A DNA stretch of 64,000 bases, taken from assembly GCF_036785885.1 (NCBI RefSeq), contig NC_092323.1:12098501-12162500 (forward strand). Reading direction: 5' to 3'. This stretch comes from Coffea arabica. Lineage: Eukaryota; Streptophyta; Magnoliopsida; Gentianales; Rubiaceae. Below the pieces are notes generated by a model. The model worked only from the letters and a program-made list of their open reading frames with translations. It was not told the origin of the DNA and did no database searches. Positions within the stretch are counted from its first letter, which is position 1. The number at the start of each line of letters is the position of its first letter. Both the position numbers and the translations under genes were made by a program. Of the stretch, positions 1 through 64,000 are shown one piece after another.

Positions 1-694
1 CAACCGAGCTACCCACGAAAGGCTATTCGACGTAACTACATGAGAGTTATCTGCAATGCCGTCTCCCTAACTCATCAGATGTCAAGGTGCTAATGCGAAT
101 TAAATCAATCATATTCTTGGCCTCCTCGTCCGAGTAAAAGATCTAGATGACTTGGGAAAGGACATCTTGGAAACTAATCCGAACAACTAGTACGACGCTT
201 CTTGGATCTAGGTCCAAAATCAAAATAGAGTCTGGTACTTGTTCGGTATTCCAATATCGGGAGTAGAAGTGTTGTTAATATTATTATTATTATTATTATT
301 ATTATAGTAATGGTAGCAGTATACATATATGAGTGTGTCTACAGTTTTACGTAACAATTTCTGATACATGGTGCATTAATTCTGGCAATGAGAAATTAAA
401 GAGAATTTGGAAACTTCCCAGATTTTATATCTTGAGCATTACCTAGCAGATCATCCATGATTCCAATTGCATGTGTTTGGGAGTTCAAGACAACTCATGG
501 TGTATTAGGTTAAAGTATCTTCCTCGTTTATTTTAGCACTTTAAAATTTTTAAATTTCTATATGTTAGTTTTTTGTGTGAAGTATGATATGGTATGATCA
601 TATATGAGAAAAGTTAAATAAATCAACATAAGTTATTGATACACAATGATTTCTGTTCAAAAAACAATTATAACTAATCGGTGACCAATTTACT
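1..694. other. Intergenic, no gene seen
   Basis: No coding region, RNA gene or element with clear ends was recognised. A short (TTA)n microsatellite lies at about 279-306. The last eight bases (687-694, AATTTACT) are the left target-site copy of the MITE that follows. Confidence 0.6.
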
Positions 695-1303
695 TAGGGG
701 TGACAATGGGGCGGGGTTGGGGCGGGAGAACCTTCCCCCACCCCCCACCCCGTTGTCAAACCCTTGTCCCGCCCCCGCTCCCGCCCCGTTTCCCCTACGG
801 TCTCCTACGGAGAAGAAATCAACTTATCATAAATGTTCATTTACAATAATACAATTGTGAACAATGTTAAATAAGATTAAAAAACTGTCAATATGAAAAT
901 AAAGTATAACAAGTCAAGTTACATTCAGTGCGGAGGAAGGGAACTGATCGAAATAAAAAAGGGTTAGGAGCAAAACAGGTTGGAATTGGATAGTTTAGTC
1001 TTGGGGGGGCGTTAGAAACAAATTAACAATAGTCCAAGAAATTTCTTCAGTTGTTGCGGCGGCCGTTGACATTGACTAGCATTGTACTTGTAAGTAAGGA
1101 TGCAACTTTTGAAAATTTAGGATTGTATTATATATATATATATATTTTAATTGTATGCGGGGAACGGGACGGGGGATGGGGCGGATGTATGTTTCCCCAC
1201 CCCCCGCCCCGTTTTAAGGCGGGGGGGAAATATTTTGACCCTGCCCCATTTCTACCCCCGCGGTGCGGGTTCCTACGGGCACCTACCCCCATTGCTATCC
1301 TTA
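695..1303. mobile_element. hAT-type MITE, 609 bp
   Basis: The ends are imperfect inverted repeats: TAGGGGTGACAATGGGG on the left and, on the complementary strand, TAAGGATAGCAATGGGG on the right. They are flanked by a perfect 8-bp direct repeat AATTTACT (687-694 and 1304-1311), the hAT signature. Both subterminal zones are rich in GGGGCGGG/CCCCGCCCC blocks, which is why spurious short ORFs appear here. There is no transposase, so it is non-autonomous. The perfect target duplication suggests a fairly recent insertion. Confidence 0.85.
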
Positions 1304-1311
1304 AATTTACT

Positions 1312-3286
1312 AGGTGATAAATTACATCTTGTTATAAAATTTATGATTGTTTTCTCCTTGATTTTGACCAAATATTTCATTAATTAATAGATTCTACTTA
1401 TATTTGGTAATTGGTGTTGGTTGCAGGAATTCGAGCAAAAAGTAATAAAGATGTGATTTTTAACTGAATTTTTGTGCGATTCAGCATGATGCGTCAAGGT
1501 CCAAACCCTACATGTCCAGAAAGTTCGGGGATTTAGCACGTGATCTCCAATCTTAAATTGAAGTCCTGGAAGTTAGATTCTTCACCGAATGAATAGTCTC
1601 TTACTTTTGTTACAATAGTAGTCTAGGCTATTTTTAAGGACTCTTTAAAAAATTATTCGTTGGATTATTAGAATTAGGACTTTGTTTTTAAAGAGTAGTT
1701 TAGTCGGAATAGGAGACCAAGAAAAAGAGGATTGTCGTATATCTTTTCTTCTTTTTTTTTCTCACGAAGTCAGGACATCATGGGGACTTCTTTGCTTTTC
1801 CTCAAGAAATAAGAACGACGTCTTTTTCTTTTCTTTTCTTTTTGGCGTTCCATCCTATAATTGAAGAATGGTTTCGACAATTGATTCAACTATTTTGCGT
1901 GTGATTTCTTCAATGGAAATGAACTAAACTTCTCGTTTTCTAGTCAAGGGACGATGGAGGATTTGGTTCAACTAAAATTATAAGATCAAATTGATTATAT
2001 TTATTTTTTATTTACTGGTATTCGTATGCTCTCTGATTTAATTTTTTATGGTTATTATATTATTTGAATATCTAGGACCTGGTGTTTAAATTAATCTAAT
2101 AATCTAAAACAATTAAAGTAATTAAATTCATAATTTTTAATTGTTTTAAACTAGTGGTAACTGACATGATTAGATTTATCGCAGAGGAACATATAGGCTA
2201 ATTTAAAATAACCATCATAACGCGTTATTTACTTAGAACAGAAAATTGAACTCTACGGTCATAGTTAGAGTTATTTTTTGATTAGGACAATGGTTAATAG
2301 TCGCACCTCAATCACCAATACATTAAGGAGAAATTGATTACCATCGATTGTTTAGCAATTATAACTTGTTTATCAGTGCGTAAATGGAATTATCATTATA
2401 TCAATGATCAATTGAATGAATCATATCCGAAATTATTTCTTGGTTAGAGTTTATCTATTATTACTTCAATTTTAATAAATTGTCATTTAGTTTTTATATA
2501 TTTATTTTAATTGAGTTGTTTTAATTATTTCCAGTTTATAAAAATCTCCCATATTCCAAGCTCTAGAAGAAACGAATTTTTTCCAGTCCCTTGAATTCGA
2601 TCCTACTCATCGTTATATATAAAAATTTATATTTTATTTGAATAGATATTTATTATTGTAGAAGATATGACACCCATCGCTAGGGACGGAGAGAGCACTA
2701 GGCAAAGCTGCCCTTGACAACATGCTAGCTTTAGGTGTCAAAGTTTGATTAGGCTGCATGGAACTTCTGCGAAGTTTGTCTGGACGTTATTTGTGCATGA
2801 AAAGCCAAAAATGGTCGGGTGGCTCTGACTAGCTTAAGTGAAAAGAAGTTACAATTGACCAAACTAATAAAAAGGATCATTGGATTTAAATCTCCACATT
2901 TGCAAAAATCACCCACTATTGCTCAAATCCATGGGAGGAGCATTACCGCATTAGTTTGACATACGCACAACCTGGCCAGTAAAACCACCTATCTCACGAA
3001 TCTATTAAAAGAAAAAAAAATCTACAGGGGATGGAAGGACTGGGTTCTTTATCTTCATAAGGATTTTAGACATCATATAGGAGGCTGATCATTAGCAGAA
3101 ATAGTGGGGGAGCTAGTAGTCAAGGTTAAAGGAAACAACTGTTTTAGTATAGAATACATTATTATTAAAGGCAATAGATATATGTATATATATATAATGA
3201 ATAATAACATAGAAATGTATAGACAACTGGTACGATAGTTTTTCCAATATTTTCAAAATTATAAAATGTTTCACTGACATAAATAA
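1312..3286. other. Intergenic, no gene seen
   Basis: AT-rich sequence with only short chance ORFs on either strand. No terminal repeats or conserved protein stretches were recognised. A TA-rich run lies at about 3178-3198. Confidence 0.5.
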
Positions 3287-4323
3287 TGTAAGGCCGGGTG
3301 CAACCCAATGAGTACAAACAATTTCACAATGATGCACAAAAATATATCAAATTTAAGCACAATAAAGAAAACTTAATTAAAGAGAAAAGATAAGAAATGC
3401 AAACCAAATATCAATCCAATAGCCTCTTCAATAGATGGCGATGCTAACCAAGATGTACAAGTGAAGGCTCACTCCTTCCTCACTCCAAACACTCTTTGGT
3501 TGAGCCAAGGAGTTTTACAACTATTCTAGTTAACCCTCAACAACCTACACTTGAAAGATCACTCACCCAATTAAGAACTATTTTATACAAATGAGGCAAC
3601 CTTCACCAAAGTTTTACCACTTCAAGTGATAGGTTCACCTTCACCAAGGTTTTACTCCACTTAGAGAGTAACCTTCACTTGAGCAACCTCACAACCCAAC
3701 TTTCCCAACCCCTTATACAACTAACAAAGAATTTTTCTACTCAAAAATCTCACTTGTAAGCTTGTATTTTGTGTTGGCAAACGTCCTCTGCCTTCTTGTG
3801 TTTTGGGGTATTTATAGAAGGTGAGAAATGACTCCAAAAGGCTCTCCAACGGTCAAATATTAAATGCTGTCGAAACTAGCCGTTGGCCTGTCGGACGTCC
3901 GACAGCTTAGTCATCGTCCGATCCCATCGTCCGAAAAATCAGTCAAGTTGTTGTTCGGACGTCCGATGGGATTTTATCGTCCGAACTTCTGTGTCCGAAC
4001 GTCGTCCAGAGAGTTATCAAATTTTCGTGGAATTTTTAGGACGTCCGATGAGATTGATGTGCGTCCGAAGCATGCGTCCGATCCATCCGGACGTCCGATG
4101 CTTCCTCACGAGCGTCCGACAGAATTTCCTTCTTGATGTTCTTCATCCTTTCGGACGTCCGATAGCTTCCTTTCGGACGTCCCACATGAGTGCCCTGTTT
4201 TTGCTTCTTCTTTTGTGCCACAAGAATCTGTTCTAACAAATTGCTCACATAAAAACATTAGCCCAAATCTACATTTTGGTTTGTTAATCATCAAAACCAA
4301 GGACTGATCAACCAAGGTCAACA
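3287..4323 (-). repeat. Left LTR (3' LTR in sense)
   Basis: 1,037 bp, the same length as the right LTR and more than 98% identical by eye. About 3890-4185 contains a cluster of CGTCCGA/TCGGACG words, several as the palindrome TCGGACGTCCGA. It ends at the purine tract. Confidence 0.9.
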
Positions 4324-4676
4324 ATCTCCCCCTTTTTGATGATGACAAACAAAATGAAGATTTCTTTGATCAAATAAGTTCAAATAAAACTCCCCCTTAG
4401 AAAATGCCAACATACAAAGAAACTTCAATAAGTCCTACTCCCCCTTTTGGCATCAATATAAAAATATTAGCCCAAATCTACATTTTGGTTTGTTAATCAT
4501 CAAAACCAAGGACTGATCAACCAAGGTCAACAATCTCCCCCTTTTTGATGATGACAAACAAAATGAAGATTTCTTTGATCAAATAAGTTCAAATAAAACT
4601 CCCCTTAGAAAATGCCAACATACAAAGAAACTTCAATAAGTCCTACTCCCTCTTTTGGCATCAATCAAAAAGCCAA
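4258..4676. repeat. Tandem duplication across the LTR end and purine tract
   Basis: A segment of about 209 bp starting TTAGCCCAAATCTACATT occurs at about 4258 and again at about 4467. It covers the last ~65 bp of the left LTR, the purine tract and the adjacent interior. The second copy therefore carries an extra LTR edge and an extra purine tract inside the element. Confidence 0.8.
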
Positions 4677-6218
4677 CTTCCCCTTTATTTTCAAGTCAAG
4701 ACCATAATAGGGTCCTTGGGAGTTATTACAACATGATCTAGCAATCCACATGGATTTCATACCTTTTCTCATATTTTTCTTTACATAACAATCATTTTGC
4801 ATATGTCCAAATTGGCAACAAAAGTGACACATGATAGAAGTATTTTGCACATACGTGGATTTAATGCAACTAATTTTCTTACTTCTTATCATAGCAAACT
4901 TATTTGTACCTTGAAAAGATTTGCTTTCTTTTGTTTGAGAAAACGTTTGTTTTTCATTTTGGAGAAACTCGTTCAAATCATTAATTCTTTTCTTTAACAC
5001 ATTTTGTTCCTCCAACATTTTTTCATAAAACTTTGTTTTCTCTTCCAACTTCCTTTTCAAATTATTTTTGCAATCAAAAACACTTTTTTGATTTTTTAAA
5101 TCATCATTTTCCATTCTCAAACATTTGTTTTCTTGAAAAAGTTTGGAGTTTTCTTCCAACAAATCATTTATTTTTGTTTTCAAATCTTTATTTTTAGCAT
5201 AAGATTTTCTCAAACTTTTATGCATTTTAATCATAAGAATTTTCACATCATCATCTTCATTATCTTCATCACAAGAAGAGTGATAAGAACTTACATCATC
5301 TTCTCCAACGGCCATTAGTGCCATTTGGGCCAACTCTTCTTTTTCTCTTTTTGAATTGCATTCATCCCATGTAATTTTGCAATCTCCTCTTGAACATCTC
5401 TTGTTGAAGATCTTCTTGAAACTTTTGATGTGAGGAGTTATATCATTGTCCACTTCCATGATTTCATTACCCATGAAGGATGGGTTATCCCCCACTTGAG
5501 ATGCTTTAAAAGTTATGCCTCTCTTATACATTCTTGCATTTTCTTCCTCTTGCACTTTGAATTTCAGCTTTAATTCATAAGAGGTTAGGGTATCCACAAG
5601 AGATTCAATGGACATAGAATTTAAATCCTTTGCCTCTTCTATAGCATTTATTTTGTTTTCCCATTCTTTTGGCAAGGCATTCAAAATCTTTCTATTTTTC
5701 TCACCCAAATAATATTCTTTTCCAAGCAATTTAAGATCTTCAATAATGTCACAAAATCTACTACACATCTTATCAACATTTTCAAGAGGATGTATTTTGA
5801 AAAATTCATATTGAGAAACAAGCAAAGATTTCTTTTGTTCTTTAATATCTTGGTTACCTTCATGAAATACACACAATTTATCCCAAATATCTTTAGCTGA
5901 TTTACAACCTTTAATCCTACTAGATTCATTTACATCTAATGCATTGTACAATATACACATGGCCTTGGCATTCAAAGAAAGGTATCTCTTGTCTTTTTCA
6001 TTCAATTCTTGTCTAGTCTTTAATCTACTCAAATTGGTGGTAGAGTCAACTATTCTAGCTTCATAAGGACCATCTTCTACCACATACCATAATTCAATAT
6101 AAACGGATTGTAAGAAAATCATCATTCTTTGTTTCCACATGCTAAAATGAGAACCATTAAACATAGGTGGTCTATCAATAGATTGCCCTTCTAAAAAGGA
6201 AACTTTTATGGTTGCCAT
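4665..6218 (-). CDS. Gag-like polyprotein of the LTR element
   Basis: A 517-residue frame counted from the ATG at 6218; the open frame runs upstream to 6350, but that part covers the primer-binding site and LTR and is unlikely to be coding. The N-terminal half has the copia Gag core: residues near 'FNGSHFSMWKQRM', a W-D-K-L segment and a region rich in L, E and K. A coiled-coil-like, N/K/E-rich middle follows, then a zinc knuckle near the C-terminus (CHFCCQFGHMQNDC, a C-x2-C-x4-H-x4-C pattern). Gag proteins of this family package the element RNA in cytoplasmic particles. No polymerase domains follow. Identification as copia Gag is secure; expression is not known. Confidence 0.85.
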   Translation of the reverse strand: MATIKVSFLEGQSIDRPPMFNGSHFSMWKQRMMIFLQSVYIELWYVVEDGPYEARIVDSTTNLSRLKTRQELNEKDKRYLSLNAKAMCILYNALDVNESSRIKGCKSAKDIWDKLCVFHEGNQDIKEQKKSLLVSQYEFFKIHPLENVDKMCSRFCDIIEDLKLLGKEYYLGEKNRKILNALPKEWENKINAIEEAKDLNSMSIESLVDTLTSYELKLKFKVQEEENARMYKRGITFKASQVGDNPSFMGNEIMEVDNDITPHIKSFKKIFNKRCSRGDCKITWDECNSKREKEELAQMALMAVGEDDVSSYHSSCDEDNEDDDVKILMIKMHKSLRKSYAKNKDLKTKINDLLEENSKLFQENKCLRMENDDLKNQKSVFDCKNNLKRKLEEKTKFYEKMLEEQNVLKKRINDLNEFLQNEKQTFSQTKESKSFQGTNKFAMIRSKKISCIKSTYVQNTSIMCHFCCQFGHMQNDCYVKKNMRKGMKSMWIARSCCNNSQGPYYGLDLKIKGKLAF

Positions 6219-6276
6219 GATCTTTACTCCAAGCCGATTGAGCTTGGTCTCAAGGAGACCAAGCTCTGATACCAAT

Positions 6277-7313
6277 TGTAAGGCCGGGTGCAACCCAATG
6301 AGTACAAACAATTTCACAATGATGCACAAAGATATATCAAATTTAAGCACAATAAAGAAAACTTAATTAAAGAGAAAAGATAAGAAATGCAAACCAAATA
6401 TCAATCCAATAGCCTCTTCAATAGATGGCGATGCTAACCAAGATGTACAAGTGAAGGCTCACTCCTTCCTCACCCCAAACACTCTTTGGTTGAGCCAAGG
6501 AGTTTTACAACTATTCTAGTTAACCCTCAACAACCTACACTTGAAAGATCACTCACCCAATTAAGAACTATTTTATACAAATGAGGCAACCTTCACCAAG
6601 GTTTTACCACTTCAAGTGATAGGTTCACCTTCACCAAGGTTTTACTCCACCTAGAGAGTAACCTTCACTTGAGCAACCTCACAACCCAACTTTCCCAACC
6701 CCTTATACAACCAACAAAGAATCTTTCTACTCAAAAATCTCACTTGTAAGCTTGTATTTTGTGTTGGCAAAAGTCCTCTGCCTTCTTGTGTTTTGGGGTA
6801 TTTATAGAAGGTGAGAAATGGCTCCAAAAGGCTCTCCAACGGTCAAATATTAAATGCTGTCGAAACTAGCCGTTGGCCTGTCGAACGTCCGACAGTTTAG
6901 TCATCGCCCGATCCCATCGTCCGAAAAATCAGTCAAGTTGTTGTTCGGACGTCCGATGGGATTTTATCGTCCGAGCTTCTGTGTCCGAACGTCGTCCAGA
7001 GAGTTATCAATTCTTCGTAGAATTTTTAGGACGTCCGATGAGATTGATGTGCGTCCGAAGCATGCGTCCGATCCATCCGGACGTCCGATACTTCCTCACG
7101 AGCGTCCGACAGAATTTCCTTCTTGATGTTCTTCATCCTTTCGGACGTCCGATAGCTTCCTTTCGGACGTCCCACATGAGTGCCCTGTTTTTGCTTCTTC
7201 TTTTGTGCCACAAGAATCTGTTCTAACAAATTGCTCACATAAAAACATTAGCCCAAATCTACATTTTGGTTTGTTAATCATCAAAACTAAGGACTGATCA
7301 ACCAAGGTCAACA
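6277..7313 (-). repeat. Right LTR (5' LTR in sense)
   Basis: Partner of the left LTR, flanked on the outside by the target copy AATAA (7314-7318) and on the inside by the primer-binding site. The CGTCCGA cluster lies at about 6880-7175. Confidence 0.9.
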
Positions 7314-7318
7314 AATAA

Positions 7319-8125
7319 TGTTAAAGTAATGATATGATTAATGTTTTTGTACATTAGACAGGTATAGTTCTTAAAAATAAATTCAAATGTAAATCATTCA
7401 TTCAATGGCAATCCGTTTGGATTGTAAATATTGTAGGAGTTTTGTAGAAAAAAAAAAACACTATTGTAACATTGTTTTAACATATGATGTATGTGAGGTA
7501 AAAAGATGGTTGAAAATGTGTTAAGGAATATTCTCATAGAAACTCAAAATATTTTCCATGAAGAATAAATTTTAATGTTTTCAACTACAAAAAAATCCAA
7601 AAAAAAAAAAAAAATAGCGCACAAATGTATACATAATCATTTCTTTCGCTGGAAAAACTAAATAATAAAAATCAAAGATTGAAAGGTTAGTTCTGTTTTT
7701 TTATAACTCTAGCATCATAATACTTGTATCAGGCTAATCTTCATCTGAATAAAATTCTTCACAAGCAACAGTTTGAATTGACCAAATCCAAATTGAATAA
7801 GATTGGTGCAATAAGTATAAGATCCGTAATCCAAGGTACTAATTAATTAAGAATCTAATTATGTCCAGCAATGACGTTTATATAAACAACTATGCCGTCC
7901 AAAACACGCTAAGATTCATTTATATTTAATTATCAACTCCAACGTTATACTACACCGGCCACTTAATTAAGTACTTTAATCTTATTCAATTCCAGTTTTT
8001 CTATTTTGTTGTTTGGATATATTACTGCAACAATTGTTCTTCTCTGCATCTGTACAGCCTTGTCCTCAAAATTTGGCAAGCCAGTGTAGCAATTAGCCCG
8101 GGAGAGATTAATTATAGAGCGATTA
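7319..8125 (+). promoter_or_regulatory. Upstream region of the first UGT gene
   Basis: No gene lies here. A TATA-like TTTATATAAA occurs at 7877-7886, directly preceded by TGACG (7872-7876), a core recognised by plant TGA-type bZIP factors. It is about 240 bp before the ATG at 8126, so the leader would be long; a second AT-rich candidate lies near 7917. Poly-A and T runs at 7450-7460 and 7590-7615 are the only other notable features. Promoter use is inferred, not shown. Confidence 0.4.
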
Positions 8126-9487
8126 ATGGCTGACAATAGGAAATTACACGTAGCAGTGTTCCCATGGCTAGCATTTGGCCACCTGATTCCATTTTTTGAG
8201 GTGGCCAAATTCATAGCTCAAAAGGGCCACAAAATTTCCTTCCTATCCACCCCTAGGAACATGAATCGCTTGCCAACTTTGCCTCCAGACTTAGTCCCGT
8301 GTTTTGATTTCGTTAATCTCACATTACCAAGGATAGAAAACCTTCCCGAAAATGCAGAGGCCACTATGGATGTTCCCCCTGAAGACATCCATTTTCTCAA
8401 GAAAGCATTTGATGGTCTTGAAGATGAGTTGACTCAGTTCCTTGAGTCTTCAACTCCTGATTGGATTATTTACGATTTTGCTCCTTATTGGTTACCTCCC
8501 ATTGCTGCTCAGCTTAGAATTTCTCGTGCCCATTTCTTTGTGATTAATGCATGGTTTTTGGATTTTTTTGGACCAACATCGGTCATGATCGATTCCCCCA
8601 AGAAAGATTTGACTCTTAAGGATTACACTGCCCCCCCGAAATGGATTCCATTTCCTACGAATTTAGCATATAGGATGTACGAGTGGAAACGGACTCTGGA
8701 GACGTCAAACAAGCCTGGAGGGAGCGTTACTGATACGTATCGGCTTGGCTCGGCCATATCGGGGTGTGACATGATTATAATTCGTCACTGCTTCGAGTTT
8801 GAACCGTTATGGTTGAACCTGCTCGAAGAACTTCATCATAAGCCAGTCATTCCACTCGGTCTCATGCCACCAGGTGATCAAGAAATTGAAACCATTGACA
8901 AAAATGAATCGTGGGTTGCAATCAAGGAGTGGCTTGATGAGCAGAAGAAGTTGTCTGCGGTTTATGTAGCTTTGGGGAGTGAGGTGGGACTGAGTCAAGA
9001 TGAACTCACTGAGTTAGCTCTTGGATTGGAGCTGTCAGGTTTAAGCTTCTTCTGGGCTTTAAGGAGGTCTGATTCGTTGGAGCTACCAAATGGGTTTCTG
9101 GAGAGAGTTAAGGACCGAGGGATTGTATGGGAAACTTGGGCTCCCCAATCCAAGATACTAAGTCATGACTCGGTCGGCAGTTTCTTGACCCACTGTGGCT
9201 GGAGTTCTATAATTGAGGGACTTGAGTTTGGTCGAGCACTAATAATGTTACCAATAGCTGTTGATCAAGGTTTGAATGCAAGGATTCTGGTGGATTCAAA
9301 GGTGGGTGTAGAAATTCCAAGAGATGAAAATGATGGTTCTTTCACTAGAAATTCTGTGGCCGAGTCAGTTAAGAAAGTAACAGTTTGTGAAGATGGTCAG
9401 ATTTTCAGGGATAAAGCAAAGGAACTGAGTTATGTATTTGGAGATAAAGATATGCACAATAGGTACATGATAATGATAATGAGTTAA
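8126..9487 (+). CDS. UGT91-like UDP-glycosyltransferase, altered C-terminus
   Basis: Single-exon family-1 glycosyltransferase of 453 residues, transferring a sugar from a UDP-sugar to a small acceptor in the cytosol. The N-terminal domain has the catalytic His19 in WLAFGHLIPF and Asp117 in [12 protein letters not shown]. The PSPG donor-binding box runs from Trp338 to Gln381 and includes HCGWSS. Within it the usual G-x-P is G-R-A (Ala371), which is unusual. The start fits the family N-terminus exactly. The tail after FGDKDMHNRY departs from the family: the expected YLEN ending is still present just downstream of the stop in another frame (about 9492-9503), so a small indel has cut off about ten residues. 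Closest named relatives are UGT91 enzymes such as soyasaponin rhamnosyltransferase and stevia UGT91D2, which act on existing glycosides; the acceptor here is unknown. It may be functional or newly impaired. Confidence 0.85.
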   Translation: MADNRKLHVAVFPWLAFGHLIPFFEVAKFIAQKGHKISFLSTPRNMNRLPTLPPDLVPCFDFVNLTLPRIENLPENAEATMDVPPEDIHFLKKAFDGLEDELTQFLESSTPDWIIYDFAPYWLPPIAAQLRISRAHFFVINAWFLDFFGPTSVMIDSPKKDLTLKDYTAPPKWIPFPTNLAYRMYEWKRTLETSNKPGGSVTDTYRLGSAISGCDMIIIRHCFEFEPLWLNLLEELHHKPVIPLGLMPPGDQEIETIDKNESWVAIKEWLDEQKKLSAVYVALGSEVGLSQDELTELALGLELSGLSFFWALRRSDSLELPNGFLERVKDRGIVWETWAPQSKILSHDSVGSFLTHCGWSSIIEGLEFGRALIMLPIAVDQGLNARILVDSKVGVEIPRDENDGSFTRNSVAESVKKVTVCEDGQIFRDKAKELSYVFGDKDMHNRYMIMIMS

Positions 9488-10361
9488 TAATGTATTTGGA
9501 AAATTGGACTGTGAATTATGATAATGATCAATTTTTGTGTTTTGTTTTGTTATATTATGTTGTTTCTCATTGTTAAAGTGTCATGTTGGTAATAATGGTG
9601 CCAATTCTTCAATTCCCCTGCGAAAATGTATCCAGTGGGGTACATTGCATGTCACAGTCTCAAGGGGAAATGAGCTACGGATAGAGATTAAAATATCCCA
9701 AGTTTATAACCCATGACATATGTTCTTGGGAAAAGAGACCAATGAACTTGATCAATATATCCAAATCTTGACCTCCATGTCAAAATTACTTGCCCCAATA
9801 TTGCACTAAAAGTGCTTAAAATAAATGAAAGTTTTGTAGGAGTATTTGTATTAGAATCTTTTCAACATAAGATTTTGATAGCTAGAAAAACTGATACATC
9901 TCAAAAAGTAATGATTAAAACATCTATGGAGAACCCAAAAAGAAAAAAGAAAAAAAAATAAAAAAGATTCATGATAAAAAAAAATGTAGCAAAATTTGAG
10001 CTACTGAAAAGTACATTTGAGTTTCGTACTATTTCCAAAAATAGCAAATTCTTCTCTATCATAAGAAATGATGAAGGTCCAATATCAATTATTGGAAGCA
10101 TGATTCATGTCGTTTACCCCTTAAAAGAAATTGACATGCAATTGAACAGAACATGAATCATATGGGTAAGCGCCAGAATGAAGACTATATAGCCTGTAAT
10201 TCAGCAAACTAAATCATTGATAAACTTTAGCTTCTTATAAACCTCAGTATTAACGGGCCAACTCTCTGTTTGAATTGCACGAAAACAAAGAAATTCTGAA
10301 ATTTTTTGTAATGCATATGCATGCGTACCTTTATCCAGAAAATGTTATACAATATAATCTT
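9488..10361. other. Intergenic with a promoter-like UGT relic
   Basis: No gene. About 10075-10250 resembles the upstream region of the UGT pseudogene at 37464 (compare 36305-36440 and 37403-37460): shared words include ATTATTGGAAG, GATTCATGT, CGCCAGAATG and a TAAACTTTAGCTTCT-like stretch near the expected leader. The similarity stops about where the start codon should be. It looks like the surviving upstream part of a UGT copy whose coding region has gone. The last nine bases (10353-10361) are the target copy of the next element. Confidence 0.5.
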
Positions 10362-10789
10362 GGGAAAAATGCACTTTTCATCTTCAAAATTTGGGCTGTT
10401 GACTAATTTCATCCTCAAAGTTTCACCCAAAACACATTTCATCCTCAAAGTTACGTAATTTTGGCCAATTAAGGACAATTGACGGGAAATAAAGAAATTG
10501 GTGTTAAATCCAACTGTAAACCCAACAAAAAATGGATTTAACCGAATGGAGCCATTTTTTAACAGAACAAAAATTGTTGCAACGGACGAAAACCAACATT
10601 CTTCTCCTTCTTCCCTCTGTCTTTTTGCAACCCCAAATTTTTTTTCTCAATCTCTGGATTTCTTAGACGTTTGCAAATGCCAAATCCAGTTGTAAGGTTC
10701 GTTTACTTGGTGGAGGTTGATTTCCACCACATCCCCATCCCTAACACCCACCTTGGTTTCTTCCTCCTTCACCTCCCTATCTCCAACCG

Positions 10790-11290
10790 TCTCTTTCACC
10801 CCCTCTACCACCACCACCACCTCCTCCACTACTGCCGCCGCCATCACCACCACTCCCACTTCCCCAACCATGGCCTCCACCATTTCCACCACCGCCGCCT
10901 CCTCCTCCACCTCCACCCCCACCCGCACCTCCACGTCCATCTCCACCGCCACCACTGCCAGCACCTCTGCCACCACTACCTCTCCTTCTACCGCATGTAT
11001 GTTTTCCTCTCCTTTTCCTCCTTCCACCACCTCTCCCTCCACTACCACTTCCACCGCCTCCACCTCCATCTCCACCGCCGCCGCCACTACCGCCGCCGCC
11101 ATCCCCTCCTTCTCCTCCACTACCTCCATAGTGCGCAACCTGATTGCCATTTACTTCCAGAACTCGTACCGTTATGGTGAACAATCACATTCCCATCCTT
11201 TGCATGTTGACCATTTCCACTCTCACTTCCCCAACCACCGCCTCCTCCATTTCCACCACCGCCTCCTCCCCCACCCCAAAACAATAGATG
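10790..11290. repeat. CCN/GGN low-complexity stretch inside the Pack-MULE
   Basis: A run dominated by CCACCN, CCTCCN and CCGCCN triplets. All frames stay open because stop codons are rare in such sequence: the + frames give Thr/Ser-rich or His-rich peptides and the - frame a Gly-rich peptide. It may be a captured glycine-rich coding stretch or a simple-sequence expansion. I do not call a gene. Confidence 0.6.
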
Positions 11291-11885
11291 GGATTATCTG
11301 AGGATGGGTGGAGAGATTGTGAAATATGGATATGATATCGAGCTTAGCCTGCACGCTTAGATTCTGGAAACCGCGTTCTTCTGCCAATTGGGAATTCAGA
11401 GATCCAACCAGGATTTGGGCAGCCCCATATGCTGCGATTGCTAACTTGTTAGCGGAGCAAGAAGAAAGAACCAAGAGGGCTGCTGCTGCAAGGTCAATCA
11501 ATGACTCTTTTTGGCATTGAATGATCTCCAACAATATTGGTATGGCACCAGAATTTGCAATTCGGATCTTGTTTCTGCAAAATCATAGCAAAATTAGATG
11601 GGGAACAATTCTACAGCCAATGCCTTCGGATGCAACTTCAAAAATTGCAAAATTTAACTGATGCAAACAATACCTTTCATTGTGAAAAGCTAGACAATGC
11701 AGAGCAGAGTGCAGCTTTAGTGGCTTCATAAACTTGCTTACGAAGCATCGTAACGAGCCGAGAAATGATCCCTCTTTCTGCTAACTCTGTCTTAGTTTGG
11801 TTGCAAGTTTACCAAGTTCTCTGGCAGCTAAAATCTGAGCTTCCCGTTCATTAGATAGAAGGGTTTCCACTATCACATCTTCCAT
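11230..11885 (-). pseudogene. Captured armadillo-repeat gene fragment (U-box type likely)
   Basis: Read on the - strand, peptides typical of plant armadillo-repeat proteins occur in order: one near 11885-11780 (EREAQILAARELGKLATKL), a short one near 11740-11690 (LVTMLRKQVYEATKAAL) and a longer one at 11534-11290 (ANKLAIAAYGAAQILV, SVQAKLDIISIFHNLSTHP). Such repeats occur in plant U-box E3 ligases (PUB proteins). The pieces are separated by non-coding sequence compatible with introns and the first is interrupted by a stop, so genomic DNA rather than a cDNA was probably captured. The fragment ends in the low-complexity stretch. It is not a working gene; the parent should lie elsewhere in the genome. 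Confidence 0.65.
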
Positions 11886-12281
11886 GGTTGGAAGCCCTCT
11901 ATCCCCCTCAGTCACTTCTCAACTCTCTTTATGTGAATTTGAAAATATAGAAATTTAGTATTTGATTGCTTCAAGGTGGTGTAAGGTTTGGCTTTTGGGA
12001 AAAAATTTTGGAGTTGCAGAAAGGCAGAGGGAAGAAGGAGAAGAATGTTGGTTTTGGTCCGTTGCAACAATTTTTGTTCTGTTAAAAAAAGGCTTCAGTC
12101 GGTTTAACCCATTTTTTGTTGGGTTTACAGTTGGGTCTAACGCCAATTTCTCTACTTCCCGTCAATTGTCCTTAATTGGCCAAAATTACATAACTTTGAG
12201 GATGAAATGTGTTTTGGTGAAACTTTGAGGATGAAATTGGTCAACAGTCCAAACTTTGAGGATGAAAAGTGCATTTTTCCC

Positions 12282-12470
12282 TATAATCTTTCTAAGACAA
12301 AAGTTTAAAAGCTCATATGCAGATGGATAGATTTCGCGGTGCATTGTGTAATGATATTGCTCGAACAAGATGCTCTGCTCTTCCTCAGACGAGTTTTACA
12401 AAGTCAAATTCTTTACAGCGCGAAGCGATAACAGGAGTATGGTAGAAAAATATTCAGCAACTAGAGAGAA
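12282..12470. other. Short gap between Pack-MULE and Helitron
   Basis: Host sequence with no recognised feature. The final base (12470, A) is the expected 5' flank of a Helitron inserted between A and T. Confidence 0.6.
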
Positions 12471-12501
12471 CTAGGAGGTGTTTACCACGCGATGCGCGGT
12501 A
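12471..12501 (-). terminator. Helitron 3' terminus and hairpin
   Basis: On the + strand CTAG (12471-12474) is followed by 8 bases and then TACCACGC-GAT-GCGCGGTA (12483-12501), an 8-bp stem with a 3-base loop and one G-T type pair. This is the Helitron replication-termination signal placed about 10 bases from CTRR. Base 12470 is A, the usual flank on this side. Confidence 0.85.
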
Positions 12502-12875
12502 TAAGTTTAAAGATTGCCCAGAAAATGAGGAGGGATTTTGTGTGAGGAAAACTTGGTTGTTTATATACCTATTGTTTTTTTGGTTTGTGTTGATTGCATT
12601 TTGATTTGAATAGTAAAAATTGAACTGGAAAGTGGAAATTATTTTATTTGGATGTTTGGCTTAGTTATATTTGTGGTAGTATTGTGATAGCGACAGATAA
12701 TTAGTGCAAAAATGAGAATTTATTGTAAAATAAATAAGTATGTAATAAAGGAGGAGTGTAAAGACAAAGAAAATAAAATAGGAAATGTAGTTATAATACG
12801 CAGGAATTATGATTAAATATACATAGTGAAAATCAGATTAAAGGCAACAGTGATGTACGCAAAATAAGTAGAAGG

Positions 12876-14967
12876 TCAATCATTGATGTTAAGGTTGTTC
12901 ATGTTAATATTCTCAGCATTGAAAACTTCGTCAACCGAGTAGGATGTGATTATCTCATAAGCTGCACGTTTTATGGGTCTGAATTTGGAAGGAGAGGGCT
13001 TAATGTAGCACATGAGCAGTTTTCCTTGTAAAGTATGCGCAAGGTATTGAGCAAGATCAACGCCCTGTTATAAAAAAATGATGGAAGAAAACTGTAACGG
13101 GTTTAAAAAAGAAGCAAGAAAATATTTAGTTTGAAAAAGTATCAGTGGTTACTTCTTGTTGTAAATGGTATAGTTCCACGGTTGAATACTGAATTAGCTT
13201 CTCTGCTTCAATATCCATAGCAGTAGCACATAAATATCCAGTTCTATCAATGAGTGAAATTGCAATGAGAGCTCTGCAACGAAGAAATAGGCAGGTTTGC
13301 AGTTAGAAATTGGAAGCGATTAAAGTTGGTGATGAAAGGAAGCAAGAGAAGTTAATAATTATGTTTACCTAGGAACTAAATCTACGTTAGAGTGGCAGTG
13401 TTGACATGTAACAGGCAAATTGCTTGCAATTTTGCTTGGATAGTAACAAAGGGGACAAGCTATATAAGTTAAGTTATGATGTACATAATCCAGCTCAACA
13501 ACACCTTGAATCCAGGCAGTCATTGGTTTCTTTGAGAGAGAAGAAAAGGTAGAAGAAAGAGTCAAGGCTAAAAAAAAAGGAAAAAGCTGTGGAAGTGAAT
13601 GTAAAGGACAGTATATGTAAATGTAAATATTGAAATAGGAACATTACCTATTGAAGAACGGAAGCAATATGAGTGATTCGATTATGGTTTACAGGAGGAA
13701 GAAGTATACGTGGGTTAGTGTAACTGCTCTCATTAAGCATTCGTGCTAGGATATCGGCATGGTAATGATGCCTATGATAAAAGCGAAATATTTAAGTTGT
13801 TATATAATAAAGGAGATAATAACGCAGAAAGTGGTTAAAACGTTCTACCAGGATTTTAAGTTGATCGCCTGTTGAGCGGTCGGAGCTACCAAAATCACCC
13901 AGGAATGGTGAGTTGAGAGACTCAAATCTGATATGTTTGGCAAGAATAGGGTAAAAGTTATATAGGTGACAGAGAATTTTTTTTGGAAATGATAGAAGTT
14001 TAGAAGACTCTTTAAATAATAAAGGTGAAGTAAGTGAGCACAATGATTTGTTGTAGCTTTGACTCTTATGGCGATGATAATTGGAAAAGGGTCTTCTGCT
14101 AATGCAATAGCAGGGCCATAATTTTCTTCAAACTCATCTTGCAAAGTTAATATCAAAGGTTTCATGCTGTGGAATGAATAACAATAGAATACGTTATTGG
14201 AAATTTGCACGATTTTGAAAGAACGAAAGTGAAAATTAGATTGATAAGTAAATGTTTTACTCTTGATTAGCAATCACATAGTCTCGAGCTACACGTGGTG
14301 TTCCTTGACCAGGGACAATGTTGTTAGGTAGAGCATGGAGTATAACTCCCATGACAGCTTAGGAAAACGGAAGAAGCGAATATATTAAGATTATAAAAAA
14401 ATGTCAAGTAAGTAAGATGCGGGGAAAAACAAGCAGAGGATAATGATGAACTTACTTATTAATTGTTCGGTATCAGCAATTACGTCCAGCATAGTAAATG
14501 GATATAACTGAAAATGCGAAGGGAGAGAGGGATAATCGAGCTGTTGAATTTGATGAATTGATGTAGCTTCAGTAACAATCCAGTAAAATGGATATTTGGT
14601 AGGAGGAGAAGCATTGTGTAGTTGGTGAACAGAGGCTCCAGAAATGTAGTAGCTTTTAAATAGCAGCAGTAATCCAGTAAGGCGAGCAATCATGTTTCCG
14701 ATAGCATGCATACTAACTTTCACACCCTGATATTAAGAATTGTTAAAGGTGATTAGTCCATAACTAAATAGTCATGAGTTAAAAATGGAATTAAGCATGT
14801 GTTACCTGCGAATCAGCAAGCACAAAAGTGCAAAAGTTTTGTTGGAAGTGCGAATTGTTTTTAATATGTCTAGCTTCTATAACCTGGAGAGCAACTATCC
14901 AGTTTGATGAATGCGGACGAACAGCGGACAGAGGGATTACTACAGGGTGCATTGTAGGATACTCCAT
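12876..14967 (-). CDS. RPA70-like single-strand DNA-binding protein of the Helitron (copy b)
   Basis: Spliced gene on the - strand, start about 14967, stop at 12876-12878. By eye the exons are near 14967-14806, 14726-14456, 14360-14264, 14170-14045, 13930-13845, 13770-13650, 13565-13370, 13275-13155 and 13065-12876, with GT/AG-like borders at the first ones. The early exons contain an OB-fold segment (VALQVIEARHIK ... FKSYYISGASVHQL) and a later one the RPA large-subunit zinc ribbon: WIQGVVELDYVHHNLTYIAC with a C-x2-C-x13-C-x2-C pattern. Plant Helitrons commonly carry such RPA genes, thought to protect single strands during rolling-circle replication. I saw no stop inside the exons, so this copy seems open. 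The start is uncertain, and an upstream fusion to the B3 gene cannot be excluded. Confidence 0.65.
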
Positions 14968-15694
14968 AATAGAAATATAAAAGAATTAAATGGGTGAAGT
15001 ATAATCTATACGAGTTAAAAGGGTTGCAGAAAAGATAGAATTGGAATAGCAGGAATGGATATGGTAAGAAGGAGAAGGAGAAGGAAGATGTTGATGTTAA
15101 AAGTAGAATCAGAGGAAGGAAAGTATTGTAGATTGCTGTTTTGTCCTTGTATGTTTTGGTGGAATGCATACAAAAGTGAAATGGCTAGGTACTTAAGACA
15201 CTGTGGTAAATTTATGTTTGAAACATAAAAGTATAGAATTTCAAAAGCTGATATGCATGCTGTCATTTTCGTCCAAAGGTAAAGGTGTAGAGCTGTAGCA
15301 AGGACCATTATTCGTGATAAAGTGTTCAGAATCTGAAACGTTCACGTGTATTCATTCTTAGGTAGTGAAAAGTACAAAATGTTGATGATAGGAATATCTT
15401 CAGAGATTCAGTAAATATTTTGGACGTTTGCTGTAAATTTTTTGCGAAGGCCTGACAATTATTGGAGCATTTTAATATCGGTATTGATAAGTTATAAATT
15501 TAGTATTCACTTAAGCATTTGGAATAAAGGAGCTGCATAATTAATGGCGCACTTATGTAATGAGGTGGAATAAAACTGAGCAGTGTTATTGGAAGGAAAA
15601 ATGTTCTAGTACATCAATGGAAGCATTTAAAAAGCCGCAGAGGCATGATTAGATGACTTAAAAGAGGTTAATTACAGCTTTAAGCATCTGAATA

Positions 15695-16520
15695 AATGCC
15701 GAAAGTGTAATACCATGGAAATAGTTTTTCAACTCCATTATAATCAAATATTAAAACAGCAAATGTGGTCTGTGATTCTGGAATAAACACAAGAGTGTCG
15801 TTATGCTGCAATTGATGTTGAAGAGCGAAGCTTCTCCAGTTCTTTTTCAGGTGTTTCCCTCTGATACCAATCTCTGTAATGTTATTGCCAGTTTTGATAA
15901 GCACGGTGGGAGTTCTTTCACTGTTGAAGAAGTGAGCAGTGAATCTTGGAATTTTCTAATAATTGTTAAGAAAAGTTAGAATGGAAAACGGACATATAAA
16001 AAAAGGCTAAAGAAAATAGATGAATGTGCATATAATAATAACTTACCATTGAATTTGGCGTTGCTGAATGGAAAATTTGATAAAAACAATGGAAATCAGT
16101 TATGTTTTGAGAAAAGTCTGGGTTTAATGATGAAGTGACATCATGGCGGTTAACTGATAAGGATGTGGTAGCTGAGGCCATTAAACAGATAATACATTAT
16201 AAATAATGATAATTGAAATGAATATAGGAAATGGAGGAGAACATATACAGGCCTTGCGTATAGGTAGCGTTATTCTCGAAAATATTTGGAAGTGGAACTG
16301 TCCAGGATAAGTAAACTTGTTGTTGGAGTTCAGAGAAATGAATAACGTCGAAAATAAGATTTCCAGCATGGCGAACCATCAACATATCATGTGTGTTAAT
16401 GATATTGTCATGGCAATAGTCATCCCATCCTTCTTCAAAGCAGCCATTGGCAATTGTGAGTGGCCATTTTTGTATTCCATATCTGAGGATGATTGTGTTC
16501 TTTTCATGCTGATGAAGTAA
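15695..16520 (-). CDS. Two-B3-domain (REM-like) protein gene inside the Helitron
   Basis: Two B3-type DNA-binding segments lie in separate exons on the - strand. The first, about 16500-16290, reads KWPLTIANGCFEEGWDDYC then DNIINTHDMLMVRHAGNL and FDVIHF, matching the B3 pattern W-x-V...F-x-x-G-W-x-x-F...D-x-L-x-x-G/H-D...F-V-x-I-F. The second, about 15955-15700, reads KIPRFTAHFFNSE, NWRSFALQHQLQHNDTLVF and FAVLIFD. A linker exon at about 16170-16050 may join them. B3 proteins of the REM class are plant nuclear DNA-binding factors, often with several B3 domains. The gene lies between the eS6 fragment and the second RPA gene in the same orientation as the Helitron genes. The first exon was not identified, and a fusion with the RPA gene downstream is possible. 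It may be a captured host gene or part of this Helitron lineage. Confidence 0.6.
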
Positions 16521-17270
16521 GAGTTGAAACTGGGCGGGAAAAATCTGGAATTGGTTGATGGAGCAATTAAAAGTAAGTAGACTAATAAGAATATATTATA
16601 TTTGGATAGTCTGAACGTTTTTTTTTCATAAGGAAAGAAAAGGTTCACCTGTCCTCTATGGCAACATTTGAAGAGAAAGCAGCAAGGGGTTAAGTTGCTG
16701 GTTGGTTGGTGGGAAGCTGAGGGTGGATCAAACATATTTTGTGCTATGAAAGTGGCAGAAGAAGGAGAAGATAATAGGAGGAAAAGTTGGTATGATGCTA
16801 TTAATATAGACACCAAAAATGCTGGTAAATTTTGGAATTAAAAGGAAATAAGAAACAGTAGAGATGGGTGCTTGTAGACAGCTGCAGCTTTTTTGTTTGA
16901 GGTGTATGGTATTGAATTTTGGTACATCACGTGTTGAATAAAGGACTGACTATATAAATATATTTAACGGAAAGAAGGAGAAAGTTTTTATTAGTATTGT
17001 TAACGCTTGGCGATGTATTTTTATTAGTATTTTTATGGTGATGAGATTAGATGCTTCTAACTTTTGGTGATAGCTGGGTTATGGTTATTAGATTGGACGG
17101 TTGTAGCCCTTCCTGATTGGAGATATTTTTGCTTAAACTGGATGAATTTATTGTTGCTTTTATTTATACTACAAATTACATAGCTTGATCTGCTTTATTT
17201 TACATTTAATAAAAGGACCCCTGCTGATTTCATAATTTTGTTGTTTAATAAATAGTCGTATATCTTGGGA

Positions 17271-18228
17271 GAAGAGGATCTCAGAGGAAGTCAGTGGCAA
17301 TGGTGTTGGCGATGTATGTATCTTGTTAGCAGTCCATGCAATTGTTTGTTGTTACATTTGCATAACTGTGTACAAACATGAACATAAGTTGGCTGTACTT
17401 TGCAGGATTTCAAGGGCTAGGGGTTCAAGATAATGGGTGGATGTGATAAGCAGGGTTTTGTCATGAAATAGAGAGGTTTGCCTCTTGGGTGTGTGTGTCT
17501 CTTGCTTCGTAGAGGTTAGAATCTCCATGAGGGAAAAAATGATGTAATAGGCATTATTGCAATTTGCAGTTACTTGATGAACTGTATATTTAACTTGATT
17601 AGGGACCCTATGGTTTCGTGATTATGGGAGGAGAAATAGCGAGCGCAGCAGCAAATGTGCTGGCGGATGTATTGCTAGCGTTGATCTCTCTGTGCTGAAT
17701 GTTGTCATTGTTAAGAAAGGTGAGAATGACCTGGCTGGACTCATTGATATTGAGAAGCCAAGAATGAGAGGTTTACAAAAGGCTTCGAAAATTAGAAAGC
17801 TCTTCAATGTGTTAAAATAAGGGGATCTGAGAAAGTATGTCAATACACACAGGAGGACGGTCACAATAAAGGTTGATGAGTTTTTGATTTACTGTTATTC
17901 TTTACTGCATTTGTTCCTTTTCCAAGTCGAGAGCAGAAGCACTCTAGCGCGGATTGTTGCTGAGTTTGTATCAATGTTTATATCATTAAGTAAAAAGAAT
18001 AGCAAAGCTCGTAAGATGCAGAGGTTGGTTGCTTCATTGATATTCCAGAGCAAGAGAGCAATAATTGCTCAGAAAAAGAAGAGAATTGCAAAGGTTAAGT
18101 CTGAAGGAGCCGAGTATCAGAAGCTTCTTGCTAGCAGGCTAAAGGAGCAGGGTGAGAGAAGAAGTGAGAGTTTGGTTAAGAAGAGGTCAAGGTTAGTTGG
18201 AGGGTTGAAGACCTCTATTGTTGCTTAA
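17271..18228 (+). pseudogene. RPS6: Captured ribosomal protein eS6 (RPS6) fragment with introns
   Basis: On the + strand, opposite to the Helitron genes, stretches match plant 40S protein eS6 in order: KRISEEVSGNG (about 17272-17313), FKIMGGCDKQGF (about 17420-17460), [20 protein letters not shown] with EKPRMRG and [10 protein letters not shown] (17603-17871), and the C-terminus [20 protein letters not shown] to [12 protein letters not shown] (18090-18190, stop at 18226-18228). Intron-like gaps with GT...AG edges separate them (17314-17404, about 17514-17602, about 17872-17990), so genomic DNA was captured. Several in-frame stops (for example after FNVLK) make it non-functional. The N-terminal ~70 residues of eS6 were not seen. 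Gene capture is typical of Helitrons. Confidence 0.85.
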
Positions 18229-19539
18229 GTTATGACCATACTTTTCATGTTCATGTGTGCGATTTGTATGCTTCATTTCTATGCCTACGTTTGAGAAATA
18301 TTTGCCTAATACTTTCTTTTTTTTCCCTTGTAATTGATTTAAGTTTTGGAAGAAGGTTCCGTGAAACAGAGTGCAGCATACTGTTTTTGTTTATCTGAAA
18401 ATTCGAATTGCAGCAACCTAGGAGATATCAGTGGTGATTAGATAAGCTGTTGCTATAAGCAATAGAAGCCGCAATCTGAATGAATGAGAAAGTTTTAGAA
18501 AGCAGCACCGGAATAAGTAGGCTTGTATACAACTAATAATAAATAAAGTTGACTATTGAGGACAGCAGATGCGTCGAAAGTTGCTGGTTCATTAATACAT
18601 ACGTACAAAAGAAGAGGGTTCATGAAAAAATCAACGACCCTTGTAAGAAACTTGCCAAAATGTAGGAGTGCAAACCATTGGTAAGGCGCATCTATCTTAG
18701 GAAGACAAAAAATGAATAACTCTACTCTAGGTTAGTTTCGATTTCTTGGCAGAGCTGGTGGGTTCATCTGGAGAGTTGCCTGCGTTGAGCTTGTCTAATT
18801 CATCAAATTTTTCAGAAAGGCGCATGTGAGTCTTTGAAGGCGCAGGATTTTGCTCTGGAGCAAGTTACATAACAAAGAATTGGTTAAGAAATAGCAAGTA
18901 AATAACAGTACATGAAAAGAGAGCATACGTAATTAAAGCGTAAAAGGGTAAACATAGAACAAACTTAAGTAGTCTTAAAGCTAGTGAGCATAATGCAAGT
19001 GTCTTGCTCTGTACGAGCACTAGGAATAAGGTTAGGACAGAATAGGTATTAAAAACATGAGATGAACTTGCATAAATAAAAAGGTTTCATTTTTCTACAG
19101 GACGTTGGCACATAAAAACTAAGAAAGAATATCATTTTTTATTGAATGCATGCTGCACAAAATACTTGAGGCAAATAAATGGAAGAAGAAGGCAAAATTT
19201 GGAACTGATATCGCAAATTGAATAGAAGGTGAAACGGCCTAAAAAACAACAGAGTTAAGAGTTTGGACAAATCTACACGGTTGTGGTTAGGGGTGAGCAT
19301 CGAATTCGAATTCGGTAATTCGGTAGTTGAAATCGGTAAGTTTCGGTAAATGGTTCTGGAAATATTCGACCTAATTCGCATTCGAATTAGAGACTACCGA
19401 ATTCGAATTCAACCCGAATTCAATTCGGTAAACCAAAAAAATACCGAATTACCGAATTCCAGAAAACTGCTTCTTCGGCCCATTTTTCATCAGCAAATAG
19501 CAATGCTATTGAACTGAGCCACAACTTACAAATTGTTCG

Positions 19540-20045
19540 AATGTAACTGATCACAAATCACTCCAGAAATTCGAAATCAAAACAACACACAATTCACATT
19601 GATCATTAAAATTCAGAAATCATAAACAAATTCACAAACAAATTACACTGATCCACAAACAAATCACAAATGACAAACAAATCCAGACATCACAAATCAG
19701 AAATCACAAGTCCAGAAATCACACTGTTGCCCTGGTGCTACAAATCAGAAATTCCACTGATCCACAATCATAAATCAATCTAGAAATCATAATGAAACAA
19801 AAATAAAAGTCTAAATTAACTTGTCCAAAAATCACAATCCACATTCCACAATCTAGAAAGCCACAAAGCCACAAACTGCAATCCACAATCCAGAAACTGC
19901 AATCCAGAAACTGCAACTTCAGCCACAAGAAGAGTTGCAATACAGAAACTCCAATCCACAATCCACAATCCACAATCCAGAAACTGCAATCCACAATCCA
20001 GAGTCCAGAAAGCCACAAGAAGAGTTGCAATACAGAAAGCCAATT
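19540..20045. repeat. Minisatellite-like repeats in the hAT left arm
   Basis: Irregular tandem repeats built from AATCCACAATCCAGAAACTGC-like and CACAAATCA-like words. AAGAAGAGTTGCAATACAGAAA occurs twice, in shortened form ending AAGAGTTGCAATACAGAAA, near 19928 and 20020. The repeats lie between the subterminal motif cluster and the end of the transposase gene. Confidence 0.7.
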
Positions 20046-20179
20046 ACGCTGAAACTGCAACTTGCAACAAGAGTTGGTTCAACCCTCAAAATGCAAACTT
20101 TAGCATTTGTGACCTCTCAAAGGTCAATTATAGTTGGTTCAGTTCCAGTCTTCAGCAACTCTGCAAGAACAAATAAAAT

Positions 20180-22330
20180 TCATGAAGTATCATAAAGGCA
20201 ATTATTAGAAAGAAAGAAATACTTCAAATTCTGCAATAAAAATTTTGATAGCTTACCAGATTCGAAGGCTTCAAGCTCTTCCAGATTTTCTTCTACATTT
20301 AATTCTGTCTTGGAGGACCGAAGCCAATCTTGAGCACATATTAAACCTTGCACAATTCTAGGAGTCAAAGAACTCCTAAATGTATCAAGAACACGACCTC
20401 CGGTACTAAAAGCAGATTCAGAGGCCACGGTAGAAATTGGGACTGCTAACACATCACGAGCAACTTTGGAAAGGATTGGGAATCTAAGGCTATTGGCCTT
20501 CCACCATAACAAGATATCAAATCTCTCATCATCTTCCTCACAATCCTCATTCAAATACTTCTCTAATTCAGATTTTGCATCCCTACCCCCAAGTTCCATT
20601 TTTCTCTTCTTAAACTCCAACTTGTACCTATCAGTGATTGTTTTAGAGGCATTCCCATGTCCATGAAATGTAATTTTACTCGTTGGAGAATCACTTGAAA
20701 GTGAAGAAGCATGAGAGGCAGGTGTGTTGAGCATCTTGTATTCATTAAACAGCTCAAACATTGCATCTTTTGCAAGGCCAGCTATTGTTGTACCATCGGA
20801 CTCACCATACATTTGACAAACCACAAATTCAAGGTATTCAAGTTTAGTTCGAGGATCAAGAATGGAGGAAATAAAAATCAGCATATTCATCTTTTCAATC
20901 TTTCCCCAATACTTATCATATTTCTCCTTCATTGATCTTGCCATTGAACTCAATTCATCATTATCACTTGCTGTCATTTCAATTAAAATGCCATGAATGT
21001 GACTAATATCAGTGAAAAAATTATTTGAAGTCACATATTTGAAACCGGAAACCTTCACAGTTAGCTGATAAAAGTTTTCCAAAAAAATCACCAAGAATCT
21101 AGCTTTTGTCCAATCAGATTTTGTTGGCAGATTTTCTAACTCTTGAAGCATATAAGGATCCTGCTCCTCAAACCTCTCAAAAGCTCGCTCAAACCTTTGA
21201 GCTGTGTCTAGCATTAGATATGTAGAATTCCACCTAGTAGGTACATCTAAACAGAGCAATCTTTTGCATTCAATTTTTTCAATTTCAACACACTCCTTGA
21301 ATTTTTTCAATCTAGAAGGTGACTGTCTAACATATCTAACTGCTGCCCTGATACAATCAACTGACTCCCCAAGTTTTTTGATGCCATCATTAACAATTAG
21401 ATTCACTATGTGAGCTACACACCTCACATGAGTCCATTTCTCCCCTAACACAGCTTTTCCCCAATTTTGAAGCTTTCCTCGTAAATACTGGACAGCTACA
21501 TCATTGGAACTTGCATTGTCAACTGTGACAGTTAGGATATCATCAACTCCCCATTCTAGTAGACACTTTTCTATGGCCTTACCAACTTCAGTTCCCTTGT
21601 GACTAGCAATAGGACAGAAATTTAGGATCTTTTTGTTCAGTTTCCAATCATTATCTATGAAATGGGCAGTGAGGCACATATAGTTTATCCTTTGAATGGA
21701 TGTCCAAGAATCTGTGGTTAAACAAATTCTGCCACTGTTATTCTTCAAGAGTTGTTTCAACTTAGTTTTTTCATATAAATACAGCTGATAGCAATCTCTA
21801 GAAATAGTCCATCTCGAAGGAATTTTAAATGATGGACAAGCAGTCCGCATCATATATTGAAAGTCTCTACCCTCTACATGTTTAAATGGCAACTCATCAA
21901 CAATTACCATATAAGCTAAGCTTTTTCTAATGGCTTCCGCATCAAATTTCCAACTTATGAGTGCCCCTTTAACCTCTCCCGCTAAGGTTTCAGTTTCACC
22001 CAAACACAAAGTAGCCTGGCCAGTGTGCTTATTTTTAGGATTTAGAGGACATTTAGCTACATGAGTATTAAGGGGAGTCGTACCATGACTTTTGGGATCC
22101 GCAGCTATGTCCTTGTCACAGTACTTGCAAATTGCATGACGAACTCCATTCACATGCTTTACATGAAAATGATCCCAAGCTTTGGACCTCTTCTTGTACT
22201 CTCATCTTTTCTTGGCAAAACCAGATTCTTCGCAGCTTTGTGTAGTAGGACTAGGAGGAAGAGTTCCAGATGATCCTTCTTGTTCCAGCTCATTGCAACT
22301 TGGATTACTCTCACCATCAGTAGTAGACAT
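20180..22330 (-). pseudogene. hAT transposase (Ac/RICESLEEPER type), one in-frame stop
   Basis: The long frame covers 657 codons from 22153, but that first codon is GTG; the frame continues upstream through a single TGA (22202-22204) to an ATG at 22330 (MSTTDGESNPSC). Domains in order: BED zinc finger just after the stop (KAWDHFHVKH ... CKYCDKDI ... LNTHVAKCP), RNase-H-like catalytic core with the Asp regions LTTDSWTSIQRINYM and VTVDNASSND, a helical insertion with C-x-x-H-type residues (HVRCVAHIVNLIV), and the C-terminal hATC dimerisation domain (VPISTVASESAFSTGGRVLD) with the catalytic Glu. It acts in the nucleus, cutting the element at its TIRs. A splice donor-like GGTAAGCT near 20257 may skip the last ~25 codons. 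One C-to-T change (CGA to TGA) would explain the stop; readthrough or an internal start after it would lose little of the catalytic core. Confidence 0.88.
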
Positions 22331-23599
22331 AGCTTCAGTGTGCCAGCACTTGAAACCTTTGACCAGAACAAGGACACAACACAAAGATTTCACAAGTCAG
22401 AAAAGGTATATAATACTTTTTTCTCACTGACCTCAGTAGGTCTAATTTCATATCCAATCCAAGATATTTTGAGAAAATTTGCTCATAGCTTCTAAAGAAT
22501 AATACGACCCTGAAATCTATTATTCACATATTCAAAGTGGAAAAGTAGGAATAATCTCTAAAAGTATACTAATCCATCAAAATTTATGTGTTCATCTTAA
22601 ACCTATTAGATAAATATGTAATACTACATGATTCTGAACCATCATTGGTTTCATGCATCAGATGAGTTCAGTAAGCTAAAACCAGAACAAAGTTTTAGAC
22701 ATTAATCAACATACTCAACCAGAACTGCACAACGACCATAGCTCAGAACTACTTTGTGAAATTGCCTGTCGCTAAGGTTCAATGATTAATCCGACACAAT
22801 AGTGGAGCATCAGCCAGGAAGAAAAAGCCATAAAAAATCAGTTCAATAGAACAAAAGGAACAGCCAGGAAGAATAATTCGATACAAAGGTAAATTTACAC
22901 GCAGAATTCATTTGTTAGTTTCCATTTTAATAGAGGAAAAAATAGCAAAATGGACAAAACAGGCCGAGCCCCAAAAGAAATATGTGAGAAAGAGAGAGAG
23001 GGAGAGGAGACAAACCCTAAATCTTGGAACGAATGCTAAGGAGACTGGAGACTGGAGACTGGAGGAGGCTGGACTGCTGGAGGAGTGAGTATGGAGACTG
23101 GAGAGAACCGGCTGGAGGAGGCTTCTGTAGTTGAGGAGAGGAAAGGAGAAGCTGTCAAACTGAGAAAGTATCTTCAGTTGAGGAGAGAAGAAACTCAGAA
23201 ACAGGCAAACAGCTTGGCTTAGACTTCAGTGGGCGACGGCGCAAAGGAACGAGACTACGAGAGGAAGAGGAGAGCAGAAATAGTGAAATTAGAACGAATG
23301 CTAATTTAGGGTATTGAAAGTCTGAAATTGGAACATCCGACAAAAGCTTGAGGTATAATAATATTCGGAATTTCGAATTTGAAAACGGTAGTATTTTACC
23401 GTTTTACCGAATTAAATTCGAATTCGGTAAATCCGAATTCAAGAACCCCAAAACCAAATTCGACCCTAATTCGATTCTTACTAATTCGATACCACCGATT
23501 TACCGACCTAATTACCGAATTCGAATTACCAAATTGAAATCGATTTCGGTCGGTAATTCGGTAATTACCGTAATTGCTCACCCCTAGTTGTGGTAGTCA

Positions 23600-24200
23600 T
23601 TTTTTGCTAACTGTGTAAGAGGATCTGTTGCACTGAACAAATGTAATTTGGGAGCAAGGACTTTTTGGAACTCAATACACCAGTGAAAGTAAGCACAAAA
23701 AGAAATTCAATATTGCAGTGAGGGTAATCACAGCATACAAATTTGTGGTTCTGCTGCAAAACTCAGATGTACATGAGTAATTTTAACAGCAAGTGTTAAC
23801 GACACTTGTAAATCCAACCACACCATTCTATGCATGATCTAAATAGATAGATACAACATCTGCAATGACAAAGCATATATATTTTAAGCACAACTGAAAT
23901 AGGATTTCCCACTATCATATATAACTTCAATGGATAATCATTTGTGTTAAGAAGGCAATAGTAAAGACAAAAAGGAAAAGCAAGAAATAATACGTATAGC
24001 TACTCCGTGAAAACCAATGAACAGAATATAACTTCAAAATTAATTTAGAGCTGAGCTGCAAAGATACTTGGGGGGAAAAAAGAACGTAACATTAAAAAGT
24101 TAACGTGGATCTATTATTGTGGACCTTTCCTGCGTTTTTCCTGAATTTATTAAATAGAAATCGAAACATGACATAAATGCAAAATAAGACTATTAGTAGC
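23600..24200. other. Helitron intron sequence, no gene
   Basis: Continuation of the long last intron of the disrupted RPA gene after the nested hAT element. No coding or repeat feature was recognised. Confidence 0.5.
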
Positions 24201-26487
24201 AGCAAAACTAAATAATTAAACAGGAAGTAATTGAATAAGAAATTAAAATTAAGTTCAGAGTATGCGTGCGCTTACCTGTATCAGCTAGTTCCAGTGTTGG
24301 GGACTGGTCATTAAGCAGTGGCAAATCATTTTTTGTCTCGCTTACTACCTGAACTGAACTGGTAGCATGATCAGCTTCATAGTAATATATAACTGTGTAA
24401 CGTTGCCTAGCGTCTGCTAGCTGTGCTTGGATTGGTTTTATATGAATCAGAAAAGTCTTTGATTTCAGTTGTTCATGAACAAGGTCAAGAGGGAGCTCAA
24501 CATTCTGAGAACGAGAGGAAAAAAATATCAGTAATGTTGTAATAGGTCGGTCAACAACTTTTTGAGACAAAATAAAACCTCATTAAAATGCTGCATTGCT
24601 TCAATGGAGGTGAATGTTAAAAGCTTCTCAGCTAGTTCTCCAAATATGGAAGCTGGTATAGCTCCACTGTCATCAACTAAATCAACATCAAAGCAACATC
24701 TGGAAGTATAATAAATACAGAGAGAATTAGTATTTTGGGAAATTTATTATTATATATGATCAAGGAAGATTCACACAGTTATGACTTATGAACTATCATC
24801 TTGGTACAGCTGGTTGCTTCTCCTAGCACGAGTTGCAAGTAAATTCAACTTCATAATCTGCTGCTGTTGCTCGATAGCAATTCTTACAACTCATATACTA
24901 GTATTTTTGGAATATGTGTTCAAAGTAAAAGCGAGCTCTCACCCAAGTTGTCTGCAATATTAATAATGATAAGCAAAAAAATGTAAATATGGCAACAGCA
25001 AATTGTAAAGGGAAAATGGGAAAGAGTGTTTTAATACCTTCTGTGATGGGTTAACATTGCAAATTAAGGTAGCTTTCTGATCAACTCTGAGAGAAATTGC
25101 AGGATTATACTTCATGTAGTCTCTTTTATCAAGAACATCTGCAATCATTTTAGAATTTCTAAGTGCCTTGTACAAGGAGAAAAATACAGAGAAGGTGTGA
25201 GAAGGGAAAATCATCTGAAGTTGAAGTTTTGAGATAGAAACAGATTATTGGAGTACAATATACCAGTTCTTCAGTTCTCTTGCTTCCTGTACAGGCGGAT
25301 CAACAAGTATGACAGAATCAAACCAAGTACCCAATGCAACACCTATAGAAAAGCATCAATGTTATGACAACTGATTCTGTGAAATATATATATAAGAAGG
25401 CGAGAAAAAAAATATTTCAATGTATAAAAGCAAAAAGTACCATTGTAATTATTGACTTTAATTCGACGTGCAATAATGACAGGATAGCTGTGGAGGTTAG
25501 ACAGTAGCTGTTGTCCTTCATTAGTAAGAAAGTCATCCCATAAAGACAGCAATACGGTTTGACATCTGTAATGATTATTAATATAAGTAATAAGTAGGTA
25601 ATAACTTACTTTAGATTTGCAGTTAAGATAAGAAATGAGATACTCACTCTTCATCAAGAACGACAAACTTTTGAACATTTAATTCTTTTGTGTTTCTATT
25701 CAATGTCTTCCTGTCTAATGCAGCAATCACAACGCCTAGCACATTTGTAAAGAGAGAACCAGCATCATGGAAGAAGCACTAATAACAGTGTAAGTACAAC
25801 AATATTAATTGGTCGAGAGAGTTACCAACTGATTTATTCCTGTCATCCATGTGATGCACCAAATCAGTAAATTTTGTATAGTTAAACTTCACAGGCATGA
25901 TTTCATTGGCATCATCATTTATTTCTTGAATAACAGTTTTAGTGCTGATCACCCATTAGATAGTGAGCTCAGTTGTCTGAAATTTTGCTGGGATAGGCTT
26001 CACTTCAGCATTTGTGATCTTGTATTTTTTGTAAACATGTAAGAGCGGACTCATTTTAGGAATATCAGCATTGAAGATTATTGCTTCTACTTTTGATCCC
26101 TGGAACATAGAAGCAGCAAGTATAGCATTAGCTAAAAAACAAGAAATTTTGTTATTACAACCATAGGAAAGAGAGCGGGCACAAAGGCGCACTAACCTCT
26201 GTATCATAGAAGATAAATTTTTATTTTTTGTTGGTGTTCACTTTGAGTCAGTGATCTGTTGTTTTTCCTGAACAGTGATGATGCAACTCTAATTTTTCAT
26301 GAAAGGGACAATGTCTCGGATAGGCAGCAAGTTAGTCATTCTGTATGAAAATCAAAATGAACATAACTAAGTATTAGTACACAGGTTAAGTGTAAGAGTA
26401 TATTCATTAAAGAAAGATAAATATGTATGTGTACCTCATTCAAAAATATACTTGAATCAGATAGAATCTTGAAATTAGACAGAATCG

Positions 26488-29400
26488 TTACTGCTGAGTC
26501 AAATGAAAGATTTCATTAAAGACAACGTTCCTAGTTTTGCAGTTAATCTTTTTCTCATCAAAAGTTCCAGGAATAAGAAGAACTTTAAGGTGAGCAGCAG
26601 TTCTAGCTCTAGAAAGTGCAACGTAAAGCTGTCCGTGGAAAAAAACAGGTTCACGCAAGTAAAGACCCACATAGTCAAGAGTTTGTCCCTATGCCTTATT
26701 AATGGTTAAAGCAAAACAGAGGCGGATAGGAAATTGAGTTCTTATGAACGGAATCCCATTTCTTTCATTGTCAGAGGTCTGAAGAGGTATTTTTGGGATG
26801 AAGACTGTTTCCCAGCGTGAATGCCAAAAATAATTTCTGCAGAAATGATATTCAAGCTAAACTCTCTACATATTAACCTTGTCCCATTACACAATCCTTC
26901 ATTAGGATTTAAATTCCTTAAAAGCATAATAGGACAGTTTTCTTTTAGCAGCAACTTATGAGGAGGAAGTCCTTTTGGATTCTGCGAATTTAGAAAATCT
27001 TCATAGTCACCTTGGTGCTGCTGCTCAACAGTCCGATCTGAACTTATATAAATTTGAACATTTTCATGAAATTTGTTTATCAATAGCTCATTTAGCTCAT
27101 CGACTGAGCTATTTTTGGGAGTAAGGATGCATCTATTTATCATCCTATAAGGATCTTTAGAATACAGCTGCAAATCTGGGAAAACACTCTCAACTAACCT
27201 GTTTAGAGTTATAAGTAGCTATAATCAATGAAAGACAAGGTTTAAAAAAAAGAATCAGCTAGATAAAGTATAATTGTATGTAGTTGTTAACCTATTTAAA
27301 GATTGATCTTTATCATAATAAGAAATAACTATATCAGGTGATAAAGCGATTTCGCCGTTTGCATCTACAGGCTCTCTTCCCTCGCCTATTCTTAATAAAA
27401 ACTGAGAGAAAGCATGATCTAACATGGCTCTCATATTCTGCGTGAGTTTCAGTTTGTGTAACTTAGACCAGAGAACAGAGTTAGGAAAGCTTGATTCTAT
27501 GAGGACATGCTTTGTTGCTCGCTCAATAACCGACAAAGTTTGCCGAAAATCTCCACAAAAAATTACAACTTTTCCTCCAAAAGGCAAATTAGAATCCATT
27601 ATATCTTTAAGTAGATCATCAAATGCCTAAATTGTTTCTCGCTTAGCCATCGATGCTTCATCCCAAAGGATAAGTTTACACTCTAAAAGCAATTTGGCAA
27701 TACTGCTTTGTTTGCTAAGTTGACAAGCTTTATTCTTTGAAAAGTCCAATGGTATCTTAAATCTTGAGTGCGCTGTTCGTCCTCCAGGAAGAATAGAAGC
27801 TGCAATGCCAGAAGTGGCTACAGCAATGGCAATGTAACCCTGCGATCTAAATGTAGCAAGCAGCGATCGGTATAAGAATGTTTTACCAGTCCCTCCTGGA
27901 CCATCAATAAAAAAAGCTTCACCCTGAGCAGAAAAATATGCTGCAAGAATCAGGTCGTAAGCATTTTTCTATTCAGAGTTCAATTTGAGAGAGAGTAAGA
28001 GATCCTCTGGAGCAACATGTAAACCCCTTTCGCTTTCGATCTCCTGTGTCAATCGTTCATGAAAAGGAGAATGGAAATCATTTGAAGTTAATTGGTAATC
28101 AGTTATTCTTTTTCCTATTTGCTCCAATGATCTGTTAATGTCTTGTAACGCTCTTGTTGTGGTCTCTGAAGGAGTAAGGACAGAAAATGAGCATTGGTGC
28201 TGGTAATCTGTTAAGAGGTCACGGTGAAATTTTTCCCACAGGAGCTGAGGATTTACTGGAGAACAATGAACAAGCAGAGTGGCAAATAGCAATCTTAAGG
28301 AAGATGGCATCTGGAAGGCCACGGCTTCTTGGAGTGTATCATCTATGTAAGTATCAGATTGCAAAAGTCCTAATGCTAAAGCAGCTCCTCTAAAGGAATT
28401 CAGCTTTTGATCAGCAACTGTCAAAATATCATCAAAAGAAGTTGGCCCATGAACATGATTTAGAAGAAGTCTCAAGTAGTATCTTTCTCCATTTGCTGGA
28501 CTAACAGTAACCATTCTACCTATCACATTTCGACGCTTCCTCAGCCCATTTTTTATATTTAGGAAACCAAACAAAAAATTGAGGAAAATCCTTGTAAAGA
28601 CATTTAAGGTTCTGTGCAACCACATTTGTTTTGTTTATATGGAAAAATTCAGTTAACATGGTTTTTGAAAAATCAACTTTGCTCAATAATTGCAACAGAT
28701 CAGAGTTTTTGTCGAAAGAAATAAACTATTGGTCTGGAAGATGGATCTGAAGAGTATAGACCGCTGGAGTTATTTCACTTAAGCGGAATTCAAAAATGCG
28801 CCAAAATGCCTCAGGAGATGAAATCCATCTACCTTGCTGAAATTCCTTTATTTCATCAGTGTCATCAGGGGCATGATGCGAAACGACCTTAAAATTGATT
28901 GAGTCATGGCCTTTGAAAACATACTTATACATGTACTTCACCAATTTAACAGTCGAGCAAATTTCTACATTGATATGGCAGTCAAATGTAGCTAACAGAT
29001 AGGGACTATAAGACACAACCCATATGTTATCAAAAGTATGCCTTCGGATTGTGATTTTTCTTCTATCATCCCTCCTTCTGTATTGTGGATAACTATCTTC
29101 AGCATGAGTCGTTTGGCTACAAAAACTCTTTGGATAGTGATTTTTACAACGACCATCCTTCATACAAGGGCAAGTTCTATCCATATCACCACAAGGACCA
29201 TGAATCATATGCTTCACAACAAGTGAATATAGATGAGGATGCTTAGAACGATCAGGTATTTTAGCACAGACCACTCTATCATATGACTCTGGATTTAGGA
29301 GCTTGTATTCAAGCTTCAAAATTAGTAGCATATGCGTATGTGGGAATCCACATTTTTGGAACTCAATCACATAAACATACGCTGCAACTTCTCCAAAGAT

Positions 29401-32021
29401 TTGTTTGTTCAAAACTTCTGATTTAAGCAATTCAAACTTGGCTCTAAAGACTCTAGCCAGAAGGTCCGGTCTGTCCTGAGGTTTTCATGGTACTTTAGAT
29501 TATCCTGAATTTCCTTCCATGCTGGGTTGCAGGTCATAGTGAAAAAGATATCCGATTTGCCATATTTTTGCACAAGGGACATTGCATCAAGATATTGACG
29601 TCTCATGTCCCTTGGTCTACCTATAAAGGAAGCTGGTAATATGGTTCTACGGCCAACTTTAGAAGCATTGGTTTGGCCTATTGAAATACTGTCTAGGACT
29701 CCTTGAAGAACCTCAGAACGAATGTTGTTCTGTCGGTTTCAATGAAAGTCAAGCCTAGACGTTTCAATCTTAACATAACCATCTACTGCATACTGTTGTA
29801 ATAGTCTAAGTGAGTGCAGTAACATTGATTCATCATCATCTCTGATCTGAAATCTGTAACAATAGTATTCCCTAGCTGACACCGTGTCTTCTTTATTTTT
29901 TGAACAATCAGCAGCTAGAGAAAAATGATGAGTAGTTATTTAGGCTGATGATATCTTATAATGTAAGAAGAATGGGTAAAAGCAATTGGGTAGAAGCGGC
30001 AACAAATAACTTGCCTCTTTGTTCACGATCCAATAAACTTGATGCAGAATCGACCGAAGAAGGATGAATGTTGATATCTTCCTCACAGGAATCCTCTCTT
30101 CTCTTTTTTTTTCGAGCTCTTTTAACTCCAGGGTGCCACTCGCATTCACCGCAGGGAAACAGAATAGGGTATTGCAATGGATCATAGCAGCCATGGTAAT
30201 GTTTAATTCTATAGCTGCTATTTGAATGAGTATACACTTGAATATGAGCTCCCATATGGTCTGATTCATCTTGATTTTCAGTCCATATTGCTGCAACTTG
30301 GGACGCAGAAGGAAGGTTATAAACTCGCTGGTCAAGGGCGGGATAACAGCAAAATACAATGTTCAAGTTGTTAATGTTTGGAACATGGCTAAGGTTTCTG
30401 AAGAACTTAGCATAAGGATTGTTACTAAGAATGCGCATAAGGAGTCTTAATGTGGTTGCTCGCAACTTATCAGAAGCAGCAACCCTCTTTGCTAATTCTT
30501 CATCAGTGTCAAAGAAGTATAGTTGAATCCCAGATGCTGTATCGTCTGACCGGAAAAGGCCATTAAGAAAATGATAAACCTGACCTTGAACACGAAAGAT
30601 GTAAACACCTTTGGTGTTCTTTGTTAGTTCAGAATCATATTTAGCAGTAAATGATGTGAAGCCTAAGTTATTGTTGTAAGTGCGAGCATTATTCCTAAAA
30701 TGGAAGCTCTCCTCATCGCTACCAATGAATAAGCGCTTCAAATCGTAAGGCATAGGAGGAGCGACAACAGAAATTTCTCCTCCTGCGCAGCAAAAATTAG
30801 GCGGTTCCAAATGGAATCTTTTCGCCCCACAATGGCCACAAGGAGTAGCATCAGGCAAAGCCAAAGACTCATTAGGAATATTGTTCACGAGGGAAAGATT
30901 TGGCTGGCCACGCCTCCGTTTTCTCCCTGTGGTTGTTTGCATGCAATTTGTAAACATGTTGAGTTAAGACTGTGTATAAATAGGCAAGAAGGAATCCTAA
31001 ACACAGGCAGAGATAAGCGAGAAACAACACTAAACCTGCATTCTCTGTTCTCACGGTAGAAGAGTTACTACGTTTCTTGCTATGTGCAGAAATTGCAGAG
31101 GATGGATGAAGAGGAGTATTCCTATTTTTTTTCCTTCTCTGGCGAACAGAGGTCACTGTAGACTGGTTAAAATTGCTTGCTGGAAAAGAAGAAGTTTCTG
31201 TGGATAATAAAATCCAATAAGACAATTGGTAAAGTTGTGCAGGGCTTTGTATATGTACATTTAATTATTAACAGGAAAAGATGCTTAAGAGGTGAAGAAG
31301 CAAGTAATGGGGCCGCAAGTTATAGCGAAAAAAGAACTAAACAAGGATTATTGGAGAGAAGAACTGCACTAAATGAAAGTTGAATCTGTGGAAACACTCG
31401 GTAATGGAGGATGCATTTTTTTTTGCAAAGTGGCCGATATATGGAAAACAAAATTTGCGGCTGAGAGGAATATAAGGTGAAGAAGACGCAGCTGCTATAA
31501 GTTAAAACGGGCATAATTCTGAACAGGAAAGGCTTGCAAGGTTTCAAATACTAAATAGGAGCACTGCAGGATTCAAACAAAAGGGAACTCATTTTTAGCA
31601 ACACAGAGTGCATAGTAAGCAATAGGAAGGCAGAGGAGCAGCAATAAAATGGAAGAGGAAAATTCAAATCCAGCAGAAAATAAGCTAATTAAGAAATACC
31701 TTCATTAACAGATGATGCAGACCTGGGAGGCATATTTTTTTTAGAAGACGGTGAAGCACGATCATTGAGCAAATTAGATACATCAGGAGTGTAATGGAAC
31801 TCTCCACACCCTATAACAACACTCTCAACTGGAAGAAAGCACTCTCGATTTTCTAGTGTATTAGAAATGACAGGAGGTTGATCCTCATTACCAGAAGATC
31901 TATCATGACCATACGCAAAACAGACAGTAGATTCCACACAAGCAGGAGGAACCTTGTGAACGTGAGAGCGGGAAATTTTTTGTTTTTTCTTCTCAGATCT
32001 AGCCTCTCTCAGAGAACGCAA
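26488..32021 (-). pseudogene. Helitron RepHel transposase (HUH Rep plus PIF1-like helicase), decayed
   Basis: In sense order: an N-terminal exon (32021-31700), a basic exon (about 31197-31040), a long exon from about 30935 with zinc-finger-like CGHCGAKRFHLEP and the Helitron N-terminal core, then the Rep domain near 29590-28730. The HUH site is FPHTHML and the paired-tyrosine region KYMYKYVFKG. The helicase follows: Walker A GPGGTGKTFLYR near 27900, Walker B-like LILWDEASM near 27670, FCGDFRQTL near 27550 and the C-terminal VALSRARTAAHL near 26600. RepHel nicks and unwinds one strand for rolling-circle transposition. At least five codons expected to be Gln or Arg are stops (around 29738, 28728, 27967, 27631 and 26692) and at least two frame changes occur (near 29430 and 28560), so it is inactive. 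Confidence 0.9.
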
Positions 32022-33455
32022 AAATTTAGCTTTCCACGCAAGGCGTTTCTATCCATCTAATTCCAGATACTAAGTAAGGGAGTAGCTACATGAGATAAGA
32101 TAATAAAGGCTACCAAATAAGCAGCCACCAAGCTGGGGAGCAGCAACTAAGCAAGGAAGCATGGCAAGGCGAAGTTTACTATTAAGGGATAAGATAATAA
32201 ATGCTAGGCAACGAAATATCATACAACTGGTGAGCATAAAAAAAGCGTAGAGAAAAGAAGTGCACAAGTAAACGAATAAGGTGGCCGAAGAGAACTACAA
32301 GCACAGTAGCATGCAACAAAGGAAAAAGAGAAAAAAACTGCATGGTTGATGGAAAAAAACAAGCCAGCGCAAACTAAAAGCAAACAAAGTTACAGAACAG
32401 GGAGATAGCAAGAAAAAGGCAAGAAAAAAGGAGAAGAAGGGAAGAAACGCCACCTCAGGCAAACAGGCACACCTCAGTGAATGGAATAGCAACAACAGGG
32501 CGCACAGGATCTCTTGCTGTCAAAACAACAGACAAAGAATTGAGAAGCAAGCATGACATGAGACAAAGTACAACAGAGAGAAGGGAAAATTTTGGGAAAT
32601 GCAGACAAAGGATAAAACAAGAAAGATACTAACCTGAACTAAAAGAGGAGGAGCTGACAGGAGAATCCGAAGAGAACAAAAGCTACAAAACAACAAAAGA
32701 ATTCAGAAGTCGTGCACAGCAGAGGATATTCTAAGCAAAAGAGAGAAAAAGATTCCAAAAAGCAATACAGGCATAATATAGAATCGTAAGGAAGGAAAAA
32801 AAAAAACAAAGCAATGGGGGAAAAAACAACGGGGAGTTCATAATGTAGGGCGAGCAAGCATGCCTACCAGCAGCCAACCAAAAGTTGCAGAGGTGCGAGC
32901 AAGGTTCTAAGCAGCAAGGCAGCAACAAAGCAATACAAAGGAAGGTGAAGGAAATAAGCTGGAAGAAGCTTAGTTCAAACAACACTGATCATAATGCAGG
33001 CCTTCCAAAATCCAACGGGAGACTCGTGATAGCCTCGCCAAGACTGGACGGAAATGTTTCAATCAATCTCGTCATCATCATCAGCCAAAAGCAAAGAAGG
33101 AAGAGCTGAAAGTCATTCTGTGTCAGCATTGCACAGCGCGCAGAGAAGAAAAATTTACACCAACAAGCCATTGAATGGAACATAGTCTTTAGTGCACATT
33201 CCGTAATTGCGGCAAAACAGTCAGGGTAAAAGTGTCATTTCAATTTCCCTTTATTCAGCTGACCACCTAACGTTTGACATTGAAGAAGAGACATCACACC
33301 TGCTACAATGTTACAATGCGTCATAACAACTACTCTTGCCACTCTGTTCACCCTAACATTATCAGTTTTGAGTACTATCTTACAGTTCTAGTCTTAGTTG
33401 TAGTCCTTTATGTTTATATTATATTATATTATTATTAACATATTATTAACATATA
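32022..33455. other. Helitron 5' leader region, no gene seen
   Basis: Purine-rich on the + strand with many AGCAA, AAGGCA and GGAAG words; short ORFs here have no recognisable domains. 33410-33466 is an AT-rich stretch with repeated ATATTATTATTAACAT-like words and probably contains the Helitron 5' terminus. Confidence 0.5.
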
Positions 33456-34486
33456 TATAAAAGAGCGAATGCCATGGCTCAAAAGAGGTGCTTGTGTTGG
33501 AGATGTGGCCAATCGTTATTGGCTGGAGAGTGTTCGTCCAAGTAGCTCGTGCTCCTCACGTGAGTTTACTTTGGATTCCATTGTGTCTCCAAAGAAGAAA
33601 AAGTACTACTCGGTCTCCAAAGTAAAGTACTTTGCCTCCAAAGAGTATGTCAGATGTTTACCTGCTTCCCATCTCACTTTCTCTGTCTCGGACAGAAAGT
33701 TGAAGGTTGAAGTTGTGGGTAGTTGTCAGAGTGCTTCATTAAGACAGAAACTAACACCTCTTGTAAATACTCCCAAAACTTGTTCACAATTCCAGCTGGT
33801 GTTGCGAAAATAGCCTTGACCATTTTTTGTAGTGAAGTGAGAAATGCTGTGCGAGGAAGGAAATTAGGTAAGCTTATACCTTTAACTTCCTCCAGGATGC
33901 TAATCTCTTCCTCCAAGAACTGCTGCTTTTGTTCAACTTTGATAGACGAACACTCTTCCTTTCTCGCTCTCCCTCTCTGTCAAACGATGACCAGATCTAT
34001 CATTTATCTACATGTTTTCTTTCTTCTTTTCTTCTTTGTTAATAAACAAAAATTAAAAACAAATAAGGCACTTTGATGTTTTTTGTTTAGTTTTTGTTTC
34101 TTTCTTTGTTTTCTTGAATTTGCAGTTACTCACAATCGCATTTTGCTTCTCATAGATTGCGGACAATGGATTGAATGTCCACGAGAAGGAGAAAAAGAAT
34201 CAACTTTCCAGGTTGTGCGATTTTCTTTAATTTATTTTTCAGTCTTTTTCCAATTTTACTCTAGTATAGCAGAAAGCAAGAAAGAAACACCGCTGAAAAC
34301 GAGGCCATTTAGTCTAAGTCTGCTAAGAACTAAGAAATAAGAAACAAGGACAGATTGAATGAAGCAAAAAAGGAACGGAAAGCAAACGAATTGGAGAGGA
34401 AGTTGGACGAACACTCTCCAACCAATCACGTTTGGCCACATCACCAAAAGTACACAATCTTGAGGTATGGCATTCCCTCTTTTATA
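33456..34486. mobile_element. Pack-MULE-like inverted-repeat element with captured dynamin-related gene piece
   Basis: About 90-bp imperfect inverted repeats: 33456-33545 (TATAAAAGAGCGAATGCCAT ... GGAGAGTGTTCGTCCAA) match the complement of about 34396-34486 (TATAAAAGAGGGAATGCCAT ... GGAGAGTGTTCGTCCAA). The interior holds a DRP4-like fragment on the - strand. I could not find a convincing target duplication, so the exact ends and the MULE assignment are tentative; the design matches a Pack-MULE. Confidence 0.65.
33700..33955 (-). pseudogene. Captured dynamin-related protein (DRP4-like) fragment
   Basis: On the - strand about 80 codons read SIKVEQKQQFLEEEISILEE, then ISLPNFLPRTAFLTSLQ, then FWEYLQEVLVSVLMKHSDNY and PQLQPS. 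This is the stalk/middle region of plant DRP4-class dynamin-related GTPases (ILEEA-x-G-I-x-LPNFLPRTAFL ... VLMRHSENYPQLQ). The GTPase domain is absent, and similarity ends at about 33700. It is a captured fragment, not a gene; the parent should be elsewhere in the genome. Confidence 0.7.
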
Positions 34487-34556
34487 CCTATTGTTAATGA
34501 GAGTAAACTATTTCCAAATAATAAATAAATAATATATCCTCTCACTCAAAAAAAAA

Positions 34557-36289
34557 GGGATAATTGCAGAAACCTCCCCTGACTTTTATAGTAATAGCAT
34601 TGACCTCCCCTATCAATTTTAAAATAGCACTGACCTCCCCTATCAAAAGTTTGAGGCAATTTAATAGGCAAAAGTGGGTCAATTTACTAAAGTACCCCTG
34701 ACATGATTTAATTTTACCAAATGAATGTGATAGTACTTTCATCAAACCCAACAAAACATTTGTTAATAAAAATTACACTAAATTAACTATTTCTGCATAG
34801 TTTAACTAATTAACTAATTAACTAAATAAACTAAATAACTAATAATCTAATTAATTAATAACTAATTATCTAATTAATTATTAACTAATTAACTAATTAT
34901 CTAATTGTTAATAGTTATTAACCAATCAAACTATTTCTGCATAGTTAAACTAATTAACTATTAACTAATTATCTAATTAACTATTAACTAATTAACTAAT
35001 TATCTAATTAATTAATTAACTAATTAACTAATTATCTAATTAACTAATTAACTAATTAACTAAAGCTGTTGTCTGTCCGAAACTAACAAACTATTTGCAT
35101 GTTAAACTAATTAACTAATTAACTGCTTAACTAATTAACTACCTAATTATCTAATTAATTAATTAACTAATTAACTAATTTTTGTTTATCTAATTATCTA
35201 ATTAACTGAAGTTGTTGTCTATCCGAAACTAACAAACTATTTGCATGTTAAACTAATTAACTAATTAACTAAAGCTGTTGTCTATCCGAAACTAACAAAC
35301 TATTTGCATGTTAAACTAATTAACTAATTAACTGCTTAACTAATTAACTAACTAATTATCTAATTAATTAATTAACTAATTTTTGTTTATCTAATTAACT
35401 AATTAACTAATTTCTGTTTATCTAATTAACTAATTAACTAAAACTGTTGTCTATCCGAAACTAACAAATTATTTGCATGTTAAACTAATTAACTAATTAA
35501 TTAATTAACTAACTAACTAATTAACAAACTATTTGCATGTTAAAACATGCAGTACGCATTATCTATTTAAAGTATCGGCTCTTTATGGGTATTTTACTTT
35601 CAAACATTTAATTTATGATAAAAACATCAATGTTTGTAAGTAAAATTCAAAAAGTGTTACAGTAATATTCTTACAAAAAGGGAGGGGCATAGAGCCATAA
35701 ATTAAATGTTTAAAAGTAAGAATATTGATATTACTGTAATACTTTTTGAATTTTACTTACAAACATTGATGTTTTTATCATAAATTAAATGTTTGAAAGT
35801 AAAATACTTATAAAGAGCCGATACTTTAAATAGGTAATGCGTACTACATATAGTTTAACATGCAAATAGTTTGTTAATTAGTTAGTTAGTTAATTAGTTA
35901 ATTAGTTAAGCAGTTAATTAGTTAATTAGTTTAACATGCAAATAGTTTGTTAGTTTCGGACAGACAACAGTTTTAGTTAATTAGTTAATTAGTTAATTAA
36001 TTAATTAGATAATTAGTTAATTAATTAATTAGATAATTAGTTAATAGTTAATTAGTTTAACTATTAACTAATTAGATAATTAGTTAAGCAATTGTCAAGC
36101 AAATAATAATTGTCAAGCAAGTAAGGGCAAAATTGGAAGAAAATTCTTATCTCACTTCTACAAAAAGCTGTCAAGGAGGTTTCTGCAACGAATTGTTACT
36201 GTTCAGGGGAGGTGAATGCAATTTCTAAACCTAGAGGGGAGGTCAGTGCAAATGTCAGAAATATCAGGGAAGGTTTCTGCAATTATCCC
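34557..36289. mobile_element. Foldback MULE-like element, 1.73 kb, almost one palindrome
   Basis: Inverted ends GGGATAATTGCAGAAACC are flanked by A-runs of at least nine bases that could hide a 9-bp target duplication. Each end repeats GACCTCCCCT words every 30-40 bp. Inside, arrays of TTAACTAA-type repeats (left about 34780-35530, right about 35870-36090) face each other, and a unique segment at about 35535-35675 is repeated inverted at about 35718-35870 around a spacer of roughly 40 bp. There is no coding capacity. Confidence 0.8.
34790..35535. repeat. TTAACTAA tandem array with embedded higher-order unit
   Basis: Nearly continuous repeats of (T)TAACTAAT. A longer unit containing GTTGTCTRTCCGAAACTAAC and CAAACTATTTGCATG recurs near 35066, 35210, 35275 and 35443, so the array expanded in larger blocks as well as single words. 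Its complement occurs once in the right arm near 35920-35975. Confidence 0.8.
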
Positions 36290-36536
36290 AAAAAAAAAAA
36301 GACATTGGTCCAATATTATCCACACACACATTCACGCACAGGTAATTATTGGAAGTACGATTCATGTCATAAATGAATCATGTGATAATTCAGACGCTGC
36401 ACCAGACCATTATAGTATGTGCCAGAATGTTTCCCTGTATATCCTATACTTCACGAGAAAATTCTTAAATTGTGATGAAAAAAAAAAGTTATTCTACAAA
36501 GGGGGTGATTTGTGAAGTTGGTTCCACAAATGTGAT

Positions 36537-36700
36537 CTTCGCATTTGTGAAATGCGAGTTCAGGTACCTCGCATTTCACAAATGCGAGGTAAGTGTTTTC
36601 AGAAAAAAAGAAAAAAAGTTCGCATTCTCCAAATGCGAGCTTATAAAGCTCGCATTTGGAGAATGCGAGCTGAGATACCTCGCATTCAAGAAATGCGAGG
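36537..36700. repeat. Left array of five CTCGCATT...AATGCGAG palindromes
   Basis: Imperfect 22-23-bp palindromes start at 36537, 36567, 36618, 36648 and 36678, mostly 30 bp apart. Outer arms (YTCGCATT / AATGCGAR) are constant; the inner bases are GTGA, TCAC, CTCC, GGAG and CAAG. The first two are reverse complements of each other, as are the third and fourth. Confidence 0.9.
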
Positions 36701-37160
36701 TACTCAATCTTCTTGCTCCATTTGCTGGTACAAGAACCAGCATGAAGTACAAGACTTCGCGGTTGCAAAATGAGAAGCAACAAATGGGATTTTTCTTCAT
36801 TTTTCTTTTTTCTCCAAGATTACCAATACACAATTCCACCTCACTCACCAGAAGATGCCAAGAATATTCTGGAATTAAGAGCATCAAACGGCTCAAATTC
36901 TGGCCATAAAAATGCAGCAAACAATTACCATGGATGCCAAGAACTGGGGCTGAGAGTTTTGAGGGACTGAGGAAGACAAAGAGCAAGAGTGAAATGGGGG
37001 GAAAAGGGAAGAGTGGAAGCAAGAAGCTTTCGGAGGGTTGGAAAGGATGAGCTGGAGCAGGAAAGAAAAGAAAGCAGAGGAGAAACTAAGAGAAAAAGGA
37101 GGAACTTTGCAGCTGGGTTTGTAAGAGAGCTACGGGTTGAGTGAGTTGCCTGGGCGAGAA

Positions 37161-37322
37161 CCTCGCATTTGTTAAATGTGAGGTATATGACCTCGCATTT
37201 AACAAATGCGAGGTCTGTTTTTCTTTTTCTTTTTTTTTTTTGATTTGAATGCTAGGAAAATTCAGGAGACCTCGCATTCAGCAAATGCGAGTTCCTCGAG
37301 CTCGCATTTGCTGAATGCGAAG
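37161..37322. repeat. Right array of four CTCGCATT...AATGCGAG palindromes
   Basis: Palindromes start at 37161, 37191, 37270 and 37300, again in pairs 30 bp apart. Inner bases are GTTA/TAAC and CAGC/GCTG, each pair mutually complementary. Distances from the right end of the element (80, 110, 189, 219) mirror those of the left array (83, 113, 194, 224). Confidence 0.9.
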
Positions 37323-37463
37323 ACCCCTCGAACGGAATCCCATACAAAAAATGTCCCCTTTGTAGAATTTTTTTAAAAATCATCATAATTTTAGAAATTT
37401 CTCTATACTTCACACAATTAAACCATTAATAAACCTTAGCTTCTAAACCCCAAGTATTCGGCC

Positions 37464-38868
37464 ATGGCTAACGAGCCCAAATTACACGTAGTTATGTTCC
37501 CATGGTCGGCCTTTGGGCACATTATCCCGTTTTTGGAGCTCGCAAAATTCATAGCTCAAAGGGGTCACGAGATCACCTTCATTTCCACCCCAAGAAACAT
37601 CGATCGCCTCCCAGAAATCCCACCAATTTTTGCTTCTTCTATAACCTTCGTCAAAATTCCACTGCCCAGAGTTGAAGGACTTCCGGAAAATGCGGAGGCC
37701 ACCATGGACATCCGTAACGAGGACATTCCCCATCTCAAGAAGGCCTATGATGGGCTCGAACCCGAGTTGACTTTCTCGAGAGCTCGCTTCCGGATTGGAT
37801 TATCTTCGACTTTGCTCCTTACTGGTTGCCTCCAATTGCTGCCAAGCTGGGAATTTCTAAAGCATTCTTTTCAATTATCAACTCATGGTTTTTGGCATTT
37901 CTAGGACCGTCAGATGTAATGATCAATGATGCAGATCCAAGATCGACGGTCGAGGATTTCATAGTTCCTCCCAAGTGGGTTCCTTTTGAGACAAAAGTGG
38001 CGTACAAGCCGTACGAGATCAACTGGATTCTAGGAGCAGGTCAGGAGAATGTAACCGGAGTATCTGACAGCTCCCGTTCGGGAATGTTAATGAAGGGTTC
38101 TGATGTTATTGTCGTAAGACAATCCTACGAGTTTGAAGGGCAGTGGTTGAAGCTTCTTGAGGAGCTGCATCAAAGAAAAGTGATTCCTTTGGGATTAATG
38201 CCACCCCAAGTGGAAAAGATTAGCAATGATGGGAATGATTCCTGGGATTCAATCAGGGAATGGCTTGATGTTCGAAACAAGGGCTCAGTTTTGTACGTCG
38301 CATTGAGGTGTCACTCAGTCAAACGGATGTCACTGAGTTGGCACTCGGGTTGGAGTTATCTGGGGTACCATTTTTCTGGGCGCTAAGGAAGCCGTCTGGA
38401 TCCACCGAGTCAATTCAGGTGCCAGATGGGCTTGAGGAGAGAGTCAAGGGGAGAGGGACTGTGTGGAAAGGCTGGGCCCCACAGTTGAATATACTGAGTC
38501 ATGACTCAGTGGGTGGGTTCTTGACTCACTGCGGTTGGAGTTCATGCATAGAGGGACTTGTGTTTGGTCATCCGCTGGTTATGCTCCCATTTTTGGTGGA
38601 CCAAGGGTTGAACGCTAGGGTTATGGAGGATAGGAAGGTTGGAATTGAAATACCCAGGAATGAGCAAGACAGGTCATACACGAGAGACTCGGTGGCTGAG
38701 TCTGTTAGGCTTATTATGGTTGCAAATGAAGGGAAAATTTTCAGGGAGAAAGCTAAAGAAATGAGTGGAATATTTGGAGACAGAGAATTGCATGACGGCT
38801 ACATCCAAAAATTTATAGATTATTTGGAGAACAATAGACACAATCCCATGGATGGATTGTGCCACTAG
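37464..38868 (+). pseudogene. UGT91-like glycosyltransferase pseudogene (two frameshifting deletions)
   Basis: Full-length relative of the neighbouring UGT genes, starting [19 protein letters not shown] (catalytic His present) and ending with a normal C-terminus (FIDYLENNRHNP). Alignment by eye with the intact genes shows two short deletions: about 4 bp near 37771-37780, just after EPELT, and about 7 bp near 38303-38307, which removes the LGSE loop that binds the donor. Each shifts the frame. The PSPG box near 38468-38600 is intact and ends in the normal Asp-Gln, unlike the copies to the right. Few other defects are visible, so inactivation looks recent. A MULE-like element sits 61 bp upstream and may have altered its promoter before or after the deletions. 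Confidence 0.9.
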
Positions 38869-39533
38869 GACCCTTGTGCTATGGAAATGATGATATTTTC
38901 TTTTTTTTTTTCTTTACTCATCTTTTTTTTTTCCCCTTGCTTTCTATTGTGCTGTGTCCTAAGAATAAGAAACTGTCATGTTAGTTAAATTTGTGCTACC
39001 ATATGCAATGATTTAAGCTGGAAAACTTTCAGGGCTTCTGTTCTATACACGCAGTGTTAAATATATATATATCACGTAATTAAATTTAAAATTTAAAATT
39101 TAATTTTTACACAAGTAATTTACATGTACAACTATTAGTGTTACAAAGAAAATCAACACTAACTGACTGACAGCGTATACAAACTTAATCTTAGATCAAA
39201 TATTAATATGAGGAGGCTAGCTGATATTCCGTGTATTCACTCAATTGGGTGTCCGGCCGGTGTGCAATTCTCTTTAGTTTTTTCACTAAAGCAAGTAGTT
39301 TATTTCCTGAACAGTCAAATTTTTGTGGGCTGTATTGAATAGTTAAATTGAAGAAAAAATTTTGGCGGGGCTTGAGATTTTTGTGGACTACCCTCTTGCT
39401 CCATATCTGCACCTAATCCAACGCATACCCAAGGAGAATCTGCAACGTACTACGATCTTTCACCCACGAACTAACACCTTTTGCTTTTTTTTTTGGTTAT
39501 GGTGGCATTTGCTGATCTGAATAACTTTGCATC
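38869..39533. other. Intergenic, no gene seen
   Basis: Downstream flank of the pseudogene, with T-rich runs (38899-38935) and a short AT repeat (39059-39073). No further feature was recognised. Confidence 0.5.
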
Positions 39534-39641
39534 GACAAAGCTGAAGAAATTAGTGCAGTATTTGGAGATCCAGAGCTCCACGGCAGTTACGTGCAGAACT
39601 TCGTAAATTACTTGGGAAAGAACAGACCTAAATCCAAATAA
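39534..39641 (+). pseudogene. UGT C-terminal scrap
   Basis: Thirty-five codons followed by TAA read DKAEEISAVFGDPELHGSYV, then QNFVNYLGKNRPKSK. This matches the last residues of the intact UGTs (KAKEISA-FGD--LHDSY--). Nothing upstream matches, so only the 3' end of a former copy remains. Sequence after it (near 40085-40140) resembles the post-UGT flank at 47240-47300 and 57790-57850. Confidence 0.85.
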
Positions 39642-40499
39642 GAAATGTTTATATTAAAAACATTGCACCCATTGGTTTTTTTTTTTTTTTTGGAGTATTC
39701 TGTTGTTTTACTCGGTTCTGAAAGTACATCATTTCTTTCAATGAAAACGTCCATTCATGCAAGTTAACAAATCATGTTCCATGACTTAAGGGGTATGAAA
39801 ATTTTATTGTTATAGCAACTGTGCCTTTTTTTTTTTTCTATAATTTTTTTGGGAGCAACTATGGGCATTCATTGATCAAACCATTATAGCAATTGTGCTC
39901 TTCATCGATCCTTGGGTGCATGCGCGTAATTGTGTTGGACAGTTTAATACACTCAATTCCCTTCCACTTTGTATTGCTATTGGATCGGGGAATTGGCGAT
40001 TAGTTTTTGAAACGTGAAATCAGCAACTTGTTGATTTTTGACGAATAGAATTTCTACTAAATGTGTTGTTTAACACGTTAAGAAGAAGAAGAAGAAAATA
40101 AACACGACAAGAAGCGTGTTTACTTGCTTATAGCAGGAAAACAGCGTCTAATTATCTAGAAACAGTTAATGACTTCTTGTATCCGCTGCAAGAAGTAATG
40201 TGAAATTTCACTACATATCCAAAAAACTAGACAGTACATTTTTGCCAATAACTCACTGCAATGTGACAGTGAACCTGTGATTACAAAACCGAGAGGCCCC
40301 AGTCATCACTGCAAATTTCTCCAAAAATATCAGCGGCGTGATAGCAACTCGTGCTTTGATTTGTGGTAGGTAGTGCTCCAGGATGAAGCGTCTAGGATGA
40401 ATACCCAACAGAAGAACAACAACGAATATGTCATCAACACCTCAAGAAAAGCTGTAGGCAAGGAGAAAAATCATAGAGCTAAAATTCCAATACCATTTC
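39642..40499 (+). promoter_or_regulatory. Upstream region of UGT gene A, no other gene
   Basis: No ORF of note; T-rich runs occur at about 39678-39692 and 39825-39838. The last ~60 bp (from GTAGGCAAGGAG at about 40453) are homologous to the leaders of the UGTs at 49576 and 61203 but clearly more diverged from them than those two are from each other. No convincing TATA box was found. Confidence 0.4.
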
Positions 40500-41888
40500 A
40501 TGGCAGACAAACCCAGCAGCTTACATGTTGTCATGCTTCCTTGGTTAGCCTTCGGCCATTTCATCCCTTTTCTAGAGCTCTCCAAATTCATAGCTCAGAG
40601 AGGTCACAAAGTTAGCTTCGTTTCCACCCCTAAAAACATCGATCGCCTCCCTAGAATCCCCCCAAATTTAGCATCTTCTATTACCTTTGTAAAAATCTCA
40701 CTTCCCCGAGTCGATGGGCTTCCCGAAAATGTGGAGGCCACCGTAGACCTTGGCGATCTTGATGTTGCCGTTCTCAAGAAAGCCTACGACGGACTTGAGC
40801 CCGAGTTGACTCGTTTCTTGGAAGACTCAGCTCCGGACTGGATTATTTACGACTTTGCCCCATATTGGATACCTCACATCGCAGCTAAGCTCAACATATC
40901 TAAATCATTCTTTTGTATTTATAGCGCTGCCAGTATGGCATTCTCTGCACCCTCTCTTGATGCGATGGTCGCGGGTACTGATCCCAGAACTAAGGTCGAG
41001 GATTTTACGGTTCCACCGAAGTGGATCCCATTCGAGAGTAAATTGGCATTCAAGTTGCACGAGAGTAGATTTGTTGTGCGAAGTAAGAACCTAGATGGAT
41101 CGGGTGTATCGGATATGTATAGGATCGGATCGGCTATAAAGGGTGGAGATGTTACATTGATAAGATATTGCCCCGAGTTTGAAGGCAAGTGGTTGAAGTT
41201 ACTTGAAGATTTGCTACAGCGGCATATAATACCGCTGGGATTAATGCCACCCCCGGTGGAAAAAAGCATCGTCGAGAACAACGAGTCCTGGACTGCAATC
41301 AAGGATTGGCTTGATGGCCAAGGTAAAGGCTCGGTGGTTTATGTGGCACTTGGGAGTGAGGTATCACTGAATCAACTCCAACTCAGTGAGTTAGCTCTTG
41401 GGCTGGAGTTATCCGGGGTACCATTTTTCTGGGCACTAAGGAATCCATCTGGGCTGCCAGAGGGGTTCGAGGATAGAGTCAAGGGAATGGGTATCGTTTG
41501 GAAGAATTGGGCACCTCAGCTTAACATACTGAGTCATGACTCAGTGGGTGGATTCCTGACTCACTGCGGGTGGAGTTCGAGTATAGAGGGGCTCATGTTT
41601 GGTCATCCGCTCATTATGCTGCCCTTTATCATAGATACGGGGTTGATTGCTAGGATAATGGAGGAAAAACATGTGGGGATAGAAATACCGAGAAATGATG
41701 TAGATGGATCGTATACGAGCCACTCGGTGGCCAACTCGGTAAGGTTGATTATGGTGGAAAACGAAGGTAAAATCTTCAAGGACAAAGCTAAAGAAATTAG
41801 TGCAATATTTGGAGATCAGGATTTGCATGACAGTTACCTACACAAGTGTGTAGATTACTTGGAAAATAAAAGACATGAATCCAAATAA
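40500..41888 (+). CDS. UGT91-like UDP-glycosyltransferase (gene A)
   Basis: Intact single-exon gene of 462 residues. N-terminal acceptor domain: catalytic His20 in WLAFGHFIPF and its partner Asp118 in [12 protein letters not shown]. Donor domain: ALGSEVSLNQ loop (283-292) and the 44-residue PSPG box, Trp337 to Thr380, with HCGWSSSIEGL. The last PSPG position is Thr where nearly all plant UGTs have Gln or His, the residue that contacts the sugar. The C-terminus is normal for UGT91. No signal peptide or membrane segment, so cytosolic. Family members add a second sugar (glucose, rhamnose or xylose) to flavonoid, steviol or saponin glycosides; the real donor and acceptor are unknown. About 95% identical to the gene at 49576 by eye, and less so to that at 61203. 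Confidence 0.92.
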   Translation: MADKPSSLHVVMLPWLAFGHFIPFLELSKFIAQRGHKVSFVSTPKNIDRLPRIPPNLASSITFVKISLPRVDGLPENVEATVDLGDLDVAVLKKAYDGLEPELTRFLEDSAPDWIIYDFAPYWIPHIAAKLNISKSFFCIYSAASMAFSAPSLDAMVAGTDPRTKVEDFTVPPKWIPFESKLAFKLHESRFVVRSKNLDGSGVSDMYRIGSAIKGGDVTLIRYCPEFEGKWLKLLEDLLQRHIIPLGLMPPPVEKSIVENNESWTAIKDWLDGQGKGSVVYVALGSEVSLNQLQLSELALGLELSGVPFFWALRNPSGLPEGFEDRVKGMGIVWKNWAPQLNILSHDSVGGFLTHCGWSSSIEGLMFGHPLIMLPFIIDTGLIARIMEEKHVGIEIPRNDVDGSYTSHSVANSVRLIMVENEGKIFKDKAKEISAIFGDQDLHDSYLHKCVDYLENKRHESK

Positions 41889-42129
41889 GAACTGTCTTGG
41901 AAACTTTTGCACGGTGGATACACTAGTCAGTATTCATTGTACCCATTCTGCCAAGACCACCATTAGTGTCAGATACACCCTATCTGATATACTTTATTTA
42001 GCATCTAGCTTTAGGAAAATTATCCTTATCAAAGTTGATAGATTAGAATAATCTGTGGCACATGAGCTGGCCACTTGTACCAGACGTTCGGAATCTTGCT
42101 TCTTTTGATATATTTTGCTTTGCTTGATT

Positions 42130-43034
42130 TAGAGCTGGCAATTTGTCCCAAGTCCCAATGGGCTACCCATGCCCAAAGGAACTTTGGGCGGGATGGGTAT
42201 TATAATTTGGTATTGGGTTTAAGTTGGGACACATCCCAACTATACCCATTAATGAATGGGAAAGGGTGGGAAATACTTGGGTACCCATTGGGCTCAAATA
42301 ACAAGGGCTCTGTTTGGTTTAGCTATTTTTGGGGGATATTTTTGAAATATTTTATTATAGCAGTGTATATGAAAAATTTTTACTATAAAATTTTTTTGAA
42401 ATATTTGATATACTAATATGGATGGGATGTTTTTTGAGTTATTGTATGTTACTGTAACATTGTATTTGAAAAACTTATTTTTTGAAAAAATAGCCAATCC
42501 AAACGGAGTCTTAGATTCAAAAATTATCTTTAACAATTTTTATAGTCATACTAGAGAATATAATCTAGTAGTTTTCCTAGTCATTATCCACAAGAATTTT
42601 AAACATTTCAGTCAATTTAGACCTGTCATCTTTGGACAATGATGAGAATAAATATTCAATATCTTAAGTACCTTGGCCATCTTGATATATGTTGGAATAT
42701 GACTGTATATCTATTTTTTCCTTTATTTGTTAATCCAATTTTTGATGGGAATCCTGAGTATAAAGCACTTGCATGTTTATTTAATAAAATTAAAAAAAAT
42801 TTAATAAATCAAAAATATTAAAATTATATAAAAAATAAAAATGAATTAAAGGAAAAAAATATGTAGAAAATAGATTTGGGTATTGGGCGGGATCAATCTA
42901 AACCCATCCCAAAGTGATCCCGCCCAACTTAGTCCCAAAACACATATGGGTAAGATTGGGCCCATACCCATATGACTCGGTTCCATCACAAACCCAAGCA
43001 AATCCCGCCCATCCCGCCCATTTTGCCACCTCTA
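42130..43034. mobile_element. hAT-type MITE in interval 1
   Basis: Inverted ends TAGAGCTGGCAA / TAGAGGTGGCAA and a perfect 8-bp duplication GCTTGATT (42122-42129 and 43035-43042). Interval 2 keeps the empty site once (51268-51275). The arms carry GGGCGGGATGGGT-type blocks. A smaller MITE is nested inside. No coding capacity. Confidence 0.92.
42304..42512. mobile_element. Nested PIF/Harbinger-like MITE, ~209 bp
   Basis: Inverted ends AGGGCTCTGTTTGGTTTAGC and, inverted, AAGACTCCGTTTGGATTGGC, with shared GCTATTTTTG next to them; the GnCTnTGTTTGG start is typical of plant Harbinger/Tourist-like MITEs. It lies inside the hAT MITE arm region, so it is younger. The target duplication was not clear. 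Confidence 0.7.
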
Positions 43035-43042
43035 GCTTGATT

Positions 43043-45731
43043 TAAAAAAAAAAAAGGTATCCATTGTGCATTTTCTTTTGTATTTTTAATTTAATTGTTA
43101 CTAAAATTACATCATTTCCTTCACTAAGAATGTCCATTACATCTTGTACAATCGTCCAGAAAGGTTTATGATCATGATTTGGCTAAAAAAAAAGTTAAGA
43201 TTCATATCATATCTTCTACATCGATTTTAATATCATATGTGACATTCACAAAATTTTATTCTATGGTTACAATATATTGAAAGTAAATTACATTCTAAAC
43301 AAATAAAATTATGTCCGGTAAAATAGAACAAAAATCAATCCAAACAATTTTTCTAATGACCGTTTAAGTCCCTAGCCCCCACATAAACCACTCCCACCAT
43401 TCACTTAGTAAAAATCAAGAACAAAGACAAGATGGCAGAATCCATCCTTGTGATTGTGTCTATTGTTCTCCAAATAGTCGATAATATATATATTTTTTCA
43501 AATAATTTTTTACAAAATCCAGATTTATAAGTATTTGTCAGGGGTTTTAATTAGATTTTTTGGGTCAGGTTCAGCAAGCCCAAACTTGACTCACAGCTTA
43601 TATATATTTTTGAGTTTCGAACATTAGCACTCTGAGTTCATATTAAAAAGCTCAAGTTTAACTCATGCTATTACATGGGTTTCAGGCTCAAATCGAGTTT
43701 GGTCTAAACTCATAATCAAATACATAATTATATATAATATATATTTTATAATTATGAATTAATACAAATTCATATATAAATTATTAACATTATATGTCGT
43801 AGTATGTATAATTATAAACTATAGATATTATTATACATATTTTACATATGCGATTATACTCATATATGGGTTGGAATTTAATCGAATTGGAGTTTAGTTT
43901 GATTTAAAAGTCGACCCAAATTTAGTTTGGCCCTAATATTTAAGTTCAAAATTTGTCCGACCGAATTGAAATTTAGGCTCAGTGAGCTTTTTTAAGTCAA
44001 ACCGGATTTCATTGACAATGCTAGTATTTGGATAAGAGATTATTTTAATAAGATAATATTTTGAAAAAAATATTATAATACTTTTTATGATATAATTTAT
44101 GTGAGATAAAAAAATGATTGAAAAGATAAAAAAATAATTAAAAAATATATTTTCGATGCAATTGATTAAAAACTCGTTTGGATTGCGAATCAGTGCGTTC
44201 TATCTTTCCTTCACCGCTGTACAGCTACATGTTAAATTTTCCAAAGAAGGAAAGACATCTAAAAATAGACAATAGAGTGGATGCACAAGATGATGTAGGC
44301 TAGCATCATCGGCCGCCCAAGCCACACATGCAATGGGGGTGGAGTTTGGTGCGATGGTCTGAGGCGGCTGATATTGCCCACACCACATCTTATTTTATTG
44401 CCAATAACGCCCTTTAGAAGTCAAAACTTACTATGTGATTCCTAGTCCAATCTCTTTTGGGCCCCACCCCTATTTTTTTTTCTCCTTAAATCTCCATTTG
44501 GTATTCCCTCAGTCGGCGGTCTTTCCCTCTTTCCTCTCCCTCCCCCAAGCCCAAGCCAAACCATCTTTGTTGGTTTGCTAAAATGAGTAAATGGATAAAA
44601 CACCTCTCCACTTAACAAACAATTACCGCCTCGGGGGCGGAGCTAGAAAAGAAATTTAGTGAGGGTAAAATTAAAATATAAAATTTTACTAGTTACAATA
44701 TAAAAAAATATGTTTAACTAACAAAATACGAAGTTATGCATGTAATTAGTCTACAATTTAGCAACAAAATAAAGTATCTCTCAAATCTCAAATCCCTAAT
44801 AAAGGATTGTTCCACTTTCCACTCACAACTCTAAAAATTTTCTCCAGATTTTTGTTAAAATGAAATAAAAATGAGCAATATTTGTGAGTTCCAATGTGTT
44901 GTGAAAAAAGTTTAAAAATTTTCAAATGGATTTGTATACTGGGAGCATATTAGAATAGATTTAAAAAAAAAGAATAAATGTAATTTGAATCTCTTTCTCT
45001 GTTTAGACGAGGTGGTGTCATTTATTTTAGTTGTTGTTAAATTATTTGAAACAAGAGATACAAACAAAATATACACAATTACTTTAAATTTTGTTTGAGG
45101 ATAGTGAGGATAATTTCATTTAAGTGTGAGGCCAAAGCCGCAATTTTATATGCAGATACAAAGAATTTAGTGCGGACAATTCTCTATTACTTTAAACTTT
45201 ATTGAAGAGTAATGGGGATAATTAATTTCATTTAAGTGTGGGAACAAAACTATATAATTCTATACATAGATATGAAGATTTTGGTGGGGTTGGCGGGGGC
45301 AATTGCCCTCCACTGCCTCCATCACTGTTACCGCCTGTAATCGAAGTAGACGCAAGGACATCTGCGGACGCTATCTCATTCTTCTCCTCAAAAATGTCCT
45401 AGAATACATTATGCTCCATTTTGTACACCAAAAGAAGCAAGTCCATCTCAATTATACCCCTTTCATGCGGGGTTTTTGTTGATCTCATCAAAATCAACGT
45501 ACGTCATGGTGAACATATAGCTATATACCGGTGCTTGCTAGAGGGTGATGTGTCATGTAGCATAAGCTAAAAGGCCAGCCTTGATAAATTTGAACCAAAA
45601 AAAAAAGACGTGGAAATACCCAATCGATAATTTACGAAGTCATATACCGGTACAAAGTTCTTTGTTCAAACAATAGATCGTCATCATTGGCCTTTATTTG
45701 TTCAAACGTCTCGACTCCAACACGTTCATTC
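43043..45731. other. Ancestral interval sequence, no intact gene
   Basis: Collinear with 52911-57665. AT-rich; short ORFs such as one near 44200-44388 are conserved as DNA but not as reading frames in the other copy. 44620-45310 is a degenerate repeat-like stretch. The final ~250 bp before 45732, including a TATATAC near 45520, are the promoter of the truncated UGT that follows. Confidence 0.55.
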
Positions 45732-46345
45732 ATGGCAGAAAATTGCAGCTTGCATGTAGTAACGTTCCCTTGGTTAGCCTTCGGGCACATCATCCCATTC
45801 TTAGAGCTCTCAAAATTCATAGCCCAAAAGGGTCACAAATTCACCTTCGTGTCCACCCCCCGAAACATCTACAGCCTTCCAAAAATCCCTCCAGATTTAG
45901 CTTCATGCATTACCTTTCTTAAGCTACCGCTGCCCGGAGTCGAAGGGCTGCCAGAAATGCAGAGGCCGCTTTGGACATCCGCACCGACGATATTCCCTTC
46001 TGAAGAAAGCTTACGATGGCCTCGAACCCGAGTTGACTCGTTTCTTGCAGAACTCAGCTCCTGACTGGATTATTTACGACTTTTGCCCACATTGGTTACC
46101 TCCCATTGCTGCTAAGCTTGGAATTTCCAAATCATTCTTTTCTATTGTTAGCGCTTCGTCTCTAGTATTTTTGAAGTCTGATTTCGCCGGTTAACGGCAC
46201 CGATCCTAGAACGAAGGCGGAGGGTTTCAAAGTCCCACCGAAATGGGTCCCGTTTGACACCAAAGTCGCGTATAACTCCCCACGAGATTAACTGGATTAT
46301 GGAAGCAGCTCACCAGAACTCATCCGGCAGAAATTAGTACTTAAG
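45732..46345 (+). pseudogene. UGT91-like pseudogene, 5' half only
   Basis: Begins [19 protein letters not shown] with the catalytic His and follows the family for about 200 codons. Relative to intact copies there is a 1-bp deletion near 45955 (after GLPE) and another near 45993 (before LKKAY), then a poorly preserved stretch after 46170. The donor domain with the PSPG box is absent. A MITE begins at 46369 close to where similarity ends. The equivalent place in interval 2 keeps only the promoter (to about 57668). Confidence 0.88.
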
Positions 46346-46368
46346 CCCACGCAAGTCATCCTATTTAT

Positions 46369-46957
46369 CTATGTTTTCAGTACCGGACCGGGTATTGACT
46401 CGGTCAATCTCAGGGGTCATGGGTCAATGGATTCAACCGGTTTCGATAGGAATTAAACCGGATGACATCATAAATAAAAATTATTTAAAAATTTAAATAT
46501 TATATGTAAAATACCTAATAACATGTTAATATTAATAAAGGTATATTCATACATATTTGATGTTTTAAATATATTTAACAAGAAAATACAAAGAAATTAG
46601 AACAATCAAGTAACAATTTATATTATTTAATGAGCATTAACAAGTTTAGAATTAAAATTATGGACTTAATTGAAAAATAATACCAAACTTTAAGAAAATA
46701 TTGATAAAGTATGAAATATTTGAGGTATATTAATAATTTTTAACAATCTAGGGATCAAAACATAATATTGACAAATTTTGAGTTTTTTTTAAAAAAAAAA
46801 CTGTTTGAACCGGAAAATCCAATTTTTCCCGGTCAAACGCGATTTTTGACCGAATTTTTACTTACCCAGTTTTTAAACATGACTCGGACCGGACACTTGG
46901 CCGATTCTCGGTTCAACCGGTCGAACCGGCCGGTCCAATCTGAGTTTTAAAACACAG
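46369..46957. mobile_element. CCGG-rich MITE, 589 bp
   Basis: Inverted ends CTATGTTTTCAG / CTGTGTTTTAAA, 8-bp direct repeat CTATTTAT (46361-46368 and 46958-46965) and subterminal CGGTTCAACCGGT / CGGACCGG blocks. It belongs to the same family as 55485-56536 and 59609-59928. The interior is AT-rich and non-coding. Confidence 0.8.
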
Positions 46958-46965
46958 CTATTTAT

Positions 46966-48386
46966 GGACATTTTGCAGAGATGGTTTATCAAAAAGTGTT
47001 TAAGTGGGTAGTAATTTAAATTAATCTACCATTATTTGTATCTCTGGCTTGTATTTTGATTAACTTTGCAAACTTATAGAAATATTTGATTAACTTTGTA
47101 TCTCTGGTTTCTTGTATCTTATAGTAATATTTGATCCAACTTTGCACACTCCAATTATTGGACTTTTGGTATTTTAACATGCTTTGAACTTTTATTTCTA
47201 CAATCCTATTCAGGTTTTGTCCTTTGCGACGTTGTTAAAACTTCTAAATAACACAAGAAACATGACGAACGGTTAATATGCCTAGAACAGGACAACATAT
47301 TGCCTAGAACGGTTAATATGCATATGTTAAGCAATTTGACTCAACTTAAAATTTTGTAGTTACAAGATATTAGGTTTCTTTATTTTTAATTAAAAACATT
47401 AAAGTTTTTAGTTTTTGAATAAAACTATATATATATTATTCTGACTTTCGATATGCAATAAACAAGTTCTTACTTCTTGGGTGTGCTCAAATTATGGATG
47501 ATATGTCAATATTCAAAATTTGGATAGATTTTCTTCAACACGCTATTCTGCTTATATAATATAGGAAACTGTAGTAGATGTGCCCTTTTTTGTTTTTTAA
47601 CCATAGAGAGGGTCTATAGGAACTCGAAACAGATATGAATTTAGAATACTTAACCAAACAAATTATGTATTCATGAAAAGAAATTGCCTTGTTGACGTTA
47701 ATTTATCATGTGATTTTGATACATAAACCTAAAAATAATCTGGGTTAGGTTTGAACGTTTTTAATTACATATATGCTTGTTAATGACACAACATGATCCA
47801 ATCATTCTATGCACTCGCATGATACCACATTTCGTGATAAGATCACAAACAAGGAGTGTGTTTGGAGATGAGATTATTTGAAATATTATTTGAAATAATT
47901 ACTGTAATACTATTTATAATGTGATGTATGCGAGATAAAAAGGTGATTGGAAAAATAAAAAGGTGTATTGGAAATTGTGTTTGTAATGCAAGCAAATTAT
48001 TTTGACCAAATAATAGCTATCCGATTTTTCTTAATTATGCATCTCATATTTTTAGTTAGAGTTAAATGCAAAAAAGCCCCCATGAACTATATATTCAGTT
48101 GCAGCTTAACCTCTAAACTATAATAATAGGCATTTTGCCCCATTGAATGATAGGTTTGGACAACACTATCCCTACTATCTCAAATTTTTTCTTTTTCCTA
48201 TTCTTTTTTTTTTCCTTTTCTCCTCTTTCTTTTTTCCCCTTCTCTCATGGAACTAGCCAATGTTTCCCACCAGGGATGAAAGACTTACATCAAATTTTTT
48301 AATATTTTAAAACTACTTTTTTAATTTGTTTATTTGTTAAATTCATTCTTAATAATTCATCATAAACTATTTGTTATTGCAAAATA
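46966..48386. other. Interval 1 sequence, no gene
   Basis: Collinear with about 57670-58923. From about 48055 it contains the left arm of an inverted-repeat element whose complete form lies at 58580-59514; here the right arm is missing. Confidence 0.55.
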
Positions 48387-49059
48387 CTAGGGGAGGAGTG
48401 CCCGCGCATCGCGCGGGTATTTGGTACCCGTAATTAAAGAGGATTTTTTATTAGACAAATAATAGTACATTTTTGAAAAGAAATAATCATCAAATATGAC
48501 AAAACTAATAATAGTACATTCTAATTGCAGCACATACTTGTACACTTTACTTTATCAATTTATCAATGTTTTTGCAATTTTATCATTCCCAAAACGCCCC
48601 TATAGATGTTAGTTGAAAATCGTCCAAGAGGAGACATAAGTTGTTTCAGACAAAGGAATATCTTCCAATGGCTAGTTATAGCAACGTGTTAATTACACAA
48701 TGTATTAATATGTCTTTGTGTTAATTTCATAATAAAAGTCACACTTCAATTAAATGTGTCTATAACACTATTTCAGTAATTACACTAACAAATAAGTTTA
48801 TATGAGTTGTACTTGATGCAAAAACGGTTGCAAAATAATTCCATATTCCAGAAATACCTAGATATCTCTATAAATCAAAGTTTTAAATGTATTAAAATGA
48901 GGACATTTCAGTAAATATACCTAAACACATGCTACCATTAGTTGTACCAAAAGTTTTTAAAAAACTACACAACATTTCATATTCCCAAAAATCTCCTATC
49001 TATGCTGTTGAAATTCCAACCCCCCTTTGACCATAACTCATTCATATATAGTATAAGGA
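48387..49059 (-). mobile_element. Non-autonomous Helitron, 673 bp
   Basis: On the - strand it starts TCCTTATACTATATATG and ends with the hairpin CCCGCGCGATGCGCGGG plus CACTCCTCCCCTAG. Flanks are A (48386) and T (49060), the Helitron AT target; interval 2 has the uninterrupted site near 58924. No coding region. The 3' hairpin resembles, but is not identical to, that of the large Helitron at 12471. Confidence 0.93.
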
Positions 49060-49575
49060 TATGTAGCTTGTATCGTAAAGTGTATTAATCTAGTAATTCA
49101 ACAATTTAAATACCTATAAACCGATTAGAGTTCACAATTACTCAACTATTTATAACAAAATCAACCTATTATATATCACGTAAAAAAAAGTTATATGTGT
49201 AGTAAAAAAAAAGAAAAGAATAAACAACAATAGTAGTTCATTTCTTATTTGTTATTGATACTAGTAATAATTGATTAATCAATATTCCTATTTTGTTCTT
49301 ATATATTTGAATACCCGACTGAATAATTTGTCGTATTAAAGATAAAAATTGTCTTATTAAATTTTGACACAGTGACTAGTACATCAATCATTTTCCTGGT
49401 ACTATGAACTCACATTTCATGTGATCTGCCAACAAGAAGCAACTGCTGAAAAGGCAGTAAATCGAATCAATTGGTCCACGTCGTACCACCCAGCTTCTAT
49501 GTATCAGCACGTTGTGCACTCTGCAGGCAAGGCGGAAAAAACCATAATAGAGTTCTAAAGTTCCAATAATATTTC
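49060..49575 (+). promoter_or_regulatory. Upstream region of UGT gene H
   Basis: The last ~140 bp (from GTAAATCGAATCAATTGGTC at about 49457) are nearly identical to the upstream region of the UGT at 61203. The TATA-like word at the equivalent place reads CTATGTATC here (about 49497-49505) but CTATATATC in the 61203 copy. No other gene. Confidence 0.55.
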
Positions 49576-50964
49576 ATGGCGAACAAATCCGGCAGCTTAC
49601 ATGTTGTCATGTTCCCATGGTTAGCCTTCGGCCATTTCATCCCTTTTCTAGAGCTCTCAAAATTCATAGCTCAGAGAGGTCACAAAGTTAGCTTCATTTC
49701 CACCCCTAAAAACATCGATCGCCTCCCTAGAATCCCTCCAGAGTTTGCATCTTCTATTACCTTTGTAAAAATCCCACTCCCCCCAGTCGATGGGCTTCCC
49801 GAAAATGTGGAGGCCACCGTAGACCTTGGCGATCTTGATGTTGCCGTTCTCAAGAAAGCCTACGACGGACTTGAGCCCGAGTTGACTCGTTTCTTGGAGT
49901 ACTCGGCTCCGGACTGGATTATTTACGACTTTGCCCCATATTGGATACCTCACATCGCAGCTAAGCTCAACATATCTAAATCATTCTTTTGTATTAATAG
50001 CGCTGCCAGTGTGGTATTCTCAGCACCCTCTCTTGATGCGATGGTCGCGGGTACTGATCCCAGAACTAAGCTCGAGGATTTTACGGTTCCACCGAAGTGG
50101 ATCCCATTCGAGAGTAAATTGGCATTCAAGTTGCACGAGAGTAGATTTGTTGTGCGAAGTAAGAACCTAGATGGATCGGGTGTATCGGATTCGTATCGGT
50201 TCGGATCGGCTATAAAGGGTGCAGATGTTACATTGATAAGATATTGCCCCGAGTTTGAAGGCAAGTGGTTGAAGTTGCTTGAAGATTTGCTACAGCGGCA
50301 TATAATACCGCTGGGATTAATGCCACCCCCGGTGGAAAAAAGCATCGTCGAGAACAACGAGTCCTGGATTGCAATCAAGGATTGGCTTGATGGTCAAGGT
50401 AAAGGCTCGGTGGTTTATGTGGCACTTGGGAGTGAGGTATCACTGAATCAACTCCAACTCAGTGAGTTAGCTCTTGGGCTGGAGTTATCCGGGGTACCAT
50501 TTTTCTGGGCACTAAGGAATCCATCTGGGATGCCAGAGGGGTTCGAGGATAGAGTCAAGGGAATGGGTATCGTTTGGAAGAATTGGGCACCTCAGCTTAA
50601 CATACTGAGTCATGACTCAGTGGGTGGATTCTTGACTCACTGCGGGTGGAGTTCGAGTATAGAGGGGCTCATGTTTGGTCATCCGCTCATTATGCTGCCC
50701 TTTAATATAGATACGGGGTTGATTGCTAGGATAATGGAGGAAAAACGGGTGGGGATAGAAATACCGAGAAATGATGTAGATGGATCGTACACGAGCCACT
50801 CGGTGGCCAACTCGGTAAGGTTGATTATGGTGGAAAACGAAGGTAAAATCTTCAAGGACAAAGCTAAAGAAATTAGTGCAATATTTGGAGATCAGGATTT
50901 GCATGACAGTTACTTGCAGAAGTGTGTAGATTACTTGGAAAAGAAAAGACATGAATCCGAATAA
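49576..50964 (+). CDS. UGT91-like UDP-glycosyltransferase (gene H, hybrid)
   Basis: Intact 462-residue single-exon gene. Catalytic His20 and Asp118, LGSE loop and PSPG box (337-380, ending Asp-Thr) as in gene A. The upstream region and first ~16 codons ([15 protein letters not shown]) match the 61203 gene, whereas nearly all later differences, and the 3' flank, follow gene A: for example IPHIAAKLNISKSFFC and SAPSLDAMVAGTDPRT. A few sites between codons 41 and 70 (Ile41, Pro67, Pro70) still follow 61203. This is the structure of an unequal-crossover product. Function is as for gene A, but expression would follow the 61203-type promoter. Cytosolic; acceptor unknown. Confidence 0.92.
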   Translation: MANKSGSLHVVMFPWLAFGHFIPFLELSKFIAQRGHKVSFISTPKNIDRLPRIPPEFASSITFVKIPLPPVDGLPENVEATVDLGDLDVAVLKKAYDGLEPELTRFLEYSAPDWIIYDFAPYWIPHIAAKLNISKSFFCINSAASVVFSAPSLDAMVAGTDPRTKLEDFTVPPKWIPFESKLAFKLHESRFVVRSKNLDGSGVSDSYRFGSAIKGADVTLIRYCPEFEGKWLKLLEDLLQRHIIPLGLMPPPVEKSIVENNESWIAIKDWLDGQGKGSVVYVALGSEVSLNQLQLSELALGLELSGVPFFWALRNPSGMPEGFEDRVKGMGIVWKNWAPQLNILSHDSVGGFLTHCGWSSSIEGLMFGHPLIMLPFNIDTGLIARIMEEKRVGIEIPRNDVDGSYTSHSVANSVRLIMVENEGKIFKDKAKEISAIFGDQDLHDSYLQKCVDYLEKKRHESE

Positions 50965-51463
50965 GAACTGTCTTGGAAACTTTTGAAGAGCGTATACACT
51001 GATCAGTATTCATCGTGTCAAATCCAGCTAGTGTCAAATCCAAGACCACCATTAGTGTCAAATCCAGCCTATCTCATATACTTTATTTAGCATTTTTTTT
51101 TTCACAGCTATAGAAGTCCTATATATATATTTTTTTTTGTCGCAACATAGAAGTCCTGTAACTTTAGCTAGCCTATAAAGTTGATAGATTAGAATAATCT
51201 GTGGCACATGAGCTGGCCACTTGTACCAGACATTTGTAATCTTTCTTCTTTTAATATATTTTGCTTTGCTTGATTAAAAAAAAAAGTATCCATTGTGCAT
51301 TTTCTTTTGCATTTTTAATTTAGTTGTTACTGAAATTGCATCATTTCCTTCACTGAGAATGTCTATTACATCTTGTACAAACCGTCCGGAAAGGTTCATG
51401 ATCATGATTTGGTTAAAAAAAATTTAAGATTCAGATCATATCTTCTACATCGATTTTAATATC

Positions 51464-52910
51464 TGACAGGTGTCGAGCCTGTGCAATAATAAATACCTAC
51501 TCGAGAAAAATGAATTTTCTGTGTATAGTAGTGAGTAGGGTCGAATCCACAGGGACTGGGAAAAATTTGATTCCTTTCAAGTTCGGGACACGGGGGATTT
51601 TTATCAGAAATAAACTAAAAATAATTAAACAATTTAACTAAAAATAATTAAATAATTTAACCAAAAATAAATAATTAATTAATACAATTGTAAATAGCAA
51701 TTAGATAAATGATAAATAAATTCTAGCCAAGGATACAACTACGCAGACACAGTCCATTCATCCGATCATTGATGCAAAGAAGGTTCACTTAATTTTATTA
51801 ATAGGCTAGTTATAGTCGCCGATAAACTCTAACGACCAGCTTTTCCTTAATTTATTGATAACCAAGGTACGACCGTTGATTACTTCTAACCAGGAAATAC
51901 TCCTAGGTACGACCGTAGGAATTAATTTCCTAATTGCATTAAAAACTAGAAAAGCCTAACCCAAATTAATAACACGCTACGAGGGTTATTTAAATCAGAT
52001 TGCATGTCCCCCTAGTATGTGAAAATACTAGTTGTCACTAATATTAACCAACTAAACAATTACGGATTTAATTGATTAATTTGACAGGAGATTAATAAGT
52101 CAAATTGCACATCGGGCCCTTGATATCCAATTAACAAAATAATCCCATGGAAATTAAAATAGAAAACATGCAAATATTAACAAATTAAGGAACACGTAAA
52201 ATTAATTAGATCTCACAGATATTTGGGACTGCGTCTTCGCGTTGATCCTTGACTAGATGAGAAAATTAGCCACGCCTCATAAGAAAATTCCCACGCAATT
52301 TAATTGAATTTAAAGACATCATCTTTCTTCGATAATTGAGAGAGTGAATAACAAAGCTCTCGGAAGAAAATAAGAAAATTGCACAATAGAATTCAACAAA
52401 CCAAAACAACTCCCTATTCTCTCCTCTGGAACATCCCTCGGAGAGAAAAACTAAAAACTCCTCTATCCTCCTACGGAGCTTATATTGAGAGAAAACTCCA
52501 AAACTAGTCTAATGTCTTTTTGAAGCTTGTTCCTGCAATTCTCCTCTACACTAGTTCTTATAAGAGAACTAGTTACGTAGGAAGCAAATAGAAAAGCTAC
52601 TTTCATCATCAAAGTCCACCTATGGCTAATGAGTACATCTCCCAAAAGAAGAACACATTTTCTAAATCAATGTTACGTGGTCCCCGCAGAATTGTCTCCT
52701 TTTGATTTCTTATTGTTAGTGGACTTGCCAGGACTTAATAATAGGAAGGCAACTCTTCATCAGCAATTCCCCTTTTAACACTTTTCTGCTCCACTTTCTG
52801 AAATTATATCCAAATACCAAATATAAATATATATTGACAATTAAAGCAATATTTGGCAAGGATAAAGAGGAGAATTAACAATAAAATTACTAACAATTAA
52901 CACCCTATCA
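51464..52910. mobile_element. Solo LTR, about 1.45 kb
   Basis: Begins TGACAGGTGTCGAG and ends ACCCTATCA (TG...CA), with a 5-bp target duplication ATATC (51459-51463 and 52911-52915); interval 1 has the single site at 43230-43234. No internal coding region or second LTR is seen, so this is the single LTR left after recombination of an LTR retrotransposon, lineage not determined. The word GGGTCGAATCCACAGGGA near 51539 is common in plant LTRs. Confidence 0.8.
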
Positions 52911-52915
52911 ATATC

Positions 52916-53550
52916 ATATGTAATATCCGCCAAATTTTGTTCTATGTTTACAATTTATTGAAAGTGAATTACATTCTAAACAAATAAAATTATGTCCTGT
53001 AAAATAGAACAAAAATCAATCCAAGCAATTTTGCTAATGACCGTTTAAGTCCCTAGCCCCCACATAAACCACTCCCACCGTTCACTCAGTCAAAAGCAAG
53101 AACAAAGACAAGATGGCAGAATCCATCCAAGTGATTGTGTCTATTGTTCTCTGAAATAGTCGATAATATATATATATATATAATTTTTTTTCAAATAATT
53201 TTTTACAAAATCGAGAAATATAGATTTTTGGGTTTTGAACTTTTAGGCTCTGAGTTCATATTAAAAAGCTCAAGTTTAGCTCATGCTATTATATGAGTTT
53301 CTGACTCAAATCGAGTTTGGCCCAAATTCATAATTAAATACAAATTATATTACATAATTGTATATAATATATATTTTATAATTATGAATTAATACAAATT
53401 AATGTATAAATTATTAACATTTTATGTCGTGGTATGTATAATTATAAACTATAGATATTATTATACATATTTTACATATGCGCTTATACTCATACATGGG
53501 TTGAACTTTAATTGAATTTGAGTCTAGTTTCATTCAAACTCGACTCAAAT
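52916..53550. other. Interval 2 sequence, no gene
   Basis: Collinear with 43235-43920 of interval 1. AT-rich, no features of its own. Confidence 0.6.
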
Positions 53551-53553
53551 GTA

Positions 53554-54804
53554 GGGCCTGTTTGGAACCTAAATTTTTTGGGAGTTTGTCTAAAACTTTA
53601 CTGTAATGCACTGTAGAAGTTTTTGAAAAAATTTTGTAGAAGTTTTGTAAGGTGAAAAATTTTTTTGTAATAGTTTTTGTAAGATAAAAAATTTTGTAAA
53701 AGTTTTTGTGAGGTGAATTTCTTTTCCTTTTCTTTTTTTCTTTCTCTTTCTTTTTCTTTTTTTCCTTTTTCTTTTCTTTCCTCTCTTTCTTTTTCTTCTT
53801 CTTCTTCCTTCCCCCTCCCGCCACTCCTCTCCCCCCTTTCCCCTTCTCCTCTGCTCTGCATTTCCCCCGCCACCCCCACCAGTTCCTCTGCCCCTTCCCC
53901 CTCCCCTCTACAAGCCCAGGCCCCGCTGCCCCCCGCCTCCCCATCCCCCCGCCAGCCCTTCCCCCGTCAGCCTCTCTGCCCCTTCCCCCTCCCCTCTGCA
54001 AGCCCGGCCCCGGCCGCCCCCCGCCTCCCCCTCCCCCTCCCCCCGCCAGCCCCCTTCCCCCCCAGCCTGGCCCCCGCTACCCCCCAGCCCCTTCCCCCGC
54101 ACGCCACCCCCTCCCCCCGCCAGCCCTCCCCTCTCTCGTTTCCCCCTCCCCTGTTCCCCTTCTCGTTTCCCGTTTCCCGCCACCCCCTCTGCCCCGCCAT
54201 CCCCACCCCCTCTGTTCCCCTGTTCCCCCGTCAGCCGTAGCGTTGGCGTGACTGAAGTCAATTGTGCTTTCTGCTTGACCATTTGATCAAGATCTTTTCT
54301 TTCAAACGAACTGGTCATCTTCATCCTCTGCTGGATTGACTTGCTTGTGCTTGACTTTCATTTTCATGCTGTCTCTGCCTACAAGGAGGAATGCAACCTC
54401 TTTAGAAGTCAGCTAGGCAGGCTCGATGGAATCTGGGTAGGTTTTCTCGATAGATGAAAGGTTTTTAAGTACTAGAGCAGGAGGAAAGTAACTGCTGCTA
54501 CTGCATCGGTCGGGGGAGTTTGGCCAGGGAGGGAGAAAGGAAGGAAAAAAAAAATTTGGGAACGCCGGTGCCGGAATAGGTGGCCGGCGCCGGAAACTGC
54601 AGCAGAGGTGGTGGCCGACGATGAAGGTATGGTGGATGGGGTGGGGGAGAAAGAAGAAGAAAGATAGAAGTTTTTTGTGTATTAGATATTTTGAAGTGTG
54701 TAGATTAAAAAATTTGATAAATTTTTTTGGGTTCCTGTAGCTAAAGTTGTTAAAAAACTTGTAGCTAAAAAACTTGGCCAAAAAACTCACTTCCAAACAA
54801 GCCC
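53554..54804. mobile_element. PIF/Harbinger-type non-autonomous element with C-rich insert
   Basis: Inverted ends GGGCCTGTTTGGAA / GGGCTTGTTTGGAA and a 3-bp duplication GTA (53551-53553 and 54805-54807); interval 1 shows the empty site near 43923. Arms contain AAAATTTTTGTAG-type repeats. The middle (53715-54240) is a pyrimidine then C-rich low-complexity run giving false Pro-rich or Gly-rich ORFs. 54240-54420 is of normal composition and might be a captured fragment, but I do not recognise it. No transposase. Confidence 0.8.
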
Positions 54805-54807
54805 GTA

Positions 54808-55484
54808 GTTTGGCCATAATATTTAAGTTCAAAATCTGTCCGATCCAATTAAAACTTAGGCTTGGTGAGTTTTTTCGAGCTGAACTTAAGCTGATCGCAC
54901 TTCATTGATAATGCTAGTATTTAGATAAGAGATTATTTTAATAAGATAGTATTTTGAAAAAAAATATTATAATATTTTGTATAACATAATTTATGTGAAA
55001 TAAAAAAAGATGGAAAAAATAAAAAAATAATTAAAAAATATATTTTCAATGCAATTAATAACAACATGTTTGGATTGCTAATCATAGGGTTCTATCTTTC
55101 CTTCACCGCTGTACAGCTGCATGTTCACTGTGACTTGACGTTGATTTTGATGAGATCTAAAAATAGACAATAGAGTGGATGCAGAAGATGATGTAGGCTG
55201 GCATCGTCGGCCGCGCAAGCCACATGCAATGGGATGGAGTTTGGTGCGATGGTCCAAGGCGGCTGATATTGCCCGCACCACATCTTATTTTATTGCCAAT
55301 AATGCCCTTGAGAAGTCAAAACTTACTATGTGACTCGTAGTCCTATCTCTTTTGGGCCCCACGCTTTTTTTTTTCCCTTAAATCTCCATTTAGTATTCCC
55401 TCAGTCGTCGGTCTTTCCACTTCCTCTCCCCAACCCAAGCCAAACCATCTTTGTTGGTTTACTAAAATGAGTAAATGGATAAAA
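54808..55484. other. Interval 2 sequence, no gene
   Basis: Collinear with 43926-44600 of interval 1. Nothing further recognised. Confidence 0.6.
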
Positions 55485-56121
55485 TCAATGTTTTAAAAAT
55501 CGAACCGTTAATTGAACCGGTGAAGTGAAAGCGTCGAGATTCAACCAGTCGGACCGATTCAACCCCGGTTCAATGAATTTTTTAAAAAATAATTTATATA
55601 AATATATATATATGCACAAAATAAGACATGTAATGGACTAATTTAATACTTTATATGATGAAAAGTTTACTATTTTTGAATAACCTGGATTTTTAAAAAT
55701 AAATTTTTTAAATTATAAGTTAAAACAAATAAATTTCATTTTAATTTCAATTATATCTAAATCCAACCCAAAAATATCACAATATTTTGAAATTATACAA
55801 AATTCACATCTATGAGAATTTAGACATTGTGAACTTAAATTTTAATTTACGTTTTGGGATTTAGAGATTGCAATTTAAAAAAGGAAGTTTGGAGTTCGAA
55901 GAAAGTTAAGAGAATCGAAAATATAAATGTAAACTTGATAAGAAACAAAAAATGAGATAAAAGTGAGTGGTTGTGACATTAAATAATTTGGGTTAAAGAA
56001 AAATAATTCTTTTTTAACTTTTTTCAATTTAATGGACAAAAATAAAATTAAAAGATGGAAGAAAACACCAATAAATTAAAAATAAAGAGGTTTGATTAAA
56101 AAGGGAGTGACAAAAGCAAAA

Positions 56122-56123
<2 letters not shown>

Positions 56124-56160
<37 letters not shown>
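56124..56160. repeat. (AG)n microsatellite
   Basis: About 18 uninterrupted AG units inside the MITE. Confidence 0.95.
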
Positions 56161-56162
<2 letters not shown>

Positions 56163-56271
56163 GAAGATTAAAAAGAAAGAGCCATGAGATGATGAGATTT
56201 TGTAAGAAAAATGGAAAAAAGAAATATGAGTGTTTGTTTTATATAAATAAGTTATCAAAAAAAACTAATAA

Positions 56272-56340
56272 GATGTGATGGTGCAACGGTTAATACATTG
56301 GTCTTTTATTACAAAGGTCTTGAGTTTGAATCTTGATAGT
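56272..56340 (+). other. tRNA-like module inside a MITE
   Basis: TGGTGCAACGGTTAA resembles an A box and GAGTTTGAATCTT a B box, at roughly tRNA spacing. The acceptor stem does not pair well, so this is a tRNA-derived (SINE-like) remnant, not a tRNA gene. Confidence 0.4.
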
Positions 56341-56543
56341 TGCATTTTGCAAAACTTTTTTTTTTTTTTTAAAAAAAGAAAGTTGAAAATCGGAAACCAC
56401 CGGTTCAACGGTTTGCACGGTTCGATCGATTTTTGACCGGTTTCCTGACAAAGTCAACTACGACATAGAACCGAACCGGTGTCATGGCCGATTCACCGGT
56501 CGAACCAACCGGTCCGGTCCGATTTTCAAAATACTAGATAAAA

Positions 56544-57668
56544 CACCTCTCTGCTGAACAAACAATTACCACCTCGAGGGCGAAGCTAGAAAATAAATTT
56601 AGTGGGGATAAAATTAAGATATAAAATTTTACTAGTTACAACATGAAAAAATATATGTTTAACTAACAAAATACGAAGTTATGCGTGTAATTAGTCTACA
56701 ATTTAGCAACCAGATAAAGTATCTCTCAAATCTCAAATCCCTAATAAAGGATTCTTCCACTTCTCCTCTCACAACACTAAAAATTTTCTCTAGATTTTTA
56801 TTAAAATGAAATAAAAATGAGCAATGTTTGTGAGTTCCAATGTGTTGTGAAAAAAGTTTAAAAAATTTCAAATGGATTTGTGTTCCGGGAGCATATTAGA
56901 ATATTTTTTTAAAAAATAAAAGAATAAATACAATTTGAATCTCTTTCTCTGTTTAGACAAGGTGGTGTCATTTATTTTAATTGTTGTTAAATTATTTGAT
57001 ATAAGAGATACAAACAAAATATACACAATTATTTTAAATTTTGTTTGAGGATAGTGAGGATAATTTAATTTAAGTGTGAGGCCAAGCCTGCAATTTTATA
57101 TGCAGATACAAAGAATTTAGTGGGGACAATTCTCTAATACTTTAAATTTTATTGAAGAGTAATGGGGATAATTCATTTAAGTGTGGAAACAAAACCATAA
57201 TTCTATACATAGATATGGAGATTATGGTGGGGTCAATTGCCCTCCACTACCCTACACTGCCTCCATCACTGTTACCGCCTGTAATCAAAGCGGACGCAAG
57301 AACCTCTGCGGACGCTATCTCAATCTTCTCCTCAAAAATGTCCTAGAATACATTATGCTTCATTTTGTACACCAAAGGAAGCAAGTCCATCCCAATTATA
57401 GCCCTTTCATGCGGGGTTTTTGTTGATCCCATGAAAATCAACGTACGTCATGGTGAACGTATAGCTATATAGCGGTGCTAATCACTTGCTAGAGGGTGAT
57501 GTGTCATGTAGCATAAGCTAAAAGGCCAGCCTTGATAAATTTGAATAAAAAAAGACGTGGGAAATACCAAATCGATAATTTACGAAGTCATATACTGGTA
57601 CAAAGTTCTTTGTTCAAACAATGGATCGTCACCATTAGCCTTTATTTGTTCAAACGTCTCGACTGCAA
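56544..57668. other. Interval 2 sequence ending in an orphan UGT promoter
   Basis: Collinear with 44600-45728 of interval 1, including the promoter and leader of the truncated UGT (57420-57668). The coding remnant is absent: the match resumes with sequence found at 47140 in interval 1, so about 1.4 kb was removed here. Confidence 0.7.
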
Positions 57669-58579
57669 CGGACTTTGCACGCTCAAATTAATGGACTTTT
57701 GGTCTTTTAACATGCTATGAACTTACATTTCTACAATCCTATTCGGGTTTTGCCCTCCGCGACGCTGTTTAAAACTTCTAAATAACACAAGAAACATGAC
57801 GAAAAGCATGTTTATTTGATTATAACAGGAAAACATATTGCCTAGAACGGTTAATATGCATATGTTAAGCAATCTGACTCAACTTAAATTTTGTAGTTAC
57901 AAGATATTAGGGTTTCTTTATTTTTAGTTAAAAACATTAAAATTTTTTAGTTTTTGAATAAAACTATATATATTATTCTGACTTTCGATCTGCAATAAAC
58001 AAGTTCTTACTTCTTGGGTGTACTCAAATTATGGATGATATGTAAATATTCAAAGATTGGATAGATTTTCTTCAAGACGCTATTCTGCTTATATAATATA
58101 GGAAACTCTAGTAGATGTGCCCTTTTTTGTTTTTTAACTATATAGAGGGTCTATAGGGACTCACAACAAATATGAATTTAGAATACTTAACCAAACAAAT
58201 TATGTATTCACGAAAAGAAATTGCCTTGTTGACGTTAATTTATCATGTGATTTTGACACATCAACCTATAAATAATCTGGGTTAGGTTTGAACGTTTATA
58301 ATTACATCTATACTTGTTGATGACACAACATGATCCAATCCTTCTATGCACTCGCATGATACCACATTTCGTGATAAGATCACAAACAAGGAGTGTGTTT
58401 GGACAGGAGATTATTTGAAATAATTATTATAATACTTTTTATGATGTCATATATGTGAGATAAAAAGGTGATTGGAAAGATAAAAAGATGTGTTGAAAAT
58501 ATTTGTGATGCAAGAAAATTATTTTTGGCCAAATAATGGCTATCCTATTTTTCTTCATTATGCATCTCATATTTTTATT
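57669..58579. other. Interval 2 sequence, no gene
   Basis: Collinear with about 47140-48055. No coding region. Confidence 0.6.
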
Positions 58580-59514
58580 TAGGGTTAAATGCAAACCCCC
58601 CTTCCCTCCCCCCCCCAAACAAACTATATATGCAGTTGCAGTTTACCCTCTAAACTATAGTAATAAGCATTTTGCCCCCTTGAATGATACGTTTGAACAA
58701 CACTATCCGTACTATCTTATTTTTTTTTTCTATTCTTTTTTTTTTATTTTTTCCTTTTCTCCCCTTTCTTTTTTCCCCTTCTCTCATGGAACTAGCCAAT
58801 GTTTCCCTCCAGGGACGAAAGACTTACGTCAAACTTTTTAAAATTTTTAAACTGCTTTTTTAATTTGTTTATTTGTTAAATTCATTCTTAATAATTCATC
58901 ATAAACTCTTTGTTATTGCAAAAGATATGTAGCTTGTAACATAAAGTGTATTAATCTTGTAATTCAACAATTTAAGTACCTATAAACCAATTAGAGTTCA
59001 CAATTATTCAACTATTTATAACAAAATTAACATATTATATATCACGTAAGAAAGAAAAGTTATATGTGTAGTGAAACAAAAGATAAGAATAAACAACAAT
59101 AGTAGTTCTTTTTTTTATTTGTTATTGATACTAGTAATAATTGATTAATCAATATCTCTATTTTGTTCTTATATATTTGAATATTTCAATTTCTTAAATG
59201 ACATTGACTTCAACATTTGGAAAAAAAAATCTTGTATACCATAAAATTATTTTCTAAAATATTGACACACGAAATTAAGAAATAAACAAGTTTTGACTAA
59301 TCTAGTATACTGATTTAAACAATGCTTAAAGAAAATAAAAAGGAAGAATCTAAAAAGAAAATTATAGGGAAAAAAGAAAAATAATGATGCTTAAGATAAA
59401 AGATATAGATTTGTCCAAATATAATGTGAAAGGGGACAAAGTACTTATAAAAATAACTCAGAAGGTAAAATGCAACAAGGTATATAGTTGATGGAGGAGT
59501 TTTTTGCATTTGCT
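58580..59514. mobile_element. Inverted-repeat element, class unresolved
   Basis: About 130-bp imperfect inverted arms: 58580-58720 (GGTTAAATGCAAACCCCC ... ACTATATATGCAGTTGCA) and, inverted, 59395-59514 (AGCAAATGCAAAAAACTCC ... ACTATATACCTTGTTGCA). The element is ancestral to the duplication, because its left arm is also at 48055 in interval 1. Target duplication not clear. Non-coding. Confidence 0.55.
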
Positions 59515-59608
59515 AATAATTCAAGAACATTTGAAGCAAATGTTATATTTTTTCGATAGATTCGACTTTTACAGTCATCAACTTAATATTGACATAGTAC
59601 TATATATA

Positions 59609-59928
59609 TCAATGTTTTGAAAATCAGACCGGACAGACCGGTTCGACCTATTGAACTGCAAACTAGCCATGCCTCTAATCCGGTTCAATTGAAAAACCAA
59701 AGAATTAATTGAACTAGTCAAAATTAGTCAAGAACCGATTGAATCGGTAAAAATCGAGAGGTTCAACCGATTTTTATTAAGTTTTTATTTTATAAATAAA
59801 TATTTTAGTTTTATTCAAAATTCTTAATACTAAAATGAATAAAAAATTATTAAATCTTTGAATCGGGGTCGAATCGCGAACCAGAAGATTTTTCGGTTCA
59901 CACTTCAGTCCGGGTTTAAAAACATTGA
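59609..59928. mobile_element. CCGG-rich MITE, 320 bp
   Basis: Perfectly complementary TCAATGTTTT... / ...AAAACATTGA ends, with flanking TATATATA on both sides (59601-59608 and 59929-59936). Subterminal CCGGACAGACCGGTTCGAC and CGGTTCAC blocks link it to the MITEs at 46369 and 55485. Confidence 0.75.
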
Positions 59929-60309
59929 TATATATAGTAATTAGAATCCGAAACCCCTGCAGTTGGTGGGCCAACTGCCATGCAATCATTTGCTCAAGAT
60001 CATGCAAGATCTGATCTAATTCGCATTAAAATATACTCAAAAAATAGACGTTATTTGAAGATAGATGCATCACCTTATTGTTAGATAGAAAAGAAAATCG
60101 ATCTATAGCTATTCTAGGAAGCGTTATAGCCAAATATAGTAAATCCTAGTCTTACCCAAAAAAAAATTTTAGCAAATGCTAGCTACCTAGTAAGAAAGAA
60201 TTATTTTATAGTATATTACAAGAAGTGAATTTTTATTACACATAAAAAAAAGCTAGAGAGAACAATTTTGCTAAATTTTCAACTTCCCAAAAAGACCAGC
60301 AATGCATAG

Positions 60310-60975
60310 TTATTAAACCTAATCGGTGATGAACCTTTCAAAAAAAAAATTGGGTCCACGGGTTACTGGTTCAATCAATGGGTGAGTGGTTCAACCGGTG
60401 GGTCACTAAATATATTTAAATATTATGTCTCATAATTTTTGATATGGTTGAAATTATAAATTATGCCATAATAAATGCTCGATTAGTCTAATTTATTATA
60501 GAATCATTAATTTTTATAAGAATTAACAACCTAAATTTAATTAGTAATCTAAAAAATTTCAAGTATAAAATTTTATCTAAATGTAATTATCTAGTTTATT
60601 TGTGAATTTTAAGTGCAAAAGTTTATTAAGAACGATATTTATCTTTAAAATGAATTGTGTAATATGTTATTTTTTAAGTCAATTTCATAACTTATAGAGC
60701 TTGAGGAATAATAAAATATTATTAAAAGATTCCAAATAGAATTTGTTTTTGAGAAATAAAATAAGAATAAAAGTCTAACATATAATATAATATAAGAAGG
60801 ATAAAATCATCAACAAATGGGTGGCTACTCCGGGGGCAACTGTAATCTACTTTCTTGCATGAGGTTCTAAATTCAAATCTCTATTCTAGCATCGTCACAA
60901 AATTTTTCCCGTAGCCGGTTCCTCCCAAAATCCAATTGATGGCCCGGCCCGGCTCAATAGCTGGTTCATCGAATC
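60310..60975. mobile_element. Degenerate CCGG-rich element
   Basis: Left part has GGTTCAACCGGTGGGTC-like words and right part GGCCCGGCCCGGCTC and GGTTCATCGAATC, facing each other as in the other CCGG-rich MITEs. Ends and target duplication could not be fixed. A tRNA-like stretch lies at about 60820-60885. Confidence 0.45.
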
Positions 60976-61202
60976 TCTACTCTTAACATCTTCACAAATT
61001 TTTTCCCTTTAACATCTACACTAACACAGTGACCTGTACATCACTCATTTTCCCTTAACAACATGTGATGCTGGAAAGGTAGTAAATCGAATCAATTGGT
61101 CCACACATCGTACCACCCAGCTTCTATATATCAGCAAGTTGTGCACTCTGCAGGCAAGGAGGAAAAAACCATAATAGAGTTCTAAAGTTCCGACAATATT
61201 TC
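60976..61202 (+). promoter_or_regulatory. Promoter and leader of UGT gene B
   Basis: A TATA-like TATATATC is at 61125-61132, 71 bp before the ATG, preceded by the conserved CAATTGGTCCAC region (about 61095). Nearly identical to the upstream region of gene H except for the TATA word and a few bases. Confidence 0.55.
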
Positions 61203-62591
61203 ATGGCAAACAAATCCGGCAGCTTACATGTTGTCATGTTCCCATGGTTAGCCTTCGGCCATTTCATTCCTTTTCTAGAGCTCTCCAAGTTCATAGCTCA
61301 AAAGGGTCACAAAGTTAGCTTCATTTCCACCCCCAAAAACATCGATCGCCTCCCTAAACTCCCACCGAATTTAGCATCTTCTATTACTTTCGTAAAAATC
61401 CCACTTCCCCCAGTTGATGGGCTACCAGAAAATGTGGAGGCCACGGTAGACCTCGGCGGTCTTGATGTTGCCTTTCTCAAGAAAGCCTATGATGGCCTCG
61501 AGCCCGATTTGACTCGTTTCTTGGAAGACTCAGCTCCGGACTGGATTATTTACGACTTTGCTCCATACTGGTTACCTCCCATTGCGGCTAAGCTTAATAT
61601 AGCGAGATCGTTCTTCTCTATTGTTAGCGCCTCAACTGTGGTATTCTTTGGACCCTCTTTTGATGCAATGATCAACGGTACTGATCCCAGAAGTAAGGTG
61701 GAGGATTATATAGTTCCGCCGAAGTGGATCCCATTTGAGAGTAAAGTGGCTTATAAGCTGTACGAGAGTAAATGGGTTGTGGGAGCTAGTAATCTAGATG
61801 GCTCGGGTGCATCGGATATGTATCGGGTTGGATCGGTTATAAAGGGTGCAGACGTCGTTTTAGTGAGACATTGCCGCGAGTTTGAAGGCCAGTGGTTAAA
61901 TTTGCTTGAAAATTTGCAACAACGGCCTGTGATGCCGCTGGGATTGATGCCGCCCAAGGTGGAAAAAAGCGGCCTTGAAAGCAACGAGTCATGGATTGCA
62001 ATCAAGAAATGGTTGGATGGTCAAGGTAAAGGCTCGGTGGTTTATGTGGCGTTTGGGAGCGAGGTGTCAATGAGTCAACTGGAACTCGGTGAGTTAGCCC
62101 TCGGGCTGGAGTTATCCGGGGTGCCATTTTTCTGGGCTCTAAGGAATCCATCTGGGCTGCCAGAGGGGTTCGAGGATAGAGTCGAGGGAAGGGGTATTGT
62201 TTGGAAGAATTGGGCACCTCAGCTTAACATACTGAGTCATGACTCAGTGGGTGGGTTCCTGACTCACTGCGGGTGGAGTTCGAGTATAGAAGGACTCATG
62301 CTTGGTCATCCACTCATCATGCTGCCGTTCGTCATCGATACAGGGTTGGTTGCTCGGATTCTGGAGGAAAAACAGGTGGGCATAGAAATACCAAGAAATC
62401 CGGTAGATGGATCGTACACGAGAGACTCAGTGGCCAAATCGGTGAGGTTGATCATGGAAGAAGATGAAGGAAAATTCTACAGGGACAAAGCTAAAGAAAT
62501 TAGCGCAGTATTTGGAGATCGAGAGCTGCATGACGGCTACGTACAGAGGTTCGTAGATTACTTGGAAAAGAACGTACGCAAACCCACATGA
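61203..62591 (+). CDS. UGT91-like UDP-glycosyltransferase (gene B)
   Basis: Intact 462-residue single-exon enzyme of the same family. Catalytic His20 (WLAFGHFIPF) and Asp118 ([12 protein letters not shown]); donor loop AFGSEVSMSQ; PSPG box 337-380 with HCGWSSSIEGLMLGHP, ending Asp-Thr. Compared with A and H it differs mostly in the acceptor-facing middle (for example IARSFFSIVSASTVVFFGPS versus ISKSFFCIYSAASMAFSAPS), where substrate choice is usually set, so it may use another acceptor. Normal C-terminus (VDYLEKNVRKPT). Cytosolic. The TATA-like promoter is conserved and its first codons are shared with H. Confidence 0.92.
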   Translation: MANKSGSLHVVMFPWLAFGHFIPFLELSKFIAQKGHKVSFISTPKNIDRLPKLPPNLASSITFVKIPLPPVDGLPENVEATVDLGGLDVAFLKKAYDGLEPDLTRFLEDSAPDWIIYDFAPYWLPPIAAKLNIARSFFSIVSASTVVFFGPSFDAMINGTDPRSKVEDYIVPPKWIPFESKVAYKLYESKWVVGASNLDGSGASDMYRVGSVIKGADVVLVRHCREFEGQWLNLLENLQQRPVMPLGLMPPKVEKSGLESNESWIAIKKWLDGQGKGSVVYVAFGSEVSMSQLELGELALGLELSGVPFFWALRNPSGLPEGFEDRVEGRGIVWKNWAPQLNILSHDSVGGFLTHCGWSSSIEGLMLGHPLIMLPFVIDTGLVARILEEKQVGIEIPRNPVDGSYTRDSVAKSVRLIMEEDEGKFYRDKAKEISAVFGDRELHDGYVQRFVDYLEKNVRKPT

Positions 62592-63350
62592 GAAGAATTA
62601 GTACTATCTTGTAAAATTTGGCACTAGTATTATTGTACAATAATCAGTGCACTAGTATCCATTGTGCAATTTAATTTTTCTGGTTGCATTCTTAATCTAC
62701 AAGCATATAACTTTAATTAATTATGTTGACTGAATCACTATAATGTATTGCTGCCTTAAAACTGAAGGGGCTTTTGATATTCAACTTTCAACAACACAAT
62801 AATGACTCCAGATAATCTGCTGCTCCATGCAGCAGCTGTCCCAGTGCAAGTATTAAAAGAAAAAAAATTAAATAAAAGATACACAGGTCGCCTTCAAATT
62901 TGTTCATTTGAATCATTCCTTTGGCTAAATGAATCACGAAAGCAAACGCCCATTAAATCCTGGGGAATAAGATACAAGAACAACTTACCGCGGAACACAC
63001 TGATTTTTCCATCAGACAACTTCAGATCTTTCTAGTGTCATGAAAAGATTCTCAATAAACAATTGCTGACAATCTAGCAGAAGAAAACAAGAAAAGAAAT
63101 TGTTAATATATGTCAACATCGACCACCAACTTCAGATCTTTCTAGTGTCAGTAAATGTAATACATACCCAATAATCGACCACCAACATCTAATAAATGTC
63201 AACAAATTATTGTGCTAAGATGTCATCAAACAGTGAGGCGTGATTCATGCTGTCTACAACTATGCAATACCATAAAACTCTTTGAGGAAAAGGAACTTAA
63301 ACAATACCCCAAGTTGAAATCTCTGTCTTCCTAAAGCCCTGAATTTGTCC
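62592..63350. other. Intergenic between gene B and the last UGT
   Basis: No gene recognised; a 77-codon ORF at 62802-63035 has no known features. ACTTCAGATCTTTCTAGTGT occurs twice (about 63020 and 63129) and ATCGACCACCAAC twice (about 63118 and 63175), small direct repeats. The leader of the last UGT (AGTTGAAATCTCTGTCTTCC) ends it. Confidence 0.5.
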
Positions 63351-64000
63351 ATGGCCAACGAGTCCAAGTTGCACTTAGTGATGTTGCCTTGGCTGGCCTT
63401 TGGGCATTTCATCCCATTTTTAGAACTCTCTAAATTCATTGCTCAAAGGGGTCACAGAGTCCCCTTCATATCCACCCCTAGAAACATCGCACCCCTCCCA
63501 AAAATCCCTCCACATCTTGTTTCTTCCATCACCTTTGTTAAAATACCACTGCCCCAAGTTGAAGGACTACCAAAAAATGCAGAGGCCACCATGGACATCC
63601 ACACAGATCAAATGTCTCTATTAAAGAAAGCCTATGATGGGCTTGAACCTGAACTGACTCGATTCTTGGAGAATTCACTTCCTGACTGGATCGTTCATGA
63701 TTTTGCCTCGCATTGGGTACTACCAGTTTCAGCTAAGCTAGGAATTTTGAAATCCTTCTTTTGTATTGTCAGCGCCTGGTGTTTGGGCTTTCTTGGACCA
63801 TCAGACATGTTGATTAATGGCACAGATCCAAGAAGCAAGGCTGAAGACTTCATGGTCCCGCCAAAGTGGGTAGCTTTTCAGACAAAAGTGGTTTACAAGA
63901 TCCATGAAACTGATTCCGTTCTGCGAATTGCTAATCCCAACGTTTCAGGTGCCTCGGATGCATACCGAGTTGGAATGGTGACCAGGGATTCAGACGTTGT
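63351..64000 (+). CDS. UGT91-like UDP-glycosyltransferase, cut by window edge
   Basis: ATG at 63351 opens a frame with no stop to the end of the window, 216 codons. It begins MANESKLHLVMLPWLAFGHF (catalytic His19), continues ISTPRN, AKLGILKSFFCIVSAW and EDFMVPPKWVAFQTK, and reaches ASDAYRVG, about halfway through the protein. The expected Asp partner is present in PDWIVHDFASHW, though the usual Ala-Pro-Tyr-Trp is Ala-Ser-His-Trp. It is closer to the pseudogene at 37464 (AEATMDI, GFLGPSDMLIN) than to A, H or B. Whether the donor half is intact cannot be seen. Confidence 0.88.
   Translation, partial: MANESKLHLVMLPWLAFGHFIPFLELSKFIAQRGHRVPFISTPRNIAPLPKIPPHLVSSITFVKIPLPQVEGLPKNAEATMDIHTDQMSLLKKAYDGLEPELTRFLENSLPDWIVHDFASHWVLPVSAKLGILKSFFCIVSAWCLGFLGPSDMLINGTDPRSKAEDFMVPPKWVAFQTKVVYKIHETDSVLRIANPNVSGASDAYRVGMVTRDSDV

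Follow-up and report, generated by a model that had tools for sequence, protein, structure and literature searches.

Which process keeps the variable centres of neighbouring palindromes complementary to one another within the ends of a DNA transposon? The question is raised by a 949-bp element in a 64,000-nucleotide stretch of the Coffea arabica genome (contig NC_092323.1, positions 12,098,501 to 12,162,500), referred to here as the window. An earlier note on this DNA described nine palindromes with covarying centres in a MULE-like element, and proposed that the covariation points to maintenance of structure or to inverted gene conversion. Coordinates below are those of the window, and features carry a strand only where one is named.

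Anatomy and class of the element

The element extends from 36455 to 37403, as defined by its target-site duplication (TSD) and terminal inverted repeats (TIRs); an element is thus present where the note had placed it (36454-37402), with the coordinates corrected and a 10-bp TSD lying outside them. The left (36445-36454) and right (37404-37413) copies of the TSD, TATACTTCAC, are identical, and the length is within the range for Mutator-like elements (MULEs), whose TSDs are ~8 to 11 bp long. The available part of one MULE report gives 8-9 bp (PMC5225508). The outer TIRs lie at 36455-36506 on the plus strand (GAGAAAATTCTTAAATTGTGATGA...TTCTACAAAGGGG) and at 37352-37403 on the minus strand, the latter defined by its alignment to the left end, and are 79% identical over 52 columns; inverted-repeat similarity of the two ends extends across 265 columns at 66%, such that the TIRs are long and degenerate. 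TSD length and TIRs together fit a non-autonomous MULE, and the anatomy agrees with the label originally given. Because the TSD is perfect, there is a weak suggestion that the insertion is young, and therefore most of the divergence between the two ends probably predates it.

The longest stop-to-stop open reading frame overlapping the interior (36703-37155), at 36576-37085 on the minus strand and the one frame tested, has no Pfam match. MULEs are mobilised by DDE transposases of the mudrA type, and no transposase is seen in the element. The long open reading frames that run across the palindromes are probably by-products of the 30-bp pitch, which corresponds to 10 codons.

Nine palindromic units form two subterminal arrays

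All nine of the expected units are found, each 21 bp long and of the form YTCGCATT-N5-AATGCGAR, with five in the left TIR (starting at 36538, 36568, 36619, 36649 and 36679) and four in the right (37162, 37192, 37271 and 37301). The motif had been written with a four-base gap, in which form it matches none of the nine even at 3 mismatches; the true gap between the 8-base arms is five bases, of which four differ between pairs and one, on the spacer side, is a fixed A or T. Start-to-start steps are 30, 51, 30 and 30 bp on the left and 30, 79 and 30 bp on the right, and the grouping into pairs 30 bp apart holds exactly for four pairs, leaving unit 5 as an orphan. The distances from the element ends to the arrays are 83 and 82 bp, mirrored as described. 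The arms are nearly fixed, also as described, with one of 18 altered beyond the Y/R position, by a CpG-to-TpG change in unit 6 (AATGTGAG).

Read from the nearer end, all five terminus-side units have the form YTCGCATT-Ynnn-AAATGCGAG, and three of the four interior-side units have the form CTCGCATTT-nnnn-AATGCGAG, the remaining one having CTCACATT. Since the units on the two sides keep these distinct forms, the module appears to be an inverted pair of 51 bp, reading YTCGCATT-Ynnn-AAATGCGAG, a 9-nt spacer and CTCGCATTT-nnnR-AATGCGAG from the nearer end, with one arm base differing in one unit. The functional module, too, looks to be the pair and not the single unit, because the spacer-side A is present in 5/5 terminus-side units, although this would fit selection on a hairpin too. 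The orphan unit 5 (36679-36699; centre CAAGA) is of the terminus-side type and sits at the border with the interior, its inner partner missing: the slot 30 bp further on (36709-36729) has 5/21 matches, the commonest value for unrelated positions.

In a comparison of the left and right ends that omits gap columns and counts unit 3 separately, the arms are identical at 63/64 positions, the outer TIR at 39/51, the DNA between units at 52/93 (53/100 with unit 3 pooled) and the centres at 7/20. Unit 3 is without a counterpart in the right TIR, with 1/7 aligned columns identical. This end-to-end footprint marks the arms as either recognised or homogenised, and the centres as free apart from their pairing.

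The footprint raises the question of what might bind. In the available portions of two accounts (PMC5735166, PMC10398659), the targets of VANC anti-silencing proteins are typically dense short-motif arrays in non-coding DNA, within MULEs whose TIRs are degenerate, and the arrays of the focal element could bind a protein of this kind instead of a transposase; 17 of the 18 CpGs in the units are intact (the element has 26 in total, 9 of them outside the units), which speaks for the same reading. VANC21 motifs lie in one orientation, as far as the accessible text of these sources goes, whereas the units described here are near-palindromic and inversely paired, and the VANC21 motif itself, YAGTATTAY, is absent from the element and has three matches in 64 kb against 2.45 expected. 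We consider a VANC-type target hardly probable.

Neighbouring centres are complementary

Four of the five neighbour pairs at 30 bp have fully complementary centres, at all 20 centre positions and with no half-compensated intermediate; all four of the reverse-complement matches reported for the centres are correct, and extend to five bases. Pair 1-2 (36538-36588; centres TGTGA / TCACA) folds as a 20-bp perfect stem with a 9-nt loop, pair 3-4 (36619-36669; CTCCA / TGGAG) as a 26-bp stem including one T-G with a 3-nt loop, pair 6-7 (37162-37212; TGTTA / TAACA) as a 25-bp stem including one T-G with a 5-nt loop, and pair 8-9 (37271-37321; CAGCA / TGCTG) as a 23-bp stem with a 3-nt loop, pairs 3-4 and 6-7 being folded with 2 bp extra on each side. 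The outermost base is mismatched in DNA (T-G or C-A) in three of the four. The fifth neighbour pair, units 4 and 5, matches at 2/5 centre positions and folds with a 3-by-3 internal loop at -16.9 kcal/mol, compared to -24 to -30 kcal/mol for the complementary pairs.

Each pair had been proposed to fold either as two small cruciforms or as one hairpin with a uniform 23-bp stem and 7-base loop. It is the long hairpin that covaries, with stems of 20 to 26 bp and loops of 3 to 9 nt; the near-constant arms of the two-small-hairpin structure leave it with zero pairs changed on both sides, and two independent cruciforms per pair are thereby ruled out as the covarying structure. Tandem direct duplication of units is likewise ruled out, neighbours being complementary rather than identical. 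A likeness of centre classes between the ends (1-2 with 7'-6', and 3-4 with 9'-8') was set aside as involving too few bases.

Permutation of the nine centres gives four or more complementary neighbours in 768 of 362,880 arrangements (p = 0.0021), a conservative test in that the complementary set of centres is retained, and the probability of complementary centres with independent columns is ~2e-8. Covariation was scored on the four complementary pairs, all from one copy and with units 4-5 left out: 98.8% of 84 cells are paired (G-U allowed), and neither the covariation score nor the count of cells changed on both sides is reached by any of 500 shuffles. Chance would draw some support from the shortness of the sequence, the small number of pairs and the two of five covariation measures that shuffles do reach, namely the four column pairs changed on both sides (16/500) and the pair types (15/500). 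The permutation and independent-column tests nonetheless make it very unlikely, the fold z-score is -27 (against 20 shuffles), and we give chance practically no weight. The proposal of maintained structure or inverted conversion is thus supported, by covariation of the long hairpin in one copy and four pairs.

Long hairpins with short loops are rare in the window. A scan for stems of 17 bp or more, with no more than one mismatch and loops of 3-12, overlaps merged, returns five in 64 kb, of which four are the pairs described here and the fifth is AT-rich and lies in the neighbouring element. The strong folding of the stems (20 to 26 bp) might suggest small-RNA precursors, made by the host or by the element, but stems of this length closed by loops of 3 to 9 nt make poor precursors for Dicer, and there are zero Rfam matches at the gathering threshold in the window; this origin for the hairpins is very improbable.

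Origin of the complementary centres

One possible history would have each pair arise by its own recent inverted duplication, with no subsequent maintenance. Pair 3-4, with its long stem and 3-nt loop, and with unit 3 lacking a counterpart in the other TIR, is what such an event might leave behind. Against it, the spacer measures exactly 9 nt in each of the four pairs, and again between unit 4 and unit 5, and the pairs have a common polarity and resemble copies of a single 51-bp module. If they are such copies, at least three centre changes would have occurred after the pair was duplicated. Independent duplications are therefore a quite unlikely source of the pairs.

Selection could alternatively keep a 21-bp hairpin, a cruciform or single-stranded hairpin being recognised by transposase or by a host factor, and mutations in the centre becoming fixed only if compensated. 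The pairing of 20/20 centre positions across the four pairs, the invariant spacer-side A/T, and the concentration in these pairs of four of the window's five long short-loop hairpins are all in its favour. Stepwise compensation would pass through mismatches, however, and no half-changed centre is present; the outermost base is mismatched in most of the pairs; and eukaryotic transposases usually read duplex half-sites. Selection on the hairpin covers the same facts as the templated copying considered below, less economically, although it does fit the invariant spacer-side A/T. We regard it as unlikely, though deserving of some weight.

The explanation that we favour, with confidence a little below even, is that the units are phased protein-binding half-sites in a non-autonomous MULE and that hairpin-templated copying keeps the paired centres complementary. 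The 7 to 8-bp arms would be half-sites for a dimeric DNA-binding protein supplied by an autonomous partner, either its transposase or an accessory protein of the VANC type, and at a 30-bp pitch successive sites would lie on about one face of the helix. Spacing and arm conservation fit phased half-sites for an end-binding protein, as do subterminal repeats in Hermes, two of which form a quasi-palindrome bound by two BED domains (PMC10368747, as partially available). The long TIRs of Mutator elements harbour transposase binding sites according to the part available of PMC3310237.

Phased half-sites alone leave the matching of the centres unexplained. Each unit is self-complementary, which would allow a strand that is nascent or broken within it to fold back on the adjacent unit and copy that unit inverted, whether through template switching, inverted gene conversion or the correction of quasi-palindromes. 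Such copying would rewrite the neighbour's centre as its reverse complement, and the covariation would therefore be for the most part a side effect of how a hairpin-forming array mutates. Constancy of the arms would be upheld by binding, possibly aided by the same inverted copying. Compensatory template switching has been published (PMC8794818, in the section available). Copying of this kind predicts neighbours that are complementary rather than identical, a pitch that is kept, and exclusive pairing where three units follow in a row (unit 4 with unit 3 and not with unit 5), all of which are seen. It also predicts complete replacements, with which the full compensation of all four centres in this one copy would be compatible. 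The copying would nevertheless be incomplete, since the outermost mismatches in 3/4 stems and the CpG decay in unit 6 persist uncorrected.

A 30-bp pitch in two other elements

Two further MULE-like elements are present in the window. The first (10362-12281) has 283-bp TIRs at 92.6% identity and a 9-bp TSD (TATAATCTT), contains an open reading frame with an Armadillo-repeat match, and is likely a Pack-MULE. The second (~34557-36289) is an AT-rich foldback element that adjoins the focal element, with poly-A flanks, GGGATAATTGCAGAAACCTYCCC ends, and an interior in which repeats of the TTAACTAA type form a large inverted array. A scan for TSDs and TIRs across the window gave seven rows, comprising the element at 10362-12281, three in a hAT region (19312-23518) and three in an AT-rich array (34960-35515). 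The focal element is missing from it, probably since its merged TIR alignment (66%) is below the 70% cut, as is the whole element at 34.5-36.3 kb, the poly-A flanks of which were filtered.

Both elements have short motifs at a pitch of about 30 bp at both ends, although these motifs are direct, non-palindromic and different from that of the focal element. TTCATCYTCAAA occurs in the first at 16, 47 and 77 bp from one end and 16, 47 and 76 bp from the other, and ACCTYCCC in the second at 34572, 34603 and 34633 with a mirrored set at 36206, 36236 and 36267. The top lag is 30 in five of the six TIR segments of the three elements, the sixth having 60 first and 29 second, and the best score at lags 28-33 is reached by 0/200 shuffles in each segment. 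Of 1168 overlapping background segments, each 250 bp long against 140 to 300 bp for the TIR segments, 3.3% score at least as high as the weakest of the six, and in 0.4% the top lag is in addition 29-31; the three elements are a biased sample, in that the pitch was spotted before testing and the tips of the two other elements are alike. Given only 34400-37500, Tandem Repeats Finder detects period 30 in both of the elements located there, at one end in each case.

The tips of the two other elements resemble each other (GGGATAATTGCA and GGGAAAAATGCA), and because of this likeness the two may be related by shared ancestry. Comparison of the focal ends with the ends of both gives only 10-18-bp matches, with E values of 0.04 or worse.

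Other features of the window

The window contains several UGT-like genes. One of them (37464-38868) has its ATG 60 bp beyond the focal element and is probably a pseudogene, because its open reading frames run through three frames. A further UGT copy (49570-50964) is open and has a UDPGT domain; of two UGT-like pieces tested, one has this domain and the other, from the broken copy (37751-38386), has no match. A hAT transposase frame on the minus strand (20180-22201) runs for 673 codons without a stop and has hAT dimerisation and RNase-H-like domains, together with a BED finger match that falls short of the curated cut-off. Several open reading frames at 26742-30963 (minus strand) probably encode fragments of a Helitron protein; a match to a PIF1-like helicase is given by the single frame tested (27627-27968). 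Near-identical 118-amino-acid open reading frames at 3880 and 6870, within 3880-7226, surround a copia-type gag frame on the other strand, and are probably the two LTRs of one retrotransposon.

Comparison with known systems

Subterminal-repeat MULEs as such are already known, and the paired palindromes are real and unusual. Muta1 and the foldback MULEs (PMC5225508; MuTAnT, PMC4486113), as portrayed in the portions available, resemble the focal element in having a MULE TSD, long TIRs built of repeated modules, and non-autonomous derivatives with foreign interiors. Muta1 has nine 12-bp repeats in tandem with 3-4-bp spacers, and ten mosquito families of Muta1-like MULEs have tandem repeats of 9-15 bp, again from the part available of PMC5225508, whereas the focal element has 21-bp palindromes in inverted pairs, a 30-bp pitch and covarying centres. 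The VANDAL targets of VANC (PMC5735166, PMC10398659) share the non-coding arrays of short motifs in degenerate-TIR MULEs, with repeats that evolve together, but have same-orientation motifs of another sequence, and covariation is not mentioned in the passages available. Hermes (PMC10368747) likewise has subterminal repeats near its tips, two of them in the quasi-palindrome noted above, but belongs to the hAT superfamily and has shorter sites, with no mention of paired-hairpin covariation in the available extract.

Template-switch hairpins (PMC8794818) provide the likeness of multi-base compensatory stem changes arising from one copying event, although the available section reports them for RNA genes and not for transposon end arrays. 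The short interrupted repeat cassettes (SIRC) of Arabidopsis (PMC10342631) are short repeats split by diverse DNA, often in mobile elements and some with palindromes, but they are direct repeats with dissimilar spacers, and complementary centres are not mentioned in the accessible part of that account.

The statement in the earlier note that no MULE of this design had been described is thus too broad, arrays of short repeats in MULE ends being known from Muta1 (PMC5225508), VANDAL/VANC (PMC5735166) and foldback MULEs (PMC4486113), at least as these are partially available. Its narrower sense stands, in that paired covarying palindromes were found neither among the matches listed in open-licence literature nor in the available parts of the Muta1, foldback MULE, VANC and SIRC accounts. 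Searches of the same literature with the arm or TIR letters gave, by title, no such element among the matches listed; a soybean tandem repeat (PMC2330051) was rejected, the letters occurring once and neither Mutator nor palindromes being mentioned in the text available. The paired unit, in exact and relaxed patterns, has 0 matches in viral and prokaryotic contigs and the single extended unit 0 in viral contigs, which says nothing on rarity in plants.

Significance

Covariation is commonly read as strong evidence of a selected structure. Occurring here at the level of DNA, beside constrained arms that resemble protein sites, it provides a clean natural case for setting structural selection against hairpin-templated mutation. 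It is possible, although we would not call it probable, that a MULE family keeps its subterminal control arrays as near-perfect hairpin modules with a 4-bp box that is free but self-matching, such that either hairpin DNA is recognised in transposition or templated copying homogenises the binding sites, and that the 30-bp module pitch, found here in three arrays whose motifs differ, may be a design rule common to MULE ends. If the pitch of these three elements is general, it would predict how MULE transposase assembles on long TIRs.
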